DNA of 64,000 bases from Caldilineaceae bacterium SB0661_bin_32 (lineage in GTDB: Bacteria; Chloroflexota; Anaerolineae; Caldilineales; Caldilineaceae), in assembly GCA_009841235.1 (NCBI GenBank), contig VXMH01000076.1, forward strand, positions 62,001 through 126,000, given 5' to 3'. Positions 1-64,000 of the stretch are shown in pieces. Under the pieces are notes generated by a model. The model saw only the letters and a program-made list of their open reading frames with translations. It searched no databases and was not told where the DNA came from. Numbering within the stretch: position 1 is the first letter of the stretch; every line of letters begins with the position of its first letter. The position numbers were made by a program, and so were the translations under genes.

Positions 1-190
1 GTAACTCTGTTTCCACATCCCATCCCAGACATTCGCCAACGGGACAAATCGCGATCAATTCACTGTCGCTACACTCAGGCTCCCGCCCCGGTCGTCTTAA
101 ATGTCCTTCCAATTCCTTGCACATGTCGTCAAGGAGCACATACACCCATAGACAGAAGTCGCCAGAGTGGGCTATCACTCGGTTGGTCCT
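1..190. other. non-coding stretch, nothing recognised
   Basis: No convincing reading frame, RNA gene or repeat was seen on either strand before the hairpin at 191-240. It is probably the tail of an upstream intergenic region. Confidence 0.4.
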
Positions 191-240
191 CCTGGTGAGA
201 TACCTTGGTTGGTCGAGACTTCCAAAGTTATCTCACCAGG
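191..240. repeat. 50-bp inverted repeat upstream of the first gene
   Basis: CCTGGTGAGATA (191-202) is repeated as an exact inverse at 229-240, and the stem continues inward with CCTTGG/CCAAAG after a one-base bulge, leaving a loop of roughly 12 bases. It lies 50 bp before the GTG start at 290 and is followed by GGACTCTTTTC. It could be a terminator of a gene to the left or an operator/attenuator of the gene to the right. The symmetry is seen directly; the role is inferred. Confidence 0.55.
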
Positions 241-289
241 GGACTCTTTTCATACAGTAACTAGCATACGGCCCTATTGAGGAAAAGCA

Positions 290-1573
290 GTGAGCAAAGC
301 CGACGATCTCTATGAATTTGCTTCGGGTTATCTGGTTGGTGGGCTGTGTGGATCTGGCCGCCTGAACCACGCCCTGGGCCAGCCCTTCTACGTCACCCAA
401 GGGGAGGGCAGCAAGGTCTATGATTTGGAGGGACGGGAGTATGTGGACTTACATATGTCTTTCGGAGCCTCGTTCCTGGGCCATGGCCACCCCAAGGTGC
501 GGGCAGCCATTGCCAAGGCCCTGGATTTGGGCATCATCTGTTCTCATGAAACGCCGTACCATAGCCAGCTGGCCAAGAAACTGGTGGATATTCTGCCCTG
601 CGCTGATCTCGTACGCTTCACCATGTCTGGGACAGAGACGACCTATTATCTCCTTCGCTTGGCCCGAGAGTACACAGGCAAGGACAAGATTGTAAAGTTC
701 GAAGGCCATTTCCACGGCTATCACGACTACTTGCAGTACAATCATTCTCCTGCGTCAGGCCAAGGTTTACCAAGAATCCGCCGCGAGAGCGGCGGCGTCC
801 CCAATGGTCTTGATGAGCTGGTGATCGTCCTGCCATTCAATGATCTCAAGAGGCTTGAGGAAACCCTCGACCGCCGGAGTGATGAGATCGCTGCCGTCAT
901 CCTCGAACCCATTAACTACAACAGTGGTGGGATCCGGCCCAGACCGGGCTATTTAGAGGCCATGCGTGACTTGACAACAGCCAACGATGTTGTCCTCATC
1001 TTTGACGAGATCCTGTCCGCATTCCGAACCGGGCCGGGCTGTGCTCAGGCTTATCTGGGGGTGACGCCTGATCTTTGTGCTGTGGGTAAGGCCCTGGGCG
1101 GGGGGATGCCTATCAGCGTCTTTGCCGGCAAACGGGAGATCATGGCGGACATTGCTCCTCTGGGGCAAGCCCAGCACAGTGGCACTTATCCTGGTCACCT
1201 CACGGCCGTTATGGCTGCAAATGCAGTTCTGGATGAGATTACCCAGTTCGACTTTTACGAGAAGTTGCTGGGGCGATGTGACGATCTGTACGAGGGTATC
1301 CGCGAGATAATTGCCCGGACAGGGGTGAGGTGTTGGCTCCAGGCGATTGGGGCCGAATTTTGCTTACTTTTCGGCCTGGATGAGGAGCCCACCGACTATG
1401 CCACGGTGGCCCAGAGCGACACGAGGCTACTCCATCAGTTCTGTGCCGCCGCCCTGCGTCATGGCATTCACTTTCACAGTGGTCTGCACCTGAGCATGTC
1501 CTCGGCCCACACCAAAGAGGATGTAGATCGAGCGCTCGAGGGCATAGAAGCAGCCATGCGAGAGATTGTTTAA
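290..1573 (+). CDS. class III aminotransferase, glutamate-1-semialdehyde aminomutase-like
   Basis: PLP-dependent fold-type I enzyme of 427 aa. Seen in the sequence: the phosphate-binding SGTE segment (113-116), the aspartate that pairs with the PLP pyridine nitrogen in IFDE (Asp239), and the Schiff-base lysine in VGKALGGG (Lys267). The GTG start has a GAGG-type Shine-Dalgarno about 7 bases upstream. HemL makes 5-aminolevulinate, but no haem gene is near; the gene is followed 23 bp later by an M81 peptidase and two phosphotriesterase homologues, so a catabolic transaminase or aminomutase is more likely. Family assignment is firm, the substrate is unknown. Confidence 0.9.
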   Translation: MSKADDLYEFASGYLVGGLCGSGRLNHALGQPFYVTQGEGSKVYDLEGREYVDLHMSFGASFLGHGHPKVRAAIAKALDLGIICSHETPYHSQLAKKLVDILPCADLVRFTMSGTETTYYLLRLAREYTGKDKIVKFEGHFHGYHDYLQYNHSPASGQGLPRIRRESGGVPNGLDELVIVLPFNDLKRLEETLDRRSDEIAAVILEPINYNSGGIRPRPGYLEAMRDLTTANDVVLIFDEILSAFRTGPGCAQAYLGVTPDLCAVGKALGGGMPISVFAGKREIMADIAPLGQAQHSGTYPGHLTAVMAANAVLDEITQFDFYEKLLGRCDDLYEGIREIIARTGVRCWLQAIGAEFCLLFGLDEEPTDYATVAQSDTRLLHQFCAAALRHGIHFHSGLHLSMSSAHTKEDVDRALEGIEAAMREIV

Positions 1574-1596
1574 GAAATTATTTTAAGGAGTCGACC

Positions 1597-3078
1597 ATGC
1601 GACTGGCTGCCGGTTATATCTTGCAAGAAGCAAACACCTTTTCACCACTTGAGACCACACTCGATGATTTCCGAGCGGACCACCTCTGCTTGGGGGACGA
1701 GATTTTGCAACGGTTTCGTGGCACAAACACGGAAATGGCCGGCTTCATCGATGCTGCTCAAGCGGAGGGGGTCGAATTTTTGCCTATTATTGGGGCCCGG
1801 GCTATCTCTTCTGGACGGCTTACCCATGAGGCTTACAATTTTATCAAGACCAACCTCCTGGCCGGTCTGCAAGAGGCCGGTCAGTTGGACGGGATCTTAC
1901 TGGCTCTGCATGGTTCTATGGCCGTGGAGGAACTTGATGATCCTGAGGGTGATTTGCTGGCTGCCGCCCGTGACCTGGTAGGAGAGGATCTGCCGCTGGT
2001 GGCTAGCCTGGACATGCATGCCAACATCACCCGGCTTATGATAAGTTCTGCTGACGCCTTGGTGGGCTACCGTACCCACCCCCACACGGACCAGCACGAC
2101 ACCGGCCAGCGAGCGGCCAGTATTCTCTTTTCAATGTCAAAGGGCCAGCTTCGGCCTACAGTAGCCTTTCGAAAGGTGCCCGTAATCACGTACCCGGAGC
2201 GGATGCCGACCAGCATCAAGGGGCCAATGGCCGAGTTGGTGGCTCGCGCCAAGGAGCTGGAGAAGCAACCAGGGGTGGTTTCCATCTCCGTCTTCCCTGT
2301 GCAGCCCTGGTTGGATGTGGAGGAGATGGGGTCTACGATGGTGGTGGTCACAAACAATGATCCTGCCCTGGCCCAAGGGTTGGCGGACGAATTGGGCCAG
2401 ATGCTATGGGAGCGGCGGCAGCAGTTCAAAGTGCCATTATATTCATTGGCCGATGCGATTGAGCGGGCTCTTCAGACAGAGGGCCCGGTAATACTTTCCT
2501 ACGCCAGTGATAACATCAGTGGAGGCTCGCCGGGAGATAGTACCCTCGCGCTTCAAGCTCTGGTAGAGCAAAAGATAGAGGGGCGAGCTTTACTAACTCT
2601 GGTGGATTCTCAGGCGGTGGCTCAGGCTATTGAGGCAGGAGTCGGTCAGAAAGTGACCCTGGAAGTCGGGGCAAAAATCGATCAGGTCTACAGTCAGCCC
2701 GTGCCGGTGACCGGTATTGTGCGGCTTATTTCCGACGGCCAATTTACCTATAAAGGCCCTCTATATACCGGGCTAAAGGCCAACATGGGGCGAACGGTGG
2801 TGCTTCAGTCAGGAAGTATCTTCCTAGTGCTGAGCGAACGCGCCATATCCACCTTTGACCCGGAGCTTTACCGCAGCGTTGGCCTTGAACCTAGCGAGGC
2901 CAAGATCGTCGTGGTTCGGGAGAACGGGGCTTTTCGGGCCGCGTATACCGAGATCATGACGGAAGCCCTACCCTTAGACACGCCTGGCTTCAGCACCTCC
3001 AATCTTAATTTGCTGCCCTTCAGGCGGGTCCCTCGCCCCCTGTATCCGCTAGACCGCGACTTTTCCTGGACTCCCTAG
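1597..3078 (+). CDS. M81 family metallopeptidase (MlrC-like)
   Basis: 493 aa, related to microcystinase C (MlrC), a zinc enzyme that cleaves linearised peptide products. Visible family marks: N-terminal QEANTFSP (10-17), LHGSM (104-108), a D-x-H pair in SLDMHANIT (Asp139, His141) and HPHTD (161-165), which contain likely metal ligands; the C-terminal half is the MlrC_C-type domain. AAGGAG lies just before the ATG. It is the first of three M81 genes here and sits in a + strand run with an aminotransferase, phosphotriesterase homologues and oligopeptide permeases, which suggests hydrolysis of an imported amide or peptide-like compound. The substrate is not predictable. Confidence 0.88.
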   Translation: MRLAAGYILQEANTFSPLETTLDDFRADHLCLGDEILQRFRGTNTEMAGFIDAAQAEGVEFLPIIGARAISSGRLTHEAYNFIKTNLLAGLQEAGQLDGILLALHGSMAVEELDDPEGDLLAAARDLVGEDLPLVASLDMHANITRLMISSADALVGYRTHPHTDQHDTGQRAASILFSMSKGQLRPTVAFRKVPVITYPERMPTSIKGPMAELVARAKELEKQPGVVSISVFPVQPWLDVEEMGSTMVVVTNNDPALAQGLADELGQMLWERRQQFKVPLYSLADAIERALQTEGPVILSYASDNISGGSPGDSTLALQALVEQKIEGRALLTLVDSQAVAQAIEAGVGQKVTLEVGAKIDQVYSQPVPVTGIVRLISDGQFTYKGPLYTGLKANMGRTVVLQSGSIFLVLSERAISTFDPELYRSVGLEPSEAKIVVVRENGAFRAAYTEIMTEALPLDTPGFSTSNLNLLPFRRVPRPLYPLDRDFSWTP

Positions 3079-3223
3079 TAAATTGCGTCGCAGACCGGGG
3101 GGCATTCTTTGCTGGCATAGGTGGGGTAGGTCCCCCGAAAAACCATTGCTTATTCTCGTTGCTGGCCCGCAGGGTCTGTCGAACTCCACAGTAAGTGCCT
3201 AAAATATCTTTCGTTGGAGGTAT
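3079..3223. other. intergenic, nothing recognised
   Basis: Spacer between the M81 gene and the inverted-repeat element. GGGGTAGGTCCCCC is the only local symmetry seen; no convincing ORF. Confidence 0.3.
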
Positions 3224-3387
3224 TTTGCTAACGGACACCCTGCCAATTTGACAGAAGTTACCGACTTCCGACCGGTGACCGTCGATCAGCTTACGTTTTG
3301 CAGCGGTCAACCGTCATCGGTCTGGGCGTTGAATAACTGGATTTGCAGCCAAAATCTTGTCAACCATAAGGGGTGTCCGTTAGCAAA
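3224..3387. repeat. 164-bp element bounded by 17-bp perfect inverted repeats
   Basis: TTTGCTAACGGACACCC at 3224-3240 recurs exactly inverted at 3371-3387. Just inside each arm, after the same 7-bp spacing, both ends carry TTGACA pointing inwards (3247-3252 on +, 3357-3362 on -). The right arm overlaps the AAAGGAGG ribosome-binding site (3386-3392) of the next gene. The layout fits a small MITE with bipartite termini or an invertible promoter segment. No clear -10 box follows either TTGACA and no recombinase gene is adjacent, so the function is open. Confidence 0.6.
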
Positions 3388-3400
3388 GGAGGAATTGAGA

Positions 3401-4336
3401 ATGCAGATCATGACGGTTTTGGGTCCTATCTCGCCCGATGAACTGGGTGTTACTGCGGCTCACGAGCATCTCATCTTGGACAGCTACTATGTCAGCGGGG
3501 ATGCCTTTCTGGCCTGGACTGGTTGTATGGCTGATGGGCTTCTCATCGACGAGGCGTTGATTATCGACGAACTCGCTTATTTTCAGAAAGCGGGCGGCCG
3601 ATCCGTGGTGGAGGTCACCACACCTGATTTGCGACGTAATCCCCAAGGTCTCAAGCGTATCGCGGAAGCCACTGGTCTAAATGTCATTATGGGCTGTGGC
3701 TGGTATCGGGGGCCATTCCTGCCCGAACGAATCGAGCGCGCCAATGCCAATGAGCTGGCGGCCGAAATCGTGCGAGACCTTACCGAAGGGGCGGATGACA
3801 CCGGGATTCGGGCGGGGATCATTGGTGAGATCGGTGCTGACAAAGATTATATTTCCCCGGCTGAGGAACGTGTATTTCGGGCTGCCGCCAGAGCCCACAA
3901 TCAGACGGGCGCGGCTATCACCACCCATGCTTTCCTCTACCCGGTGGGCCTCGATCAACTGGATATTCTACAGGAAGAAGGGGCAGATTTGCGGCGAGTC
4001 ATTGTGGGGCACTGCGACACCTATCTCAGCCTCGACTATCATGAGGCGATTGCCAAGCGGGGAGCTTATGTACAGTATGATGACATCGGTAAGCGTTATC
4101 ATTGCCCCGATGAGCGTCGCATCGCCGCTTTGATAGAGCTCCTCAGGCGTGGCTATGTATCTCAGATCCTTCTCTCCTCTGATGTCTGTTTACGCTCCCA
4201 CTTACACCTGAACGGGGGTATTGGCTATGACCACGTCCTGGCAAAATTCCTACCGGCCCTGAGGGAAGCGGGGGTCAGTGAGGAGCAGATCGAAATGATG
4301 ACGGTGGAAAATCCTAAACGGGTTCTGGCTTTCTAA
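3401..4336 (+). CDS. phosphotriesterase-family metal hydrolase (PHP-like), copy 1
   Basis: 311 aa from the ATG at 3401, chosen because AAAGGAGG lies 8 bases upstream and the N-terminus MQIMTVLGP matches the paralogue at 5545; a longer frame from 3248 would run through the inverted-repeat element. Amidohydrolase TIM barrel: HEH metal pair in AAHEHL, Glu in IIGEIG where classical phosphotriesterase has a carbamylated lysine, His in ITTHAF and VGHCD, and Asp in LSSDVC. The Glu version is known from E. coli PHP. Likely a lactonase or esterase rather than a true organophosphatase; substrate unknown. Lies between M81 and a zinc dehydrogenase. Confidence 0.88.
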   Translation: MQIMTVLGPISPDELGVTAAHEHLILDSYYVSGDAFLAWTGCMADGLLIDEALIIDELAYFQKAGGRSVVEVTTPDLRRNPQGLKRIAEATGLNVIMGCGWYRGPFLPERIERANANELAAEIVRDLTEGADDTGIRAGIIGEIGADKDYISPAEERVFRAAARAHNQTGAAITTHAFLYPVGLDQLDILQEEGADLRRVIVGHCDTYLSLDYHEAIAKRGAYVQYDDIGKRYHCPDERRIAALIELLRRGYVSQILLSSDVCLRSHLHLNGGIGYDHVLAKFLPALREAGVSEEQIEMMTVENPKRVLAF

Positions 4337-4359
4337 GAGAAAGGAGAAGAAAAAGCCCT

Positions 4360-5454
4360 ATGAAGACAATGAAAGCCTGGCGGTGGTACGATTTTGGTGA
4401 CATGCGGCTTGACGAGATACCCGTTCCAGAACTGAAACACGGTTGGGTTATTGCCAAGACGAAGGTGGTTCAGCCCAGCGTTACGGAGGCAATCAGAGCT
4501 TTGGGTCTGCCTACACTAGGCGTAAAGACCATCCGCAAATTAATCGCGGAGAGAGCGCCCATCCAACTTTTCGGGCACGAGTTCTGTGCCGAGGTTGTAG
4601 AAGTTGGCGATGGAGTCAAAGGGTTGAAGGCAGGTGACCGGGTCGCGGCCAGTTCCTACGTGCCATGCCACGAATGCCCCCTATGCCTAACCGGGCAACA
4701 ACACCGCTGCCGCCGGGGACCCGTGATTGGCCGGCATTTGCCGGGTGCCTTTGCCGAATACCTGGCCCTGCCGGCAGAGACTCTGGTCAAAATCCCGCAG
4801 GGTGTCGATGATCATGAGGGAGCGATCGTCCAGCCGCTTAGCGGTGCTGTTACCGCGGTGGCCACCGCCAAGATCGAGATGGGGGACACTGTGGCCGTAT
4901 TCGGCCAGGGAGTTATGGGACTGTACTGTGCTCAAGTGGCTAAAGTGTCGGGAGCAAGGCGCGTCATCGGGGTCGACGTCCGTGAGGAGACATTGAGTAT
5001 AGCTAAAAAGTTGGGCGTTGATGTCACCATCAATGCCAAGAATGAAGATCCGGTAAGCAGCATACTGGAAATTACGAATGGTTCGGGAGTAGAGGTGGCA
5101 TTTGAGTGTGCGGGAGGCAGCGCCGAACAAGGCTTGGCCGGTAGCTCCACCTTAATTCAGACCATTGAAGTGATGAGAGATTATGGAAAGATCGTTCAGG
5201 TAGCACTTTTCGGTCAACCCGTGGAATTAGATACCGATGTCTTTCGACAAAAGAGTTTGGTCTACCTCTTTCCCGAAGCACCAGGGCGGTTGGCGTACAC
5301 CGTCGATCTGCTCGCTTCGAAACGGGTGAGCGTAAAGCCAACGATCACTCACCTGCTTGAAGGGTTGGAGAAGACTCCGGAAGCTTTTGAGATTACTAGT
5401 AACAAGGCAAGTTATCAGGCGATCAATCCAGCTCAGGTTGTGATCTCACGTTAG
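4360..5454 (+). CDS. zinc-binding medium-chain dehydrogenase without the usual catalytic Cys
   Basis: 364 aa MDR-superfamily NAD(P)-dependent alcohol/polyol dehydrogenase. Seen: GHE segment, structural-zinc cysteines in PCHECPLCLTGQQHRC, and Rossmann motif GQGVMGL. The region that normally reads CGICGSD is VVQPSVTEA, so the first catalytic-zinc cysteine is absent; activity may use altered metal binding or be non-classical. AAAGGAGAAG precedes the ATG. Sandwiched between two phosphotriesterase paralogues, it probably oxidises an alcohol or polyol released by them. The family is sure, the reaction is not. Confidence 0.85.
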   Translation: MKTMKAWRWYDFGDMRLDEIPVPELKHGWVIAKTKVVQPSVTEAIRALGLPTLGVKTIRKLIAERAPIQLFGHEFCAEVVEVGDGVKGLKAGDRVAASSYVPCHECPLCLTGQQHRCRRGPVIGRHLPGAFAEYLALPAETLVKIPQGVDDHEGAIVQPLSGAVTAVATAKIEMGDTVAVFGQGVMGLYCAQVAKVSGARRVIGVDVREETLSIAKKLGVDVTINAKNEDPVSSILEITNGSGVEVAFECAGGSAEQGLAGSSTLIQTIEVMRDYGKIVQVALFGQPVELDTDVFRQKSLVYLFPEAPGRLAYTVDLLASKRVSVKPTITHLLEGLEKTPEAFEITSNKASYQAINPAQVVISR

Positions 5455-5470
5455 GGCCTAACCCCTGATT

Positions 5471-5491
5471 TTCTTGCACACTGAGCAAGAA
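5471..5491. repeat. 7-bp stem hairpin between dehydrogenase and second hydrolase
   Basis: TTCTTGC (5471-5477) and GCAAGAA (5485-5491) form a perfect stem with a 7-base loop. It lies 16 bp after the dehydrogenase stop. It may weaken read-through or mark an operator; there is no T-tract, so it is not a classical terminator. Confidence 0.4.
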
Positions 5492-5544
5492 GGTCTTGCA
5501 ATTAAGCCCTTAACCATTCCGGTTTTTCGAGGTTAGGAGGAACA

Positions 5545-6462
5545 ATGTCACAAATAATGACAGTGTTGGGTCCTGTCGCGGCTGACACGTTGGGAATTGT
5601 CCTTCCGCATGAGCATCTGCTGTGCGATATGCGCCGGGTGACCGGTAACTTCGATCATTTGGTGGATGACGCAATGCTGGCTATCAAAGAGGTAAAGCAA
5701 TTCAAGGACGCAGGTGGTACCTCCGTAGTTGACGTGACGAGCTGGGGGCTGGGGCGGGATCCGCGTACACTCCAGCATATTTCACAAGAGACAGGACTGC
5801 ATATTGTGATGGGCTGTGGCTGGTATCGGGAATCCTTCTTTGACCGTCCGCTGTACGAGAGCACCGTAGATGAGGTCGCAGCCGAGATTGTGGCTGAGAT
5901 CAGCGACGGGGTGGGCGATACCGGCGTGCGGGCTGGAATCATTGGGGAGGTTGGGTCGGATAAGCATTTCATTTCTCCAGCAGAGGAAAGATCCCTAAGA
6001 GCGGCAGCCCGAGCGCATCGTCAAACGGGCCTGACGATCACCACTCATGCCGCGCTCAGCCCGGTGGGGCTGGCTCAACTGGACCTTCTAGAGGAGGAAG
6101 GGGTAGATTTGCGACGGGTGATCGTAGGGCACTGCGATGGCTATCCTCACCCAGATTATCACCAGGTTCTGGCAAAGCGCGGGGCTTATGTGGAATTTGA
6201 TACGTTTCGAGGAAAATATAGCTGGGATGTCCACAGGAGATTGGGACTCGTCACGGAGTTCATTCAGAGAGGTTACCTGGAGCATCTCCTCTTGTCCCAC
6301 GATATTTGTTGGAAGTCACACTTAAAAGCCTACGGCGGTACCGGCTACGATTTTCTTCTCACGGAGTTTGTGCCAATACTCCAAGAGGCGGGCCTGAGCC
6401 AGGAACAAATTCAAATCCTCCTTGTGGAGAATCCTCGTAGGGCCTTATCAGGTGAAGATTGA
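5545..6462 (+). CDS. phosphotriesterase-family metal hydrolase (PHP-like), copy 2
   Basis: 305 aa paralogue of the gene at 3401; both begin with an IMTVLGP segment and share most motifs. Metal residues visible: HEH in LPHEHLL, Glu in IIGEVGSDKHF instead of carbamyl-lysine, His in ITTHAA and VGHCD, and Asp in LLSHDIC. TTAGGAGGAACA precedes the ATG. Two related hydrolases flanking one dehydrogenase suggest ordered or parallel ring-opening or ester cleavage of related substrates. Substrate-loop regions differ between the copies (for example FRGKYSWDVHRR here against IGKRYHCPDERR), so different substrates are plausible. Confidence 0.88.
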   Translation: MSQIMTVLGPVAADTLGIVLPHEHLLCDMRRVTGNFDHLVDDAMLAIKEVKQFKDAGGTSVVDVTSWGLGRDPRTLQHISQETGLHIVMGCGWYRESFFDRPLYESTVDEVAAEIVAEISDGVGDTGVRAGIIGEVGSDKHFISPAEERSLRAAARAHRQTGLTITTHAALSPVGLAQLDLLEEEGVDLRRVIVGHCDGYPHPDYHQVLAKRGAYVEFDTFRGKYSWDVHRRLGLVTEFIQRGYLEHLLLSHDICWKSHLKAYGGTGYDFLLTEFVPILQEAGLSQEQIQILLVENPRRALSGED

Positions 6463-6511
6463 CCCGGCTGCAGGGGAGAGGGACTAAAGTGGTCTTCTCG
6501 GAGGGACAAAC

Positions 6512-7516
6512 ATGGGTTTGTTCATCGTACGTAGATTATTAGCTTCTGTAGTTGTCCTGATTTTCGTTTCCATCGTCGTCTTTGTGGCCATGCGCTTAGC
6601 ACCTGGAGACCCGGCCATGCTTATGCTTGGGGCGGATGCAGCTGGCTACGTTATAGGAGGTGCCGGAGAATCGACCTACCAAAAATCGCTTTACGAGGAG
6701 AAGCTGGAGGAACTGCGGCGTGAGATGGGATTGGACAGACCAATTTACATTCAATACCTCTACTGGATCAGGGGTATCCTTGGGGGTAATCTGGGCTATT
6801 CGGTTCGAAACGAGCTGCCCGTGTTACCCATCATCTTGGGCCGGCTTCCTGCTACCTTAGAATTACTCGTACTCGCCGTGATTATGGCCATGATCGTGGC
6901 GATACCTGCCGGCATTTTGGCCGCTGTTAAGCATCGTTCAATGATTGATTACGCGGTAGGTACCTTCTCCGCCGCCGGTTTCGCCATACCGGTCTTTTGG
7001 CTAGGATTGTTGTTCATTCTAATTTTTGGGGTCAGGCTGGGCTGGTTTCCAGTCTCTGGCTACATTCCATTATGGGAAAGTCCTGTGGAGAACCTGAAAC
7101 GGGCTTTTTTACCCAGCTTGACTTTGGGGTTGTACTTGACGGCCTACTTCGTGAGGTTTTTGCGGGCTGACCTGTTGGAGGTACTCCAGCAGGATTACAT
7201 CCGGACAGCCTCTGCCAAGGGGCTTACACAAAGCCAGATAATCCTCAGGCATGCGCTGAAGAACTCCGTCATATCTTTGCTAACCATCATAGGAATTGTC
7301 GTCGGGGGACTGCTCAGTGGTTCGGTGATCATTGAACAGGTCTTCGGCTGGTCTGGGTTGGGCTGGCTGCTGGTACAGTCGATTTTTCAAAGGGACTATC
7401 CGATGGTGCAGGGGATAGTCATTTTGGCCGCATTTGGATACACCATGGTCAACCTGCTCGTTGATATTAGTTATGGGCTGTTGAATCCCCGCATTCGGGC
7501 TCAGTTCTCAATGTAA
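6512..7516 (+). CDS. oligopeptide-type ABC transporter permease (DppB/OppB family)
   Basis: 334 aa inner-membrane protein with the typical N-terminal segment IVRRLLASVVVLIFVSIVVF, RLAPGDP, about six membrane spans, and the cytoplasmic EAA loop in DYIRTASAKGL that docks on the ATPase. CGGAGGG lies before the ATG. It has a longer N-terminal periplasmic insert (residues ~40-75) than the paralogue at 8637. The partner DppC gene follows; no solute-binding protein or ATPase is adjacent, so these must come from elsewhere, possibly the OppD/OppF pair at 39394-41495. Confidence 0.9.
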   Translation: MGLFIVRRLLASVVVLIFVSIVVFVAMRLAPGDPAMLMLGADAAGYVIGGAGESTYQKSLYEEKLEELRREMGLDRPIYIQYLYWIRGILGGNLGYSVRNELPVLPIILGRLPATLELLVLAVIMAMIVAIPAGILAAVKHRSMIDYAVGTFSAAGFAIPVFWLGLLFILIFGVRLGWFPVSGYIPLWESPVENLKRAFLPSLTLGLYLTAYFVRFLRADLLEVLQQDYIRTASAKGLTQSQIILRHALKNSVISLLTIIGIVVGGLLSGSVIIEQVFGWSGLGWLLVQSIFQRDYPMVQGIVILAAFGYTMVNLLVDISYGLLNPRIRAQFSM

Positions 7517-7556
7517 GGCAAGTTGATAAGTCTAGTTGGAAGAAAGGACAGACTCA

Positions 7557-8444
7557 GTGGGTCAAATAGCTGCTCTCGAGCAACCACCCGAGACGATAAA
7601 ACGAGGGCCTTTGGCCAAGATACGGCAGTTGCGTAAGACGAGCAAGCCGGTGCTTCTGGCTGGAACGATATTACTTCTAGTCCTTCTGAGCACTTTATTT
7701 CCTGGGGTCTTGAGCCCGCACGATCCGAACGAGATCCATCCTGAACTGTCATTATCCCCACCCTCGCTGGACTTCATCCTGGGAACAGACGAATTTGGCC
7801 GGGACATTTTCAGCAGAATCATTTTTGGTACTCGGGTGGCTATCGTCATTAGTTCGGCATCGGTAGGATTGGCGTTTGTTATTGGCATCCCTCTGGGCTT
7901 AATATCCGGGCTGTTTGGGGGGCTGGCCGACGGCCTCACTATGAGAGTTATGGACGCGGTGTTAGCGTTTCCTTCGTTGATCTTCACCATACTGATCGTG
8001 GCCGCCTTGGGTGCTTCTCCCTTCTCAATCATCGTCTCGATTGGCTTCCTCTTCACCCCTCGCTTCGCTCGATTGGTTCGTGGCAGTGTCCTTGTCCTTA
8101 AGGATGTAGATTTCGTCGTTGCCAGTCGGGCTTGCGGGGCTGGCAACTCCAGAATCATGTTCAGGACCATTCTGCCCAATACTATGGCACCGATTTTAAT
8201 TCAGATTACCTTGGGGATGGCCCTGGCCATTTCGATCGAGGCGGGCCTAAGCTATCTAGGACTGGGCATTCAGCCACCCACGGCCACCTGGGGAACCATG
8301 TTGCGAGATGCCCAAAGGTACCTATACCTGGCTCCTTGGTACACCCTGGCCCCTGGTATAATAATTTTCGTCGTCATCCTTGTTCTGAATTTCTTTGGAG
8401 ACAGGTTAAGAGATGCTCTTGATCCCAGGCTAAAGCGGGTTTGA
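7557..8444 (+). CDS. oligopeptide-type ABC transporter permease (DppC/OppC family)
   Basis: 295 aa from the GTG at 7557, preferred over an upstream TTG at 7536 because AGAAAGGA sits about 8 bases before it. Seen: LGTDEFGRDIFSRIIFGTR, the DppC hallmark, several membrane segments, the EAA loop SRACGAGNSRIMFR, and LGLGIQPP near the C-terminus. Forms the membrane pore with the preceding DppB homologue. It ends the first catabolic run; a 192-bp gap with a strong hairpin follows. Confidence 0.9.
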   Translation: MGQIAALEQPPETIKRGPLAKIRQLRKTSKPVLLAGTILLLVLLSTLFPGVLSPHDPNEIHPELSLSPPSLDFILGTDEFGRDIFSRIIFGTRVAIVISSASVGLAFVIGIPLGLISGLFGGLADGLTMRVMDAVLAFPSLIFTILIVAALGASPFSIIVSIGFLFTPRFARLVRGSVLVLKDVDFVVASRACGAGNSRIMFRTILPNTMAPILIQITLGMALAISIEAGLSYLGLGIQPPTATWGTMLRDAQRYLYLAPWYTLAPGIIIFVVILVLNFFGDRLRDALDPRLKRV

Positions 8445-8568
8445 AGGCTATAGGATCAAGCCAATTTTATCGGGTGGTACTCCCTGAATAAACAGTTGAT
8501 AAATCAGAGGAAGCGCTGAACGGCGAAATGGTCTATCACGAGGCGTGAAGTAGGTTAAAGTTAGAAAG

Positions 8569-8599
8569 AGTTTGGGGATGGCCGGGCCATCCCCAAACT
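8569..8599. terminator. strong 15-bp hairpin between two permease pairs
   Basis: AGTTTGGGGATGGCC (8569-8583) and its exact complement (8585-8599) are separated by a single base, giving a near-perfect palindrome. No T-run follows, so it may be a rho-independent-like terminator, an mRNA-protecting stem, or both. It separates the 6512-8444 permeases from the next pair, suggesting they are distinct transcription units. The remaining bases of 8445-8636 show nothing else. Confidence 0.6.
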
Positions 8600-8636
8600 T
8601 GAAGTTATCGAGACAATTCAGCGGCGGGAAAATACT

Positions 8637-9575
8637 ATGGCACGATATGCCGTTGTACGTTTGGTCGAGGGGCTGGTCGTCCTGTTATTGATCAGCGTGG
8701 CGACGTTTCTCATTATGCGCCTGCTGCCTGGCGATCCGGTAATGATCTTGCTGGGGGAGGGAGGGGGAGGGATACGGATGACCGAGGAGCAGATCGATGC
8801 CATTCACCGCAGGTGGGGCTTGGATGATCCCTGGCACGTCCAGTATCTGCTCTGGGTCAAGAATATGTTTACCGGCAACTTTGGCAAATCCATCTTCCGG
8901 CCCGGCGTGCCCGTACGCGAGATGATCTTTGAAGCCGTTCCGGTGACGTTCATTATAAGCGCGGCCGGGTTGATCATCGCGCTTGCCCTGGCCATCCCGA
9001 TGGGCATTATGGCCGCGACAAAGCGCAACTCCCTATTTGACTACGCGGCCACCATTTTTTCAACGCTGGGCATCGCCTTGCCCAACTTTTGGATTGCGCT
9101 GATGTTGATCGTGCTCTTTTCCTTGGTACTCAAATGGCTGCCCCCTTTTGGTCTTCACTCCTGGCAGGGCTATATCATGCCCGTCATGGTGATAGCCACG
9201 CTGCAGATGGCAGTCATCATGCGTGTCACGCGCGGCAGCCTGATCGAGGAGCTGGGGGAGGATTACGTGCGCACGGCGCGAGCCAAAGGGCTGGCTGAGC
9301 GGGGCGTGATCGGGACCCACGCCATACGCAACGCGCTGCTGCCAGTGGTCACGGTGATCGGTGTCCAATTCGCCTATATCCTCAGCGGCACCATCATCGT
9401 GGAGACGGTGTTTGCCCTGCCAGGTATCGGCCGCCTCTTCACCGACTCGGTGTTGCACCTGGACTACCAGGTCGTGCAGTCCATCGTGTTTCTGCTGGCC
9501 GTTATCGTTGTCGTGGTAAACCTGCTGACCGATCTGACTTATGCCCTGATTGACCCACGGATACGCATCGAATAA
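8637..9575 (+). CDS. oligopeptide-type ABC permease (DppB family), cassette A
   Basis: 312 aa; RLLPGDPVMILLGEG near the N-terminus, six predicted spans, EAA loop DYVRTARAKGL, and the C-terminal TYALIDPRIRIE. It is a clear paralogue of the gene at 61731: both share PNFWxALMLIVLF, FGLxSWQGYI and NLLTDLTYAxIDPRIRI. Only a weak Shine-Dalgarno is visible before the ATG. Pairs with the DppC gene 18 bp downstream. Its cognate binding protein may be the one at 17128, which resembles the binding protein of the 60-64 kb cassette. Confidence 0.9.
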   Translation: MARYAVVRLVEGLVVLLLISVATFLIMRLLPGDPVMILLGEGGGGIRMTEEQIDAIHRRWGLDDPWHVQYLLWVKNMFTGNFGKSIFRPGVPVREMIFEAVPVTFIISAAGLIIALALAIPMGIMAATKRNSLFDYAATIFSTLGIALPNFWIALMLIVLFSLVLKWLPPFGLHSWQGYIMPVMVIATLQMAVIMRVTRGSLIEELGEDYVRTARAKGLAERGVIGTHAIRNALLPVVTVIGVQFAYILSGTIIVETVFALPGIGRLFTDSVLHLDYQVVQSIVFLLAVIVVVVNLLTDLTYALIDPRIRIE

Positions 9576-9593
9576 CGCAGCCTTTTAGCAGCT

Positions 9594-10508
9594 ATGGGAA
9601 AGTCCTTGGAAGTCGCAACTTCAAAGGAACAGATCGGACCCGTGGCGGAGGAGTTGCCGCGCCGCTCCGAGAGGTCGCGCGCCTGGCGCCGCTACAAGGC
9701 CAACCGTATGGCGGTGATCGCCGGGGCCTTTATTATCCTGCTGTGTTTGATGGCCATCTTTGCGGATACAATCGTCCCGCACGACCCACTAGAAATCTAT
9801 TCGGGGAAACGGGGTGTCGGTCCGTCCAGTGAGCATCTGATGGGCTTCGACCACGTGGGGCGTGATCTATTCAGCCGCGTGATCTATGGCTCTCGCGTGG
9901 CGCTGATCGTCGGCCTGGGGGCGTCGAGCATCGCTGTCATCATCGGCGTGATGGTCGGGGTAACCGCGGGCTATTTCAGCGGCTGGCCCGACTCGCTGCT
10001 GTCCCGCCTGACGGACACCCTGATGGCCTTCCCTATCATTGCGCTGCTGATCTTGCTGGCGTCGATAGTGGGGCCCAGCCTAGTCACGACCGTCGTCGTC
10101 ATCGGCGTCACGAGCTGGGCAATATACGCGCGGGTGGTGCGCGCTCAGGTGCTGAGCTTGAAGAGACAGGAGTTCGTTGTGGCAGCGCTAGCTATCGGTG
10201 CCAGCGACCGGCGCATCATCTTCCGCCATATCCTGCCCAATGTGTTGGCGCCGGTGATCGTGCTCGTCACCTTGGGTGTGGGCACCATCATCATCCTCGA
10301 GGCCGCCCTGTCCTTCCTCGGCCTGGGGATTCAGCCCCCTACCCCCTCCTGGGGCGGCACCTTGTCCGACGGCCGGGCTTTTATTCTTCTTTTCCCGCAC
10401 ATCGCCATGGCTCCGGGAATTATGATCGTGCTGACCGTGCTGGCCTTCAACCTGCTCGGCGATGGACTGCGCGATGCCCTCGATCCACGTCAGAAGGACA
10501 TCACCTAA
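9594..10508 (+). CDS. oligopeptide-type ABC permease (DppC family), cassette A
   Basis: 304 aa with an N-terminal cytoplasmic tail, first span AVIAGAFIILLCLMAIFA, MGFDHVGRDLFSRVIYGSR, EAA loop ALAIGASDRRIIFR, LGLGIQPPTPSWGG and C-terminal GDGLRDALDPRQ. Paralogous to the gene at 60206, which has the same GYDHLGRDLLSRVIFGTR block. No clear Shine-Dalgarno before the ATG, so translation is probably coupled to the preceding permease. It converges on the M81 gene of the opposite strand with only 15 bp between the stop codons. Confidence 0.9.
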   Translation: MGKSLEVATSKEQIGPVAEELPRRSERSRAWRRYKANRMAVIAGAFIILLCLMAIFADTIVPHDPLEIYSGKRGVGPSSEHLMGFDHVGRDLFSRVIYGSRVALIVGLGASSIAVIIGVMVGVTAGYFSGWPDSLLSRLTDTLMAFPIIALLILLASIVGPSLVTTVVVIGVTSWAIYARVVRAQVLSLKRQEFVVAALAIGASDRRIIFRHILPNVLAPVIVLVTLGVGTIIILEAALSFLGLGIQPPTPSWGGTLSDGRAFILLFPHIAMAPGIMIVLTVLAFNLLGDGLRDALDPRQKDIT

Positions 10509-10523
10509 GCATCCATCCGACTG

Positions 10524-12056
10524 TTAGCACCGGTCCATATCGCCCGGGCTTATCTCAAAGTCATCCAGCGGCCAGATGGGCCGCCGGATCTTCTCGAACG
10601 GAAACTTGCTGAAGTTGAAGCTGAAGACACCGCCGGCATCGGGGTAGAGCAGGCCGCGGGACGGTGGCTCAAAGTCAGCGCGCATGTGGTTGAAGGACTT
10701 GCTGACCAGCACATTCAGCTCCTCAAAGCGGATGCCGAAAAGTTTGAGCTGCTCGCGGTCATGGAGCTGGCTGGGGAACGGATTGACAATGACACCGACA
10801 CCACCGATTTCCAGCAATGCGCTTTCTCCCAGGTCTCCTGGCTGCCCCTGCATAAAAGGCCCCTTGTGTATGAACTTGCCATCGGACAGCGCCTTGACAA
10901 TGGCCGCGCCGCTAACCGGTCCACCGCCATAGCGCGGATCGCATTTGCCGCCGAGTTCGACCTCGATCTGCGCGCCGACGCCCCCCGCATGGGCCTGCTC
11001 CACGGCCTCGGCATCGAACAACGGACCGAACACCGCGCCCGGCGTGCCCCGCTCGATAAGCGCCGAAAGCATCGCTGTCGCGTCGCCATAAGCACCTGAG
11101 TACGGGCCGTCAGTGAAATCACCTAGCAGAAAGGGGCGCGGATCATTGGCGGTTTGTTCCACCGCGTCCAGCGCCTCATCAATGCTCACAATATCGATGG
11201 TCAGCACGTCACGGGTACGCCAGATTTCTGCGCCAAACTCGTCAAGATAGTCATTCACCCGCTCAGACAGGCCGTCCATCACGAGCACGGCACTCGTCCC
11301 GGTCCAGGGCTGATCGCAAAAGGGATAGGCAGGCATAAAGCTCGCGTCGAGCAGCTGCGGGTCTTCAGCCTGAATCACTTCTGCGCGCTTGAGCAAGGTA
11401 AACATGGGCGCATGCGGAACCGTCGTGCGTCCGTGATCGATGCCGAACAGCACGGGCGGATGGATCGAGTGGCATTGCGGTTGGATTTCCCCGCGCAACG
11501 TGCGCGCGAGCAGCTTGGCGGTGCGGAACGCCGTCTGCCGCACGTCGATGTGGGGCGTCGTGTGGAAGCCGCAGATGATGTCGCAGTCGCGCACGAACTG
11601 CGGCGAGAGGTTGCTGTGCAGGTCCAGCGACGCCGCAATCGGCACGCGGCGGCCGACGATCCGCCTGATCCGCGCGACGAACTCGCCTACCGGGTCGTCC
11701 AGATGCTCACAGGCCATGCCGCCATGCAGTGGCAGCAGGATTCCGTCGAACGGAGCTTCATCGCGCAGCTGGCGTTCGATGCGCGCCCACAGCGTTTCGA
11801 AGGCGTGCTCGGTCACACTGCCCCACGGCCAGGCAAAAGCGCAGACGCCGGTGACCAGCTGCCAGCCTTCGGAATCGGCTACCTCGAGATAGCCGCCGAA
11901 CCAGAGGTCGCCTTCGCGGAAGCGCTCGAGGCTCTCGCCCTCCTGCACGAAGTAAAGACCTTTGTCGGTAAAGGCTTCAAGTGTGGTGGGATACTTGTTA
12001 AAGTCATGGGTTTCCGTTGCGATTCCGCACATGAAAATGCGTTTCTGGACAGACAT
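10524..12056 (-). CDS. M81 family metallopeptidase (MlrC-like), divergent copy
   Basis: 510 aa, the most divergent of the three M81 proteins here. The N-terminus carries ATETHDFNKYP where the others have ExNTFSP, followed by LHGGM, the D-x-H pair in SLDLHSN and TPHID. AGGAGAAA lies about 6 bases before the ATG at 12056. It lies on the - strand downstream of a phytanoyl-CoA-dioxygenase-like gene and of a binding-protein fragment. Presumed zinc amidase or peptidase; substrate unknown. High GC and codon use are closer to cassette A than to the 290-8444 island. Confidence 0.85.
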   Translation of the reverse strand: MSVQKRIFMCGIATETHDFNKYPTTLEAFTDKGLYFVQEGESLERFREGDLWFGGYLEVADSEGWQLVTGVCAFAWPWGSVTEHAFETLWARIERQLRDEAPFDGILLPLHGGMACEHLDDPVGEFVARIRRIVGRRVPIAASLDLHSNLSPQFVRDCDIICGFHTTPHIDVRQTAFRTAKLLARTLRGEIQPQCHSIHPPVLFGIDHGRTTVPHAPMFTLLKRAEVIQAEDPQLLDASFMPAYPFCDQPWTGTSAVLVMDGLSERVNDYLDEFGAEIWRTRDVLTIDIVSIDEALDAVEQTANDPRPFLLGDFTDGPYSGAYGDATAMLSALIERGTPGAVFGPLFDAEAVEQAHAGGVGAQIEVELGGKCDPRYGGGPVSGAAIVKALSDGKFIHKGPFMQGQPGDLGESALLEIGGVGVIVNPFPSQLHDREQLKLFGIRFEELNVLVSKSFNHMRADFEPPSRGLLYPDAGGVFSFNFSKFPFEKIRRPIWPLDDFEISPGDMDRC

Positions 12057-12098
12057 AGGCTTTCTCCTAACCCATATCCTGACGTACGTCCCCTACTT

Positions 12099-12266
12099 TC
12101 AAGATCGCAGTTGCGTCGCGGTGACGACCTTCTCTTGGACGACTGTCTCTTTTTGGATAACCGTCTCTTTCTCCGTGACGACTCGCGTCACTTCTTCCTT
12201 TTTCTCACAGGCGGTCAGCACAAGCGAACCGAGGATTTGCTGTTCGGAAAGGAGATCGGCATTCAC
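12099..12266 (-). pseudogene. orphan N-terminal fragment of a solute-binding lipoprotein
   Basis: A 55-codon frame from a GTG at 12266 with GGGGAG upstream. It encodes a short hydrophobic segment ending in a lipobox-like LVLTAC and then a charged Val/Lys/Glu-rich stretch (VVTEKETVIQKETVVQEK), the linker commonly seen after the lipidated Cys in Chloroflexota binding proteins. It stops at a TGA (12099-12101) after TATQLRS, without any ligand-binding domain. The signal core is short. I read it as the stub of a deleted binding-protein gene; a tiny lipoprotein is the alternative. Confidence 0.5.
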
Positions 12267-12281
12267 GACTAATCTCCCCTT

Positions 12282-13166
12282 TTAGGTTCGGAACCCTCTT
12301 ACCATTAGCCCGCGCTGTGCGTTGGTTTTTCGGGCCTCTTGTGCTTGTTTTTCAGCCTCCACCCGGTTCGCTACTGTAAACCCCCTGATCGTCACATAGT
12401 CATCGGGACGGCGATAGCGGTTGATGAACACCTGCCGTGGTTTGTCTGAAAAGTTGGGCTTGGAGCCGTGCACGGTCCTCACATGGAAGAATATCGCGTC
12501 GCCGGCCTGGCCCTCTACAGGTATCGCCGCTTCCCAGGGCCATTCATCCTCGTCTAGGCCCAGGTGTGAGAAGGTATCGATGTGCTGGAGCTGACCTATG
12601 CGGTGAGAACCAGGCACCACGTGCAGCGCGCCTCTTTGCACATCCGTATCCACGACATAGTTGAGGATCGCAACCGGACCTTCGTATTTGTGCTCGAAAT
12701 AGGCCGAGTCCTGGTGCAGGATCTTGGGAAAACCGCCCACCGGCTCTTTCACCAGGCTCTGGCCTTGACCGAACAGCTCAATGTTCGGACCCAAGATGGC
12801 CTCAACAATGTCCAATGCCTTGGCATCAAGCGCTGCCTGGAGAAATGCACCGCTGGTATAGTAATCGATACCCACAACATACACCTGTTTGTCGCGCTCA
12901 TAACCCTCCGGTGCAGGGATGAATAACGATCCGTTGGGTGTACGCCAGCCATCAGGGGCTTTTTCCGCCTGGTCAAGCTGACTGATGGCGATATCGAGGG
13001 TCCGCATGATGTCGTTATACATTGCGTCAATGTACGCGTTCATGAGACTACGCACCACGAGACAACCGTGTTCGCGGTAGATAGCGGCCGCCTGTTGTAG
13101 ATCAAGGTCGGCGGCAAAAACCTCAATGTCTGAGATGCTGGCCCCCAGTTGATTTGTTGGTTTCAT
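12282..13166 (-). CDS. phytanoyl-CoA dioxygenase (PhyH) family Fe(II)/2-oxoglutarate oxygenase
   Basis: 294 aa from the ATG at 13166, chosen because AAGGAG stands 10 bases upstream; the frame stays open further upstream but without family similarity. Seen: HQD in ILHQDSAYFEH (His-x-Asp of the facial triad), the distal His in RTVHGSKPN, and an Arg (RQVFINRYR) that should bind 2-oxoglutarate. Members hydroxylate acyl-CoAs, phosphonates, halogenated or secondary metabolites. It diverges from the amidase gene at 13548. The substrate cannot be inferred. Confidence 0.85.
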   Translation of the reverse strand: MKPTNQLGASISDIEVFAADLDLQQAAAIYREHGCLVVRSLMNAYIDAMYNDIMRTLDIAISQLDQAEKAPDGWRTPNGSLFIPAPEGYERDKQVYVVGIDYYTSGAFLQAALDAKALDIVEAILGPNIELFGQGQSLVKEPVGGFPKILHQDSAYFEHKYEGPVAILNYVVDTDVQRGALHVVPGSHRIGQLQHIDTFSHLGLDEDEWPWEAAIPVEGQAGDAIFFHVRTVHGSKPNFSDKPRQVFINRYRRPDDYVTIRGFTVANRVEAEKQAQEARKTNAQRGLMVRGFRT

Positions 13167-13547
13167 TTTACTCGGACTCCTTGAGCGCGATCTTGAGGTG
13201 TTTTTGATTCGTCTCTCCTCCAAGGTCGTAGGGCACCGCGTTGGTGAATCACCTTTGGGCAAGTCGGCTCCGGCAGGCTTGCGCCGCGCTGTATTCCTGC
13301 TACAATTCCCCAATCACACTTAGGTATTGTAGTCCAAAATGCTATTGGTGCAACCCCCTGGCGAGCCGACTTGGATCATGAGAAGCCCAAGCGTAAACGT
13401 CCTGGACTTCAGTTAGCTCAATGGGTTTCTCCACGGAGAAGCCTATTATCGCGCAGATAGGCAAAAGACTCTGCCTTTCATCCCCTGGTTAGAGCCGAAG
13501 GGGTTTCCCGGCTTCTCCCATAGCCACATAGTGAGGAGATTTGTCAG
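13167..13547. promoter_or_regulatory. divergent intergenic region with a small hairpin
   Basis: 381 bp between two divergently transcribed genes, so it should hold both promoters. GGGTTTCTCC (13423-13432) and GGAGAAGCC (13435-13443) form an inverted repeat, and 13505-13519 carries an inverted copy of the GGGAGAAGCCGGGAA repeat also found near 18.8 and 20.0 kb. No consensus -35/-10 pair was recognised. Confidence 0.4.
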
Positions 13548-14936
13548 ATGTCTGAACTGATTTACGCATCAGCTACAGCCGTGGCCAAAGCCATACGCAC
13601 GAAAGAGGTTTCATCAGAAGAGGTCGTGAAAGCATACGTGCAGCGCATAAGAGACGTCAATCCGCAATTGAACGCCGTTGTCCGACTGGATGCTGAAGGG
13701 GCCTTGGTAGAAGCCCGCCGGTCAGATGAAGAATTGGCAAAGGGCGATCTGCGAGGTCCCCTGCACGGCGTTCCAATGACGATCAAGGACGCCCTGGACA
13801 CAGCCGGGGTGATCAGCAGCGGGGGCACGCAGGGGAGAAGCTCCTTTGTACCAGAGCAAGACGCCACGGTGGTGGCCCGCCTGCGCGCCGCAGGCGCGAT
13901 TCTGTTGGGCAAGACCAACACACCGGAACTGACGCTCGATTTCGAGACGGATAACCTGGTCTACGGTCGCACCAACAACCCTTACGACGTGTCGTGTACC
14001 TGTGGCGGCAGCAGCGGAGGAGCGGCGGCGATCATCGCCGCGGGTGGGATACCCTTTGATATCGGAAGCGACACCGGCGGGAGCATTCGTTTGCCATCGC
14101 ACGTTTGCGGCACAGCCGGCATTCGACCCACGTCCGGACGGGTTCCACGGACCGGCCACATTCTTCCCCCTGCAGGCCTTGATGAGTCTTTTACGCAGAT
14201 CGGTCCTATGGCGCGTTACGTCGAAGACTTGATCACGCTCCTGCCCATCATCGCTGGCGTTGACTGGCGCGACCCGGCGATCGTTCCCATGCCATTGGCT
14301 GACCCGAACCAAGTGAACCTCACCGATCTGCGCGCTGCCTTTTACACGGACAATGGCATCGTAACGCCCACGCCGGAAATTATGGCCGCCGTGGAAGCAG
14401 CCGCATCCGCTTTGGAAAAAGCCGGGGCAGCCGTAGAAGAAGCGCGGCCACCCGGCATGGAGAAAACGATGGACCTCCTGCTTGGCTGCCAGTTAGGAGA
14501 TGGAGGTGCAGGTTTCAAGCGACTCCTCGACCTGTACGGCACCAAGGAACCACATCCGGGGATCGCGAACCTGATAGCTATGGGCCAAGAATCGAAAGTG
14601 ACGTCCGACACTTTGAGTGGCTTGGTTTTCCAGATTGACCAGTTTCGAAGTGAAATGCTCTCCTTTATGGAAGCGTACGATGTCGTGGTCTGCCCGGTAC
14701 TCCCCTTTCCGGCTCCACCTCACGGAGCGTCGAGTATCCAGTTGCCCGTGTTTGCCTACACCGCCACCTACAACTTGACCGGCTGGCCGGCAGCCGTCGT
14801 CCGCGTTAGCACGTCTCCCGAGGGGTTGCCCATCGGCGCCCAGGTGGTGGCGCGTCCGTGGCGTGAGGACGTGGCGCTGGCAGCCGTCAAGCATCTGGAG
14901 AAGCTGTTTGGCGGCTGGCAGCGCCCTCCGATGTAG
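13548..14936 (+). CDS. amidase signature (AS) family amidohydrolase
   Basis: 462 aa. The catalytic triad of the family is visible: Lys80 in MTIKDALDT, the cis-Ser Ser155 in CGGSSGG and the nucleophile Ser179 in SDTGGSIRLPS. GTGAGGAGA lies about 11 bases before the ATG. Such enzymes hydrolyse carboxamides, including peptide amides, carbamoyl compounds and Glu-tRNA. There are no gatB or gatC genes nearby, so it is a free-standing catabolic amidase rather than GatA. Context (dioxygenase, desaturase-Rieske, oligopeptide-binding protein) suggests breakdown of an imported amide. Confidence 0.9.
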   Translation: MSELIYASATAVAKAIRTKEVSSEEVVKAYVQRIRDVNPQLNAVVRLDAEGALVEARRSDEELAKGDLRGPLHGVPMTIKDALDTAGVISSGGTQGRSSFVPEQDATVVARLRAAGAILLGKTNTPELTLDFETDNLVYGRTNNPYDVSCTCGGSSGGAAAIIAAGGIPFDIGSDTGGSIRLPSHVCGTAGIRPTSGRVPRTGHILPPAGLDESFTQIGPMARYVEDLITLLPIIAGVDWRDPAIVPMPLADPNQVNLTDLRAAFYTDNGIVTPTPEIMAAVEAAASALEKAGAAVEEARPPGMEKTMDLLLGCQLGDGGAGFKRLLDLYGTKEPHPGIANLIAMGQESKVTSDTLSGLVFQIDQFRSEMLSFMEAYDVVVCPVLPFPAPPHGASSIQLPVFAYTATYNLTGWPAAVVRVSTSPEGLPIGAQVVARPWREDVALAAVKHLEKLFGGWQRPPM

Positions 14937-15243
14937 TATTCAATCGCCCGCACCGCCCTCGAAGCCCTTCGCCTTCAAGCCCCTCTTTTCGACCTGGTAT
15001 CACTACCCACCACACTCCAGCACAGGAAGAGTTCTGGTTGCGACCCTCCTCAGTGCCGTCGCTCTGGACGCATCCTCGAACTCGCCGAAATCTGGGAGCC
15101 CAAACCTGGGCACAACCGTTTCTTCACAGTCTTGACCATCACCCATATGCTGCCCGGAAAGAGCCAAGCACGGATGGTCGTCGTTCCTTCTTGCACGCCG
15201 TTTCTCTATCATTGGAGACGTCTAGGGGGCGGCGTATCGCGTT
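14937..15243 (+). other. non-coding gap with an open frame in phase with the amidase
   Basis: After the amidase TAG the same frame stays open for about 105 codons to a TAA near 15251, including WEPKPGHNRFFTVLTITHML, but it has no start codon with a Shine-Dalgarno and no family I recognise. At this base composition an open frame of that length can arise by chance. I call it non-coding, or at most a decayed gene. Confidence 0.35.
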
Positions 15244-15291
15244 TTGACAGGTAAGATTATATATTGTATGATGGATGCGGAATCTGATTCC
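15244..15291 (+). promoter_or_regulatory. near-consensus sigma-70 promoter with palindromic operator
   Basis: TTGACA (15244-15249), a 17-bp AT-rich spacer and TATGAT (15267-15272). The expected transcription start falls at about 15279, exactly where the 13-bp palindrome GGAATCTGATTCC (15279-15291) begins. This is the usual place for a repressor operator. The leader to the TTG start codon is about 56 nt and also contains CGGATCCG. It should drive the desaturase-Rieske gene. Confidence 0.75.
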
Positions 15292-15334
15292 ACATGTTGT
15301 ACGGATCCGATTTTGATCGTGCGAAGGAGAAAAA

Positions 15335-16876
15335 TTGGCGATACGCAACTTCCCCGAACGGGACTATCGTCTGATCAGCACATACAAAACGGATATCCCC
15401 CTCGACGATGACGCCATCGAAGAGAAGGTCGAACAAGCGTGGTGGTCACCCGATATCCCCCGCGACCAACTCAAAGCACTGATGCAGCGCACCAACCGCT
15501 ACGGTCTCCTCGATTTTGGCCTGTGGATCATCCTGCTTGGGGTGAGCGGCTACCTGGCCTGGATCTCCTGGGGCACCTGGTGGGCGATTCTCGCCTTTTT
15601 CATATATGGAACGCTCTACTCCTCATCCGACGCGCGATGGCACGAGTGTGGCCATGGCACCGTGTTTCGCACCCGCTGGCTAAACGAGCTCTTTTACCAC
15701 ATCAGCTCCTTCATGACCATACGTGAAGCTAACCTCTGGCGTTGGAGCCATGCCCGCCATCATACCAACACCTATCTCGTGGGTTATGACCCCGAAATCC
15801 AGGTTCAACGGCCAGCCGATCTGCTCATCTTTGCGATGGACTTTTTCTTTCTGCGGGGCGTTCTAGAAGTACAACGTGTGATCAGACATGCGGCCGGGCA
15901 AATCGGCGACGATGTCCGTAGCTTTGTACCCGCCTCTGAGCTACCCAAAGTGATCTGGACGAGCCGGATTTATCTAGCTATTGTGGCGGCTTTTGCAGTG
16001 TGGGCGGTTGCGGTCGGCAGCTTTCTGCCGATGATGTTCGTGTGGCTTCCGCGCTTTTACGGTGCATTTGTGGAGCAAATGCTCGCCGTAACGCAACACG
16101 CCGGTTTGGGTGAAGATACGTATGACCACCGCGAAAATACGCGCACGATCTATCTGAATCCGGTGTTCCGCTATCTGTATATGAACATGAATTATCATAT
16201 AGAACACCACGTCATACCCATGGTTCCCTACCATGCTTTGGCTGACTTGCACGAGTTGATGAAATCACAGACACCGCCGCCGTATCGGAGCCTGTGGCAA
16301 GCCTACAAGGAGATGATCCCGGCCTTGTACAAGCAAGCGACCAAAGACCCGAATTATTACATAAAACGCCCTATTCCTGACGCCGGCACAACGGTTGAAG
16401 CGTTCGATATCCCCATAGGCGGCGTTGTCACGTCAAGCAGCGCGTTAAGCGACGAACCGGTAGCCTACGTGAGAGACGGCACCAGTGTACCCGCTGAGTA
16501 TGCGGACACATCGTTTGAAGAGATCCGCACAGTAACGGCTGTAAACGCAGATGCCAAAGAAAGCAGTTGGATCGAGGTCTGTAACGTTTCAGATATCGAA
16601 GTGGAAGACGTGCTTGGCTTTGACTACAATGGCCACACGTACGCCATTTATCGTTTGGGGCCTCACGCATTCTTTGCCAGCGATGGTTTATGCACCCATG
16701 AAGAAACCGAATTAGCCGCGGGTTTTGTCTTCGATGGCTGTATCGAATGCCCACTGCATCTAGGGCGTTTCGATATCGAAACAGGCAAAGCATTGTCTGC
16801 ACCCGTCACTGAAGACTTAAGAACATACCCTGTTGAGCTGCGCGGCGATCAGGTATTCATCCAGGTAGAAGGGTAA
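15335..16876 (+). CDS. membrane desaturase/hydroxylase fused to a Rieske ferredoxin (MocD-MocE-like)
   Basis: 513 aa from a TTG start with AAGGAGA just upstream. Residues ~60-340 are a fatty-acid-desaturase-type di-iron membrane domain: hydrophobic spans, then the three histidine boxes HECGH, HARHH and HIEHH. Residues ~410-510 are a Rieske [2Fe-2S] domain with CTH and CPLH ligand pairs about 16 residues apart. In rhizobia, MocD (hydrocarbon oxygenase) and MocE (ferredoxin) are separate proteins of rhizopine catabolism; here electron donor and oxygenase are one chain. No reductase (MocF-like) gene is seen in the window. Substrate unknown; demethylation or hydroxylation is inferred. Confidence 0.88.
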   Translation: MAIRNFPERDYRLISTYKTDIPLDDDAIEEKVEQAWWSPDIPRDQLKALMQRTNRYGLLDFGLWIILLGVSGYLAWISWGTWWAILAFFIYGTLYSSSDARWHECGHGTVFRTRWLNELFYHISSFMTIREANLWRWSHARHHTNTYLVGYDPEIQVQRPADLLIFAMDFFFLRGVLEVQRVIRHAAGQIGDDVRSFVPASELPKVIWTSRIYLAIVAAFAVWAVAVGSFLPMMFVWLPRFYGAFVEQMLAVTQHAGLGEDTYDHRENTRTIYLNPVFRYLYMNMNYHIEHHVIPMVPYHALADLHELMKSQTPPPYRSLWQAYKEMIPALYKQATKDPNYYIKRPIPDAGTTVEAFDIPIGGVVTSSSALSDEPVAYVRDGTSVPAEYADTSFEEIRTVTAVNADAKESSWIEVCNVSDIEVEDVLGFDYNGHTYAIYRLGPHAFFASDGLCTHEETELAAGFVFDGCIECPLHLGRFDIETGKALSAPVTEDLRTYPVELRGDQVFIQVEG

Positions 16877-17127
16877 TCTGATGTAACGACGGCGCTAAAT
16901 CAGAAAACGATTGCGTCACCAGTTGTCACGTGCTCAGCCGCAGAGGGGGGGTGAAGATAGACGAAAAAGAGTTGAAACTCCAACCCTCAAGCTATTCAGC
17001 AGCGGGAAATCATAGATTGAGCCAAGGAGGTGACCGGTTGAGAGATCGTTCAAGAAGCGTGCTCACAAAGTTTTGGACAATTGCCTCTTTAGGGGGCAAA
17101 GACATTCATCCATAGGAGGAATGACAG
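16877..17127. promoter_or_regulatory. leader region of the binding-protein gene
   Basis: 251 bp with no gene. AGGAGGAATGACAG directly precedes the ATG at 17128, a strong ribosome-binding site. No convincing -35/-10 pair was recognised. Confidence 0.35.
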
Positions 17128-18756
17128 ATGTCTAACACAATTTGGCGAAAGTCGTTGGTGTTGCTGGCTATTAGCGTTCTGATGTTGGCGGCCTGCGTCG
17201 TTCAGCAGCCGACGGTCGCTGAAGAAGGGATGGTCGAGGAAGAGGCGGCGTCCACGGGGCCACCTCAGGGTGGCACACTCCGTCTGATGGGCCACCACGA
17301 CGCCTTCAGCCTCAGCCCTGGACTCGGCGCCATCCCAAGCGCCATCCGGCCGGCGCTCATGCAAATCCACAACGGGCTGGTGGAGATAGACGCTTCAAAT
17401 GCGGTCGTGCCGGTGCTGGCCGAGTCCTACGATATCTCCGAAGACGGCCTGACCTACACTTTCCCGCTGCGTGAGGGCGTCAAGTTTCACAATGGCGCTG
17501 ATTTCACGTGCAAGGACGTCAAGTATACGTACGACTTCTACCGTGACCCGGAAAACGCGGCGCCAGTGGTTGGCGTCTTGTCAAAAATTGATTCCGTCGA
17601 GTGTGTGGATGACTATACCGCCGTCATCAACATGGTGCAGGTAGATGCCGCCTTTCTCGTATTAGGGGCAATCCTGCGCATTGTACAATCGGACTATCAC
17701 GCGGAGGTGGGCGAGGAAGTGTACGCGACGGCCCCCATCGGTACCGGCTCCTTTAAGCTCGTGGAGTGGCACCCGTCGCAGTTCACGCTGCTGGAGGCGT
17801 TCGACGACCACTTCCGCGGGCGGCCCTATCTCGACTTTTTGCGGGTAGACGTCGTGCCCGAGGCTTCGGTGCGCACCATCGCCCTTGAGTCGGGCGACGC
17901 CGACGGGACCGCCTGGCCATTGCTGATGGAGGACAACGTGCGTCTGGCCAACGACCCGAGGTTTACGAGCATTTCACAAGCTGGGGCGGGGCCCTTTCTC
18001 ATTCCGCTCAACAACACCATACCGCAGTTGTCGGACAAGCGGGTGCGCCAGGCATTGTACTGGGGCCTGGACCGCCAAAGGATCATCGACGACCTCTGGT
18101 TCGGCCAGGCTCAGGTAGCCCATTCTAACCTGTCCCCCATATACCCGGACTACTACAACCCGGACATCCCACGGTATGAGTTCGACCCGGAAAAGGCCAT
18201 GGAGCTGCTGGACGAGGCAGGTTGGGTGGACGAGGATGGCGACGGGGTACGCGAGAAGGAGGGTGAGAGGCTCTCTTTCAATGTCCATGTGGGCGCCGGT
18301 AACCAGCAGTTTATCCCGGTCATCGAGTTAGCGCAGCAGTTGTGGGCCGACATAGGCGTCGAGATCTTCCTCGTGGAGACGCCCGTGGCGGCTATCCTGG
18401 ATGGTATGCGCAAGTGCGAGATGGATGCCGCTATGATCGCCTTTGAACACGGCGCTATAGACCCGGATCCCCACTGGATGATGCACTCGGAAGGCGCCAA
18501 CAACTTCCCCTGCATCTCAAACCCGAAACTGGACGCGCTGATCGAGGAGGGACTCTCCTACGCCTCTGTGGAGCAGCGCCAGCCCATCTACAACGAGATC
18601 CAGGCGATGATTATGGACGAGGCGCCGGTGATAGAACTGTTTTTCACCCATTGGCCCGCCATCTTCAACGCCAAGGTCAAAGGCCAGTCGCTCGACGCGG
18701 TTGACACCAATAGGCTCTGGCGCGAGATCCATTTATGGTACATTGAGGAGGAGTAG
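17128..18756 (+). CDS. ABC transporter substrate-binding lipoprotein, family 5 (oligopeptide type)
   Basis: 542 aa. The N-terminus is a lipoprotein signal with a lipobox ending LMLAAC at about residue 23, a Glu/Ala-rich linker, then the SBP_bac_5 fold: LAESYDISEDGLTYTF, LREGVKFHNGADF, and IGTGSFKLVEW. Binds peptides or other solutes outside the membrane and delivers them to DppB/DppC. It resembles the truncated binding protein at 62784 (both contain the YRxPxNxAPxVG region and HAEVGEE), so it likely belongs to permease cassette A at 8637-10508 although 6.6 kb away. The terminator hairpin at 18819 follows. Confidence 0.92.
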   Translation: MSNTIWRKSLVLLAISVLMLAACVVQQPTVAEEGMVEEEAASTGPPQGGTLRLMGHHDAFSLSPGLGAIPSAIRPALMQIHNGLVEIDASNAVVPVLAESYDISEDGLTYTFPLREGVKFHNGADFTCKDVKYTYDFYRDPENAAPVVGVLSKIDSVECVDDYTAVINMVQVDAAFLVLGAILRIVQSDYHAEVGEEVYATAPIGTGSFKLVEWHPSQFTLLEAFDDHFRGRPYLDFLRVDVVPEASVRTIALESGDADGTAWPLLMEDNVRLANDPRFTSISQAGAGPFLIPLNNTIPQLSDKRVRQALYWGLDRQRIIDDLWFGQAQVAHSNLSPIYPDYYNPDIPRYEFDPEKAMELLDEAGWVDEDGDGVREKEGERLSFNVHVGAGNQQFIPVIELAQQLWADIGVEIFLVETPVAAILDGMRKCEMDAAMIAFEHGAIDPDPHWMMHSEGANNFPCISNPKLDALIEEGLSYASVEQRQPIYNEIQAMIMDEAPVIELFFTHWPAIFNAKVKGQSLDAVDTNRLWREIHLWYIEEE

Positions 18757-18772
18757 GCCAGAACGATACGAC

Positions 18773-18884
18773 TTACGGAAGAAGCCGGGAAGGCCCCTTA
18801 GGCTTTAGCCAGGATAATCGCCCCTCAGCCTAGGCTGAGGGGCGAATACTTTGCCTTCCAGTGCTCAAGCCGGCTTCTCCCATA
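18773..18884. repeat. 112-bp inverted-repeat element containing a terminator palindrome
   Basis: GAAGCCGG (in 18781-18788) and CCGGCTTC (18870-18877) bracket the palindrome at 18819-18844. The left arm, TTACGGAAGAAGCCGGGAAG and on to 18795, matches 19989-20011 at 22 of 23 bases, and the right arm (18870-18884) matches 13508-13522. It looks like a small repeated palindromic element (REP/MITE-like) that has been used as an intergenic terminator. Confidence 0.5.
18819..18844. terminator. 26-bp perfect palindrome after the binding-protein gene
   Basis: CGCCCCTCAGCCT (18819-18831) is followed directly by its exact complement to 18844, and then AATACTTT. A GC-rich stem 63 bp after the stop codon is a good bidirectional terminator candidate. 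Confidence 0.65.
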
Positions 18885-18934
18885 AATGCGCGCGGGGCGT
18901 ACGCGCCGCTGTCACGCACAAGAACAGAACATAT

Positions 18935-19918
18935 ATGATGGAGCAACGGCGATTTGGCGACACCGATCTGGTCAGTTCGGCGCTGGGGTTCGGCACGTGG
19001 GAGATGAGCACGACCGAATACGGCCACATCGATGTAGATGAGGCCAGCGCGGCCGTCGGCGCCGCGATCGACAACGGTATCACGCTGTTCGACACTGCAG
19101 AAGCCTACGGCCCCTACCACTCGGAAGAGATCTTGGGCCGTGCGCTGGGCGCCCGGCGCAAGGAGGTCGTCCTGGTGACCAAGGTGGGCTTCAAAGTCGA
19201 CGGCACCCCCGCGCGGGACTCGACGCGTAAGTGGGTGCTGGCCAGAACCGAAGGCTGCCTCCAGCGCCTGAATACCGACTGGATCGACCTGCTGCTGATC
19301 CACTGGCCAGACCACGACACCTCGTTCGCCGAGACGATGGGCGCGCTGGAAGAGTTGAAAACGGCGGGCAAGATCCGTCACTATGGGGTTTCCAACTTTA
19401 CGGTGGAGATGATGGAAGAGTGCGAGCGACACGGCCACCTGGCGGCCAACCAGGTCGGATATCACCTGTTCGACCGGCGCATGGAGGCGCAGGTGCTGCC
19501 CTACTGCCTGGAGCAGGGGATCGGGTTTATGGCCTACGGCACGCTGGGATTTGGCTTGCTCACCGGCGCGTTTACGCCGGACACGACGTTTGAGGAAGGG
19601 GACTGGCGCTCAGCAGGCGACGCGTTCAATCTGCCGCTCTTTAAGCAGGAACACTTTCTCAAGGAGCTGCGCTGTACCGAGCGATTGAAAACGCTCGCCG
19701 GGCGTGCTGGGAGGTCCGTGGCGCAACTGGCTATCGCGTGGGTGCTGGGCCACCCTGCGCTGTCGGTGGCGCTGGTCGGCATACGCAACCGGTCGGAACT
19801 CGAGGAGAACGCGGCTGCTGTCGATTGGAAGCTTACGGACGAAGAGCGGGCCGAGATCGACCGCATCTTTGCCGAGGAGGGCGTGCCGACCTACGTCGAT
19901 GCGCCCCAGGCGGTATAG
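18935..19918 (+). CDS. aldo/keto reductase
   Basis: 327 aa from the ATG at 18935 (a second ATG follows at 18938); the frame is open upstream through the repeat element, but the family starts at MEQRRFGDTDLVSSALGFG. Catalytic residues seen: Asp and Tyr in FDTAEAYGPYHSEE, Lys in LVTKVGF, and His in LLIHWPDHD. Cytoplasmic NADPH-dependent carbonyl reductase on a TIM barrel. No clear Shine-Dalgarno. The gene is flanked by copies of the GGGAGAAGCCGGGAA repeat (18773-18884 and 19989-20011). Confidence 0.88.
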   Translation: MMEQRRFGDTDLVSSALGFGTWEMSTTEYGHIDVDEASAAVGAAIDNGITLFDTAEAYGPYHSEEILGRALGARRKEVVLVTKVGFKVDGTPARDSTRKWVLARTEGCLQRLNTDWIDLLLIHWPDHDTSFAETMGALEELKTAGKIRHYGVSNFTVEMMEECERHGHLAANQVGYHLFDRRMEAQVLPYCLEQGIGFMAYGTLGFGLLTGAFTPDTTFEEGDWRSAGDAFNLPLFKQEHFLKELRCTERLKTLAGRAGRSVAQLAIAWVLGHPALSVALVGIRNRSELEENAAAVDWKLTDEERAEIDRIFAEEGVPTYVDAPQAV

Positions 19919-20088
19919 AAAAGCGCAGGTCAGCGCACCTGCCGCCGCCGGGTGTACACCAGCGACCAGACGATCACCGCAATCAGGATTACGGGAGAAG
20001 CCGGGAAGGCCTCTTGGCTTAGGAACTCTAAATGTAACTACCAAGCCAGGTTGGTGTCAGGGATGAAGGGTTGGTCAAGGAAAGCGTT
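19919..20088. other. intergenic with one copy of a dispersed repeat
   Basis: No gene. Contains the 23-bp repeat copy at 19989-20011 and leads into the transposase remnant. Confidence 0.4.
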
Positions 20089-20510
20089 TTAGGTGGCATC
20101 AATGGCGTTGAGGCCATGTTTACGAGCGGTAGAGATATAGGCACGTAGAGCACAGAAGATGTGTGCTCCGTCTTCAGTACAGAAGCAGCCGGAAGTACGA
20201 AAGCAGCCGGAGACTTTCTGTTGGACTTTAATCATGCGTACATCGCGTTCGACCTGGTTGTTTTCAAAGGGGATGCGGAAGTCATAGCAGACTCTTGCGT
20301 TTGCCTTTCTTCGAACCATCGCTGCTCGGCGGCTTGCCGCCGTTGTGACTGTCTTTCGCCAGTTGATCCTGCATCTGCTGGTTCAACGCCTGTTGTGTCG
20401 CCATCTGCTGCTGCATAACCAGAATCAGCTCAATCAGGCTCTCTTGGTCTAGTCGCTTAAGTTGCTCTCGGTCAAACTGTATGTGCTCGCTCTTATCTCT
20501 TTCTCTACTA
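20089..20510 (-). mobile_element. internally deleted IS66-family transposase remnant
   Basis: The - strand holds two parts of an IS66 TnpC protein in different frames. From about 20510 to 20290 it reads LKRLDQESLIELILVMQQQM and then an [18 protein letters not shown] segment, the N-terminal coiled coil and SKPPSSDG-type linker of the family. It then jumps to [20 protein letters not shown] and KVSGCFRT through to IDAT and a stop at 20089, the conserved C-terminus. The catalytic core is missing. An 18-bp tandem duplication (20176-20193, 20194-20211) repeats [13 protein letters not shown] dead element; no intact terminal repeats recognised. Confidence 0.75.
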
Positions 20511-20595
20511 CATCCAAGAGCGTTTGGGCACTAGATATTCAATGCCTTGGTAGTTTCCTTTAAACAATTTATTCGGTGATAGAGTCCCAGCGGGC

Positions 20596-20644
20596 AGCAC
20601 GGGGCTGAAGCCGCCGTGCTGAGAGAGCAAAGCCCGTTCGGGCT
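20596..20644. repeat. two adjacent hairpins
   Basis: AGCACGG (20596-20602) pairs with CCGTGCT (20614-20620), and AGCCCG (20631-20636) pairs with CGGGCT (20639-20644). REP-like palindromes in the non-coding stretch 20511-20876, which holds no other gene I can support. Confidence 0.45.
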
Positions 20645-20840
20645 GGAGAATCAACCGTTTCGGGCCGTTTTCAGGGCGCTTGTCCGTTGTCTTACCACCG
20701 GCGCGTCCGTCGCCCTTTCAGCGCGACGGCTTTAGAAGCGCAGCGGCTTAAGCCTCGCGCCCTCCGGCTGACCATTACCGAATTTTTTCTTAATCTTAAT
20801 TGTCCAGGGGATGAAGTCCCATCCAAGGGAGATTATCTAT

Positions 20841-20857
20841 GGACATTCTGACCCGTT
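20841..20857. repeat. left copy of a 17-bp direct repeat
   Basis: GGACATTCTGACCCGTT occurs here and identically, same orientation, at 25159-25175; a variant GGACATTTTAACCCGG is at 25135-25150. The pair brackets the LLM, ThDP and M81 genes. Such sequences resemble insertion-sequence ends, but no element is confirmed. Confidence 0.5.
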
Positions 20858-20876
20858 CTTGACAGGAGGTGCAGAG

Positions 20877-21839
20877 ATGAAGGGTAGCGTCAAATTTGGC
20901 TGGAGGGTCCCGACTTTTCCGCTCGATGGAAGCCGTGGGGGCATTTTCAGAGATCAGATATACACATATCTGGACGCCATCCATGGGCGATTTGCATCAG
21001 CCTGGGTGGGAGACCATTTTTTTGTGGCATGGCATGAGGCGCTGGATCCAATGAGGGACCTCTTGGAGTGTTGGACCATGCTAGCCCACCTGGCGGGCAG
21101 ATACCCTGAATTGCTCTTTGGCAGTATGGTAGTGAACCAGTCGTTTCGCCAGCCCGCTTTGCTGGCCAAGATGGCGGCTACGTTGCAAACGCTTGCGGGT
21201 GGGCGATTCATCCTAGGGCTCGGCGCAGGGGGGGTAGAAGACGAACACCTCGCCTACGGCTATGACTTTCCATCCGATGCAACGCGCATTCATCGGATGG
21301 GGGAGGCAGCCCAGATCCTCCGCCTGATGTGGACCCAGCCAAGTACCACTTTTCAAGGGCGCTTTTACCACGTGCAAGACGCGATCTGCGAGCCCAAACC
21401 GGACCCGCCTATCCCCCTGTGCATCGGCGGTGGTGGCCCAAAACTGACACTACGCTATGCGGCCCAATACGCCGATTGGTGGAACTGGCACAGCCCGCTG
21501 GAAGGCTACAGTGAACGGCTGGACCTACTGCGCGGGCACTGTGAGGCCGTGGGACGCGACTATGACTCAATTGTCAAGACGTGGGCGTCGGCTTGCGTTG
21601 CGGTGGCTCCGACAAGCGAGGAGGCTCAGCAAATCGCAGAAGCAAGCTTGCACTACGATCCCGGTTTCGGTTACCCGATAGGCTGGGGTTCGGTTGTGGG
21701 TACCCCGGATGAGGTGAGTGCGCAACTAAAGGAATTCGCGGATCTTGGCGTCCAGCACATTATCCTACAATTTGCGGACTTCCCCAGGACAGACAGCGCC
21801 GTACTATTTGCCGAGGAGGTCATACCGAGGTTCAGCTAA
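20877..21839 (+). CDS. LLM-class flavin-dependent oxidoreductase
   Basis: 320 aa from the ATG at 20877, with AGGAGG 7 bases upstream; the longer frame from 20811 would run through the direct repeat. Luciferase-like TIM barrel: KFGWRVPTFPLDG at the start, GRFILGLGAGGVEDEHLAYG in the middle, PIPLCIGGGGPKLTLR for the flavin/F420 phosphate, and VGTPDEVSAQLKEF near the end. Members use FMNH2 or F420 to oxidise or reduce small molecules. Upstream of a ThDP enzyme and M81; co-transcription is plausible with 92 bp between genes. Confidence 0.85.
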   Translation: MKGSVKFGWRVPTFPLDGSRGGIFRDQIYTYLDAIHGRFASAWVGDHFFVAWHEALDPMRDLLECWTMLAHLAGRYPELLFGSMVVNQSFRQPALLAKMAATLQTLAGGRFILGLGAGGVEDEHLAYGYDFPSDATRIHRMGEAAQILRLMWTQPSTTFQGRFYHVQDAICEPKPDPPIPLCIGGGGPKLTLRYAAQYADWWNWHSPLEGYSERLDLLRGHCEAVGRDYDSIVKTWASACVAVAPTSEEAQQIAEASLHYDPGFGYPIGWGSVVGTPDEVSAQLKEFADLGVQHIILQFADFPRTDSAVLFAEEVIPRFS

Positions 21840-21931
21840 CCCAGTTGATCAGTCCAGGGCGCGTCTTGCCGCAACAGGGATATAACGGAGCAACAGGATC
21901 CGTCCCCAGCTCTCTTTGACAATGAGGAAAA

Positions 21932-23605
21932 ATGACTAGAATGACCGGAGCTCGATTCATTGCCGAAACAATCGACGGATACGGGATAAAGCACGTCTTT
22001 TTTGTGACCAATATCGCTGCCAGAGCCTTGATGGAAATGGAAAAGCTGGGAATTAAGCGGATCCAGACCCATGGCGAGAAGGCCGCCGCGTATATGGCCG
22101 ATGCCTACGCCCGTGTGAAGCGCGGTCCCGGCCTCTGTATGGCCCAGTCGGTGGGTGCGGTTAATCTGGCGGCAGGGCTGCAGGATGCCTACCTGGCTTG
22201 TTCGCCCGTCATTGCCCTGACCGGAAGGGTGTTCCAGAGCAACCAACAGCGTCACGCCTATCAGGAAGTTGATCACGTGAATCCGTTTTCGGCCGTCACT
22301 AAATACAGTGCCTTGGTCACCAATCCCGATCAACTGCCCATCTATTTGCGTCAGGCCTTCCGCTCATCCACCTCGGGCACACCTGGACCGGTTCACCTGG
22401 ATCTGGAGGGGCATGCCGGGCAGGCGGTCGTCGATCAGGAAGCCGACGCAGAGGTCATCGTTGAAGAAACCTTTATCCAGATACCCCCGTTCCGACCTGA
22501 AGCCGAAACGGAAAAAGTGACTGCCGCGCTGCAGCTACTCATCCGGGCCAAACGGCCCGTCATCGTGGCCGGCGGTGGTGTGACCGCGTCGGGTGCCAAG
22601 GCAGAGCTTCTCGCCTTGGCCGAGAAGCTTTCTATTCCGGTAGCCACCTCGCTGAATGCCAAAGCTATGTTTCCCGCTGACCACCCGCTGGCGGTGGGTG
22701 TCCCTGGTTTGTACTCCCGCGCTTGCGCTAACCAAGTCCTGTGCGAGGCCGATCTGGTCTTTTTTGTCGGCAGCCACACCGGCGGTCAGGTGACCTACGA
22801 ATACCAGATTCCGCCTCGAGGCACGCCCATCATCCAGCTCGATATCAACCCGGAGGAACTGGGTCGCAACTACCCAATCCAGGTGGGCATGCACGGCGAC
22901 GTCAGAAACTCTCTGCGTAGAATGCTTGTGCAGGCCGAAACCGTCCCGGCGCGAACAGAGTGGACCGGTAGGGTACAAGAGCTGGTCCGGAGGTGGAAAG
23001 AGAGCGTTCGCGACCTGGCTAACTCGGAGGTCGAGCCCATGCGGCCAGAACGCCTCTGCAAGGAACTGACCGACTATCTGCCCTCCGACGTCATTCTCGT
23101 CTCCGACACGGGCCATGCAGGCATCTGGACCGGCACCATGATCGATCTGCAACATCCCGACCAGAGCTACATTCGCTGCGCGGGTTCGCTAGGCTGGGCT
23201 CTGCCGGCGGCGATGGGCGCCAAATGTGCCCAACCCGACCGACCTGTGCTCTGTTTCACCGGCGATGGCGGCATCTGGTATCATCTTTCGGAATTGGATA
23301 CCGCCCTGAACAATGGGATCAACACGGTTACCCTAGTCAACAACAACCACTCGCTGAACCAGGAAAAGCACGGCATGGAGCGGGTCTACGGCGGTCAATC
23401 CCCCGGCTCGGATAAACTGTGGCTCTTCCCAGACACCCATTTTGCCGACGTGGCCGAATCAATGGGCTGTTTCGGCATTACGGTCAACAAGCCGAGCGAA
23501 CTCTCGGGTGCGCTCGATCAGGCATTTGCATCGGGCAAACCGGCGGTGGTCGATGTCAAAACCCATATCGACGGCATTGCGCCGCGAGCGTGGGTGCCGG
23601 GGTGA
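21932..23605 (+). CDS. thiamine-diphosphate enzyme, acetolactate synthase-like
   Basis: 557 aa with the three-domain POX/AHAS fold. Catalytic Glu in THGEKAAAYMADAYAR (about residue 50), central Rossmann-like domain from ~200 to ~340, and the ThDP/Mg motif GDGGIWYHLSELDTALNNG in the C-terminal domain. GAGGAAAA precedes the ATG. No regulatory subunit gene (ilvN-like) or other branched-chain amino-acid genes are close, so a catabolic decarboxylase or carboligase is more likely than anabolic IlvB. The M81 gene follows within 30 bp, suggesting one transcript. Confidence 0.88.
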   Translation: MTRMTGARFIAETIDGYGIKHVFFVTNIAARALMEMEKLGIKRIQTHGEKAAAYMADAYARVKRGPGLCMAQSVGAVNLAAGLQDAYLACSPVIALTGRVFQSNQQRHAYQEVDHVNPFSAVTKYSALVTNPDQLPIYLRQAFRSSTSGTPGPVHLDLEGHAGQAVVDQEADAEVIVEETFIQIPPFRPEAETEKVTAALQLLIRAKRPVIVAGGGVTASGAKAELLALAEKLSIPVATSLNAKAMFPADHPLAVGVPGLYSRACANQVLCEADLVFFVGSHTGGQVTYEYQIPPRGTPIIQLDINPEELGRNYPIQVGMHGDVRNSLRRMLVQAETVPARTEWTGRVQELVRRWKESVRDLANSEVEPMRPERLCKELTDYLPSDVILVSDTGHAGIWTGTMIDLQHPDQSYIRCAGSLGWALPAAMGAKCAQPDRPVLCFTGDGGIWYHLSELDTALNNGINTVTLVNNNHSLNQEKHGMERVYGGQSPGSDKLWLFPDTHFADVAESMGCFGITVNKPSELSGALDQAFASGKPAVVDVKTHIDGIAPRAWVPG

Positions 23606-23635
23606 AGAATGAATGATGAAAGGAGGCGACGGGTC

Positions 23636-25108
23636 ATGAAACTGTTTACTACCTTTCTAGGAACCGAAACCAACACATTCTCGCCAATTCCCACCGGCCA
23701 TGCCAATTTCGCCGAGACGTTTCTGGTGCGCGGCGGGGATCACGGAGATGAGCCGTCCGTATATTCCCGACCATTGGCGATTGCTCGAGAGCGGGCACAA
23801 CTACGTGGCTGGTCAGTCGTAGAGAGTCTCGCCACTTTCGCCCAGCCCGCTGGCCTGACCGTACGTGCGGTGTGTGAATCGTTCCGGGACGAGATCCTGG
23901 ATGATCTGCGCGCCGCGTTGCCGGTGGATATGGTACTGCTCAACCTGCATGGCGCCATGGTCGCTGATGGTTACGACGACTGCGAAGGGGACCTGATAGC
24001 ACGGGTCCGGGAGATTGTCGGACCGGATGTGCCGATTGGCGTGGAGCTTGACCCGCATTGCCACCTATCGCAAAAGATGGTGAACAACGCCACGGCACTA
24101 ATCACTTTCAAAGAATACCCGCACATCGACGCTGCCGAGCGTGCCGAGGAGTTATTCGATATAATCGCCAGCGCCGCCGAGGGCAAGATCAGGCCTGCGA
24201 TATCTGTGTTTGACTGCCGCATGATTGGCATCTACCACACGACCAGGGAGCCCATGCGGAGCTATGTGGACCGGATCAAGGGGTTAGAGGGGAGGGATGG
24301 GGTGCTGTCGATCTCAGTGGCGCACGGTTTCCCCTGGGGCGACGTGCCGGACATGGGTACCAAGATCCTGGTCGTTACCGACGGCCGTCCTGAGTACGGG
24401 GAGCGCCTGGCCCAGGAACTGGGACGTGAGCTTTTTGAGATGCGCGAAGCACTGCGTCCCAACTTTCTGAGCATCGACGAGGGATTGAATCGAGCGTTGG
24501 AGATCGAGCGTTCTCCAGTTGTGATGGCCGATACTGCGGACAATGCCGGTGGCGGCGCACCCAGTGACTCCACCTTCGTCTTGAAGGCCCTGTTGGAGCG
24601 CGGCATCGGGGAGGCAGCGCTGGCCTGCATATGGGACCCGATTGCGGTGTCGCTAGCCATGGAGGCCGGGGTGGGCGCGCAACTCGATCTGCGGCTCGGC
24701 GGGAAGCTGGGGCCGATGTCCGGTGACCCGCTAGACCTAAGCGTGAAGGTGACTGGGGTGAAGCCCAACGCCACCCAGTCCTTCGGTCCTGAGGATGGCA
24801 GAGCGACAGTGCGGTTGGGCGATACGGTAGCCGTACACGTAAAGGGCATCGACATCGTTCTCAACTCGATCCGCGAGCAGGTCTTTAGCCCGGAATGCTT
24901 TAGCACGGTGGGGATCGACCCGCGGCAGAAGCACATCCTGGTGGTCAAGGGGAGCCAGCACTTCTATGCAGCCTTTGCCCCGCTAGCCGCTGAGGTGCTC
25001 TACCTGGCAACGCCCGGAGCGATAAACCCTGACCTGACCAAGTTCCCCTTTAAGCATATTAATCGCAACATATGGCCCCTGGTTGAGGACCCATTCTCTC
25101 AGCCGTAA
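23636..25108 (+). CDS. M81 family metallopeptidase (MlrC-like), third copy
   Basis: 490 aa from the ATG at 23636, chosen because AAAGGAGG lies 9 bases upstream; an ATG at 23609 is in frame but lacks such a site. Seen: LGTETNTFSP at the N-terminus, LHGAM, D-x-H in ELDPHCHLS, EYPHID, and a C-terminal MlrC_C domain with a DNAGGGAPSDS block. Closer to the 1597 copy than to the 10524 copy. Placed behind an LLM oxidoreductase and a ThDP enzyme; it may release a keto acid or amine for them, but this is conjecture. Confidence 0.87.
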   Translation: MKLFTTFLGTETNTFSPIPTGHANFAETFLVRGGDHGDEPSVYSRPLAIARERAQLRGWSVVESLATFAQPAGLTVRAVCESFRDEILDDLRAALPVDMVLLNLHGAMVADGYDDCEGDLIARVREIVGPDVPIGVELDPHCHLSQKMVNNATALITFKEYPHIDAAERAEELFDIIASAAEGKIRPAISVFDCRMIGIYHTTREPMRSYVDRIKGLEGRDGVLSISVAHGFPWGDVPDMGTKILVVTDGRPEYGERLAQELGRELFEMREALRPNFLSIDEGLNRALEIERSPVVMADTADNAGGGAPSDSTFVLKALLERGIGEAALACIWDPIAVSLAMEAGVGAQLDLRLGGKLGPMSGDPLDLSVKVTGVKPNATQSFGPEDGRATVRLGDTVAVHVKGIDIVLNSIREQVFSPECFSTVGIDPRQKHILVVKGSQHFYAAFAPLAAEVLYLATPGAINPDLTKFPFKHINRNIWPLVEDPFSQP

Positions 25109-25158
25109 TGCCCATTGCCTTATCCGTTCGTCGGGGACATTTTAACCCGGTGATCTGC

Positions 25159-25175
25159 GGACATTCTGACCCGTT
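25159..25175. repeat. right copy of a 17-bp direct repeat
   Basis: Identical to 20841-20857 and in the same orientation, with a degenerate copy at 25135-25150. Marks the right border of the LLM-ThDP-M81 block and lies 67 bp before the first Gfo/Idh/MocA gene. Confidence 0.5.
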
Positions 25176-25241
25176 GAGGGCGCATGTTCAGGAAAATCAA
25201 TTAAATCTGGGAAGTACAAGCCAGATAGAAAGGTAGGCGCC

Positions 25242-26306
25242 ATGGACAAGGTGAAAATCGCGATCGTAGGATGCGGAAACATCTCGCAGCTCAACGTCCC
25301 CGGTTACCTGCAGCACCCTAACTGCGAGGTCGTCGCGCTGTGCGACAATGCCCCCGGCCGGGCCGAAGCTCGGGCGAAGCAGTGGGGCATCTCGCCAAGG
25401 ATCTACACGGACTACGAGCAGGTCCTCAACGACCCCAATGTCGATGCCGTCGAGCTACTGACGCCACCTCAACACCACGCGATCATGACGGTCGACGGTC
25501 TGAACGCCGGCAAGCACGTGTCCTGCCAGAAGCCGATGTGCACGTCTGTCGCGGAGGCGGACTTGATGGTAGCGGCGGCCAGGAGGGCCAAGACGAAGTT
25601 CCGGATGACCGAGAACTGCATCTATTACCCACCCATCCTCAAGGCCAAGGAGCTTCTCGACGCCGGAGCCATAGGCGAGCCGTCTCTGGTCCGGTTTCAC
25701 ACCGTAATCGGTGGACAGGCTGAGGGGAGCGTGGTGGACACAGACCCTGAAGCGTTCGTCTGGCGCAACGATCCCACGCTGAGCCCCTTGGGCATCGTGT
25801 TTGAAGACGGTGTGCACAAATTCGCGACCGCCATGAAGTGGGTCGGAGATATCGAGAAGGTCTTCGGGATTGTCGGCAAGACCCAGGAGCACTTCATGGA
25901 GATGCCGTCGGCGCTCATCTGGAAGTTCGAAGGAATGGACTGTTTGGGGATGTGCGACTACGTCTACGCGCCGCACATGACGATTCGCACGAAGTACTTC
26001 GCGGGCGACGACTACATGGAGATACACGGCTCTAAGGGCTCCATCCACGTGACGCGGTGCATTGCTGAACTGCTGGATTTTCCCCCAGTCCTGCTGATAA
26101 AAGGGACCGAGACGGAAGGCATCGAGGTTCCCTCGGACTTCATCGAGGGGTTCAACGGAGCTGCCAGCGACTTCATTGACAGCATCATCGAGGATAGACA
26201 GCCCGACCTCGACGCCGAGTTCGCCAAGAAGACGATCCAGGTGGCAATGGCCACCTACGAGGCGGCCAGGACGGAAGGTCCGGCTTATCCCAGGGCGATG
26301 GTCTAG
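25242..26306 (+). CDS. Gfo/Idh/MocA family oxidoreductase, tandem copy 1
   Basis: 354 aa NAD(P)-dependent dehydrogenase. Rossmann start KIAIVGCGNISQLNVPGY, the cofactor-side EKP-type motif present as CQKPMC with Glu replaced by Gln, and an alpha/beta C-terminal domain from about residue 125. AAAGGTAGG precedes the ATG. Acts on sugars, cyclitols or related compounds. It is one of two almost identical neighbours. The Q in place of E in EKP is worth noting because that Lys-containing motif is catalytic and Lys is kept. Confidence 0.9.
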   Translation: MDKVKIAIVGCGNISQLNVPGYLQHPNCEVVALCDNAPGRAEARAKQWGISPRIYTDYEQVLNDPNVDAVELLTPPQHHAIMTVDGLNAGKHVSCQKPMCTSVAEADLMVAAARRAKTKFRMTENCIYYPPILKAKELLDAGAIGEPSLVRFHTVIGGQAEGSVVDTDPEAFVWRNDPTLSPLGIVFEDGVHKFATAMKWVGDIEKVFGIVGKTQEHFMEMPSALIWKFEGMDCLGMCDYVYAPHMTIRTKYFAGDDYMEIHGSKGSIHVTRCIAELLDFPPVLLIKGTETEGIEVPSDFIEGFNGAASDFIDSIIEDRQPDLDAEFAKKTIQVAMATYEAARTEGPAYPRAMV

Positions 26307-26351
26307 AGATCGCCGGCTGGGAAATACCGGCTAGATAGAAAGGTAGGCGCC

Positions 26352-27416
26352 ATGGACAAGGTGAGAATCGCGATCGTAGGATGCGGAAACATCTCGCAGC
26401 TCAACGTCCCCGGTTACCTGCAGCACCCTAACTGCGAGGTCGTCGCGCTGTGCGACAATGCCCCCGGCCGGGCCGAAGCTCGGGCGAAGCAGTGGGGCAT
26501 CTCGCCAAGGATCTACACGGACTACGAGCAGGTCCTCAACGACCCCAATGTCGATGCCGTCGAGCTACTGACGCCACCTCAACACCACGCGATCATGACG
26601 GTCGACGGTCTGAACGCCGGCAAGCACGTGTCCTGCCAGAAGCCGATGTGCACGTCTGTCGCGGAGGCGGACTTGATGGTAGCGGCGGCCAGGAGGGCCA
26701 AGACGAAGTTCCGGATGACCGAGAACTGCATCTATTACCCACCCATCCTCAAGGCCAAGGAGCTTCTCGACGCCGGAGCCATAGGCGAGCCGTCTCTGGT
26801 CCGGTTTCACACCGTAATCGGTGGACAGGCTGAGGGGAGCGTGGTGGACACAGACCCTGAAGCGTTCGTCTGGCGCAACGATCCCACGCTGAGCCCCTTG
26901 GGCATCGTGTTTGAAGACGGTGTGCACAAATTCGCGACCGCCATGAAGTGGGTCGGAGATATCGAGAAGGTCTTCGGGATTGTCGGCAAGACCCAGGAGC
27001 ACTTCATGGAGATGCCGTCGGCGCTCATCTGGAAGTTCGAAGGAATGGACTGTTTGGGGATGTGCGACTACGTCTACGCGCCGCACATGACGATTCGCAC
27101 GAAGTACTTCGCGGGCGACGACTACATGGAGATACACGGCTCTAAGGGCTCCATCCACGTGACGCGGTGCATTGCTGAACTGCTGGATTTTCCCCCAGTC
27201 CTGCTGATAAAAGGGACCGAGACGGAAGGCATCGAGGTTCCCTCGGACTTCATCGAGGGGTTCAACGGAGCTGCCAGCGACTTCATTGACAGCATCATCG
27301 AGGATAGACAGCCCGACCTCGACGCCGAGTTCGCCAAGAAGACGATCCAGGTGGCGATGGCCACCTACGAGGCGGCCAGGACGGAAGGTCCGGCTTATCC
27401 TAGGGCGATGGTCTAG
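26352..27416 (+). CDS. Gfo/Idh/MocA family oxidoreductase, tandem copy 2
   Basis: 354 aa, differing from copy 1 only at residue 5 (Arg instead of Lys) as far as I can see. The same AAAGGTAGGCGCC leader precedes the ATG, so both copies should be translated. Same motifs: GCGNISQ and CQKPMC. Intact reading frames in both copies argue against decay; gene-dosage increase or a very recent event are the simplest explanations. Converges with the 2-oxo acid dehydrogenase operon, 82 bp away. Confidence 0.9.
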   Translation: MDKVRIAIVGCGNISQLNVPGYLQHPNCEVVALCDNAPGRAEARAKQWGISPRIYTDYEQVLNDPNVDAVELLTPPQHHAIMTVDGLNAGKHVSCQKPMCTSVAEADLMVAAARRAKTKFRMTENCIYYPPILKAKELLDAGAIGEPSLVRFHTVIGGQAEGSVVDTDPEAFVWRNDPTLSPLGIVFEDGVHKFATAMKWVGDIEKVFGIVGKTQEHFMEMPSALIWKFEGMDCLGMCDYVYAPHMTIRTKYFAGDDYMEIHGSKGSIHVTRCIAELLDFPPVLLIKGTETEGIEVPSDFIEGFNGAASDFIDSIIEDRQPDLDAEFAKKTIQVAMATYEAARTEGPAYPRAMV

Positions 27417-27498
27417 AGGTCGCCGGCTGGATCAGGCGGGGTACGCGTAGATCCTCGGGAGGTATGAGATATGAAGTTCCCCTGCCTTACGGCTACAC

Positions 27499-28488
27499 CT
27501 ACCAGGCAATTACTCTTTGGACGGCCTCGTGGATATCGGCGGCATCAGGCAGGATGTATTCGGACATGCCTACGTTGTGTGCGATGGGCGCATCCCTGGC
27601 TCCAACGCGGCCGACCGGCGCGTCCAGGTACTCGAAACAGGCTTCACTGACGAGAGCCGCTATCTCCGCCGTCGGGCCCGCGGTCTTACAATCTTCAGCC
27701 ACGACGACGACCTTGTGAGTTTTGCGAACCGATTGGAATATCGTCTCCAAGTCCAATGGGGCCAGTGTACGCGGGTCAATCACCTCGACCGAAAGTCCTT
27801 GGTCGCGCAGTGTTCCCGCCACCTGGGTGGCCAGGCCAGCCATGTACCCAATTGCCACGACGGTCACGTCGTCGCCAGGGCACAGGACCCTCGCCTCGCC
27901 GAAGGGAATCTCGTACTCTTCCTCTGGTACCCTGCCCTTGACGTTGTAGAGCTTCTTGTGCTCAAGGAACAGAACGGGATTGTCATCCCGGATCGCGGTT
28001 TTGAGAAGACCTTTTGCATCGTACGGTGTCGAAGGAAGGACAACGTAAAGCCCTGGAATGTGCATGAACCAGCTGGTCCAGGTCTGGGAATGCTGCGGAC
28101 CGACACCCACCGCGCCGCAAGCAGCGCGCACGACAATAGGCACGCAGTACTGGCCCGCGGTCATGTAATGTGTCTTGGCGGCTGTATTGACCAACAGATC
28201 CATGGCCAGGGTGATAAAGTCTTCGAACATGATTTCAGCCACGGGGCGTGAGCCGGTCATCGCCGCCCCTACTGCGGCGCCGACAATGGTCTGCTCTATC
28301 ATGGGCGTGTCCAGGAGACGATCTCTAAAATCCTTCGCCAGGCCCTTGGTGACTTTGAAGGCGCCCTGGTATCCACCCGGACCGCCGTAAATGTCTTGAC
28401 CGATGATGAAAACGCCCTCTTCGCGCCCCATCTCTTCTTGCAGCGCCTCGTTAAGGGCATCTCTGAAGGTAATCTCACGGGTAGTCAT
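27499..28488 (-). CDS. 2-oxo acid dehydrogenase E1 component, beta subunit
   Basis: 329 aa transketolase-like pyrimidine-binding protein. Seen: ITFRDALNEALQEEMGRE with the conserved Glu, FIIGQDIYGGPGGYQGAFKVT, RVLDTP-like RLLDTPMIEQTIVGAAVG, and a C-terminal transketolase_C domain (VEVIDPRTLAPLD, VVVAEDC). Together with E1alpha it decarboxylates a 2-oxo acid with ThDP and reductively acylates the E2 lipoyl group. GAGGTGG overlaps the end of E1alpha, so translation is coupled. Pyruvate, acetoin or branched-chain keto acid cannot be distinguished by eye. Confidence 0.92.
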   Translation of the reverse strand: MTTREITFRDALNEALQEEMGREEGVFIIGQDIYGGPGGYQGAFKVTKGLAKDFRDRLLDTPMIEQTIVGAAVGAAMTGSRPVAEIMFEDFITLAMDLLVNTAAKTHYMTAGQYCVPIVVRAACGAVGVGPQHSQTWTSWFMHIPGLYVVLPSTPYDAKGLLKTAIRDDNPVLFLEHKKLYNVKGRVPEEEYEIPFGEARVLCPGDDVTVVAIGYMAGLATQVAGTLRDQGLSVEVIDPRTLAPLDLETIFQSVRKTHKVVVVAEDCKTAGPTAEIAALVSEACFEYLDAPVGRVGARDAPIAHNVGMSEYILPDAADIHEAVQRVIAW

Positions 28489-28490
28489 AG

Positions 28491-29465
28491 CTATTCCACC
28501 TCACTTGAGCGGAAGACGAACTCCACGCCCGCTTCAGGCGGAGGCTCAGGACTACTCAACGCAAATTCCTCTGCCTCATCTACCTGCTGCCGGACCCCGT
28601 CTGCTATTTGTGTTATGCGCTTTTCATCCAAAATACCTCGCTCGCGTAACCTTTGCTCGAACTGGGTGATCGGATCGCGTTTTGACCACGCGTCGAGCTC
28701 CTCCTGAGGCCTGTAGGGATTTGTATCGAAAGTCGAGTGTCCTCCCTGCCTATAAGTCTTGCATTCGATTAGGGTGGGCCCCCCACCGGCCAACGCACGC
28801 TCGCGCGCCTCGCGCACGGTTTCGTACACAGCCATGACATCATTGCCATCAACAACGTGGCCAGGCATGTTATAGGCGCAGGCCCGGTCTGCCACGTTCG
28901 CTATGGCCGATGCCTCGGCAAAGCTCGTCGACATAGCATACTGGTTGTTGACACATACCCACACGACAGGGAGATGCCAGATTGCAGATAAGTTCAGGGC
29001 CTCATGAAACGTGCCCATTAGTGAAGCACCATCACCAAACATGGCCAGGACGATACGCCCGGTATTGGCACGCTTCTGCGTGAGCGCTGCACCGACCGCA
29101 ACCGGATAGGCGGCCGAAAGGACCGCCTGCACGCCGAGGTTGTTGGAAGCGGCATCTGCTATGTGAACGCTCCCACCACGACCACCACAGTAACCCGTTG
29201 CCCGGCCCAAAATCTCGGCCATCAACCGCCCGGGATCGGCGCCCTTAATGATGTCGGCCACGTGTCCGCGGTGGGTGGGGATGATATAATCCTTGTGGGT
29301 CAATGCCAAGCAGGCGCCGACATGGGTAGCTTCCTCGCCTATTCCCGTGTGAAAGGCGCCCGGTATGAGCCCCTTGTGAGTAAGCTGCTCGGCACTTTGC
29401 TCGAACAAGCGGCCCAATACCATATATCGGTACATCTGCAACATCAATTCCTCGCTTATTGTCAT
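28491..29465 (-). CDS. 2-oxo acid dehydrogenase E1 component, alpha subunit
   Basis: 324 aa from the ATG at 29465 (AAGGAG is 8 bases upstream; the in-frame GTG at 29471 is too close to it). ThDP/Mg motif GDGASLMGTFHEALNLS with NNQYAMST, and the phosphorylation-loop region YRQGGHSTFD. Located 45 bp after the E2 gene and 2 bp before E1beta. Substrate likely a small 2-oxo acid; the acetoin dehydrogenase alpha subunit is a close alternative in this family. Confidence 0.92.
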   Translation of the reverse strand: MTISEELMLQMYRYMVLGRLFEQSAEQLTHKGLIPGAFHTGIGEEATHVGACLALTHKDYIIPTHRGHVADIIKGADPGRLMAEILGRATGYCGGRGGSVHIADAASNNLGVQAVLSAAYPVAVGAALTQKRANTGRIVLAMFGDGASLMGTFHEALNLSAIWHLPVVWVCVNNQYAMSTSFAEASAIANVADRACAYNMPGHVVDGNDVMAVYETVREARERALAGGGPTLIECKTYRQGGHSTFDTNPYRPQEELDAWSKRDPITQFEQRLRERGILDEKRITQIADGVRQQVDEAEEFALSSPEPPPEAGVEFVFRSSEVE

Positions 29466-29510
29466 AGTCACAGCTCCTTATGGTCGCGATGCTGCGGTCA
29501 GCCTTCGTCG

Positions 29511-30707
29511 TTAGCCAAGAACGGACCGAGGACTCTCCATTAGCTCTTTGAGCCGCTGCAGGAACGCCGCCGCAGCCACCCCGTCCACCACACGGTGGTC
29601 AAAGGTCACGGTGATCAGAGTCACAGGAATGGTCCCCGGTTGACCATCTTTCAGCACCAACTGGGCTCGCTTTGCACCAATGGCCAAAATACCACTCTGG
29701 GGTGGGTTAAGCAGCGGGATCGACAACGTGATGCCAAGCATGCCCACATTGGTTATCGTGAACGTCCCGCCCTCCAGGTCTTGAGGGCGCAGTCGGTTAC
29801 CCATTGTGGCTCGCCGCAAACGGACGATCTCACTGGCTATCTCTGCCAGCGAGAGTTGGTTGGCGCCCCGCACGACAGGTACGACCAGTCCCCGGTCAGA
29901 AGCCATCGCCACACCCAAGTTGATCGTGCGGTAAAGACGAATACCTTTATCCGTCCAGGTCGCGTTCAATGTGGGGCAGCTTTCCAGCGCAAGGGCGACC
30001 AATAGTGCCAGCATGTGGGTAAAGGACAGGCGGAACCCGTGGGATGCTTCCCAGTCGGCCGAAAGCTCGTTTCTCAAAAGTTCCAGGCTAGTTAGATTCA
30101 CCTCACAGGCGGCGGCAGCCTGTGGTATAGCCGCGGCCTGACTCAGGTGTGAGGCCATAGCACGCTGTAATGGCGTAGGCTTAATCAGCTCGAATTCAGC
30201 GTCACCGGCAGCTTCTGGCCCGTCTGTGCCCATTGCCGTGCCGCGGGCATCAGCGTACGCCCTTACGTCCGCCTCGCGTATTCGCTTTTGCCCAACATGC
30301 TTTTGCACATCCTCCAAGTCAATACCGAATTCGCGTGCCAGGCGCTTGGCCACGGGGGACGCAGCCACTGCCTCCGGATCTCTAGAGGTGACAGTAATGT
30401 CCCGGGGAGAGCTGACTGCTTCTTGCTCCTTGGGCGGGTGCAACGCCTCGGCATCGGGGATGGCGTCGCCGGGGGCGCCGATCCACGCGACGGCGGCGCC
30501 AACAGGGACAGTCGCGTCGGTAGGCACCAGCACTCTCAGGAGTATACCGGCCTCCTCTGCCTGCACCTCGATGGAGGCCTTGTCGGTTTCCACAACGAAG
30601 AGCGCTTGACCGGCGGCAACCGCATTCCCTTCTTCGCAAAGCCACTCTACGATGCGGCCCTCCTCCATTTCGTATGTAAGCTTGGGTAGAATGACTTGAG
30701 TAGCCAC
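29511..30707 (-). CDS. dihydrolipoamide acyltransferase (E2) of a 2-oxo acid dehydrogenase
   Basis: 398 aa from the GTG at 30707, where GGGAGG lies just upstream and the sequence starts at the lipoyl domain (VATQVILPKLTYEM). One lipoyl domain with Lys43 in ETDKASIEV, a peripheral-subunit-binding domain (SPVAKRLAREFGIDLEDV), and a catalytic acyltransferase domain ending in FDHRVVDG with the active His and Asp. It is first in the operon, before E1alpha and E1beta, which is not the commonest order. No E3 (lipoamide dehydrogenase) gene is in the window. Confidence 0.92.
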   Translation of the reverse strand: MATQVILPKLTYEMEEGRIVEWLCEEGNAVAAGQALFVVETDKASIEVQAEEAGILLRVLVPTDATVPVGAAVAWIGAPGDAIPDAEALHPPKEQEAVSSPRDITVTSRDPEAVAASPVAKRLAREFGIDLEDVQKHVGQKRIREADVRAYADARGTAMGTDGPEAAGDAEFELIKPTPLQRAMASHLSQAAAIPQAAAACEVNLTSLELLRNELSADWEASHGFRLSFTHMLALLVALALESCPTLNATWTDKGIRLYRTINLGVAMASDRGLVVPVVRGANQLSLAEIASEIVRLRRATMGNRLRPQDLEGGTFTITNVGMLGITLSIPLLNPPQSGILAIGAKRAQLVLKDGQPGTIPVTLITVTFDHRVVDGVAAAAFLQRLKELMESPRSVLG

Positions 30708-30914
30708 AGTACCTCCCAATCCCCCGACGCGCAGCCGCTGCGCTTTCAAATCCAAATGCAACTAGAGCATAAACTTGCGAGTAGTCAAGCAGGTGAAAAT
30801 CAGAGCACGAGGCATTTGCATCATGATATGGGGCGTCTTTTCAATAATAGCCCAATTTACTTGGGAAGTGACTGTAAAACCCAACTTTGGAGGTGTTTTC
30901 TGCAGCGACTACGT
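30708..30914 (-). other. about 200-nt leader of the E2 operon
   Basis: If the promoter at 30915-30942 is right, this is an unusually long untranslated leader. It holds a small stem CCCAA/TTGGG (30851-30865) but no riboswitch or leader peptide that I recognise. Confidence 0.35.
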
Positions 30915-30942
30915 ATTATAATATAAACTTGTGTTCTGTCAA
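30915..30942 (-). promoter_or_regulatory. consensus sigma-70 promoter of the 2-oxo acid dehydrogenase operon
   Basis: On the - strand: TTGACA (30942-30937), 16-bp spacer, TATAAT (30920-30915), both perfect matches. Transcription would start near 30908. Confidence 0.75.
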
Positions 30943-31148
30943 GCTCGGCTGGATCTGTTACGCCCACTTTCATGACGTGGTTTGGTCCGGGACCGCGTAG
31001 AAGTATACCCGACGGAACTGGCGTAGCACCAAACTGTAGCTACAGAGCCCATAGCAGCGGAGACTGAGGCCCAGTACTTAACGCGAGCCAGGATCGAGAG
31101 TGTTAGTGTTGACATGACATGAACAGTTCCTGGGACAAGGGACGGATC

Positions 31149-31430
31149 GTGAAAGAGAAGTATAAGATTTACATTTTTTCTGTGCTGAGTCACGGTGTTG
31201 CCGTAGGCATCGCGTATCTGATCATTCACCTGATACAACTCGCTAGGCCTGAGCTTGGCCCTCGCTTAAGCGGTCCCTCCTGGCTGATATACTCTTTCCT
31301 CACCTATTGGGGGACCGGAATTATTGTGGTTCCATTCTTGAACCCCTACGAGCCATCTTGCCGATATTTCCTTAAGGGCGAGAGGGGCAATGGGCATAAG
31401 AAACAGAAGGCAGTGCGCCCCGATCAATAA
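31149..31430 (+). CDS. small hypothetical membrane protein
   Basis: 93 aa from a GTG with AAGGGACGG upstream; an in-frame ATG at 31119 would add ten residues but has no Shine-Dalgarno. Two hydrophobic segments are visible: YIFSVLSHGVAVGIAYLIIH and LIYSFLTYWGTGIIVVPFL, followed by a basic C-terminus (GERGNGHKKQKAV). No family recognised. It stands alone in a gene-poor stretch, so it may be spurious. Confidence 0.35.
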   Translation: MKEKYKIYIFSVLSHGVAVGIAYLIIHLIQLARPELGPRLSGPSWLIYSFLTYWGTGIIVVPFLNPYEPSCRYFLKGERGNGHKKQKAVRPDQ

Positions 31431-31880
31431 CGTCTGATCCTCACGGCAAGGATCCTCGAATACTCTTCTACATCTCCAGGCCCAACTGTCCCAACCCCGC
31501 GAGACCTCCAAGTTAACCCACAACTTTCAGAAGCCTCGTCATTGACTTTCTGATCAGCTTATCCAGTCCGTGCGTTCGCAACTTGAAAAGCAGGATGTCC
31601 ATGCTGAAGTAGAGATGGATGTCAGGCATCGTCCAAGGTGATAGGTTGCTCTCGAGCCTGGCTTACGCTGGCAGGTGTTCAAGAGCGCAGAGGGGCGATT
31701 ATGGAAAAGCCCCAACTCCTCAGATCCCTATAGCGTCCGTCGCTGCCGCGTTGGCGCTGATCTTGTTTCTTGTTTTCTTGTCTTGATCCCAAATCGTCTG
31801 CTAGGGGAGGCACAAGGCCTGCCCCTGCCTGGGGTGTTGGGGGCAAGCGGATGGACGGCAGGTTGAGACATCAAGTGGGA

Positions 31881-32041
31881 GGGCAGACGCTGTTGGCCTG
31901 ACATGTTGCTGGGAAAGAATGAACGCGGTCGCTGGCGAGGGCGCCCACAAGGGGTGCCCCTACGGGTGTTTGCGGAGTGGGGGGGCAGACAGGGTTGGCT
32001 AGACACGTTGCTGGGGAAGAATGAGCACGGTGGCTGGCAAG
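31881..32041. repeat. imperfect 59-bp direct repeat, two copies
   Basis: GGGCAGAC starts each copy (31881 and 31983); GTTGCTGG, AAGAATGA and GGCTGGC-like blocks match in register, roughly four bases in five. Reads as decayed duplicated intergenic sequence. Confidence 0.5.
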
Positions 32042-32051
32042 AGGGGGGCGT

Positions 32052-32072
32052 TGCGGGGGGAATCCCCCCGCA
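32052..32072. terminator. GC-rich hairpin after the sugar permease gene
   Basis: TGCGGGGGGA and TCCCCCCGCA are exact complements around one A. It lies 64 bp past the stop of the - strand permease gene at 32136, so it could end that transcript, though no T-tract follows. Confidence 0.4.
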
Positions 32073-32135
32073 CAAGGGAGGACCGAAGGCCCGAGCGCCC
32101 CAGAAAGGCGAAGAGAGAGTGATGAGGAGTTAGGG

Positions 32136-33011
32136 CTAACCCTTCAGGCCGCTGATGGCGATGCCCTGGATGAAGTAGCGTTGGGCGACGAAGAAGACGA
32201 AGATGACGGGAATGATCATCATGGTGGAGGCGGCCATGAGGAGGTCCCAGCGGGTGCGGCCGGCGAAGGCGGTGCGGAACATGGCGAGGCCGAGGGCGAC
32301 TGTGAATTTGTTGGGGTCTTTGGCGAGGTAGAGGAGGGGGCCCATGAAGTCGTTCCAGGTGCCGATGAAGGTGAAGATCGCGATGGTGGCGAGGGCAGGT
32401 TTGGCGAGGGGGAGCATGATGCGCCAGTAGATGGTGATTTCGCTGGCGCCGTCGATGTAGGCGGCGTCGGCGAGCTCGGCGGGGAGCGTGCGGAAGAACT
32501 GGCGCAGGAGGAAGATGTTGAAGGCGCCGCCGCCGAAGAAGAAGGGCACGGTGAGGGGCAAAATGGTGTTGACCCAGCCGATGCGGCTGAAGATGACGAA
32601 CTGGGGGATCATGGTGACGATGCCGGGCAGCATGACGGTGGCGAGCAGGATGGCGAACCAGACGTTGCGGCCGGGAAAGTCGATGCGGGCGAAGCCGTAG
32701 GCGCAGAAAGAGGCCGAGACAAGGACTGCGATCTCGTTCAACAGCAGGATTACTATCGTGTTGCGGAGATAGAGGCCGAAAGGTCTGGTTGTCCAGGCGT
32801 CAATATAGTTGCTGAACTGCGGGGGATCGGGGATCCATTCGGGCGGATAGCGAAAGACGCCCAGCTCCGTTTTGAGGGAGCTGGACAGCAGCCAGAGAAA
32901 GGGCAGGATCATAACAACGGCGCCGACGAGCAGAGTGGTCCAGACGAAGGTCCGCCAGAAGCGTTCGTTGTCCAGGAGCTGAGTTGCGGTTGTACGTGTT
33001 GATGCGCTCAT
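32136..33011 (-). CDS. sugar ABC transporter permease, MalG/CUT1 type
   Basis: 291 aa from the ATG at 33011; the frame is open upstream but without family similarity and overlapping the preceding gene. First span [24 protein letters not shown], ending the N-terminal loop with [15 protein letters not shown], the EAA loop [26 protein letters not shown], and C-terminal [15 protein letters not shown]. Partner of the MalF-type gene 33091-34014. No ATPase (MsmX/UgpC) is adjacent; CUT1 systems often share one encoded elsewhere. Confidence 0.93.
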
Positions 33012-33090
33012 CAGGGTTCCATTGCTTGTTGCGCCGCTTTCGGTTCGGAGTACGGCCCGTCTGGTTCTGGCGGACGGCGAACGCGGACTG

Positions 33091-34014
33091 TTAGCTGCCG
33101 ACGTCTTCGTAGTAGACATAGCGGCCGACGTATTTGAAGACGAGCAGGGTGAATGCAAAGATGAGGAAGAAGAGGACCCACGCTAGCAGGGAGGCGTAGC
33201 CCATATCGAAATACTGCAGGCCGTTGCGATAGATGTAAAGGACATAGAAGAGAGTGGCGTGCTGCGGGCCGCCGCCGGTAATGAGGAAGCCGGCGGTGAA
33301 TATCTGGAAGGAGCCGATGATGCCGATGATGAGGTTGAAAAATATCACGGGCGACATGAGCGGGATGGTCACATTGATGAGGCTGGCCCAGCGGCCGGCG
33401 CCGTCGATTTCGGCGGCCTCGTAGAGGGACTGGGGGATGCCCTGGAGGCCGGCGAGGTAGATGACCATGGTGGCGCCGAGGGCCCAGAGGCTCATGAGGA
33501 TAATGGCGGGCATGGCCCAGTCGGGCTCCTGGAGCCAGGCGATTTTGGGGAGGCCGATGGCGTCCAGGAGGGCGTTGAGAAGGCCGAATTCGGTATTGAG
33601 AACGAAGCTCCACAGGACAGCGTTGGCGACGGCGGGGACGATGCTGGGCAGGTAGTAGATGGTACGGAAAACGGCGATGCTGCGGGTCTTGAAGTTCATG
33701 AGGAGGGCGAGGAAGAAGCTCAGAACCAGACCGACGGGCACGGAGACGAGGGAGAAGTAGGCGGTCACCTTGAGGGACTGGTAGAAGAGGTCGTCGGCGA
33801 ACATTTTTTTGAAGTTGCCGAGGCCGATGAAGAAGGGGGGGCGGATCATGTTCCAGTCGAACATGGTGAGCCAGGCGGCGACGAGGGCGGGGCCGACAAA
33901 GAAGAGGAAGAAGCCAAGGATAAAGGGGGAGATGAAGAAATAGCCTGTGAGTGTGCGGCGCGCGCGGCGGGTGCGGGGCCAGGGCAATCTTGTTCTGTGC
34001 GCTTCTACTGCCAT
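33091..34014 (-). CDS. sugar ABC transporter permease, MalF/CUT1 type
   Basis: 307 aa: [20 protein letters not shown] first span, six spans in total, and the EAA loop [24 protein letters not shown]. Lies between the binding-protein gene (168 bp upstream) and the MalG-type gene. The operon order binding protein - MalF - MalG is typical of CUT1 importers for oligosaccharides or glycerol-phosphate-type solutes. Specificity unknown. Confidence 0.93.
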
Positions 34015-34181
34015 GAGGACACTCCGCGAAGCCAGCTACAGGCGCCCCTGGGGGCGTAACGGGGCTGCCTGCAGCCAGCTCTGCTGCATATCGTACGGGG
34101 CAGGAAGGCGGCTGGGAGGCGTGAAGGACGCCTGCGCTGTTCTGCCCCATTTCCACTGAACTTGCCGAGGAAGGGCGCCGG

Positions 34182-35585
34182 CTAGGACGTTGGGCGCGCC
34201 TGTTCGGTCTCCATGATCTGGTTGGCTTCGGCTACGGCCGCGGGCAGTACGTCCTCCGCCCGCGCTTCGCCGTTGAAGATCTGACTGAAGACCGGGTTGA
34301 GGGCAGTTTCGGCGGCCTTTACGTATCCGACCGGCATGGTGAGGTAGTGGCCGTAGTTAGGCGCGTACTCGGTGACGATCAGTTCGTAGCCGGGCGGATG
34401 CTCGGGCGCCACACACCAGTCGGCGATCGACTCTTCGGTCATGAGCGCATTCTGGCTGGGCAGCCAGAGGCCGGAGCGGCAGTAGCGCTCCTGGTACCAG
34501 GGTGAGGAGAGGAAGCGGATCAGCTCCCAGGCCTCGTCCGGGTTCTCGGCGTCTTTGACGACGGTGACGAGATGGGCCTGCATGTCGGTGCCGGGGCGCT
34601 GCATCGCGGGCAGGACGGCGGTGCCGATGCCGCCTTCGATGCTCCAGCTCCAGGAGAGGGCCCAGGAGCCGTCCACCTGGAGGGCGACCTTTTTGGTTTC
34701 GAGGAGCTGGGTGCCGCCCATGCCGAGGGCCTGCAGGGCCTCGGTGCGGGGCATTACGCCGTGGGCGATGCGGAGGTCTGCGATGTTCTGCAGCGCCTGA
34801 ACTGCTTCGGGGCTGTTGAGGACGATTTTTTCGGATTCGGCGTCGATCCAGTCTGAGCCGTTGGACTGGACGGCGGCATGAAGAGGGATCCACCAGGTGG
34901 GCCAGTTGACGCCCCAGCGTTCCATATTGTCGGCGTCGAAGTCGGCGTCGCCGGGGTGGTTGCCGTTGACGTCGACGGTCAGTTCGGTGGCGATGGCGAG
35001 GAAGTCGTCCCAGCCCCAGGCCTCTTCAGGGTCGTTGCTGGGGGGTTCCACGCCGAGTTCCTCAAAGAGGGAGACGTTGTAGTAGAAGTGGGGCGCGACC
35101 CAGCAGGAGCCGATGCCGTAGCTTTCGCCCTGGTAGACCTGGCGGTCGTCTTCCTGGGGCTGGATCCAGTAGTCGGGGGCGGAGAATTCGGGATCGGCTT
35201 CGATGTAGGAGGTGATCGGGAGGAGGAGTCCCAAGTGGGCGAAGGTACGGTAGACGTCGCTCTCGACGCGGGAGGTGTCGGGCGGTGTGCCGGCCACGAC
35301 CAGGGCCATGAGCTGCTCAAGGCGGGATGTGCCCTGGGCCTGCTGCACCAGAACCCACTCGATGTTCGGATTTTCGTCGTGGAAGAGCTCCTGCTCCTCG
35401 GGAATGAGATCGGGGCTGCCGGGCATGCCGAGGAACTCGATCTGGACCCGTTCGGCGGCCGGTTGTTCTTCACTCATCTCGCCAGTCGCCGCCGGCGCGG
35501 CCGGCTGACAGGCGGCAAGAGCTGCCGTGCCGAGGGCGGCGCCGGAGAAGTGCAGGAATCGTCGTCGGCTGAGGTGCTGGTTCAT
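34182..35585 (-). CDS. extracellular solute-binding lipoprotein, family 1 (sugar type)
   Basis: 467 aa. The N-terminus combines a twin-arginine-like SRRRFLHFSG and a lipobox AALAAC at about residue 26, so it may be a Tat-exported lipoprotein. The mature protein has the SBP_bac_1 fold: DLIPEEQELFHDENPNIEW, LMALVVAGTPPDTSRVES, DGSWALSWSW, and ENPDEAWELIRFLSSPWYQ. AAGGAGA lies 8 bases before the ATG at 35585. It begins the CUT1 operon. Its Trp-rich binding region suggests a saccharide ligand, but none can be named. Confidence 0.93.
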   Translation of the reverse strand: MNQHLSRRRFLHFSGAALGTAALAACQPAAPAATGEMSEEQPAAERVQIEFLGMPGSPDLIPEEQELFHDENPNIEWVLVQQAQGTSRLEQLMALVVAGTPPDTSRVESDVYRTFAHLGLLLPITSYIEADPEFSAPDYWIQPQEDDRQVYQGESYGIGSCWVAPHFYYNVSLFEELGVEPPSNDPEEAWGWDDFLAIATELTVDVNGNHPGDADFDADNMERWGVNWPTWWIPLHAAVQSNGSDWIDAESEKIVLNSPEAVQALQNIADLRIAHGVMPRTEALQALGMGGTQLLETKKVALQVDGSWALSWSWSIEGGIGTAVLPAMQRPGTDMQAHLVTVVKDAENPDEAWELIRFLSSPWYQERYCRSGLWLPSQNALMTEESIADWCVAPEHPPGYELIVTEYAPNYGHYLTMPVGYVKAAETALNPVFSQIFNGEARAEDVLPAAVAEANQIMETEQARPTS

Positions 35586-35662
35586 TGATCGTCTCCTTGC
35601 TAACTGCTGAGTTGATTCGACTGTGATGAGAGATTGGCGTGTCAGGCTGGGGTTGCGCTGGG

Positions 35663-35668
35663 ATTATA
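35663..35668 (-). promoter_or_regulatory. -10 box upstream of the CUT1 operon
   Basis: TATAAT on the - strand 78 bp upstream of the ATG; TGTGGA 17 bp further up is a poor -35 box. Plausible but incomplete promoter. Confidence 0.4.
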
Positions 35669-35743
35669 CAACATTTGAAGGCCCGTCCACAAGGCGATTG
35701 AGAACCGTCGGCAGGGCAGGCGAGGAGAGAGAGTGGAGAGGAG

Positions 35744-35773
35744 TGAGGGCAGGCACAAGGCGTGCCCCCACCG
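35744..35773. repeat. dispersed hairpin element, third copy
   Basis: GGGCAGGCACAAGGCGTGCC followed by CCCA matches the element near 31804-31831 (AGGCACAAGGCCTGCCCC) and, less well, 31938-31968. Each can fold as GGGCA..TGCCC. It lies in the divergent promoter region between the CUT1 operon and the metallophosphoesterase gene. Confidence 0.5.
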
Positions 35774-35882
35774 GAGTGGCGGGAAGGTTGCCAAAGGGCG
35801 TCTCCTCCGGTACGATTGGCTTTTCGTGCGTTGCGTGTGCACGGTGTCAGCGGATGCGGATGCCAGGAGATCAGAGGCAGGA

Positions 35883-37055
35883 ATGACTGCATGTGAAGAA
35901 AAAGGCGGAGATGCCGGGAAAGGGTTGAAAAACGCTCGGGGCGCGGCTGTCGAGTCGGGTTCAGCGGACCGGGATGGAAGTCGACGCCTGACTGCATTGT
36001 GGGCCGGGTTGGGGGCTGTGGCCGGGCTGGGCGCCGCGCTTGGAGGCTACGCGCTCCTCTATGAACCGTTTGACGTGCGAGCTGAACGGCTTGCGGTACG
36101 GCTGCTGCGAGACAAAGCGGGCCTGCCGAAAGAGGGGTTGAACATACTGCATCTGTCGGATACGCATTTCCGGGGAGCGGACCGCCGCGAGCACGCAAAG
36201 ATCGCGCAGGTTCGCCGCGCGACCGAGGGCGAGAAGATCGATGTGCTGATTCATACGGGCGATTTCCTGCACAAAGACAGCGGACTGGACAATGTTCTGG
36301 CGCTGATCGACAGCATCCCCAAGCCGCGTCTGGGGGCCTTTGCCGTGTCGGGCAACCATGACCATGTCTTCTATAACTTGAGAAGGGCGCCCCTGTACTC
36401 ATGGCGCCTTTTCCGTGCCCGGGCGTCGGAGCAGGGTGCAGGCAGCGGGGCTCGCTCAGCTGCTGAAACAGCAGAAGACGGTATGGCGGGGCTTCGCGAT
36501 CTTCTTCTTTTTGGACGATTTCTGTTTCAGAACCGCTTTGACGGTGAACCGGCCGGGGCCAATGACATTGGCCGCTTGCGCCGCGAACTGGAGGCGCGGG
36601 GCATGCAGTTCCTGGACAACCGGTCGGTACGCTTGGGGGAGACGGGCGTCTACCTGGTCGGTATCGAGGACCTGATGGAAGGGCGGCCGGACCTGCCAAA
36701 AGGCCTGGAGGGCGTGCCCAAGGACGCGCCCACGGTGCTGCTGTCACACAATCCGGACATCATCGAGGCTGCGGCGGCCGGCCGTGCGGACCTGATTCTG
36801 GCCGGCCACACCCATGGCGGGCAGATCGTGCTGCCGCTGATTGGGCCCACCTATACGCAGACGGAGCAGCTGTCCCGCAGTGAAGCTTCCGGCTACTCGC
36901 GGCGGGGGAGGACCCAGGTCTATGTCCATCGCGGGCTGGGAGAGAGTGTCCCGATCCGGTTCGGCGCGCCGCCGCACGTCACCTTTATCCGGTTGCTGCC
37001 GGCGCGGTCGCATTCCGACGGTGACGGAGTAGCCCGCAACGGAAACAGGGGATGA
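35883..37055 (+). CDS. calcineurin-like metallophosphoesterase, membrane-anchored (YkuE-like)
   Basis: 390 aa from the ATG at 35883; the frame is open back to 35733, but that part crosses the dispersed repeat and shows no family similarity. A hydrophobic segment (residues ~40-60, LGAVAGLGAALGGYALL) should anchor it, followed by the phosphodiesterase domain: LSDTHFRG, HTGDFLH, GNHDH, LSHNPD and GHTHGGQI, which supply the two-metal site. YkuE-type enzymes act on lipid or nucleotide phosphodiesters. It converges on the HTH gene with 8 bp between stops. Confidence 0.9.
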   Translation: MTACEEKGGDAGKGLKNARGAAVESGSADRDGSRRLTALWAGLGAVAGLGAALGGYALLYEPFDVRAERLAVRLLRDKAGLPKEGLNILHLSDTHFRGADRREHAKIAQVRRATEGEKIDVLIHTGDFLHKDSGLDNVLALIDSIPKPRLGAFAVSGNHDHVFYNLRRAPLYSWRLFRARASEQGAGSGARSAAETAEDGMAGLRDLLLFGRFLFQNRFDGEPAGANDIGRLRRELEARGMQFLDNRSVRLGETGVYLVGIEDLMEGRPDLPKGLEGVPKDAPTVLLSHNPDIIEAAAAGRADLILAGHTHGGQIVLPLIGPTYTQTEQLSRSEASGYSRRGRTQVYVHRGLGESVPIRFGAPPHVTFIRLLPARSHSDGDGVARNGNRG

Positions 37056-37063
37056 CTGTCCGG

Positions 37064-38296
37064 TCAGTTTTGAACGTTGATCGAGACCTGGCAAGGGGTG
37101 GGGTAGTTGCTGCTCGTGTCGACGACGGTGAGGCGGATGGTGTAGGCGCCGTTGGCCACACCGGCGCTGTTGAAGTGGCCGAGGGTACCGCTTTCAACGG
37201 GGGGCCCTTTGGCGCCGCCGTCCCCTGATCTGTCGCTGCCATCGAACCAGGTGAAGCCCTGGGAGGCGTTGGCGCCGGAAGCGAACTCCAGCTTGTAGAA
37301 GCTGAACTGCTCGTGGGTGGCCCGGCCTGTGATCGGGACCAGGCCGCTGACGGTCTGATTGATGCCGGGTGAGAAGATAGCCAGGCGGCTGTCAGAGCAG
37401 GTTACCGGAACGATGGCCGGCGGGGCCGGTTCCTGCTGCTGCGGGGGCGGCGCTTCCTGCGGCGGCTCCTCGGTGGGCGTTGCAGTGGGTGTCGCGGTGG
37501 CGGTGGGAGCAGGTACGGGGGTCTCAGTCGGAGGCGGCAGCGGTGTATTGGTGGCGGTCGGGATCGGGGTCAGGGTCGGTGTGGCGGTGGGCGAAGGGAT
37601 GACCGCAGTCGGGACCGGGGTGGCGCCTGAAGAAGCTTCGCCGCTGCCGCCCGCGCCGTCGGAGCCGCCCGTTTGCCCGTTTTGCCGGGCGCCGTTCCCA
37701 TCGATCGTTGAGGAGATCCTGTCCTGAATCGTCGAAATAGCGTCTCCGACTTCTCCACCCATCGTTCTGAAGCCCCAGAAGAGAACAAGCACAACCAATA
37801 CGATCAGGACGGCCGCCATGATTGGCACGAGCCAGTCGCGTACCGATTCGAAGAACTCGGACATACGGGTAGAGAAGGCGGTATGTTCGAGGTCGACGTC
37901 TTGGGGCCTGTAGTCCACGGGGCGGACCGGCGGCAGCCTGACACCGGTACTGGTACTTGCCAGCGTGCGGGAGAGGCTGTTATCGGCCATAGCCCGCCGG
38001 CGGTCGATCATCTGATTGGGGTCGAGATTGAGATAGTAGGCGTAGTTGCGGAGGAAGCCGCGGCCGACAACCTCACCCGGCAGGAGATGCCACTCGTCGG
38101 CCTCGATAGCGGCGAGATATTTCTGCCGGATGCGGGTCGCGTGTTCGACTTCGGACAGCGGGATGCCGGCGCTTTCCCGGCGATCTCGCAAGATGGCGCC
38201 CAGTGACTGCAAGGACGGAAGGCCGGGTACCTGGCCGGCTGTTCCGCTTTCTGGAGACGCGGTTGGGGAGTCGAGGAAGGAGGCGTTTTCGCTCAT
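37064..38296 (-). CDS. RodZ-like HTH membrane protein with Pro/Thr linker
   Basis: 410 aa. Residues ~30-100 form a HTH_25/Cro-like domain (LGAILRDRRESAGIPLSEVE, GRGFLRNYAYYLNLDP) typical of RodZ; a single span at ~157-175 (MAAVLIVLVVLVLFWG); then a long TPTATPT-type linker (~225-295) and an extracytoplasmic domain (~300-410) that looks like a beta-sandwich. RodZ connects MreB to the cell wall, but the long linker and C-terminal domain are characteristic of Chloroflexota variants. No Shine-Dalgarno precedes the ATG; the promoter at 38303-38336 suggests an almost leaderless mRNA. Confidence 0.85.
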   Translation of the reverse strand: MSENASFLDSPTASPESGTAGQVPGLPSLQSLGAILRDRRESAGIPLSEVEHATRIRQKYLAAIEADEWHLLPGEVVGRGFLRNYAYYLNLDPNQMIDRRRAMADNSLSRTLASTSTGVRLPPVRPVDYRPQDVDLEHTAFSTRMSEFFESVRDWLVPIMAAVLIVLVVLVLFWGFRTMGGEVGDAISTIQDRISSTIDGNGARQNGQTGGSDGAGGSGEASSGATPVPTAVIPSPTATPTLTPIPTATNTPLPPPTETPVPAPTATATPTATPTEEPPQEAPPPQQQEPAPPAIVPVTCSDSRLAIFSPGINQTVSGLVPITGRATHEQFSFYKLEFASGANASQGFTWFDGSDRSGDGGAKGPPVESGTLGHFNSAGVANGAYTIRLTVVDTSSNYPTPCQVSINVQN

Positions 38297-38302
38297 GGTC
38301 AG

Positions 38303-38336
38303 TGTGTATTTTACACATGCGAAACTGTTCTCTCAA
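38303..38336 (-). promoter_or_regulatory. promoter with overlapping palindrome, nearly leaderless
   Basis: On the - strand: TTGAGA (38336-38331), 17-bp spacer, TAAAAT (38313-38308). The palindrome TGTGTATTTTACACA (38303-38317) covers the -10 box. Transcription would begin near 38301, about 5 nt before the ATG at 38296. The palindrome is a natural repressor site. Confidence 0.6.
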
Positions 38337-38375
38337 AATCCACCCAATTCACTGAACGTCTCATCAAGTAATGTA

Positions 38376-38403
38376 TTGACAACCCGATCCCAAAGGGTAC
38401 AAT
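38376..38403 (+). promoter_or_regulatory. sigma-70 promoter of the cell-wall amidase gene
   Basis: TTGACA (38376-38381), 16-bp spacer, TACAAT (38398-38403). It points towards the gene at 38512 and is divergent from the HTH promoter. Confidence 0.7.
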
Positions 38404-38511
38404 GCGAAGGGGACCCCTGAGGCGCGCGGAGACGGCGGGCGCGGGGGCCTGTGCAGTTTTGACGAACGCTAAAATGGACGGCGCCATGCATTTACAGCGA
38501 CCATACATTCG

Positions 38512-39213
38512 ATGATGCGAACTGTTCTGATACGCAGGCTGCAGCGGGTGTTCCTCATTATCAGCGTCATCCTCTTTGCAGGAATCGTCTATCTCGCCGC
38601 GACGGGCGTCAACTACCTGCTTCCGAGCCCAATTCAACGCCTCACACTGATCACGCCAACACCTGTACGAGAAACGGTCGCCCTGATCAGCGGTCATGCC
38701 GGGTTCGACTCCGGCGCTATCTGCGGGCCGAGCAACGCCCCCACTTTGGTGGAGGCCGAGGTCGTGGCGCGCATTGCCGAACTGGTGCGGGAGGCGTTGG
38801 AGGATGCGGGTCTGGATGTCCTGGTGTTGGAGGAATATGACGAAAGGTTGGAAAGACTGGACGCCGAGCTTCTCTTGAGCCTGCACGCGGACAGCTGTAT
38901 CGCCGCCAGCGGCTTCAAGGCGGCCTACCCGTTGAACAGCGCGATTCCTACAACTGACAGGAGGTTGGTCGCCTGCATCAACACGGAGTACGCGGCGCAA
39001 ACGGGCCTGCCGTTACACACCAATTCGATTACGCACGACATGACCTACTACCACGCGTTTCGCAAGGTGCTGCCGACAACGCCGACGGCGATCCTGGAGC
39101 TTGGCTTTCTGGGCGGCGACGGCAGACTGCTGACGCAGAAGCCGGAGCTGGCGGCCAAGGGTGTTACGGAAAGTATTTTCTGCTTTCTGGAGGGCGAGGC
39201 GGTCGGGCCGTAA
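38512..39213 (+). CDS. N-acetylmuramoyl-L-alanine amidase (Amidase_3 family)
   Basis: 233 aa. A membrane segment at ~12-32 (VFLIISVILFAGIVYLAA) anchors or exports it. Catalytic zinc features: ISGHAGFDSGA (His), TLVEAEVV (Glu), SLHAD (His), and ILELGFLGG with the general-base Glu. Cleaves the amide between muramic acid and the stem peptide. Double ATG at 38512/38515. Divergent from the RodZ-like gene; both are envelope functions and could be co-regulated through the 38.3-38.4 kb region. Confidence 0.88.
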   Translation: MMRTVLIRRLQRVFLIISVILFAGIVYLAATGVNYLLPSPIQRLTLITPTPVRETVALISGHAGFDSGAICGPSNAPTLVEAEVVARIAELVREALEDAGLDVLVLEEYDERLERLDAELLLSLHADSCIAASGFKAAYPLNSAIPTTDRRLVACINTEYAAQTGLPLHTNSITHDMTYYHAFRKVLPTTPTAILELGFLGGDGRLLTQKPELAAKGVTESIFCFLEGEAVGP

Positions 39214-39393
39214 CGCCGGTTGCGCAGGTGACGGCGAAGGCGTCCTGCAAGCTGCGACTGGGGCAGAAGGTGGCTGCCAGCGCCAGGATGCCAGAAGCGG
39301 ACGGCGAGAGCTACACCCCGCAGGCGTTTGTACTGCGGCAAGGAATCAGATATGGGCAGGGGGAGGAGGTATGGTGCGCCCTGCTCAAACGGG
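39214..39393. other. intergenic, nothing recognised
   Basis: 180 bp between convergent genes; no hairpin with a T-tract was seen. Confidence 0.3.
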
Positions 39394-40476
39394 TCAGGCG
39401 GCGACTGCGACCGGCTGGCCCGCTTCGTTCAGGGCCTCGACCTCGTCGTAGAGGAAGCAGGCAACCCGGTGCCCTTCGCCCACGTCTGTAAAGGAAGGCT
39501 CATACTGGCGGCAGATGTCCATCACCTGTGGGCAGCGCGTGTTGAAGTTGCAGCCGGTTGGCGGTTCTGCAGGGCTGGGGACATCGCCTTCCAGAATAAT
39601 GCGTTGCCTCTTCTTTTCGACCTGTGGGTCAGGAATCGGCACGGCGGAAAGGAGGGCCTGGGTGTAGGGGTGGAGCGGGTTTTCGTACAGCACCTCGCGG
39701 TCGGCCAGCTCGACGATTTTGCCCAGGTACATCACGGCGATGCGGTCGGAGATGTGGCGGACGACGGAGAGATCGTGGGCGATGAAGAGGTAGGTCAGGC
39801 CCATCTCGCTCTGCAAGTCTTCGAGAAGATTGATCACCTGTGCCTGAATCGAGACGTCCAAGGCTGAAATCGGTTCGTCGCAGACGATAAATGAGGGGTT
39901 GACTGCAAGGGCGCGGGCCACGCCGATGCGCTGCCGCTGGCCGCCGGAGAACTCGTGCGGGTAGCGGTTGATGAAGTAGGGATTGAGCCCGACGATTTCG
40001 AGAAGCTCCTGCACACGCTGTTGCTGTTCGCGGCGGCTGCCGCCGATCTTGTGCACTTCCAGCGGTTCGCCGACGATGCTGCCGACTGTCATGCGGGGGT
40101 TGAGGGAGGCGTAGGGATCCTGAAAGATCATCTGCATGCGGCGGCGCATGCGGCGCAGTTCACCGCTGTTGATATCGGTCAGGTCCTGGCCTTCAAAAAC
40201 GACCGCTCCGTCCGTCGGTTCGTAGAGCTGGAGGATAGCGCGCCCGGTGGTGGATTTGCCGCAGCCGGATTCTCCGACGAGGCCAAGGGTTTCGCCGCGC
40301 ATCAGATCGAAGGTGATGCCATCCACGGCCTTAATGCTGCCCACCTGCCGCTGCAGGATGATGCCGCGGGTGATGGGGAAGTGCATTTTCAGGTTATTTA
40401 CACTCAGCAGCACTTCGTCATGGGTCGTTTCTTGTGCAGTCGAAACGTCTGCGCTATTGGAGTTCTGTGTGGTCAT
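39394..40476 (-). CDS. oligopeptide ABC transporter ATPase (OppF-like)
   Basis: 360 aa. Walker [13 protein letters not shown], signature [15 protein letters not shown], Walker [15 protein letters not shown]-loop region [11 protein letters not shown], and a C-terminal oligo_HPY domain with the cysteine cluster [14 protein letters not shown], which may bind an Fe-S cluster. Overlaps the OppD gene by 4 bp (ATGA type). With OppD it energises oligopeptide permeases; none is adjacent, so it may serve one or more of the permease pairs at 6512, 8637 and 60206. Confidence 0.92.
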
Positions 40477-41495
40477 GCGACGGCCTCCACCTGTTCGTCG
40501 GCGCTCGTGTCATAGATTTCAACGTCAGAGAGATCGACCCAGCAGGCTGAGCTGCGGACAGCGCTGATCGCCATCAACGGCGGATTTTCTTCCAGGCACT
40601 TGTCGATTACGAAGGGGCAGCGGGGTGCAAAGGGGCAGCTCTGGGGTGGGTCGAGCAGGTCGGGCGGCAAACCCTCGATAGGGATGAGTCTCTTTTGCCT
40701 GCCCAAGTCCAGGCGAGGAATCGAGCGCAGCAAGCCGAGGGTGTAGGGATGCCTGGGTTGGCCGTAGATCACGTCGACCGGTCCCTCTTCGACGATAAAG
40801 CCGGCATACATGACCAGGACACGGTCGGCTAATCCGGCCACTACGCCCAGATCATGTGTAATCCAGATGATCGCCATGCCGAGTTCGCTTTGCAGGCGCG
40901 TAACCAGGTCGACGATCTGGGCCTGGATGGTGACGTCGAGGGCGGTTGTGGGCTCGTCGGCGATGAGCAACTGCGGATTGCAACTGAGGCCCATGGCGAT
41001 CATGACGCGCTGGCGCATGCCGCCGGAGAACTGATGGGGGTAGTCGTCCAGCCTGGCGCCGGCGTCGGGGATGCCTACCAGCTCCAGCAGTTCGATGGCC
41101 CTGGCGCGGCTTTCCTCGCGGTTCATGTTGAGATGCAACTCCAGGGCTTCGGTAATCTGGCGGCCGATGGTGAGGACCGGGTTGAGGGACGTCATCGGGT
41201 CCTGGAAAATCATCGCGATGCGATTGCCGCGGATCTGCCGTAACTCTTCTTCATTCAGTTTCAACAGGTCCTGGCCGTCGAAATTCACCTCACCGTTGAC
41301 GATTTTTCCCGGAGGCTCGGGAATCAGTCGAATGAGTGACATGACGCCGACGCTCTTGCCACTACCCGACTCGCCAACGATTGCGACCGTCTCTCCCTCA
41401 GCGACATCATAGGTGATGCCGTTCACCGCGTGGACGATTCCATCCTGGGTGAAGAACTGTGTCTGGAGGTTGCGGACTTCAATCAGGTTGGCCAT
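40473..41495 (-). CDS. oligopeptide ABC transporter ATPase (OppD-like)
   Basis: 340 aa. Walker [13 protein letters not shown], signature [15 protein letters not shown], Walker [14 protein letters not shown], and C-terminal [21 protein letters not shown] stands before the ATG. First gene of a two-gene operon under the consensus promoter at 41554-41582. The absence of permease and binding-protein genes next to the ATPase pair is unusual for opp/dpp operons. Confidence 0.92.
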
Positions 41496-41553
41496 GTCTC
41501 GCTTTTTCCTATTGCATTGTCAGTGCGGTGGATAGGGCGGTATTGGATGAGGC

Positions 41554-41582
41554 ATTCTAACAACAGTCGGGCTCCTTGTCAA
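41554..41582 (-). promoter_or_regulatory. consensus sigma-70 promoter of oppD-oppF
   Basis: On the - strand: TTGACA (41582-41577), 17-bp spacer, TAGAAT (41559-41554). Start of transcription about 41547, a leader of roughly 50 nt. Confidence 0.75.
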
Positions 41583-41956
41583 CATCAGAATTTAAGGCAG
41601 GCATGGCCCGGATCTGGCGTGACGACACCGTCAGTCGTCTCCCGAAAAATCCTCGTCTACGGCAGAAGAGGGAGCCACCTTCTGCGGGTCAATGCGAGCA
41701 GTCACTGGCTGAAGATTCGCAGCTTTGAAGTTGATCTACGTGTTGGGCTGATTCTACAGGATGAATATAACACAGGGAGGCGGTCGCGATCAAATCTTCC
41801 GGGTGGCCAACTATTCTGCCAGTGGGGTCGAAGCGGGCCGGCATCCACATGGGATAAGGGGACAGTTGAGGCTAACGCACCTGCCGCCATTCAAGGGTCT
41901 ATAGACGGATGTAGACGCCTGCTGCTTGCTGCAGGGCGCGATAGAAACCTGCGGCG
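41583..41956. other. intergenic, nothing recognised
   Basis: 374 bp between the opp promoter and the argH stop. No gene or clear terminator hairpin was recognised. Confidence 0.35.
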
Positions 41957-43345
41957 CTACACGGGAGCAGGCTGGCCGAGCCAAAGGAGCAGTTCGTCGA
42001 TTTGCTCCTGCACGGCGCGGCGGCTGCTTCCGCCGCGCGCGTCGCGCTGCTCCACGCTCCGTTCGTAGCTCCAGATTGAGACGACGTCCTCTTCGAAGGC
42101 GGGGTGCAAGGTGCGAAGCGCTTCCAGCGTCAGTTCGGTAAGGGGAATGCCCTGGGATTCGGTGAGGGCCACGGCTGCGCCGGCGGCGTGGTGCGTCTCG
42201 CGGAACGGGACGCCTTTGCGCACGAGATATTCGGCCAGGTCGGTGGCCAGCATTTCAGGAACGAGGGCGCGGGCCATGTTTTCGCGGTTGACGGTGAGGG
42301 TGGCGAGCGCGCCGGCGGCGATTGGCAGGGCGCCGGTCAGAGTGTCAATCGCGTCAAAGAGCGGCTCTTTGTCCTCCTGAAGGTCCTTGTTGTAGGTGCT
42401 GGGAAGACCTTTCAGGGTCATCAGCAGCCCGCTCATGTTGCCGAAGACACGACCGGCCTTGCCGCGCAGGAGTTCGAGCGAGTCAGGGTTTTTCTTTTGG
42501 GGCATGAGGCTGCTGCCGGTGCTGTAGGCGTCGGCGAGCGTGACGAAGCCGAATTCGCGGCTGCTGTAGATGATCAGGTCCTCGGCCCAGCGGCTGATAT
42601 GCAGCATGGTCATCGTTGCCCAGAACAGCGCTTCCGCGACAAAATCGCGATCGCTGACGCCGTCGAGGCTGTTGGGGGTGGGGGCGGAAAAACCCAGGTC
42701 TTGCGCGAGCCGGTCGCGGTCGATCGGGAAGGGATTGCCTGCGAGGGCGCCATTGCCAAGCGGCATCAGGTTGACGCGCTTCTGGAGGTCCTGGAGGCGA
42801 AGAGCATCGCGCTGCCAGGCCCATGCATGGCTGAGGAGCCAGTGGCTCCAGCGGGTGGGCTGGGCCGGCTGGAGGTGAGTATAGCCCGGCATGAGGAGAT
42901 CGATTTCGGTTGCGGCGCGCTCTACGGAGACGCCGATGAGGGTGCGTAGCTGCTGTTCCGAGGTTGTCAGCTCTTCGCGCAGCCAGAGCCGGAGGTCGGT
43001 CGCGACCTGGTCGTTGCGGCTGCGTCCGGTATGAAGTTTGCCGGCGACGGGGCCGATCAGCTCTGTCAGGCGGCGCTCGTTTGCCGTGTGGATGTCCTCG
43101 TCGCCGGCCCTTATTTCAAACTGTCCGGCGCGCCATTCAGCGGCGACACGCTCAAGGCCGGAGACGATCTGCTCCGCCTCCTTCTCAGTCAGGAGACCGG
43201 CCGCGGCCAGCGCGCGGGCGTAAGCCTGGCTGCCGCGGATGTCGGCCAGCCACAGGCGCCGGTCGAAATCGATCGACGCGTTGAACTCTTCCATCAGCGG
43301 ATCGAGCGCGCCGCTGAATCGTCCCCCCCATAACTTCGTGCTCAC
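41957..43345 (-). CDS. argH: argininosuccinate lyase
   Basis: 462 aa from a GTG at 43345 with CGGAGAAA upstream; the start matches the family N-terminus [21 protein letters not shown]. The fumarase/aspartase superfamily signature [19 protein letters not shown] is present, as is the [10 protein letters not shown] substrate loop and [11 protein letters not shown]. Splits argininosuccinate into arginine and fumarate, the last step of arginine synthesis. No argG is adjacent. Length is standard, and the fold's three signature regions are complete, so it should be active. Confidence 0.96.
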
Positions 43346-43561
43346 AGTGTGTTTCTCCGAACGGAAGCGGCCGGCGCCACCTGAGCTGTACTGGCAACTA
43401 TTATTCCACAGGAGGCCGTTCGGCGACACTTTCCTGATCGGGCTTGGTGACGTTTGCATGCTTTCCTCCTGCTGTTTCATGATCAGCCGCATTCACGCTT
43501 TCAGAGGACGGGACCGGTTGTGATAAAATTCACGTAATATCGACCATTACGGTGGTGAGAC

Positions 43562-44122
43562 ATGGCAAACCAGGTTGACGGACCCAAGAAAAAGGACAGC
43601 CTGCCCAGGTCAGCGAGCAGGCGCCCGAAGTCCCGGCGGCGACGGGGCCTGAATGAGTGGCAGGACCTGATTACGGAACAGCTCGACGAAGCGGCTGCAA
43701 ACGGCGCCTTTGAAAACCTCCCGGGCAAAGGCCGGCCTCTGCGTCTGAACAGGAATCCCAACGAGCCAGACGATATGCGGATGGCCAATAAGCTGCTCAA
43801 AGACAACGATCTGACGCCGACCTGGATCGGCGATCGCAAGGCGCTTTTGGCGGAAATCGAACTGCTGCGAACGGAGATGGAGCGTCGATGGGAATTGACG
43901 CGTGCGGGCGCAGAGGCCGCTGGGAACGAGAGTGAGGCTTTTGCACGATCCTGGCGCCGCAGTATTTCCGACTGGGAAACGCAAATCGAGGAGCTGAACA
44001 AGCGGATCGCCAACTTGAACATCTCACTCCCCATTTGGCGGATGGAGTTGCGTCGTTTGCGGTTGGATGAAGAGTTGAAGCGCATTGGCGCTACGAAAGG
44101 GGACGGCGAATTCCTTTGGTAA
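43562..44122 (+). CDS. DUF1992 (DnaJ-homologue C28-like) protein
   Basis: 186 aa. A basic N-terminal tail (KKKDSLPRSASRRPKSRRRR) is followed by the DUF1992 signature WQDLITEQLDEAAANGAFEN, LPGKGRPL and a helical C-terminal region rich in Glu/Arg that probably forms a coiled coil (~85-165). The domain occurs alone in bacteria and in eukaryotic DNAJC28; its molecular role is not established. Stands alone between argH and the deacylase. Confidence 0.85.
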   Translation: MANQVDGPKKKDSLPRSASRRPKSRRRRGLNEWQDLITEQLDEAAANGAFENLPGKGRPLRLNRNPNEPDDMRMANKLLKDNDLTPTWIGDRKALLAEIELLRTEMERRWELTRAGAEAAGNESEAFARSWRRSISDWETQIEELNKRIANLNISLPIWRMELRRLRLDEELKRIGATKGDGEFLW

Positions 44123-44188
44123 TCCCTCGTTTTTTCGTACCCTCCTTTTCCCGACTGTAGATTCTGCAGGTCGAAACCCCGGAAACAT

Positions 44189-45826
44189 TTAATCTCTTCT
44201 GACGAACCGGCCCGGAACGGCACCGGTGTGCTCTCCGTCGCGTAGAACGCGCTGGCCGTTTACCCATACATCCTGCACTCCGACCGATAGCAGATGGGAT
44301 TCGGCAAAGGTTGCGCGGTCGCTGATGGTGTGCGGATCGAAGAGCACTAAATCTGCGTAGAAACCTGCACGCAGGTGCCCGCGCTTGCGCAGACCGAGGC
44401 GGTCTGCAACCGCGCCGGTCATTTTGCGGACGGCGTCTTCGAGGGTTAGCAGGCGCCGCTCACGCACATAGTGGCCGAGAACGCGGGGGTAGGTGCCATA
44501 GGCGCGTGGATGGGTCGGCCCAAGCTCGGCGGCCCAGGCCGGATCGACGCCGGCGGCGTCGGTGGCGACCTTGATCCAGGGCAGCGGCAACTGGGTGCGC
44601 AGGTTGTCTTCGCTGATGGAGAGGAAGATGGCGCCGATGCGCTGGCCTTCGGAGCGCAGGAGGTCGATGGTGCAGTCGAGCCAGTCCTGGCCCCTCTCGG
44701 CGGCGATCTGCGCAAGATTCATGCCGACGTAGTGCTGGTTTTCTTCTCTGTGGAAACCGACAGGCAACACGCCAGCGGCGCCTCCGCGCGTTGACGGCTG
44801 GCCATTGCTGTCCGAATCTTCCAACAGCTCCTTCCTGATGCGCGCCCGCATAGCCGGATCCTCCAGATTCTCGAAGAAGCTCCCATCGGCCGCGGTCCAG
44901 GTCGGCAGCAGCGAAGAGAGGCCGGTGCCGGAGGCGGCGTAGGGATACATATCGGCGGTGACGTCGAGGCCCTGGGCGCGGGCCTCTTCGATTCGGGCGA
45001 TGGCGGAAGGCATCTTGTGCCAGTTGGCAGTCCCGGAGGCCTTGAGGTGATAGATCTCGACGGGCAGGTCGGCGCGACGGCCTATGGTCAATGCTTCTTC
45101 TAGCCCTTCGAAGAGCTGCGCCCCTTCCGAACGCATGTGGGTAATGTAAAGACCGTTATAACGGCTGACGACCTTGCAGATTTCGATCAGCTCTTCAGTG
45201 TCGGTGTAGGCGTCCGGGGGGTAGATCAGGGCATAGGAGACGCCGAAGGCGCCGTCTTCCATGGCCTCCGCCATGGTGCGCCGCATGAGATCGAGTTCGC
45301 CGGCGGAGGGCCGGCCCATCTCCATGCCCTTGCCGACGTGGCGCAGCGTACCACCGCCGAGAAAGGAGCCGATGTTGGGTGAAACGCCGGCATCTGCGAC
45401 GGCCTGCAGCCAGTCGCCGAAACGTGTCCAGCCGCGGATTCTCCGGCGCCATTCGCCGCTGATCGGCATGGGCAGGATCGAGTTGGCCATGGGATCGGTG
45501 TGGCGGCCGGCAACGGGCGCCGGCGTCCAGGCTTCGCCCATGATCTCGGTAGTCACGCCCTGGGTGATTTTGGAGAGGCAGCGGCCGTCGATCATGAGCG
45601 AGAGGATCGAGTGGCTCTGGATGTCGATGAAACCGGGGCAGGCGACAAGGCCGGAAGCGTCGACAGTTTCGGCGCGGTTGGCGGCGGAAATGCTGCCGGG
45701 CGGGGCGATTGCTTCAATGCGGTCGCCGGAGAGGAGCAGGTCGCCGTGCTGCCAGGGGTTGCCGGCGCCGTCGATGATGCGGGCGTTGCGGATCAGGGTT
45801 GACGAATCAGGCATGGATGTGGTCAA
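44189..45826 (-). CDS. N-acyl-D-amino-acid deacylase-like amidohydrolase
   Basis: 545 aa. Amidohydrolase-superfamily enzyme: small N-terminal beta domain (LIRNARIIDGAGNP), then PGFIDIQSHS where most relatives have HxH, a Glu in TEIMGEAW in the place of the metal-bridging Cys, histidines in YITHMRSEG and IYHLKASG, and Asp in VATDAAG. The Gln instead of the first His removes one ligand of the second, weaker metal site; the tight site seems intact. Start overlaps the stop of the upstream serine hydrolase (ATGA type). Probable substrate: N-acyl D-amino acids or dipeptides. Confidence 0.85.
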   Translation of the reverse strand: MTTSMPDSSTLIRNARIIDGAGNPWQHGDLLLSGDRIEAIAPPGSISAANRAETVDASGLVACPGFIDIQSHSILSLMIDGRCLSKITQGVTTEIMGEAWTPAPVAGRHTDPMANSILPMPISGEWRRRIRGWTRFGDWLQAVADAGVSPNIGSFLGGGTLRHVGKGMEMGRPSAGELDLMRRTMAEAMEDGAFGVSYALIYPPDAYTDTEELIEICKVVSRYNGLYITHMRSEGAQLFEGLEEALTIGRRADLPVEIYHLKASGTANWHKMPSAIARIEEARAQGLDVTADMYPYAASGTGLSSLLPTWTAADGSFFENLEDPAMRARIRKELLEDSDSNGQPSTRGGAAGVLPVGFHREENQHYVGMNLAQIAAERGQDWLDCTIDLLRSEGQRIGAIFLSISEDNLRTQLPLPWIKVATDAAGVDPAWAAELGPTHPRAYGTYPRVLGHYVRERRLLTLEDAVRKMTGAVADRLGLRKRGHLRAGFYADLVLFDPHTISDRATFAESHLLSVGVQDVWVNGQRVLRDGEHTGAVPGRFVRRD

Positions 45827-46722
45827 GCGTCAGAGAATGTGTCGTACAGGAGCCGGCCGATGCGTCCGAAGGCTGAGTCGATGGCGATGGGCTGCTCGCT
45901 ACGGGCAATGGGGTCGTCGGAGACGGCTTCGTCGTCCCAGAGGGAGAAGGCGGTGACGGCCACGTGGGCGTTTTCGCCGGCGTAGATGATGCCGCTGTCG
46001 TTGCGGATGCCGGGGAGGGTGCCGGTTTTGTGGGCGCAGGGCGTGCCGGGCGGCAGGTAGCGCGGCAGGCGGTCGTTGAGCTGCTGCTTGAGGAGGATGT
46101 CGAGCATGGCGTCGCAGGCGGCGCGGCTGACTGTCTCTCCGCGCCAGATGCGGGCCAGGAGCTCGGTGAGGGCGGCGGGCGTGCCCGTGTCGTTGTCGGG
46201 GCCGAGGCTGTAGCAGACGCCCTCCCGGTTGCGCGGCCCGGCGGCGAGGGCCAGCATGTCCTGGGTCGGGTCGGAGGAGGGGAGGAGGTCGTCGAACAGC
46301 TCGCGGATGGTCAGAGGCACGTGGATGTCGGTGAGGCCCAGATCGTGCATGGCACGGGTGACGCTGCCTTCACCGAGGCGGTGCATGACCATGTCGGTGG
46401 CGGTGTTGTCGCTGATGATGATCATGAGCGTCAGCAGGTCGCGGACGGTGGGCGCAAGGCCGTCGTCGAAGAAGACGAGGATGCCGCTGGGCAGGTTCTT
46501 TTCTGCGGTGGTCAGCTGCCAGCGATCGTCAAGGGTGAAGAGGCCCTCTTCGATCTGGCGGAAGGCTTCGACGAGGACGGGGATTTTGAGGACGCTGCAG
46601 AGCGGATACACGCGCTCGGCGTCTACGTCGAAACGCTGCCCGGACTCGAGGTGAAGGGCGGAGACGGCCATTTCGGCGCCGCTGTCTGCCGTGATATCGC
46701 GGATGTCGGATTCGAGAGACAT
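45823..46722 (-). CDS. class A beta-lactamase-fold serine hydrolase
   Basis: 299 aa from the ATG at 46722; the frame is open further upstream, but the sequence there is not protein-like. Catalytic elements: Ser43-x-x-Lys46 in CSVLKIPV, SDN (104-106) and KTG (232-234). A clear Glu166-type omega-loop motif (ExxLN) is not visible, and there is no signal peptide, so a cytoplasmic peptidase or amidase is likelier than an antibiotic-degrading beta-lactamase. Coupled to the D-amino-acid deacylase gene by a 4-bp overlap, which suggests joint handling of D-amino-acid or peptidoglycan fragments. Confidence 0.82.
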   Translation of the reverse strand: MSLESDIRDITADSGAEMAVSALHLESGQRFDVDAERVYPLCSVLKIPVLVEAFRQIEEGLFTLDDRWQLTTAEKNLPSGILVFFDDGLAPTVRDLLTLMIIISDNTATDMVMHRLGEGSVTRAMHDLGLTDIHVPLTIRELFDDLLPSSDPTQDMLALAAGPRNREGVCYSLGPDNDTGTPAALTELLARIWRGETVSRAACDAMLDILLKQQLNDRLPRYLPPGTPCAHKTGTLPGIRNDSGIIYAGENAHVAVTAFSLWDDEAVSDDPIARSEQPIAIDSAFGRIGRLLYDTFSDA

Positions 46723-46756
46723 GGACGGTTTCCGAGGGTTCGATTGGTTGGCGCGG

Positions 46757-47674
46757 TCAGGGCATGAAGTTCTTGAGATAGCGCCCGCTCTGGACGAGGG
46801 AGGCTTTGCGGCTTTCGAGCGAGTCTTCGTAAGCGCGGTCCTCGACTTCGATGCAGACGGGGCCGTCGTAGCCGACGTCGCTGAGGACGGAGAAGAACTG
46901 GCCCCAATCGATGTCGCCCAGGCCGGGCAGTTTGGGCACGTGGAACTCAAGCGGGGTGGCCATGATGCCGACTTCGTCAAGACGGTGCTTGTCGAGGCGC
47001 ACGTCCTTGGCGTGGACGTGGAAGAGCTTGTCGGTGAAGTCCCTGATCGGCTTGAGGTAGTCCATGTGCTGCCAGATCATGTGGGAGGGGTCGTAGTTGA
47101 GGCCGAAGTTGTCGCTGGGGATGTCGGCGAACATACGCCGCCAGATGGCGGGCGTGTGGGCCAGGTTTTTGCCGCCGGGCCATTCGTCGTTGGTAAAGGC
47201 CATGGGACAGTTTTCGATGCCGATCTTGACGTTGTGGTCTTCGGCGAAGCGGATCAGGGGCGTCCAGACTTCGAGGAAGCGGGGCCAGTTGTCGTCGACG
47301 GACCTGGTCCAGTCGCGGCCGACGAAGCTGTTCATGATGCCGATGCCCAGGAGTGCGGAGGCCTCGATGACTCGTTTGATGTGGTCGATGGCGACCTGGG
47401 CTTCGTCCTGGTCCGGGGTCAGGGGGTTGGGGTAGTAGCCGAGGCCGCTGATGGTGATGCCGGCGGAGGCGGCGAGCTCGTTGACGCGGGCGGCGTCTGC
47501 TGCGGTAAAGCCGACGACGTCGATGTGGGTGACGCCGGCGTAGCGGCGCTCGGCCTTGCCGGCGGGCCAGCACATGAGCTCGACGGTGCTGAAGCCGTTG
47601 TCGGCGGTAAATTGGACGACCTCTTCGAGGGAGAGGTCAGGCAGGATAGCGCTGGCGTAGCCTAGTTGCATCAT
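46757..47674 (-). CDS. sugar phosphate isomerase/epimerase-like TIM-barrel protein
   Basis: 305 aa AP-endonuclease-2-like fold. Likely metal ligands: Glu in IGIENCPM, Asp and His in YDPSHM, His in HVHAKDV, and Glu in [12 protein letters not shown]. Acts on sugars or cyclitols as isomerase, epimerase or dehydratase. It lies downstream, in the same direction, of the ribose-type ABC and Gfo/Idh/MocA genes at 54257-60139, from which it is separated by the low-GC three-gene block. The pairing of this family with Gfo/Idh/MocA is common in sugar and inositol operons. Confidence 0.88.
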
Positions 47675-47749
47675 TTGGGTGGTTGCTCCTTTCTGGCTTT
47701 ACTTTGCATGGGAGTACTTCCACACATCAAGAATCATCAAACTGAGATT

Positions 47750-49987
47750 TCAACCTGGCTGTAGAAGGTTCATCCGATTGGCCATTACGAGCCACTCCTT
47801 TGTGCCACTTACATCAAATGCTTTGGCTCCATATCCTTCATCCAGAAGACCTTCGGGCAACAGATGATCGTATTTCTCCGTGTGTTTGTCCTTTACCAGT
47901 CTGGCCAGATCAGTATTGCTTACACGTCTATCCTCAACAAAAGCCTTTAAGCGCTTGGAGACTGCCGCATGAGAAGCATCGTGGATTTCGATAATTCCTG
48001 CAAAATTACTCGCTGTGTAACCGGCTCTTACCATCAGCATAGTCAATGTATTCACGATCTGATCCCCCGTCCAGGGAATCAGGTAAACATATTTTCCATT
48101 GCTGACTATGCGCCTGCTTTCCAACTTCAGATCGCGGAATGTAGTCAGTCCTTCCTGAAACAGCTTCCTCGCAGTATCATCCATGAAATCAATCTTAGTC
48201 CCTCTGACATCAACCCGGTAATCTCCCTCCAAGTAGAGTTTCAACATTTCCTGACGAACACGCTCGTGAACAGACATACCACTGCCGTGGAATACAGGTG
48301 GCTTGCCTCCCGCTGCAGGAGACACATAAATCACTTTTCTTTCAACATCGATATCCATAACTTTCCAACGCCTGCCTCCAAATACAATATGTTGCTCCTG
48401 CGCTACCGGGGAATCCACAGGCAGAGTCCCCAGCGTCTTCCCGCCTTCCTTGACGACGATTCGATAATCCTGCGATGCATGGAAAACCGAATAGAAAGAA
48501 AAGTGGTTCACCAGATTTTCACCCTGTTCTGCCAGGACCAATTCACCGCTGGACAGTTGCGTTATCAGACGCCTTTGGCCCATATCAGTAAGCAGGGTCT
48601 TGAAATGCTCTACTGTAACCTTTTCGAAAGGGCCAAATCTGCACAGCAGCGACCATAGTTGGTCTGCTCCCACGCCTCCCCATTGGGCGATGATCGCGAG
48701 AATCTGGTGTAAGAGGGTCGAAAAGTGAAACAGACGAGTGTCTGCCGGCTCGTACCATTTTCTGAGCAGAAGGTGGATCATCGCTACGCACTGGAGCAGT
48801 TCTATGCGCAGTTTGTCGGAAAGGCTTGCGTTCGCAGTCAACTCCCTCTCGGCAATGAACATGCGCAGAATCGCAGGATCGCCACGGCGACCGGAGCGCC
48901 CCAGCCGCTGCCGGAGGCTTGCCACAGAGTGCGGCGCAGTGACTTGCGCAATCGAGTTGACCTTGCCGATATCGATGCCCAGCTCCAAAGTCATGGTACA
49001 GACAGCGGTTGTGGGCAACTTCTCTTTTTGCAGACGACGTTCCAGAGCGCCGCGAAGCTCTTTGGAAAGCGAACCGTGGTGGGGGAAGAATTCGTTGGGC
49101 AGGAAATCCTTTTCGCATAAATCGCTTAGCAGCGCTGCATAAAGTTCAGTTCTCCCGCGACTGTTCGCGAAGACGAGATGAGAGTCGCCCCGCAGGACCT
49201 CAAATAGATCTCTGGCAACCCGTTGATCCGTTGGGGCTGTTAATTCGTTGAGCGCGCGCGTTTCGCTGGAAGCGTAATCGATGTAACCTCGCACCTGCAT
49301 TCTCAAGGCGCCCCGACCTTCCGAATCGACAATTAGCTTGCATGGGAAGTCATTGTCCGGTCTCAAGAAACGCAGGACGCCATCCATATCTCCCAAAGTG
49401 GCACTTAGCGCTAGTCTAGGGATAGGGGTTCGTTGACGACCGAGGAGATGTTCCAATCGAGTGAGCAGAGATTGGAGATGGTGACCACGCTCGAAACCTA
49501 TAAAGGCATGGTACTCGTCGATGACGACGTACTTTAGTGACTCAAACGCTGCCCGCACCCATCCGGCATCTCGAATGAGTCGAGCCTCAAGCGATTCTGG
49601 CGTTATGAGCAAAATGCCTTCGGGAAATTGCCTGGCAGCCCTCTTTTTGGACTGGGGGCTGTCGCCGTGCCAGGGAGTCACCTTCATGTCCAGCATTTCG
49701 CAGAGGCTCTCCAGCCGGCGATACTGGTCATTGATCAAAGCCTTCAAAGGGCTTATATACAGAATACCAAAACCATCGGACTCGCCGGCTGTGGCACTGC
49801 AGGCAGGAAGAAAGACGGCCTCCGTCTTTCCGCCGGCGGTTGGCGCACTGATTACGACATCTGTTTTACCGGAAAGAATCGGTTTGGTGGCGCGCTTTTG
49901 AATCGCCCGCAGGTCCCGCCATCCCTGTTTGTAGACCCATTTCTGAACAGCGGGATGCAAGAGCGAGAATTCGTCGTTCATAGTCAC
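47750..49987 (-). CDS. SF2 DEAD/DEAH-type helicase, Lhr/BrxHI-like
   Basis: 745 aa. Q-motif region (LRAIQKRAT), Walker A APTAGGKT (48-55), motif II DEYH (157-160), motif III SAT (195-197), and motif VI QRLGRSGRRGD (360-370), with ELGIDIG before it as in Lhr-type DNA helicases. Residues 380-745 are a C-terminal extension without a domain I recognise. Start GTG overlaps the preceding stop by 4 bp; an ATG lies two codons on. Third gene of the TerB - ATPase - helicase block; presumably unwinds or translocates on DNA. GC is much lower than in neighbouring genes. Confidence 0.87.
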   Translation of the reverse strand: MTMNDEFSLLHPAVQKWVYKQGWRDLRAIQKRATKPILSGKTDVVISAPTAGGKTEAVFLPACSATAGESDGFGILYISPLKALINDQYRRLESLCEMLDMKVTPWHGDSPQSKKRAARQFPEGILLITPESLEARLIRDAGWVRAAFESLKYVVIDEYHAFIGFERGHHLQSLLTRLEHLLGRQRTPIPRLALSATLGDMDGVLRFLRPDNDFPCKLIVDSEGRGALRMQVRGYIDYASSETRALNELTAPTDQRVARDLFEVLRGDSHLVFANSRGRTELYAALLSDLCEKDFLPNEFFPHHGSLSKELRGALERRLQKEKLPTTAVCTMTLELGIDIGKVNSIAQVTAPHSVASLRQRLGRSGRRGDPAILRMFIAERELTANASLSDKLRIELLQCVAMIHLLLRKWYEPADTRLFHFSTLLHQILAIIAQWGGVGADQLWSLLCRFGPFEKVTVEHFKTLLTDMGQRRLITQLSSGELVLAEQGENLVNHFSFYSVFHASQDYRIVVKEGGKTLGTLPVDSPVAQEQHIVFGGRRWKVMDIDVERKVIYVSPAAGGKPPVFHGSGMSVHERVRQEMLKLYLEGDYRVDVRGTKIDFMDDTARKLFQEGLTTFRDLKLESRRIVSNGKYVYLIPWTGDQIVNTLTMLMVRAGYTASNFAGIIEIHDASHAAVSKRLKAFVEDRRVSNTDLARLVKDKHTEKYDHLLPEGLLDEGYGAKAFDVSGTKEWLVMANRMNLLQPG

Positions 49988-51294
49988 AGAGTGAAATCGG
50001 CCAAGGTATCTGAAGAGTCCTCTATCTCGGGCATATCGCTGGGGTTGTCGTCCGGAATGGCAACGGAACCGATAAGGTCTTTCCAGTCCAGATCACTATT
50101 CTGCTCCAAGACCGAAAGCATGTCAGCGAATTCTCTGATAGTATTGCGGGGCGTTCGGAAATAGGCGTCACCAATTGTATTGCTGCAGTGGCGCAGAAAT
50201 GCCTCCAAAGCTTCATCCGGAACAAGATATCGCGTTTCATCGCCTGACGCGAATACGCGCCTGATGTTTTGCAAGAGAATGTAGACCTCTTCTGGTGTCA
50301 GGTTGGCCAAGCGAAGGGTAGGAGAGGAGTAATCGACAACACCCGCTCTCTGCGCAAAACTGTTTTCAGCCAATCGAGACTGTAGCGCCTCATAGCTGTA
50401 AAGTCCTCTGCGCGTGTCAAGGAGAAACTCGGGCGTGCCGCCCAGCAGAAACCCCATGTGTTCGGCAGTGCCCTGAAGACAGTCGTTGAGAATCCACAAA
50501 ATCTGTTCGTAGTTCGACAGGCGGGCCCGTGTGCTGCTGAGTTTGTAGAGATTTACCATTTCGTCCAGGCAGACCAGTAGACCTCGATACCCGGCCTGCC
50601 TCACGAGCAGACTCATGATCTTCAAACTGCTGTAAAAGGATGTATCCGAAATGAAGTCGCGCACGCCAAGCGCCTTGCGCGTATCGGTTCTTGTCGAGAA
50701 TTCCGCGCGCAGCCAGCGGACGGCGTTTGACTTCAGTTCGTCATTGTCAGTCTCATGTCCGTGCCAGTAGGCTTCAATCACCTTGGCGAAATCGTAGCCG
50801 CCGACATGTTCGGCAAGCGATGAAAGACGATCATCGATAATGGAAGAAACGGTGACGCCCCTTTTGTCGGCTTCCTGCAGGGCGAGATTTACAAATTTCT
50901 CGACAACGGCGGTCAGGGCGTTGCCCTGTGGCCTGTTCCGGGTCGCCATGTTGCGCATAAGTTCGGAGTAGAGAGCTCGGGCCTGGCCTGCGGATGCGTG
51001 AATCCGTCTGTTTGGCGCCAAGTCCGCGTTGACCGTCACCAGCTGTTTTTCGAGAGCGATGGACCTGACCACGTTCAAGAAAAAGGTCTTGCCGGAACCG
51101 TATTCGCCGATAATCAGTCGAAACGCGGATCCTCCTTGCGCGATGCGGTCAACGTCTCTGTTGATCGATTCAATCTCGTTTACGCGCCCGACCTGTATGT
51201 GCTGAATGCCGACGCGAGGGGCGACGCCGGCCTTGAGTGACTGGATGATTGCGTCCCGCTCCCTGGCTCTGATGCGCGTTCGTCGGCTGGCCAT
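49984..51294 (-). CDS. DUF2791 P-loop ATPase, BREX BrxD-like
   Basis: 436 aa. Walker A GEYGSGKT (63-70), Walker B LLVCLDE (239-245) and the family hallmark GTPEFLLDTRRGLYSYEALQ (286-305). These mark the BrxC/BrxD (DUF2791) AAA-like ATPases. In type 2-like BREX systems BrxD accompanies the helicase BrxHI, and here too the helicase gene follows with a 4-bp overlap. No brxC, pglX, pglZ, brxA or brxB is in the window. Two bp separate it from the TerB gene stop. Likely a DNA-loading or switch ATPase. Confidence 0.87.
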   Translation of the reverse strand: MASRRTRIRARERDAIIQSLKAGVAPRVGIQHIQVGRVNEIESINRDVDRIAQGGSAFRLIIGEYGSGKTFFLNVVRSIALEKQLVTVNADLAPNRRIHASAGQARALYSELMRNMATRNRPQGNALTAVVEKFVNLALQEADKRGVTVSSIIDDRLSSLAEHVGGYDFAKVIEAYWHGHETDNDELKSNAVRWLRAEFSTRTDTRKALGVRDFISDTSFYSSLKIMSLLVRQAGYRGLLVCLDEMVNLYKLSSTRARLSNYEQILWILNDCLQGTAEHMGFLLGGTPEFLLDTRRGLYSYEALQSRLAENSFAQRAGVVDYSSPTLRLANLTPEEVYILLQNIRRVFASGDETRYLVPDEALEAFLRHCSNTIGDAYFRTPRNTIREFADMLSVLEQNSDLDWKDLIGSVAIPDDNPSDMPEIEDSSDTLADFTL

Positions 51295-51296
51295 CG

Positions 51297-54107
51297 TTAT
51301 TGCCCCTGTGACTGCAAGGCCGCAATCTCTTCGGCGATTTCAATATCAATGTGGACGGCGCTGCCTTCTTCAATCAGCGGTGCGCCGACATGAGCAAACG
51401 CCCAGTCGTTGATCGTTTCGACGGCCCCGTCGGTCATCAACTGCAGGCCATCGCAGAGCCTCTCCATCTCCTCATGCGTCCATTCTTCTTTGGCAATGAG
51501 CTTGTCAAAAAGGCGTCGATATTGGGTATCCAATCCGGGAACTGACCCGCTGCCGGTCGGCGCTGCGATCGGTGTTTCAGTGTCAGATTCTTCAAGAGGA
51601 TCTTCATCCACGAGAATCGACTCGAGGACGGATTGGGCCTCTCTGGTTTCCTCTTCGTACCGGCGCAACAGTTCATGGTCTAATGAGAAGGCAGAGGTAG
51701 AGCCGTCCTGTGCCTTGAACGGGGTTGCAGATGAGGTTCCGCTCTTTCGCTCCGGGCGCGGCAACCTGCTGGAAGCAATGCTGTGAATATCGCGGGCGAC
51801 CATCCCTTTGTCGAGACCCAACTGCGTGTAGAGCTTTTCAAGTTGCCTGATTTCTGCGGGATCGATCTTGCCGTCAGCCAGGGCTACGCCGACCAACACA
51901 TGGCTGATGGCAACCTTTTCGCTGGCGCTGAGCGCATCCAGACCCTTCTTCAGCCCTGTCTTGCCGGGAGGTGTATGCAGCCCCCAAAGCGTGTAGGCAT
52001 AGAGCGAGCGTTTCTCAGTTTCCGTAAGCCGACTGTTATGGGCAATTGCATCGTTCAAGGCGCTTGCCTCAGAGTCGCTGATGTGTTCGTCAGCGAAAGC
52101 GACCAGGGCGCCCAGGCGTAGCATGATCACAACTTTGTTGAACTCGCTGGATGGCGCAAAATCCAGCCCGTGTCCACCGGCAAACAGCGCAATTTTGCCG
52201 TCAATATCGGGCTTGGCATGATGGAAGCGGATATCCGGAGCGATGCCATAGCCGGCCTTCTCTGCAACATTCGACAGCATTTGAGCTTCTTTGCTATTGA
52301 TTGCGGAGGGGGCCTCCTCGCCAAGTTGGCTCAGCAGCGACGCTACCGAAACCAAACTTTCGAGATGGATTATGTCGTGTTGATCAAGCCGCTCTTTTCC
52401 CAATGTGCGGTCAGCCATCGACTGTGCTGAGGCCGTGCCGCCGGAATCGGACAGCTTCGTCTTCATCCAAACCTTAAACCGTTCAAGTTGCGAATAGGGC
52501 CGCAGTGAGACCAGGTCATCGGGGAGGAGAGCGAGGGCTTGGAGAGACTCGGGTGAATTGCCGGTTTTGCCAAGGAACCGGCTGAACGAATCCAGTTCAT
52601 CGGCGCAAGACCCGGCCAGAATCATCAGTTTTTTGAATGGCGTTTTCATGCGACTGACATCAGGCAGATCAAGATCGGGAGCAGGAATCAAGTACTGCAG
52701 GGCCGGGTTGGCCGGAAAGTATTCGAGTCTCAACTTGGCTCTACCCGGTTTCAGGGTCAAGCCGGCGCCGAATTCCTGGTTGTAACGCATCTTGAAGAGC
52801 GTATCGTATAGTTCCGGGCAGCGCCGCGCGGGGGTGCGCAATGTGAAGTCCGGGTGACTTCTTATCCAGGCCAGGGCTAACTCCGCCCGAACAGGCTCTC
52901 CACTTTGGGCGGTTTCCGCGAGCGCAACTTTGAGCGCCGAGTTGAAGCTGCTTTTCGCAAACAACAGTTCATCGTCCGGTGGCTCGTCAAATTTCCGATA
53001 GTTGATGGCCCAGACATATGAAAACAATCTGGAAACGCAGCTTCTGAAGGAACGATGGCCGCCATAGACGCTTTTCAACCGACTTAGCTCTTGCATCAGG
53101 GCCTTTCGTTCGTCATCTGAAACCGTTCCATCCATATCATCGATCAATAGTCGTCTTTCGATGCCACAAAAGTAGAGAAGGACATAATCTATGAATGTTT
53201 CGGGGTCACTGCGGTCGCTGGCCAGCCAGGCAAGAAATTCCGCGCGGTCTTGGGGGGTGAAACTGCCATAACCATACCAGTATTCCGGTCGTTCACCGAC
53301 GTACTCGGTTGCGTCGGCGTCAACGTCCAGAGTGGGATCTACCAGTGAGGGGTCATCATCCAATTCGAAAGGGTCCGGACTCTTCAAGTGGCCGCCAACG
53401 TAGAAGAATCCGCGCTGAATCGCAAAGGCGCCTATCTTGACCGTTTCACCCGGCTGGACCCATCTGGTCGGCTGCTGTTTTTTGGCCCTGGATTTTGGAA
53501 AAAATCCTTCTGACAGGTCAATTCGGAATTCGATCAGTTCTGGGAATATGGATTTTGCCTTTTCCAGGAACTCGGCAAGGCTTCGAACGCCTGCCAGTGG
53601 CGGCTTATCCGTTTTCGTCCCCTCTTCCGCACCTTCGATCAGGAAGCCTGCAACAGGGTTGGGGATTGCTTTCGATGTCCTGGCTGCTTTCTCGTTCTTT
53701 GCTCTTGCTTTTGTCAGACGCTCTGCAAGCCTGCCGGCGCTTCTTCCCAGCTGGTTGCACTGGTCCTCATACCGTTCCAGGATCGCCACTTCATCGGCAA
53801 GTCGTCTTTCCTTGCGATAGATGATAGCAAGCTGTTCGTAAAACCAGGGGGCTACGCGGTCGGCCCCTCCCGGATCTCTCGACTCGGCCTCGGTCGCGTA
53901 AATCAGCCTGAGCAGCAGCGCGATGGCTTCCTCGTGCCGCTGTTCTCGTTTCAACCGCTTAACCTCTTCAACATAAGCCGTGAAATGTTCGCCATCCACG
54001 AATCCCGGATGATCAAAGTGCAGATCAGCCATTTCTTCCTCTGGCATATTCGCCCTACTTGACAGAAATTCTGCCACTCTTTTGCGCCTTTCGATTATGT
54101 CGGCCAT
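51297..54107 (-). CDS. TerB_N-TerB-TerB_C domain protein
   Basis: 936 aa, cytosolic, no signal or membrane span. Residues ~35-130 look like TPR-type helices (KREQRHEEAIALLLRLIYAT). TerB_N spans ~215-430 (GAFAIQRGFFYVGG, YWYGYGSFTPQDRAEFLAWL, YFCGIERRLL); TerB itself ~655-775 with acidic helices and ALADGKIDPAE; TerB_C ~815-930 (EEWTHEEMERLC, GAVETINDWAF). AGAGGAA precedes the ATG. TerB domains are proposed metal-binding stress-response modules; the N/C additions are linked by comparative genomics to DNA-processing gene sets. It is the first gene and probable sensor or scaffold of the block. Confidence 0.87.
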   Translation of the reverse strand: MADIIERRKRVAEFLSSRANMPEEEMADLHFDHPGFVDGEHFTAYVEEVKRLKREQRHEEAIALLLRLIYATEAESRDPGGADRVAPWFYEQLAIIYRKERRLADEVAILERYEDQCNQLGRSAGRLAERLTKARAKNEKAARTSKAIPNPVAGFLIEGAEEGTKTDKPPLAGVRSLAEFLEKAKSIFPELIEFRIDLSEGFFPKSRAKKQQPTRWVQPGETVKIGAFAIQRGFFYVGGHLKSPDPFELDDDPSLVDPTLDVDADATEYVGERPEYWYGYGSFTPQDRAEFLAWLASDRSDPETFIDYVLLYFCGIERRLLIDDMDGTVSDDERKALMQELSRLKSVYGGHRSFRSCVSRLFSYVWAINYRKFDEPPDDELLFAKSSFNSALKVALAETAQSGEPVRAELALAWIRSHPDFTLRTPARRCPELYDTLFKMRYNQEFGAGLTLKPGRAKLRLEYFPANPALQYLIPAPDLDLPDVSRMKTPFKKLMILAGSCADELDSFSRFLGKTGNSPESLQALALLPDDLVSLRPYSQLERFKVWMKTKLSDSGGTASAQSMADRTLGKERLDQHDIIHLESLVSVASLLSQLGEEAPSAINSKEAQMLSNVAEKAGYGIAPDIRFHHAKPDIDGKIALFAGGHGLDFAPSSEFNKVVIMLRLGALVAFADEHISDSEASALNDAIAHNSRLTETEKRSLYAYTLWGLHTPPGKTGLKKGLDALSASEKVAISHVLVGVALADGKIDPAEIRQLEKLYTQLGLDKGMVARDIHSIASSRLPRPERKSGTSSATPFKAQDGSTSAFSLDHELLRRYEEETREAQSVLESILVDEDPLEESDTETPIAAPTGSGSVPGLDTQYRRLFDKLIAKEEWTHEEMERLCDGLQLMTDGAVETINDWAFAHVGAPLIEEGSAVHIDIEIAEEIAALQSQGQ

Positions 54108-54256
54108 CCGCAGTTCCTCTTAGGTGCTCATTGTCCCCTGTTCAACCTGCCCTGCTGCCGAACCGGCTCTTGCAGTTCCCGTTTTGCCTTCATGTTATGT
54201 TTCCCATGGCGAACACGCTGACGATGACGGAAACAGGCGAGAGGCGCAGCGGCATG
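54108..54256. other. junction between low-GC block and sugar operon
   Basis: 149 bp probably holding the promoter of the TerB gene (no consensus found) and the right edge of the low-GC block. TTCAACCTG at 54141-54149 also occurs at 47749-47757, at the other edge. Confidence 0.35.
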
Positions 54257-55423
54257 TTAGTTCCATTCATCCGTCCCCTTAATTTCCACCCACCGCTCCC
54301 CTTCGTGACTCTCCAGGATGGCCTCGCAGAGGACGATCTCCTTATGCCCGTCTGCGAAGGTGGGGAAGGGCTCGGGGGCGCTGAAGTCACCGGCGGCGAT
54401 GTAGTCGTAGAAGGACTTGAAGGAGTGCTTGAAGGAGTCGTCGTAGCCCTCGTTGTGACCGCCGGGATAGGCGATGTGGGCGCGGGCGGCTTCGGAGACG
54501 AGGCCGGGGTCGCGGAGCAGCTGCTGGTTGGCCTGGTTGCGGTGGCCGATCCAGAGCTCGTTGGGCTGTTCGCTGTTCCAGGCGACCGAGGCTTCGCTGC
54601 CCGCGATCTCGTAGCGGAGACAGTTCTTGCGGCCGGCGGTCATCTGCGAGACCCAGAGTGAACCGTGGGCGCCGTCGGAGAAGCGCAGAAGCGCCGCCCC
54701 GCTGTCCTCGGTCTCGATGTCGATGGATTCGGTGGCGTCGGGCGCCTGCACCTTGGCCGAGAAGGTCTCGACTTCACCGAGGGGGCGCTGGCGGGTGGTG
54801 TGCACGGTCTTGAGGTCGGCCTGCACGGCGGTGACGGAGAGGCCGGTGATGAACTGGACGAGGTCGAGCCAGTGGGTGCCTATGTCGGCGACGGCGCGCA
54901 GTTTGCCGCCTTCGCCGCTGAGGACGCGCCAGTTGTAGTCGGTTGGGTAGAGGAGCCAGTCCTGCACGTAGCTGCCGGTGATGGAGTGGATGCGGCCCAG
55001 CGCGCCGCTCCGGATCATGGAGCGGACTTCCCAGTTGAGCGGGTAGAAGCGCATGTTGTAGTTGACGCCGGCGGCGAGCCCGCTCTCGCCCGCCAGCTTT
55101 ACGAGCGCGCCGGATTCGGCTGAGGTCATCGCGAGCGGCTTTTCGCAGTGGACGTGTTTGCCGGCCTGCAGGGCCTGGCTGGCTTGCTCGAAGTGATGGC
55201 GGTTAGGGGAGGTGATGTGCACGGCTTCGACTTCGCCGTCGGCAAGCAACTCGGAAAAGTCGCTGTAGGCTTTGGGGATGCCGAGACCGGCGGCGGCGCG
55301 GCGGGACTTTTCAGCGGAGGAGCCGAGGATTCCGGCCACGTTGATACCCAGGCGGCGCAGCCCTTCGGTGTGGGCAGGGCCCATGAAACCGGTTCCGACG
55401 ATGGCTGCGTTGGAGACGCTCAT
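54257..55423 (-). CDS. Gfo/Idh/MocA family oxidoreductase
   Basis: 388 aa. Rossmann motif [19 protein letters not shown], substrate-side CEKPLAMT with the catalytic Lys, [10 protein letters not shown], and a C-terminal domain. NAD(P)-dependent dehydrogenase for sugars or cyclitols. Last gene of the ribose-type ABC operon (63 bp after the permease) and distinct from the 25242/26352 pair. Its normal downstream partner may be the isomerase at 46757, now 6.6 kb away beyond the low-GC block. Confidence 0.9.
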
Positions 55424-55485
55424 TCAGTCACCTCATGGTATTGGTTCGCCAACAGGATTCAGTTGCAGTGTGCCGGTCACTGCGC

Positions 55486-56496
55486 TCATGCCCTTCGAGT
55501 CAGACCGGCGTAGCCCCACGCCAGCGCCAGGACGATGGTGCCGTAAACGACCTGCTGTATGGCCTGGCCGACGTTGAGAAAGGTGAGCATCGAGTTGAGG
55601 ACGCTGAGAATCAGCGCGCCGAGAATCGTGCCTGTATAGCCGCCCACGCCGCCGAAGATCGAGGTGCCGCCGATTACGGCCGCGGCGACGGAGGGCAGGA
55701 GGAAGGCGTTGGCAAGCTGAAGATCGACGGCGCCGGTGCGGCCGCCGAGTAGGATGCCGCTGAGGGAGCCGAGGACACCGGCGACGATGTAGGCGGTGAT
55801 GCGAACCTGCCAGACGCGCACGCCGGCAAGACGAACGGCGACCTCGTTATCGCCAATTGCGTAGAGGAGCCGCCCCCAGCCTGTGCGCCTGAGCAGCCAG
55901 ATCAAGCCCCCGGCGATCAGGGCCCAGACGACCACGCTGTAGGGGATGCGGTTGCCCAGGAAGGAGCCTCCCCCAATCAGTTTGATAAAGGGGCCCATCT
56001 GCGTCGAGCCCTGCAGGATCGTCTGTGCCCAGGCGGTAAAGAGGCCGAGCAGAATGCCGGACATGGCCAGGGTCATAATGAGGGGGTTGACGCGAAAGAC
56101 GGCGACGCCGACACCGTTTGCGCTGCCGACCGCGAGGCCGACCACGACGCCCAAAAGGATGGCGACAGCGGCGCCCTCGGGAGACTGGTTGGCAGCCACG
56201 TAGGCGGAGCCGGTGGCAACCATCGTCACGGACAGGTCGATGCCGCCGGTGAGCATGAGGATGGTCTGGGCGCCGGCAAGGATGCCGAGGGGCGCGGCTT
56301 GCAGGAGTGTGTTGCGGGCGCCGCTGACGGAAAGGTAGTTCGGTTCGATGAGGCCGGTTACAAGGACGAGGACGGCGAGAATGCCGGTAAGAGCCAGCGT
56401 GGGATGCTCGGATACGACGGCGGCGGCGCGGGCGGCGAAACCGGCGGGCGCGCCTTCCGTCGCGCTGGCCTGGGCCGGCTGGGGAGACTGGCTCAT
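55486..56496 (-). CDS. ribose-type ABC transporter permease, second subunit
   Basis: 336 aa, BPD_transp_2 family. Multiple membrane spans, [42 protein letters not shown] and [20 protein letters not shown] are the RbsC hallmarks. Start overlaps the first permease stop by 4 bp. Two different permeases in one importer are found in heterodimeric CUT2 systems such as those for galactofuranose or autoinducer-2. Confidence 0.92.
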
Positions 56497-57497
56497 GCGG
56501 ATCTCTCCCGCAGGAGCGTTACGAGGCCGCCGACCATCATCACCCCTGCGATCAGCAGGCCCTGGATGATCTGGGCGTTGTTGGGGTCGATGCCCATGGC
56601 GCTCAAGATGGGGTTGAGCATGATGAGGATTACGCCGGCGGCGACCGCGCCGAGAACGAGGCCGGTGCCGCCGACGAGGGCGACGCCGCCGAGAACGACG
56701 GCGGCCACGCTGTTCAGGGTGGCATTGGCGCCGACGCTGAAACGGGGATCGCCGGTGCCGGTGAGGGCGACGGTGGCGAGGCCGGCGAGGGCGGCCATTG
56801 CGCCGCCGATGGCGTAGGAGGACACTTTGGCGCGGCGCACGTCGAGACCGGCGAGGCGGGCGGCGACGCTGTCGCTGCCAATTGCGTAGATGGAAAGCCC
56901 GATCCGGGTATGCCTGGAAAGGAGAAATACCAGAATTGCGGGAACCATCATCATCAGGATAGGCATGACGTAGGTGCCGCCGATCCCGGACTGGGCGCCG
57001 GTGAAGAGCCAGCGGAATTCGGGGGCGGTGCCGCCGCCGGGGGAAGGGAGGATCCAGAGGGCGAAACCGGACCAGATGTAGCCGGTAGCCAGCGTCACGA
57101 CGATGTCGGGCACGCCGGACACGCTGATAATGTAGCCGACGAGGGCGTTGAGGACGCCGAGTCCGGCGATCAGGATAATGGCGATAAAGAGCACCATCGC
57201 AAACGGTTGATCATCCATGAAGCGGGCGGCGAGCGCGTTTGTGAGAAGGAGAAGCGCGCCGAGCGAGAGATCGATGCCGCCGGCGATGACGATGATGGCC
57301 TGTCCGATCGCCAGGTAAACGAGGGGCAGGCTGTTCTTGCTGATCGAGGTGATCTGGAACTGGCCGAAGACGGGGATCAGGGTGGCGTACCATACGAGCA
57401 GCGCGCTGAGGAGCAGCCACACGCCCAAGGACCAGCTGTGGCGCGCCAACCCCGCGCGCCATACGGCAACGCCTGCGGACCGGACCGTCGTCATCAT
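56493..57497 (-). CDS. ribose-type ABC transporter permease, first subunit
   Basis: 334 aa RbsC-like inner-membrane protein. QAIIVIAGGIDLSLGALLLL, YAIGSDSVAARLAGLDVRRAKV and AAVVLGGVALVGGTGLVLGA are typical. Overlaps both neighbours by 4 bp, so stoichiometric expression is likely. Forms the channel with the second permease. Confidence 0.92.
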   Translation of the reverse strand: MMTTVRSAGVAVWRAGLARHSWSLGVWLLLSALLVWYATLIPVFGQFQITSISKNSLPLVYLAIGQAIIVIAGGIDLSLGALLLLTNALAARFMDDQPFAMVLFIAIILIAGLGVLNALVGYIISVSGVPDIVVTLATGYIWSGFALWILPSPGGGTAPEFRWLFTGAQSGIGGTYVMPILMMMVPAILVFLLSRHTRIGLSIYAIGSDSVAARLAGLDVRRAKVSSYAIGGAMAALAGLATVALTGTGDPRFSVGANATLNSVAAVVLGGVALVGGTGLVLGAVAAGVILIMLNPILSAMGIDPNNAQIIQGLLIAGVMMVGGLVTLLRERSA

Positions 57498-59038
57498 GCT
57501 AGGACCTCCAAGCCATGGGCGGCAGTGAGAAGGGAAGATTCGGTGGCGTGCGCGGCGTCCTGTTCGTCAACGATACGTCCGTCGTGCATGATCAGTACAC
57601 GGTCACAGACGAGCTGGATTTCGGCGAGCTCACTGGTATAGAGCAGTATCGCCGCGCCGCCGGCCGCCAGTTCACGCAGGAGCGCGTAGATCTCACGCTT
57701 GGTCTGGACATCGATGCCGCGCGTCGGGTCGAAACAGAGAAGCGTCCTGAAGCCGGCGACGAGCCAGCGGCCGATTGCTACTTTCTGCTGGTTCCCGCCG
57801 GAGAGGCGCCGCACCTGGGACGCGGCCCTGGTATCGATGGAGAGGCGGTCGATTGCGTTCATCACGCGCTGGCGCTCGTCCGCGGGGATGCGCAGCCACT
57901 GTCGGATGCGGCTGAAGAGGGGGACGACAAGGTTCTGGCGCACGGGCAGATTTGGCAAGAGAGTCAGCAGGCGGTCACCGGGGATGAGGACGACGCCGTC
58001 GCCAACGGCATCGTAGGGGGCTGTCCAGCGGCGCTGACTGCCGCCGACGAGAATGTCGCCGGAACTCGGGCGACGGTCGCCCGACAGGAGAGAGAAGAGA
58101 CGCTCCTGGCCCTGGCCTTCCAGCGCGACGAGGCCGAGAATCTCTCCTCGGCGCAGCTCGAATGAGATATCGCGCACGACATCGCCGGAGCTGAGCCCCT
58201 GGGCAGCGAAGGAGATCTCCTGTGGAGAGGCAGGGGTCTTCTGTTGCTGCAGCGAATGGGAGCCGGGCGCTTCAATGGCCGCGGAATCGCTGACTTCTGT
58301 GCCGAGCATCGCTTCAACCAGCTCACGCTCTTCCACGTCTTGCATGGTACCCGTTGACGAGCCGTCTGCCGCTACCGTGTCTGCGTTGGGCTCGAAAAGG
58401 GCGACGTTGCGCCCATCGCGAAGGATGGTGGCGCGGTCGCAGATGCGCCTTACCTCGGCGAGACGGTGGGTGATAAGCACGGCGGCGCGGCCCTGTTCGC
58501 GCCACTGAGTCAGGAGGGAGAAGACGCGCTCGGCCTGATCTGCGGTGAGGGCGGCGGTGATCTCGTCGAGCAGCAGGACCTGGGGATCGCGCGCCAGGGC
58601 GCGGGCCAGGTCGACCATTCGCAATGTTTCGAGGGGCAGCTCTCGTACGAGGGAGTCAGTGTCGAGGTCTTCGAGATCGAACCAGGAGAGCCAGTGGGTG
58701 AATACGGCCTCTTCGATATCGCTGAGCCGGAGATTCTGCCTGACGGTCAGATCGGGGATCAGTGCGGGGTCCTGGAAGACAGTGGCGATGCCGACGGAGA
58801 TGGCATCGACGGGAGCATGGATGCGCATGGGGCGGCCGTCGACATGCAGATCGCCTGCGTCGGCGGGATGGACGCCGGCCAGGATCTTGACAAGTGTGCT
58901 CTTGCCTGCCCCGTTTGCTCCAAGGAGCGCATGGACCTCGCCGCGGCGGACTGCAAAGTCAACCTCCTGCAGCGCCGCGACGGGCCCATACGATTTTGCT
59001 ACTTTGACGGTCGCAAGCAGTGGCTGCGTCTCACTCAT
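57494..59038 (-). CDS. ribose-type ABC transporter ATPase with two nucleotide-binding domains
   Basis: 514 aa RbsA-like fusion of two NBDs. NBD1: Walker A GANGAGKSTL, Walker B VLLLDEITAAL, but a degenerate signature (LPLETLRMVDLARAL instead of LSxGxxQ). NBD2: no GKT in the P-loop (VALEGQGQERLFSLL), intact signature LSGGNQQKVAIGRWL, and Walker B with FDP in place of DEP. So each composite ATP site lacks something; RbsA-type second domains are often degenerate, but the NBD1 signature loss is less usual. Couples by 4-bp overlap to the permease gene. Confidence 0.9.
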   Translation of the reverse strand: MSETQPLLATVKVAKSYGPVAALQEVDFAVRRGEVHALLGANGAGKSTLVKILAGVHPADAGDLHVDGRPMRIHAPVDAISVGIATVFQDPALIPDLTVRQNLRLSDIEEAVFTHWLSWFDLEDLDTDSLVRELPLETLRMVDLARALARDPQVLLLDEITAALTADQAERVFSLLTQWREQGRAAVLITHRLAEVRRICDRATILRDGRNVALFEPNADTVAADGSSTGTMQDVEERELVEAMLGTEVSDSAAIEAPGSHSLQQQKTPASPQEISFAAQGLSSGDVVRDISFELRRGEILGLVALEGQGQERLFSLLSGDRRPSSGDILVGGSQRRWTAPYDAVGDGVVLIPGDRLLTLLPNLPVRQNLVVPLFSRIRQWLRIPADERQRVMNAIDRLSIDTRAASQVRRLSGGNQQKVAIGRWLVAGFRTLLCFDPTRGIDVQTKREIYALLRELAAGGAAILLYTSELAEIQLVCDRVLIMHDGRIVDEQDAAHATESSLLTAAHGLEVLA

Positions 59039-59068
59039 GGCGACCTTAAGCCAACGGCGGGTTGCAGA

Positions 59069-60139
59069 CTATTCGCCCGGCGCCGTGCAAGCGGACACAT
59101 CGGCGCTGCCGTTGTAACTGGTGTAGGGTTTAATGTCGACGTATGTGCTCCAACCTACCTGCTCGTCGGGCGCGTAAATGGCATTGAGCGAATCGAGATC
59201 GGCGGTCGTGAAGACTTTCGGCGTGAGAATGGTCTCGTGGGGCGGATTGTTGCCTGTCAACGCGTCGAGCGCGATTGCCATGCCGACTGCGCCGATGGCG
59301 GGCGGGTTGGTGACGGCTGCGCCCATCAGACCCGCATCGGCGAGCTGGATCAACTGCTCCACGAAGCCGTTGTTGTCGGCGCCGACGATCGGCACGAAAT
59401 CAACGTTGGCGACCTGGAACTGTTCAACGACCGAATAGTCGATGCCGGAGGTCCAGATGCCGTCGATTTCCTGGGTGGTGATGAGGTCGAGGGCCTGCTG
59501 GGCGCCGGTCGAGGGGTCCCAGCCGGTGAAGGTCGAGGCCACGACTTCGATGTCAGGGTAGTTGGCGAGCGCCTCCATGAAGCCGTTGTGGCGGTCGGTG
59601 TCGGCGGGGACGCCGTCGATGCCGCGCATTTCCACGACCTTACCGGAGCCGCCGAGCTGCTCGAAGAGCCATTCGGCGCCGAGGCGGGCGTAGGCGGTCT
59701 GGTCATTGGTGGCGACGTAGGCGCCCTCGGCGGTCACGGCCTGGTCGACGGCGACCACGACGATGCCCTGGGCGATGGCCGATTCAATGACGGCGTTGAG
59801 GCCCTCGCGATCGGTCGGGTTGAGGATAATGGCGTCGACACCTTGCGAGATGAGGCCCTCGAGATCGGCGATCTGCTCGGTGGGGCCGCCGTTGCGGTTG
59901 ACGACGACGACGCTATCGACGAGGCCGCTGGCGGTGGCCTCGGCCTTGATGGCGCAGATCATCTGCTCGCGCCAGCCGTTGCCGACGAGCGTGTTGCTGA
60001 CACCGACGACGAAGCCGCCTTCCTCCTCCATCATGTCGTCGCCGCCTGCTTCCGGCGCGACAGCGACACATGCGGTGAGCGCCAGTGCGACTGCCAGCAG
60101 CAGGGCGAGAATTGTGAACTGCTGTGACTGGAACTTCAT
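59069..60139 (-). CDS. ribose-type ABC transporter substrate-binding lipoprotein
   Basis: 356 aa. Lipoprotein signal peptide with lipobox LALTAC at about residue 24, an acidic linker ([11 protein letters not shown]), then a periplasmic-binding fold of the RbsB type: [33 protein letters not shown] and [26 protein letters not shown] is 6-7 bases before the ATG. First gene of the operon; two palindromes upstream (60171-60195) suggest control by a LacI/GalR-type repressor. Ligand likely a sugar or sugar alcohol. Confidence 0.92.
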
Positions 60140-60170
60140 CTGTTCTTCCTCCTTAAACTAGGTCCACTAC

Positions 60171-60195
60171 ATTGTGAACAATCTGAAACTGTTTC
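60171..60195. promoter_or_regulatory. two adjacent palindromes, candidate operators of the ribose-type operon
   Basis: ATTGTGAACAAT (60171-60182) and GAAACTGTTTC (60185-60195) lie 32-56 bp upstream of the binding-protein ATG. GAAAC-N-GTTTC resembles LacI/GalR-family sites. No regulator gene is in the window. Confidence 0.5.
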
Positions 60196-60205
60196 TATAA
60201 GACTG

Positions 60206-61105
60206 CTAATCCCGTTCCCGAGGATCGAGTGCATCACGCAGGCCGTCGCCCAGGAAGTTGAAGGCCAGAACTGTGATCACGATCATGAGGCCGGGAAAGA
60301 AGGCAATGTGCGGGAAGCGCAAGATATAGGCTCTTCCATCCGCCAGGGTACCGCCCCAGGAGGGGTTGGGCGGGCGGATGCCCAGACCCAGGAATGAGAG
60401 CGCCGATTCGAGAATAATAATGCCCCCAATGCCGAGGGTCGCCAAAACGATGATTGGGCCCATGACATTGGGCAATAGGTGACGCCAGATGATGCGCCAG
60501 TCGCGCACGCCGACGGCGCGGGCCGCGGTGACGAAGTCGGTCGCCTTGAGGGACATGATGTCGGCGCGTACGACGCGGGCGAAGCGGGCCCAGCCGGTCG
60601 TACCGATCACGACGATGGTGGTGACGAGGCTCGGCCCCAGAACTGCGGCGAGCACGACGAGCAGGGCGATGATGGGAAAGGCCATCAGGGTATCGATTAC
60701 CCTGGAAATCAGCGTGTCAATCCAGCTGCCGGAGTAGCCGGCTATTGCGCCGATAACTACGCCCAAAGTAACTGCGATGCCGGTTGCCAGCAGGCCGACA
60801 AGCAGGGCGACGCGGGTACCGAAGATTACGCGACTGAGGAGGTCCCGTCCCAGGTGGTCGTAGCCGAAAGGGTGGGCAAGGGTTGGGCTGCCGCCGCGCA
60901 TACCGCGGAAGACTTCGTCGATGGGATCGTATGGTGAGAGCAGGGGCGCGAAAATGGCCATCAGCGCAAGGAGGAGGATGACAACCAAGCCACCGAGGGC
61001 AATGCGATTGGCGGAGAAGCGCCTCCAGGCCTGGCTCCATTCGGAGCGGTGGGCCGTTTCAGAGATGAGTTGGGTGTTTGCCGCCGAGGTAGTCGAATCC
61101 GTCAA
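60206..61105 (-). CDS. oligopeptide-type ABC permease (DppC family), cassette B
   Basis: 299 aa: FGYDHLGRDLLSRVIFGTR, EAA loop ARAVGVRDWRIIWR, LGLGIRPPNPSWGG, and GDGLRDALDPRE. Close paralogue of the gene at 9594. It follows the DppB gene at 61731 but is separated by about 625 bp holding a small antitoxin-like gene. Same-strand order binding protein - DppB - (small gene) - DppC. Confidence 0.9.
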   Translation of the reverse strand: MTDSTTSAANTQLISETAHRSEWSQAWRRFSANRIALGGLVVILLLALMAIFAPLLSPYDPIDEVFRGMRGGSPTLAHPFGYDHLGRDLLSRVIFGTRVALLVGLLATGIAVTLGVVIGAIAGYSGSWIDTLISRVIDTLMAFPIIALLVVLAAVLGPSLVTTIVVIGTTGWARFARVVRADIMSLKATDFVTAARAVGVRDWRIIWRHLLPNVMGPIIVLATLGIGGIIILESALSFLGLGIRPPNPSWGGTLADGRAYILRFPHIAFFPGLMIVITVLAFNFLGDGLRDALDPRERD

Positions 61106-61193
61106 GGCTTAATCCAAAAAAATAGCGGTGCGATAGGCGTGTAGTTCTAACCCTGTAATGGCATGTTCAGGAAGCGCTCCGGTAGCGCACGAG

Positions 61194-61508
61194 TTAAGAG
61201 CCATCGATTTGCAACGCCTGATCGATCTCTCGGTCACTAAAGTCTCCCGCTTGCCAGTCGGCGCGTTCTTCTTCCGTCTGTTCGTAGTGCTCCTTCATAC
61301 GTTCAGCCTGTAGAGCCAGAAGCTGGCGGAGTTCGTCAAGAGAACTGTCGCCAAGCGCCATTCGGGCAGGGCGCGGGAGTTCATTTTGGGAAGCGACCTC
61401 TGCGTCTTTCAGAACAAGATCCTGCAAGAGGTGAAACGCGAGCGACAGCTTTGTCTCAGGAAGGCTGTTGACTAACTCCTGGACTTGGGCGTGTGTAACG
61501 TTTCCCAT
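61194..61508 (-). CDS. small antitoxin-like hypothetical protein
   Basis: 104 aa from the ATG at 61508, chosen because AAGGAGA is 6 bases upstream; the frame is open further but that part is unlikely to be translated. Begins MGNVTHAQVQELVNSLPETK and has helical content; the C-terminal region LLALQAERMKEHYEQTEEER with WQAGDF resembles unplaced antitoxin-type proteins found in Chloroflexota and cyanobacteria. No toxin gene is adjacent. It interrupts an oligopeptide permease operon. Confidence 0.6.
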   Translation of the reverse strand: MGNVTHAQVQELVNSLPETKLSLAFHLLQDLVLKDAEVASQNELPRPARMALGDSSLDELRQLLALQAERMKEHYEQTEEERADWQAGDFSDREIDQALQIDGS

Positions 61509-61730
61509 ACAGTCTCCTTCGTTCCGGCAACTGCTCGTCTTCATCTCTTGACCACCACAGGCGTCGGGATTCAGGCCAATGCCAACATGGTACAATGCCA
61601 TGCCCAGGGTTTCCGCCAAGAGATAGCTGTTCAAAGTTTCAATTTCGCTGTCTGCCAGTTTGCCGATGGACGGCGTTCGGTTTGCGCTGACCAAATGACA
61701 GAACCTGTGCTAAGAAAGAGCTGAATCAAG
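61509..61730. other. spacer inside the opp cassette
   Basis: 222 bp between the DppB gene and the small gene. An open - strand frame to 61694 continues into the small gene, but it has no start site or recognised family. Confidence 0.35.
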
Positions 61731-62693
61731 CTAATTGATGCGAATACGCGGGTCGATGATGGCGTAGGTCAGATCTGTGAGCAGGTTCACGACGACGACG
61801 AGAACGGCCAGCACGACGACCAGGGACTGGACGACCTGGTAGTCGAGGCGAAAGATCGAATCCGTGAAAAGGCGTCCGATGCCCGGGATGGCGAAGACGG
61901 TTTCGACAACAATTGTGCCGCTTAGAATAAAGGCGATGCGAAAACCGATGACAGTTACCACCGGCAGCAAGGCATTGCGGACCGCGTGGCGGACAAGCAC
62001 GATCACGTTCGGCAGCCCTTTGGCGTAGGCTGTGCGCACGTAGTCCTGGGTAAGGACTTCAAGGGTAGAGGCGCGCATGACGCGCGTCAGGACGGCCATC
62101 TGTTCGGTGGTCAGCACAAGGACGGGCAGGATGTAGCCCTGCCACGACTTCAGCCCGAAGGGTGGGATGCGGCCTACCAGGGGCAGGTCGCCGAACCAGC
62201 GCGGCACATAGAGGGCGAAGAGTACGATCAGCATGAGGGCCAGCCAGAAGTTGGGCAGGGCCACGCCAAGAGTCGAGCCGACCGCGGTGCCGTAGTCGAA
62301 AGTGGAGTTGCGGCGCACGCCGGCGATGATGCCGGCCGGAATGGCAACCAACAGCGCAAGCGCCAGAGAGGTGACATTCAGGATCCCGGTTACCGGGATC
62401 GCCTCGAAGATCATCTGCCGCACGGGTATCCCCTTGCGGATCAGAGAGTCGCCGAAATCTCCGCGCAGCAGGTTCCACGCCCAGATAAAGAACTGCTCAT
62501 GCTGGGGGCGATCCAACCCCCAGCGGGCGCGGATCGCCTCCATCTGTTCCTTGCTGATGCGGATTTCCCCTTCGCCCAGCAGCAGGTAGGTGGGGTCGCC
62601 CGGCATTAAGCGAATAACGACAAAGGTGCCGACGCTGATCAGAACGATCACGACAACGCCTTGCAAAATGCGGCGGGCGATGTAGGTAAGCAT
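61731..62693 (-). CDS. oligopeptide-type ABC permease (DppB family), cassette B
   Basis: 320 aa. IARRILQGVVVIVLISVGTF, RLMPGDPTYLLLGEG, EAA loop DYVRTAYAKGL, and DLTYAIIDPRIRIN. Highly similar over its length to the gene at 8637. It has a slightly longer loop around residues 160-175 (YVPRWFGDLPLVGRIPP). Follows the binding-protein gene by 90 bp. Confidence 0.9.
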   Translation of the reverse strand: MLTYIARRILQGVVVIVLISVGTFVVIRLMPGDPTYLLLGEGEIRISKEQMEAIRARWGLDRPQHEQFFIWAWNLLRGDFGDSLIRKGIPVRQMIFEAIPVTGILNVTSLALALLVAIPAGIIAGVRRNSTFDYGTAVGSTLGVALPNFWLALMLIVLFALYVPRWFGDLPLVGRIPPFGLKSWQGYILPVLVLTTEQMAVLTRVMRASTLEVLTQDYVRTAYAKGLPNVIVLVRHAVRNALLPVVTVIGFRIAFILSGTIVVETVFAIPGIGRLFTDSIFRLDYQVVQSLVVVLAVLVVVVNLLTDLTYAIIDPRIRIN

Positions 62694-62783
62694 AGAGGGC
62701 GAAGGTCAGACTTTCAGTGGACAGTGGTTAATGGTTGAGCGGCCGGCGGCTCGACAGAAGGCGGGTCGCCGGCCACTGGCGTT

Positions 62784-64000
62784 CTATTCCTCGATCCACC
62801 ATTTGTATGCTTGCTGGTACATCGAGCTGTTCTTGGGGCCTTCGGGCAGGCCCTTGATGCGGGCGTTGAAGACGTTCATCCATTCGTCGAACTGCAGGTT
62901 GAGGACAGGCTGCTCTTCGACGAAGATCTCCTGGATCTCGTGGTAGTAGGGCTCGCGCTCTTCGTAGGCGACGACCTGAAGTCCCTCCTCGATTAGCTGG
63001 TCGACGCGGGCGTTGTTGAACTGGGCAAAGTTGTTGCCGCCGGTGGAGTGAAGCGTACTGAACGGGTCGGGCTCGACTGCGCTGCCGTAGGTCCAGTTGT
63101 AGAGGGATGCGTCCATTGTGCCTTCGCGCATGCCCTGCAGGATGGTCGCCACCGGCGCCTCCTCCAGCTGCACGTCGACACCGACGTCGGCGAACATCAA
63201 CTGCGCAAGTTCGGCGATGGGACGGCGGGCCTGGTCGCCCGTAATGGTGGTGATGGTGAAAGAAAGACTCTGGTCACCCTTCGCGCGCATGCCGTCGCTG
63301 CCGGCGGCCCAGCCTGCGCCGTCGAGGAGAGCCATGGCCTCTTCCGGATTGAAGTCATACTGTTTGAGGCCGGTGTGGTGATAGGGGCTGGCGGGCGTCA
63401 GGTTGGAGTGGGAGACCTGCGCTGCGCCGTTCCAGAGCTCGTCGATGATGCGCTGGCGGTCGAGTGCGTACATAAGGGCCTGGCGCACCTCTTTTTCGGC
63501 CAGTTGCGGGATGCTGTTGTTGAGCGGGAAGTGCTTGATCGAGTTGGCGAGCGTGCGGAAGTTGACGTAGCCCGGGTCGGCCTCAAGGAAAATGCTGTCT
63601 TCGACGAGGAGCGGCCAGACGGCGGAGTCGGCCTCGCCGGTCTGGAGGGCGATCATGCGCACGGAGGGCTCGGGCACGATGTCTTCACGCAGGACGTCGA
63701 TATTGGGCCGGCCGCGGAAGTGATCGTCAAAGGCTTCCAGTTCGGTGAACTCGGCCGGGCGCCACTCTCTGAGCTTGTAGGGACCGGTCCCGATAGGCGA
63801 GGTGCTGTAGGTCTCCTCGCCCACTTCGGCGTGATAGGCCGAATGGACGATGGGGACGGTGGCCCAGGAGGTGAGCGAAGCGGCGTTGACGGCGTCCATA
63901 TTGACCTGGACGGTGTATTTGTCAGGCGCTTCGACAGAGCCGATGCCGGTGAAGCGGCCGACAATGGGCGCGCCGTTGTCGGGGTTGCGGTAGTAGTCAT
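62784..64000 (-). CDS. ABC transporter substrate-binding protein, family 5 (5' end beyond window)
   Basis: Partial: about 405 codons to a TAG at 62784. The frame remains open to the window edge; residues before the internal Met at 63899 (DYYRNPDNGAPIVGRFTGIG) align with YDFYRDPENAAPVVGVLSKI in the protein at 17128, so the true start lies to the right. Shared blocks include HAEVGEE, IGTGPYKLREW, HFRGRP and RQALMYALDRQRIID. Delivers solutes to cassette B permeases. Lipoprotein signal not visible because it is outside the window. Confidence 0.9.
   Translation of the reverse strand, partial: DYYRNPDNGAPIVGRFTGIGSVEAPDKYTVQVNMDAVNAASLTSWATVPIVHSAYHAEVGEETYSTSPIGTGPYKLREWRPAEFTELEAFDDHFRGRPNIDVLREDIVPEPSVRMIALQTGEADSAVWPLLVEDSIFLEADPGYVNFRTLANSIKHFPLNNSIPQLAEKEVRQALMYALDRQRIIDELWNGAAQVSHSNLTPASPYHHTGLKQYDFNPEEAMALLDGAGWAAGSDGMRAKGDQSLSFTITTITGDQARRPIAELAQLMFADVGVDVQLEEAPVATILQGMREGTMDASLYNWTYGSAVEPDPFSTLHSTGGNNFAQFNNARVDQLIEEGLQVVAYEEREPYYHEIQEIFVEEQPVLNLQFDEWMNVFNARIKGLPEGPKNSSMYQQAYKWWIEE

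Follow-up and report, generated by a model that had tools for sequence, protein, structure and literature searches.

The stretch analysed (hereafter the window) comprises 64,000 nucleotides of contig VXMH01000076.1 of Caldilineaceae bacterium SB0661_bin_32, and the feature under study is a single open reading frame that begins with a TTG codon at position 15335 and runs for 513 codons without interruption to its stop at 16876. Please refer to Table 1 for the coordinates of the gene, its parts and its immediate neighbours.

Table 1. Features of the window at and around the fusion gene (positions are those of the window).
Feature	Position	Strand	Evidence or remark
PhyH (phytanoyl-CoA dioxygenase-like) gene, conserved neighbour	12282..13313	-	PF05721, 86.8 bits
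Amidase gene, directly upstream of the fusion	13548..14936	+	PF01425; retained in three orthologous loci
AAGGAG ribosome-binding-like site 5' of the TTG start	15323..15334	+	sequence 'gaaggagaaaaa TTG'; also in orthologue L013
Di-iron hydroxylase-Rieske ferredoxin fusion, MocD-MocE type	15335..16876	+	513 aa; open frame, Pfam FA_desaturase and Rieske, fused orthologues at 94-96%
Membrane di-iron (FA_desaturase/MocD-like) domain	15437..16384	+	aa about 35-350; three histidine boxes plus H255 and H265
Inter-domain linker	16385..16558	+	aa 351-408, 58 residues; predicted disordered
Rieske [2Fe-2S] ferredoxin domain, MocE-like	16559..16873	+	aa 409-513; PF00355
Substrate-binding protein of a peptide/nickel-type ABC transporter, directly downstream	17128..18756	+	PF00496; conserved

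Domain assignment of the window protein was carried out using Pfam, which placed FA_desaturase (PF00487) at residues 81-322 (111.5 bits, cut-off 29.7) and Rieske (PF00355) at residues 411-499 (56.4 bits, cut-off 20.3). The three histidine boxes (H103-x3-H107, H139-x2-HH143 and H288-x2-HH292) together with H255 and H265 provide ten histidines that are invariant across all 61 aligned di-iron domains. In the Rieske domain, the ligands C453-x-H455 and C472-x2-H475 are likewise the same in each of the 60 sequences aligned. The domain search and the invariant ligands bear out the original prediction of three histidine boxes followed by a Rieske domain in one protein of 513 residues. The label 'Rieske oxygenase' used there is misleading, since no mononuclear-iron Rieske-oxygenase catalytic domain was detected in the protein by Pfam and the Rieske domain is C-terminal. 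The top NCBIfam model for the Rieske part was TIGR02377 (MocE) with 110.8 bits, which is below the cut-off of 136.15, as are the scores of two other fusions (126.7 for the Verrucomicrobiota protein of locus L090 and 128.1 for a paralogue), a free MocE scoring 178.9 bits. The nearest solved relative of the Rieske part is the Rieske ferredoxin of naphthalene dioxygenase (2qpz; E 2.7e-22, Z 18.2). The chain stops after the Rieske domain, without a reductase domain in cis, and a search of PHROGs gave no match.

Structure prediction using AlphaFold2, in a model without metals, yielded two well-folded domains and a disordered linker at about residues 351-409, with a pTM of 0.80. The pLDDT was mostly above 85 in the di-iron domain and below 50 in the linker at residues 351-397 and 399-409. 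The Foldseek ranking consisted mostly of Rieske ferredoxins, matches to the di-iron part emerging in a second comparison; by fold, the di-iron part is similar to 8xks chain K (Z 20.3) and AlkB (8sbb_A, Z 11.8), and the Rieske part to ferredoxins of dioxygenases (Z about 18). A structural alignment with 8f6t (AlkB-AlkG) covers both domains, as given by its end points, from which the placing of the domains is not readable.

Fused orthologues with 94-96% identity were identified in three other Caldilineaceae genomes (L012-L014); in two of these genomes the gene lies on a single-contig chromosome, and 1539 bases align across the three without a stop or an indel. The dN/dS ratio was 0.07-0.13 in the di-iron part and 0.06-0.23 in the Rieske part, indicating purifying selection on both domains; in the 58-residue linker it was 0.5-0.9, a sign of relaxed selection, yet the exact linker length is retained. 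These data bear directly on the explanation that two adjacent genes were merged by a frameshift or an assembly error, which the original prediction had named as grounds for its refutation. Pseudomonadota pairs often lie in one frame with a single stop between them, in a ranking that favours such cases, but a fusion of identical length in three further genomes, its low dN/dS and the presence of the fusion in about 20 Chloroflexota sequences in all exclude such a join, to which we attach a negligible probability.

The neighbours conserved in all three orthologous loci comprise ABC permeases, an M81 protein, PhyH, the amidase and the substrate-binding protein, and the two long orthologous loci also keep an aldo/keto reductase, a luciferase-like oxidoreductase, a TPP enzyme, a second M81 protein and a GFO/IDH/MocA protein. 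A PhyH gene lies within 6 kb of 11 of the 15 Chloroflexota fusion loci (L012-L014, L017, L019-L022, L025, L010 and the window) and of none of the 63 split or six other fused loci. Two GFO/IDH/MocA genes lie in tandem 8-10 kb downstream of the window fusion (25242-27416); their proteins are identical at 353 of 354 positions, and the pair reflects a very recent duplication or gene conversion, unless it is an assembly repeat. Two copies are likewise present in orthologue L014, and the sequence of L013 ends soon past the first. Three M81/MlrC-like metallopeptidase-family genes (1597-3078, 10524-12056 and 23609-25108) are found in one catabolic region of the window, which also holds the amidase, two phosphotriesterase-family proteins and a class III aminotransferase.

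The same genome carries three fusions in total, the other two being arranged in tandem on contig C61 (3149-6018) beside moc-like genes, with 61% and 58% identity to the window protein. The C61 cluster also encodes sugar-type ABC permeases, PhyH, an SDR, a GFO/IDH/MocA dehydrogenase, a GH32/43-like protein and a xylose-isomerase-like TIM barrel, a gene content similar to that of moc/inositol-type catabolic clusters. In several Caldilineaceae loci, GFO/IDH/MocA, TIM-barrel and SDR genes again accompany both tandem fusions or a single one. The pair as such recurs in L017, L020 and L022; in L025, the Rieske part of the second copy was not detected. The window cluster, with its peptide-type transporter, amidase, M81 proteins and PhyH, is unlike the sugar-type one in which the paralogues lie, so the window gene may also have a different substrate from theirs.

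Fused and split architectures were compared across 80 named loci, and neighbours within 6 kb were counted for 63 split, 15 Chloroflexota fusion and six other fused loci. The survey established that the fusion is not unique to the window, as it occurs in both Chloroflexota and Verrucomicrobiota: among the 80 loci, one chain was found in every locus of these two phyla, and the loci of Pseudomonadota and Bacillota have the domains on two genes. Among 398 sampled Pseudomonadota genomes, each match spanning both domains was interrupted by at least one stop, and a close relative was present in only 2 of the 301 sampled Chloroflexota genomes. The rhizobial genes are separate, as originally stated: in Rhizobium etli the order is LacI regulator, MocD, MocE and FAD reductase, all distinct, with a TIM-barrel gene adjoining the regulator. 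Of the 63 split loci, 56 have a MocF-type reductase within 6 kb, as against none of the 15 Chloroflexota fusion loci and none of the six other fused loci.

In the tree of di-iron domains, the window domain nests among MocD relatives whose genes in Pseudomonadota directly precede those of a MocE-family ferredoxin and a MocF-type reductase, which upholds the original description of the protein as a MocD-MocE fusion. The Chloroflexota clade to which it belongs (100/98) is sister to split Paraburkholderia MocD (100/100) and separate from the Verrucomicrobiota group. A single clade of all fusions was rejected (AU test, p = 3.9e-8), the constraint costing 87 log units. Because the fused forms reject monophyly in this test, fusion would have arisen at least twice, or both fusion and fission would have occurred; the count derives from an unrooted tree, in which repeated fusion and fusion followed by fission look alike.

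The original prediction had also noted that a reductase was needed and not seen. This agrees with the present searches, in which no MocF-type reductase was found within 6 kb of the window fusion and Reductase_C (PF14759), taken as the mark of MocF-like reductases, was found neither in this genome nor in three complete Caldilineaceae genomes. The best matches to MocF elsewhere in the genome were dihydrolipoyl dehydrogenase and another disulfide-reductase-like protein, and these candidates were rejected. A genome search for an NqrF-like reductase returned only a PyrK-like protein, encoded on contig C58: the sole PF00175 (NAD_binding_1) protein of the genome resembles the electron-transfer subunit of dihydroorotate dehydrogenase, and the three complete Caldilineaceae genomes have one NAD_binding_1 protein each. 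An apparent MocF near L018 was discarded as a weak match (2e-7) to a long protein whose start is like a sarcosine oxidase subunit. No dedicated reductase was thus found for the Chloroflexota fusions in these searches, and that of the window protein must act in trans.

Most of the sampled Verrucomicrobiota fusions also include a reductase domain, the frame extending about 280 residues past the Rieske domain to give a chain of about 755 residues. A total of 25 uninterrupted desaturase-Rieske-reductase reading frames were found in 21 of 288 sampled Verrucomicrobiota genomes; named loci with proteins of this kind are L038:9522-11789, L084:9926-12217, L090:9953-12211 and L091:9938-12220. Of four such proteins examined using Pfam, all contained the oxidoreductase NAD-binding domain and two of these also FAD_binding_6. 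The third domain matches NqrF, subunit F of the Na+-translocating NADH:quinone reductase, both in the curated NCBI model (328 bits, cut-off 295, over model positions 123-403 only) and in a solved structure (7qty, 9e-81); NqrF positions 1-122 are absent, and the Rieske domain stands in their place. Two reductase types are encountered, a MocF-type flavoprotein in trans versus an NqrF-type domain in cis. Judged from its domain content, the three-domain protein, which unites an oxygenase, an electron carrier and an NAD(P)H reductase, is predicted to be a self-sufficient enzyme. Two fusions that group with the three-domain forms by tree, from Akkermansiaceae (L073) and from the Chloroflexota genome G283 (L011), have two domains only, for which a probable loss of the third domain is the simplest reading. 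At L073 (8508-8674) there is no reductase domain and little space for one ahead of the next gene.

Taken with the gene order of the split operons, these domain arrangements lead us to assign the window protein, with a probability of roughly 0.8, as a membrane-bound, O2-dependent di-iron C-H hydroxylase that carries its Rieske ferredoxin covalently at the C terminus; its electron route, activity and substrate are proposed as follows. Electrons from NAD(P)H would pass to a separate flavin reductase, from there to the Rieske [2Fe-2S] cluster and on to the di-iron site held by the histidine boxes, where O2 would be activated and the substrate then hydroxylated. The fused Rieske domain would stand where the free donor stands, because the split relatives form a MocD-MocE-MocF unit in which MocF is near 56 of 63 loci, and the succession from NADH through flavin reductase, Rieske cluster and di-iron site to O2 is indicated by the order of the split operons together with that of the three-domain chains. 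The flexible linker of about 58 residues may allow the ferredoxin domain to move back and forth, meeting the reductase at one end and the di-iron site at the other. In the Verrucomicrobiota homologues, with the NqrF-type FAD/NADH domain in cis, the enzyme should run on NADH alone.

MocD acts in the conversion of 3-O-methyl-scyllo-inosamine to scyllo-inosamine (PMC2593844), a step that we infer to be an O-demethylation via hydroxylation of the methyl group. For the window protein, the likeliest substrate would be either a small polar compound, for example one with a polyol or O-methyl group, or an intermediate from the surrounding nitrogen-rich catabolic cluster. A narrower version of this assignment makes it a single-chain enzyme that O-demethylates or hydroxylates polyols or cyclitols, whether methylated or plain, as in rhizopine catabolism. 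It draws on the sugar-type C61 cluster beside the paralogues, the frequency of TIM-barrel genes within 6 kb (41 of 63 split, 7 of 15 Chloroflexota and 4 of 6 other fused loci), the reported adjacency of mocDEF to pfam01261 genes (PMC3538637) and the two GFO/IDH/MocA genes downstream of the window fusion, but the window gene itself sits among an amidase, M81 proteins and a peptide/nickel-type transporter, with no TIM-barrel gene within 6 kb. These neighbours do not especially favour a rhizopine-like substrate, and we hold the narrower version only tentatively; a polyol, cyclitol or O-methyl compound is what we would first propose for the paralogues, with a polyol-type substrate plausible for the C61 pair, but we propose it with less conviction for the window gene and, given its neighbours, do not commit to a substrate there. 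That the protein is instead a membrane-chain lipid desaturase or alkane-type hydroxylase with its ferredoxin donor in cis would suit its FA_desaturase family and its predicted fold, which is like those of membrane desaturases and AlkB. This appears unlikely, as its closest relatives by tree are MocD genes of catabolic operons, the NCBIfam desaturase models score far under their cut-off (29.9 versus 500) and the adjacent genes are of uptake and catabolic types.

Among known systems, the di-iron hydroxylase assigned here is closest in kind to MocD/MocE/MocF of Rhizobium and Sinorhizobium, with about 45% identity in the di-iron domain, about 52-55% in the Rieske domain and the same order D-E; there, three genes include a MocF-type FAD reductase, whereas the window form has D and E in one chain and no MocF was found with it. 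The AlkB-rubredoxin fusion of Fontimonas thermophila (8f6t) and ferr_ferrR_AlkB are likewise membrane di-iron hydroxylases with fused carriers (PMC8918992, PMC10113152), but their carrier is a rubredoxin, or an N-terminal reductase plus ferredoxin, in place of a C-terminal Rieske domain, and the Verrucomicrobiota form differs further by its additional C-terminal NqrF-type reductase. Among fatty acid desaturases, those fused to cytochrome b5 share the desaturase superfamily and a donor in cis, but their donor contains haem and they act on eukaryotic lipids. A 2022 review describes both the AlkB-rubredoxin fusion and an N-terminal reductase-ferredoxin-AlkB fusion, and states, citing a 2001 source, that desaturases fused to a ferredoxin had not been found (PMC8918992). 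The open-access literature searched yielded no report of a desaturase-Rieske fusion, which is weak evidence of absence, and domain databases may already list the pair. We regard the window protein as a genuinely new form of the MocD/E/F kind, to which the series of split, two-domain and three-domain forms adds most worth.

What makes membrane di-iron hydroxylases difficult to use is that each requires separate electron-transfer proteins. A ferredoxin in cis, along with relatives that include the reductase, offers a direct test of electron delivery to the di-iron site, and the three-domain relatives are possible NADH-only catalysts. That fusion seemingly happened more than once suggests that fixation of the donor is favoured. 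We place even odds on the joint proposal that MocD-type oxygenases became single-chain at least twice independently and that in Verrucomicrobiota the desaturase, Rieske and NqrF domains make up a membrane di-iron hydroxylase that is fully self-sufficient, driven by NADH and active on polyols or O-methyl sugars, an enzyme class without a described member. The analysis also corrects an annotation: Verrucomicrobiota proteins pass the NqrF cut-off, yet their first 460 residues are oxygenase and ferredoxin. The protein of L090, the one scanned with the NCBI NqrF model, passes it and would be given the name NqrF.

What the first reader, a model, noticed from the sequence alone, without database searches (positions are those of the whole stretch)
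47750..54107. TerB_N/C protein + BrxD-like ATPase + Lhr/BrxHI-like helicase: candidate stand-alone defence or DNA-processing system
Three tightly coupled - strand genes (2-bp spacing, then 4-bp overlap) encode a 936-aa TerB_N-TerB-TerB_C protein, a DUF2791 ATPase with the BrxD hallmark GTPEF..RRGLYSYEAL and an SF2 helicase with ELGIDIG and QRLGRSGRRGD. BrxD and BrxHI are known as accessory BREX proteins, yet no BREX core gene (methylase, PglZ, BrxC) is visible. The TerB protein may replace the core as a sensor or scaffold. TerB-linked DNA-processing gene sets have been proposed from comparative genomics; I do not know of a functional description of this exact trio.
Basis: partly seen in the sequence, partly recalled or inferred. 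Interest (0 to 1): 0.85.

Follow-up and report, generated by a model that had tools for sequence, protein, structure and literature searches.

The report
A Shango anti-phage system, sensor altered
The three genes are a copy of Shango, a phage-defence system already shown to work in other bacteria; here it sits in a Chloroflexota genome, between two metabolic genes where sister species carry other DNA or nothing, and its first protein has lost the membrane-anchor-like segment that most of its relatives carry.

Summary
In detail: three - strand genes (47750-54107) encode a TerB_N/TerB/TerB_C protein, a BrxC/D-type ATPase and a Lhr-like helicase. The trio is not undescribed: PADLOC names the proteins SngA, SngB, SngC, the Shango system, whose anti-phage activity was shown from P. 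aeruginosa PA14 (PMC10250203). PglZ is absent from the host assembly. New details: (1) 80 of 80 kept relatives have A-B-C in order. (2) The first 130 residues of SngA hold a membrane-like segment in 62 of 79 relatives, against 11 of 346 other SngA blocks, 0 of 80 SngB and 0 of 79 SngC. (3) In the window this anchor is gone; an out-of-frame remnant lies upstream, and this SngA evolves faster than its sisters' while SngB and SngC do not. (4) The genes, probably of gammaproteobacterial origin, sit at one site that in 17 congeneric genomes holds Shango (5), nothing (6), DNA without long ORFs (4), a DruE-type system (1) or a probable Shango scar (1). Known system, new member; activity of this copy is uncertain.

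The parts
51297..54107 (-). sngA: TerB_N-TerB-TerB_C protein, 936 aa; anchorless form with a TPR-like N-terminal module
   Evidence: Pfam, PADLOC SngA 3.2e-75 over residues 191-931, AlphaFold2 model mean pLDDT 80.9, pTM 0.62
49984..51294 (-). sngB: BrxC/BrxD-type AAA+ ATPase, 436 aa (GEYGSGKT and LLVCLDE read by me as Walker A and B)
   Evidence: Pfam 6.8e-148, PADLOC SngB 2.8e-178 against BrxD 5.8e-43, sequence
47750..49987 (-). sngC: Lhr/BrxHI-like SF2 helicase, 745 aa, GTG start
   Evidence: PADLOC SngC 5.5e-262 against BrxHI 8.3e-118; model mean pLDDT 85.8; first-ranked PDB match M. smegmatis Lhr 5v9x, TM 0.71 on the query
54131..54254 (-). remnant, mostly out of frame, of the lost N-terminal anchor and linker of sngA
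   Evidence: local alignment to L015 sngA scores 54, best of 1000 dinucleotide shuffles 36; L014: 45, reached by 1 of 1000; L013 and L060 not beyond chance (725 and 43 of 1000). Stops in the sngA frame upstream of the ATG
54115..54121 (-). AAGAGGA, Shine-Dalgarno-like, 7 nt before the sngA ATG
   Evidence: sequence
53670..53993 (-). TPR-like helical module of SngA (residues about 39-146)
   Evidence: helices in the model; TPR chains such as 2kcl Z 10.2, rmsd 3.5, 97 aligned; Pfam TPR_14 only at E 1.1
52827..53453 (-). TerB_N domain (residues 219-427)
   Evidence: Pfam 1.5e-37
51804..52118 (-). TerB domain (residues 664-768)
   Evidence: Pfam 8.1e-10; PDB relative 2h5n, hmmsearch E 0.0014 with the SngA alignment, Foldseek E 0.13
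51324..51701 (-). TerB_C domain (residues 803-928)
   Evidence: Pfam 2.2e-23
54257..55423 (-). left border of the insertion site: Gfo/Idh oxidoreductase gene
   Evidence: match at E 1e-100 or better in 16 of 17 congeneric genomes
46757..47674 (-). right border of the insertion site: TIM-barrel (AP_endonuc_2) gene
   Evidence: match at E 1e-80 or better in 17 of 17 congeneric genomes

Best explanation
The trio is a Shango anti-phage system (sngA-sngB-sngC), probably acquired from a gammaproteobacterial lineage and kept at one chromosomal site in part of a Caldilineaceae genus. Most likely mechanism, inferred and at about 35%: SngA is a scaffold and sensor, ancestrally tethered to the inner membrane by its N-terminus. 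It recruits SngB, a BrxD-like AAA+ ATPase (PMC12839542 classes BrxD as ORC-Cdc6 type), which loads the Lhr-like helicase SngC on incoming phage DNA; strand separation or remodelling of that DNA then blocks its replication. Shown here: domain content, gene order, a membrane-like segment in most SngA, helicase and ATPase motifs in place, no nuclease domain among the Pfam matches. Inferred: the complex, the loading step, DNA as target, membrane sensing. In the window the anchor was lost, so this copy is either a soluble variant whose TPR-like module took over localisation, or the beginning of decay of SngA. The confidence given is for identity and kind (Shango, defence), not for the mechanism.
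For: PADLOC names all three proteins. Anti-phage activity of the type system (PMC10250203, passages). Trio in 80 of 80 loci and 9 of 9 distant Chloroflexota. No PglZ in the host assembly. Membrane-like segment (17-residue hydropathy 1.6 or more) in the first 130 residues of 62 of 79 SngA, against 11 of 346 other 130-residue blocks of the same proteins; at 2.0, 46 of 79 against 1 of 346; 0 of 80 SngB and 0 of 79 SngC. SngC folds like Lhr. Base composition: GC3 0.56-0.64 in the trio, 0.76-0.89 in 7 flanking genes. Tree: the 5 Caldilineaceae copies (support 1.0) join 5 gammaproteobacterial ones (support 1.0), apart from the other Chloroflexota. One fixed site with alternative contents. SNIPE is a precedent for a defence protein held at the membrane by an N-terminal segment (PMC13190303, abstract and passages).
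Against: No phage assay on this copy. 17 of 79 SngA fall below the threshold, among them all 10 Psychrobacter copies, so an anchor is not essential everywhere. The rest of SngA reaches 1.6 somewhere in 14 of 79 proteins and at residue 456 of the window SngA (1.71), so the threshold is not strict; hydropathy is not a trained topology predictor. The window SngA departs from 15 of 141 near-invariant columns, more than its 4 relatives (5, 5, 5 and 9), though L085 and L086 depart at 27 and 24, and it evolves faster than its sisters, which fits decay as well as change of function. dN/dS is below 1 (0.40/2.23 for window-L013) but dS is saturated, and undefined for the gammaproteobacterial pairs. Deeper nodes of the tree are weak (0.29, 0.53) and its sample is the window's best matches. 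The loading step rests on an analogy that PMC12839542 proposes for BrxD and BrxHI (passages).
Confidence: 0.85

Rival explanations
1. The copy is Shango by descent but is decaying in this genome: loss of the anchor disabled SngA, and the system no longer defends.
For: Anchor lost, remnant mostly out of frame. SngA-specific acceleration: with outgroup L060, 133 to 77, 121 to 68 and 117 to 64 unique changes against three sisters, p about 1e-4 each, with SngB slower and SngC equal. 15 of 141 conserved columns changed. A congener, G003, holds what looks like a scar of sngC.
Against: All three ORFs are open; a Shine-Dalgarno-like site precedes the present start; SngB and SngC show no acceleration; SngA without the segment occur elsewhere, as in 10 Psychrobacter copies.
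Confidence: 0.3
2. The main target is plasmid or other mobile DNA rather than phage, with phage restriction a side effect.
For: No stage of action is stated in the passages read; a helicase with a loader could act on any incoming DNA (inference).
Against: Relatives of SngB are themselves common on conjugative plasmids (545 of 695 plasmid records with a match are typed conjugative; the whole trio was seen in both plasmid regions opened), and the type system inhibits several phages.
Confidence: 0.1
3. A host DNA-repair module, unrelated to defence.
For: Lhr and MrfA, the first-ranked solved folds for SngC, are DNA helicases (their repair roles are recalled).
Against: Patchy presence, SngB in 5 of 17 genomes of the genus; deviating base composition; a DruE-type system at the same site in a congener; published phage assays on Shango.
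Confidence: 0.04
4. A stripped-down BREX type 2 system.
For: SngB and SngC are homologues of BrxD and BrxHI.
Against: No PglZ in the assembly; SngB scores 144.6 bits against the NCBIfam BrxD cut-off of 350; the Shango models fit far better than the BREX models.
Confidence: 0.02

Closest known systems
Shango (SngABC), P. aeruginosa PA14 and E. coli
   Same: Three genes: TerB protein, ATPase, DEAD/DEAH helicase; all three PADLOC models match
   Different: Window SngA has 936 aa, lacks the N-terminal membrane-like segment and has a TPR-like N-terminus, which among the 10 SngA aligned only L014 and L015 share
BREX type 2 BrxD-BrxHI dyad
   Same: Linked ATPase and helicase with Lhr-like C-terminal domain (PMC12839542 passages)
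   Different: No PglZ in the assembly; a TerB protein instead; Shango models score far higher
Other TerB defences: Bunzi, Dionysus
   Same: TerB domain or TerB homologue named for them in PMC10952713 and PMC12926258 (passages)
   Different: Not compared here by sequence; PADLOC gave only SngA for the window TerB protein
SNIPE, Zorya, Kiwa (membrane-poised defences)
   Same: Works-like comparison only: defence proteins at the inner membrane (passages)
   Different: No sequence kinship tested or claimed; SNIPE has a GIY-YIG nuclease, no nuclease domain was matched in this trio
Druantia DruE
   Same: A DruE-type gene occupies the same chromosomal slot in the congener G015 (PADLOC 9.3e-219), and SngC matches DruE models weakly
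   Different: Two genes (1194 and 1641 aa), no TerB domain matched in the 1194-aa partner

Membership tests
Shango | TerB-domain protein (SngA) | tested here: met
   PADLOC SngA 3.2e-75; Pfam TerB_N, TerB, TerB_C over their cut-offs
Shango | SngB ATPase | tested here: met
   PADLOC SngB 2.8e-178, model positions 4-438 of 439
Shango | SngC helicase | tested here: met
   PADLOC SngC 5.5e-262, model positions 4-717 of 720
Shango | three genes adjacent, TerB protein then ATPase then helicase | tested here: met
   same order in 80 of 80 relatives
Shango | N-terminal membrane-like segment of SngA (frequent feature found here, not a published criterion) | tested here: not met
   window SngA peaks at 0.80 in its first 200 residues; 62 of 79 relatives reach 1.6. 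Not defining, since 17 of 79 lack it
Shango | anti-phage activity of this copy | not testable with these tools
   needs a phage challenge
BREX | PglZ | tested here: not met
   no match in G000; the assembly is 98.68% complete by the listing
BREX | BrxD by NCBIfam equivalog cut-off | tested here: not met
   144.6 bits, cut-off 350
BREX | BrxC or methylase gene beside the trio | tested here: not met
   5 neighbours scanned are metabolic-type; BrxC/D-like pieces do occur on contigs C75 and C38
TPR proteins (SngA N-terminus) | TPR fold | tested here: inconclusive
   TPR chains such as 2kcl (Z 10.2) and 3ma5 (Z 9.6) align to residues 37-147, but so do others (Dock2, Z 10.7), and such Z is common for helical models; Pfam TPR_14 E 1.1

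The most novel reading that the evidence does not exclude
Shango is a membrane-poised DNA surveillance system: SngA's N-terminus is an exchangeable localisation module (one membrane helix, two helices, two helices plus TPR, TPR alone, or very long extensions) on a constant TerB_N/TerB_C core that delivers the loader SngB and the helicase SngC to DNA entering the cell. The window carries a natural anchor-loss form in which the TPR-like module took over.
Probability: 0.35. Interest if true: 0.6.

Novelty: new member of a known kind. Interest (0 to 1): 0.38.

Why it matters
A 2026 review lists Shango's mechanism as unknown (PMC12926258, passage). The membrane-like segment of SngA gives a simple, testable starting point, and the Caldilineaceae copies are natural variants with and without it at one chromosomal site. 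The site itself is a small slot in a row of metabolic genes of a little-studied phylum, where Shango alternates with a DruE-type system, DNA without long ORFs and empty junctions.

Tried and rejected
Rejected: that the trio is undescribed. Rejected: that distant Chloroflexota SngB-SngC pairs have unrelated partners; I noted this after (note), and searches showed TerB_N and/or TerB_C in all five partner proteins in question, so that note is wrong (corrected). Rejected: a BREX remnant. No RNA family at gathering score in the window or in the inserts L107-L109; I had suspected a decayed group II intron from their look and could not support it. No tRNA or tmRNA in the window, so no tRNA attachment site seen. 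Foldseek of SngA against PDB gave nothing at E 0.001 or better; parts other than 24-148 were barely tested by the second look, so no claim is made that TerB_N or the middle region has a new fold. phmmer of SngB against PDB sequences gave nothing at E 0.1. Pfam on the N-terminus of window SngA: only TPR_14 at E 1.1. The first paper search (TerB, BrxHI, DUF2791, two of three) found 0 papers. A search for sponge Chloroflexota defence papers listed 3, none opened. PMC12458937 (passages) does not hold the words Shango, SngC or DruH.

Neighbour test: 38 of the 80 loci were picked by me, and 6 of these dropped for the size limit, leaving 120 proteins from 32 loci (up to two complete ORFs of 120 aa or more on each side, mechanical ORF calls). 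At E 1e-30, 29 PADLOC families match; the 25 shown each match one protein only, and none of these 25 is a BREX family. At E 1e-10 Pfam shows 25 of 105 families; phage integrase in 3 proteins is the commonest. So no recurrent fourth gene was seen; some defence neighbours are present. The 32-locus sample and the strict threshold limit this.

Controls against my reading: of nine relative-rate triples without the window, SngA is uneven at p below 0.05 in two (0.028, 0.019), SngB in one (0.027) and SngC in one (0.0071); the triples share sequences. With outgroup L018 the window SngA test gives p 0.078, 0.0074 and 0.0013.

Full report
What is there. The window is C100:62001-126000 of a 5.2-Mb, 122-contig assembly, G000. 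The closest named relatives of its SngB are MAGs of Caldilineaceae, a Chloroflexota family (phylum recalled). Three - strand ORFs encode 936, 436 and 745 aa with a 2-bp gap and a 4-bp overlap. Pfam gives TerB_N, TerB and TerB_C; BrxC_BrxD; DEAD and Helicase_C. PADLOC gives SngA 3.2e-75, SngB 2.8e-178 and SngC 5.5e-262; the BREX alternatives are BrxD 5.8e-43 and BrxHI 8.3e-118. The trio is therefore Shango. PMC10250203 (passages read) describes Shango of P. aeruginosa PA14 as a three-gene system with TerB-like protein, ATPase and DEAD/DEAH helicase that gives a modest 10-100-fold change in plating against many, not all, phages in PAO1 and stronger protection in liquid, and cites an independent finding in E. 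coli (about 10-fold, two phages). The paper I take that to be (Millman 2022) is not held and was not read.

Conservation. The one scan of genome contigs with SngB found 513 relatives; the best 80 loci were kept. In 80 of 80, A, B and C follow in this order on one strand; a few have a gene cut by a contig end or split (L048, L053, L057, L082). In 400 genomes drawn from the phylum, SngB at E 1e-60 is in 10, the host and nine others with 38-58% identity. These nine also have the trio: SngB and SngC by my profiles in 9 of 9, SngA by profile in 5 (L126-L130), and by PADLOC or Pfam in the other 4 (L131-L134). In L131 the order holds but about 1.2 kb separates SngB and SngC. PglZ reached its cut-off in 4 of 51 genomes (the host, with none, and 50 of the 80 carriers); the contig lengths differ from those of the Shango contigs. 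Four more genomes had matches below the cut-off, not followed. SngB relatives are also on plasmids: 695 of 72,556 records, 545 of them typed conjugative, 452 from Klebsiella and 144 from Salmonella; the two plasmid regions that I opened hold the whole trio.

Structure. SngC was predicted with mean pLDDT 85.8 and pTM 0.85; its first-ranked PDB match is the Mycobacterium smegmatis helicase Lhr, 5v9x, TM 0.71 on the query. A helicase tree in PMC12278908 puts SngC with BrxHI, DruE and DpdJ in a potentially distinct clade (passage). SngA was predicted with mean pLDDT 80.9 and pTM 0.62: the TerB part resembles 2h5n, and residues 28-147 resemble TPR chains, with the caution that helical models often score this high.

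The membrane-like segment. Many SngA begin with a hydrophobic helix such as MEFWLLVGGAVIVYYVIKA (L024). In a 17-residue Kyte-Doolittle scan of the first 130 residues, 62 of the 79 SngA not cut by a contig end reach 1.6 and 46 reach 2.0. In the same proteins 11 of 346 other 130-residue blocks reach 1.6 and 1 reaches 2.0. Of the SngB 0 of 80 and of the SngC 0 of 79 reach 1.6. The 17 SngA below it are 10 Psychrobacter copies, three with a weaker hydrophobic start (L017, L046, L063, at 1.38-1.44), two fragments (L036, L053), L062 and L080. SngA of an E. coli plasmid and of a Pseudoalteromonas plasmid have it (2.25 and 3.15). Caldilineaceae relatives L013, L014, L015 and L060 have a longer hydrophobic stretch that may be two helices. 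I saw no mention of a membrane segment in Shango in the papers found by the searches (30 of 44 listed, listing only), nor in the passages read. The library lacks most subscription papers, the E. coli Shango paper among them.

The window copy. Its SngA starts before a TPR-like module and has no such segment; its first 200 residues peak at 0.80. The 149 bases between the Gfo/Idh stop and the sngA start align to the anchor and linker of L015 with score 54 (best of 1000 shuffles 36) and of L014 with 45 (reached by 1 of 1000); L013 and L060 do not exceed chance. Most aligned blocks are out of frame with sngA (3 of 4 for L015, 6 of 8 for L014), and the sngA frame has stops there. So the first part of the anchor is missing and the rest has decayed; an assembly error is not excluded. 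A Shine-Dalgarno-like AAGAGGA precedes the present ATG. Relative-rate tests: the window SngA has more unique changes than each of three sisters with outgroup L060 (133/77, 121/68, 117/64; p about 1e-4) and with L016 (p 0.0021, 3.6e-6, 5.8e-5); with L018 p is 0.078, 0.0074 and 0.0013. SngB and SngC of the window are in no case significantly faster; SngB is slower with L060 (p 0.003-0.02). Of nine control triples without the window, SngA is uneven at p below 0.05 in two. At columns that are 90% conserved in the other rows, the window SngA departs at 15 of 141, its four relatives at 5, 5, 5 and 9, and L085 and L086 at 27 and 24. dN/dS of sngA is below 1 in the pairs where dS could be computed (0.18 for window-L013), but dS is saturated in most of them. 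Whether this is relaxed constraint or adaptation is open.

Origin and site. GC3 is 0.56-0.64 in the trio and 0.76-0.89 in seven flanking genes. In a tree of SngB plus SngC (89 tips, one locus dropped; the sample is biased to the window's best matches, and I set the root on four distant Chloroflexota), window, L013, L014, L015 and L060 form a clade (support 1.0) that joins five gammaproteobacterial copies (support 1.0), away from the other Chloroflexota; two deeper nodes are weak. A transfer from Gammaproteobacteria is the simplest reading, not proven. Window, L013, L014, L015 and L060 have the trio between the same Gfo/Idh and TIM-barrel genes. In the 17 genomes of the genus: Shango in 5 (G000, G001, G008, G011, G012); border matches 65-125 bp apart in 6 (G006, G007, G009, G010, G013, G016); 1.2 kb or more of mutually related DNA in 4 (G002, G004, G005, and G014, which breaks at a contig end), longest ORF 146 aa, one with a run of N, and no match to Sng proteins beyond chance level; a two-gene set with DruE in G015 (PADLOC 9.3e-219; its 1194-aa partner matches no PADLOC or Pfam model at E 0.01); and in G003 a Gfo/Idh gene in pieces with a 42-47-aa stretch like the C-terminus of SngC (tblastn about 1e-9 in a search of the 14 site stretches, 53-57% identity). 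The last suggests that Shango was once there and was lost; without a species tree I cannot say whether the empty sites are losses too.

How it probably works. No nuclease domain is among the Pfam matches. PMC12839542 (passages) suggests that BrxD loads or activates BrxHI; by homology SngB may load SngC. A membrane-held SngA would place the pair where DNA enters, as SNIPE does with its nuclease (PMC13190303, abstract and passages). These steps are inference.

Verdict. The most useful outcome is the testable membrane-like segment.

Noticed in passing
L093 (G000:C75:42000-61000), 5729-14289: Elsewhere in the host genome, a RecJ-like gene, a 323-aa ORF, two BrxC/D-type ATPases (428 and 477 aa) and a BrxHI-like helicase ORF (492 aa) in a row; no TerB or PglZ match among the five scanned with Pfam. 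Next to it a HEC-01-like pair (3707-5787). Possibly another stand-alone BrxD-BrxHI system.
   Followed up: partly
L094 (G000:C38:1-18000), 5775-16245: HNH endonuclease, two BrxC/D-like pieces, a SNF2 helicase near ZorD/DpdE and a 1282-aa AAA_30 protein in a row.
   Followed up: partly
window 25242-27416: Tandem duplication of a 354-aa gene (MDKVKIAIVGCGNISQLN..., oxidoreductase-like by eye), repeat unit 1110 bp, 97.7% identical in DNA.
   Followed up: partly
L110 (G015:C1:453900-462900), 203-8709: DruE-type helicase with a 1194-aa partner unmatched in PADLOC and Pfam, at the Shango site of a congener.
   Followed up: partly
L107, L108, L109, L113: Mutually related inserts of 1.2 kb or more without long ORFs at the same site in four congeners, mostly 85-92% identical, with internal repeats; no Rfam match for L107-L109.
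   Followed up: partly
L014 6162-6503 and L015 6163-6504: A 113-aa ORF (MSKKKKGIDS...) between Gfo/Idh and sngA, seen in these two of the four relatives listed; no PADLOC match for the L014 copy.
   Followed up: no
L133 1-5145 and L134 6070-10098: SngA-like proteins with long stretches before the TerB part and no Pfam match there: at least about 1070 residues in L133 (its ORF runs off the fetched stretch) and about 870 in L134.
   Followed up: no
window 45823-46980: Class A beta-lactamase-fold protein (PF13354 4.3e-58), below the cut-off of each of the 25 NCBIfam matches shown, beside the Shango site.
   Followed up: no
G012:C2:115200-116357: The Gfo/Idh border gene of one Shango carrier has an in-frame TAG in its match.
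   Followed up: no
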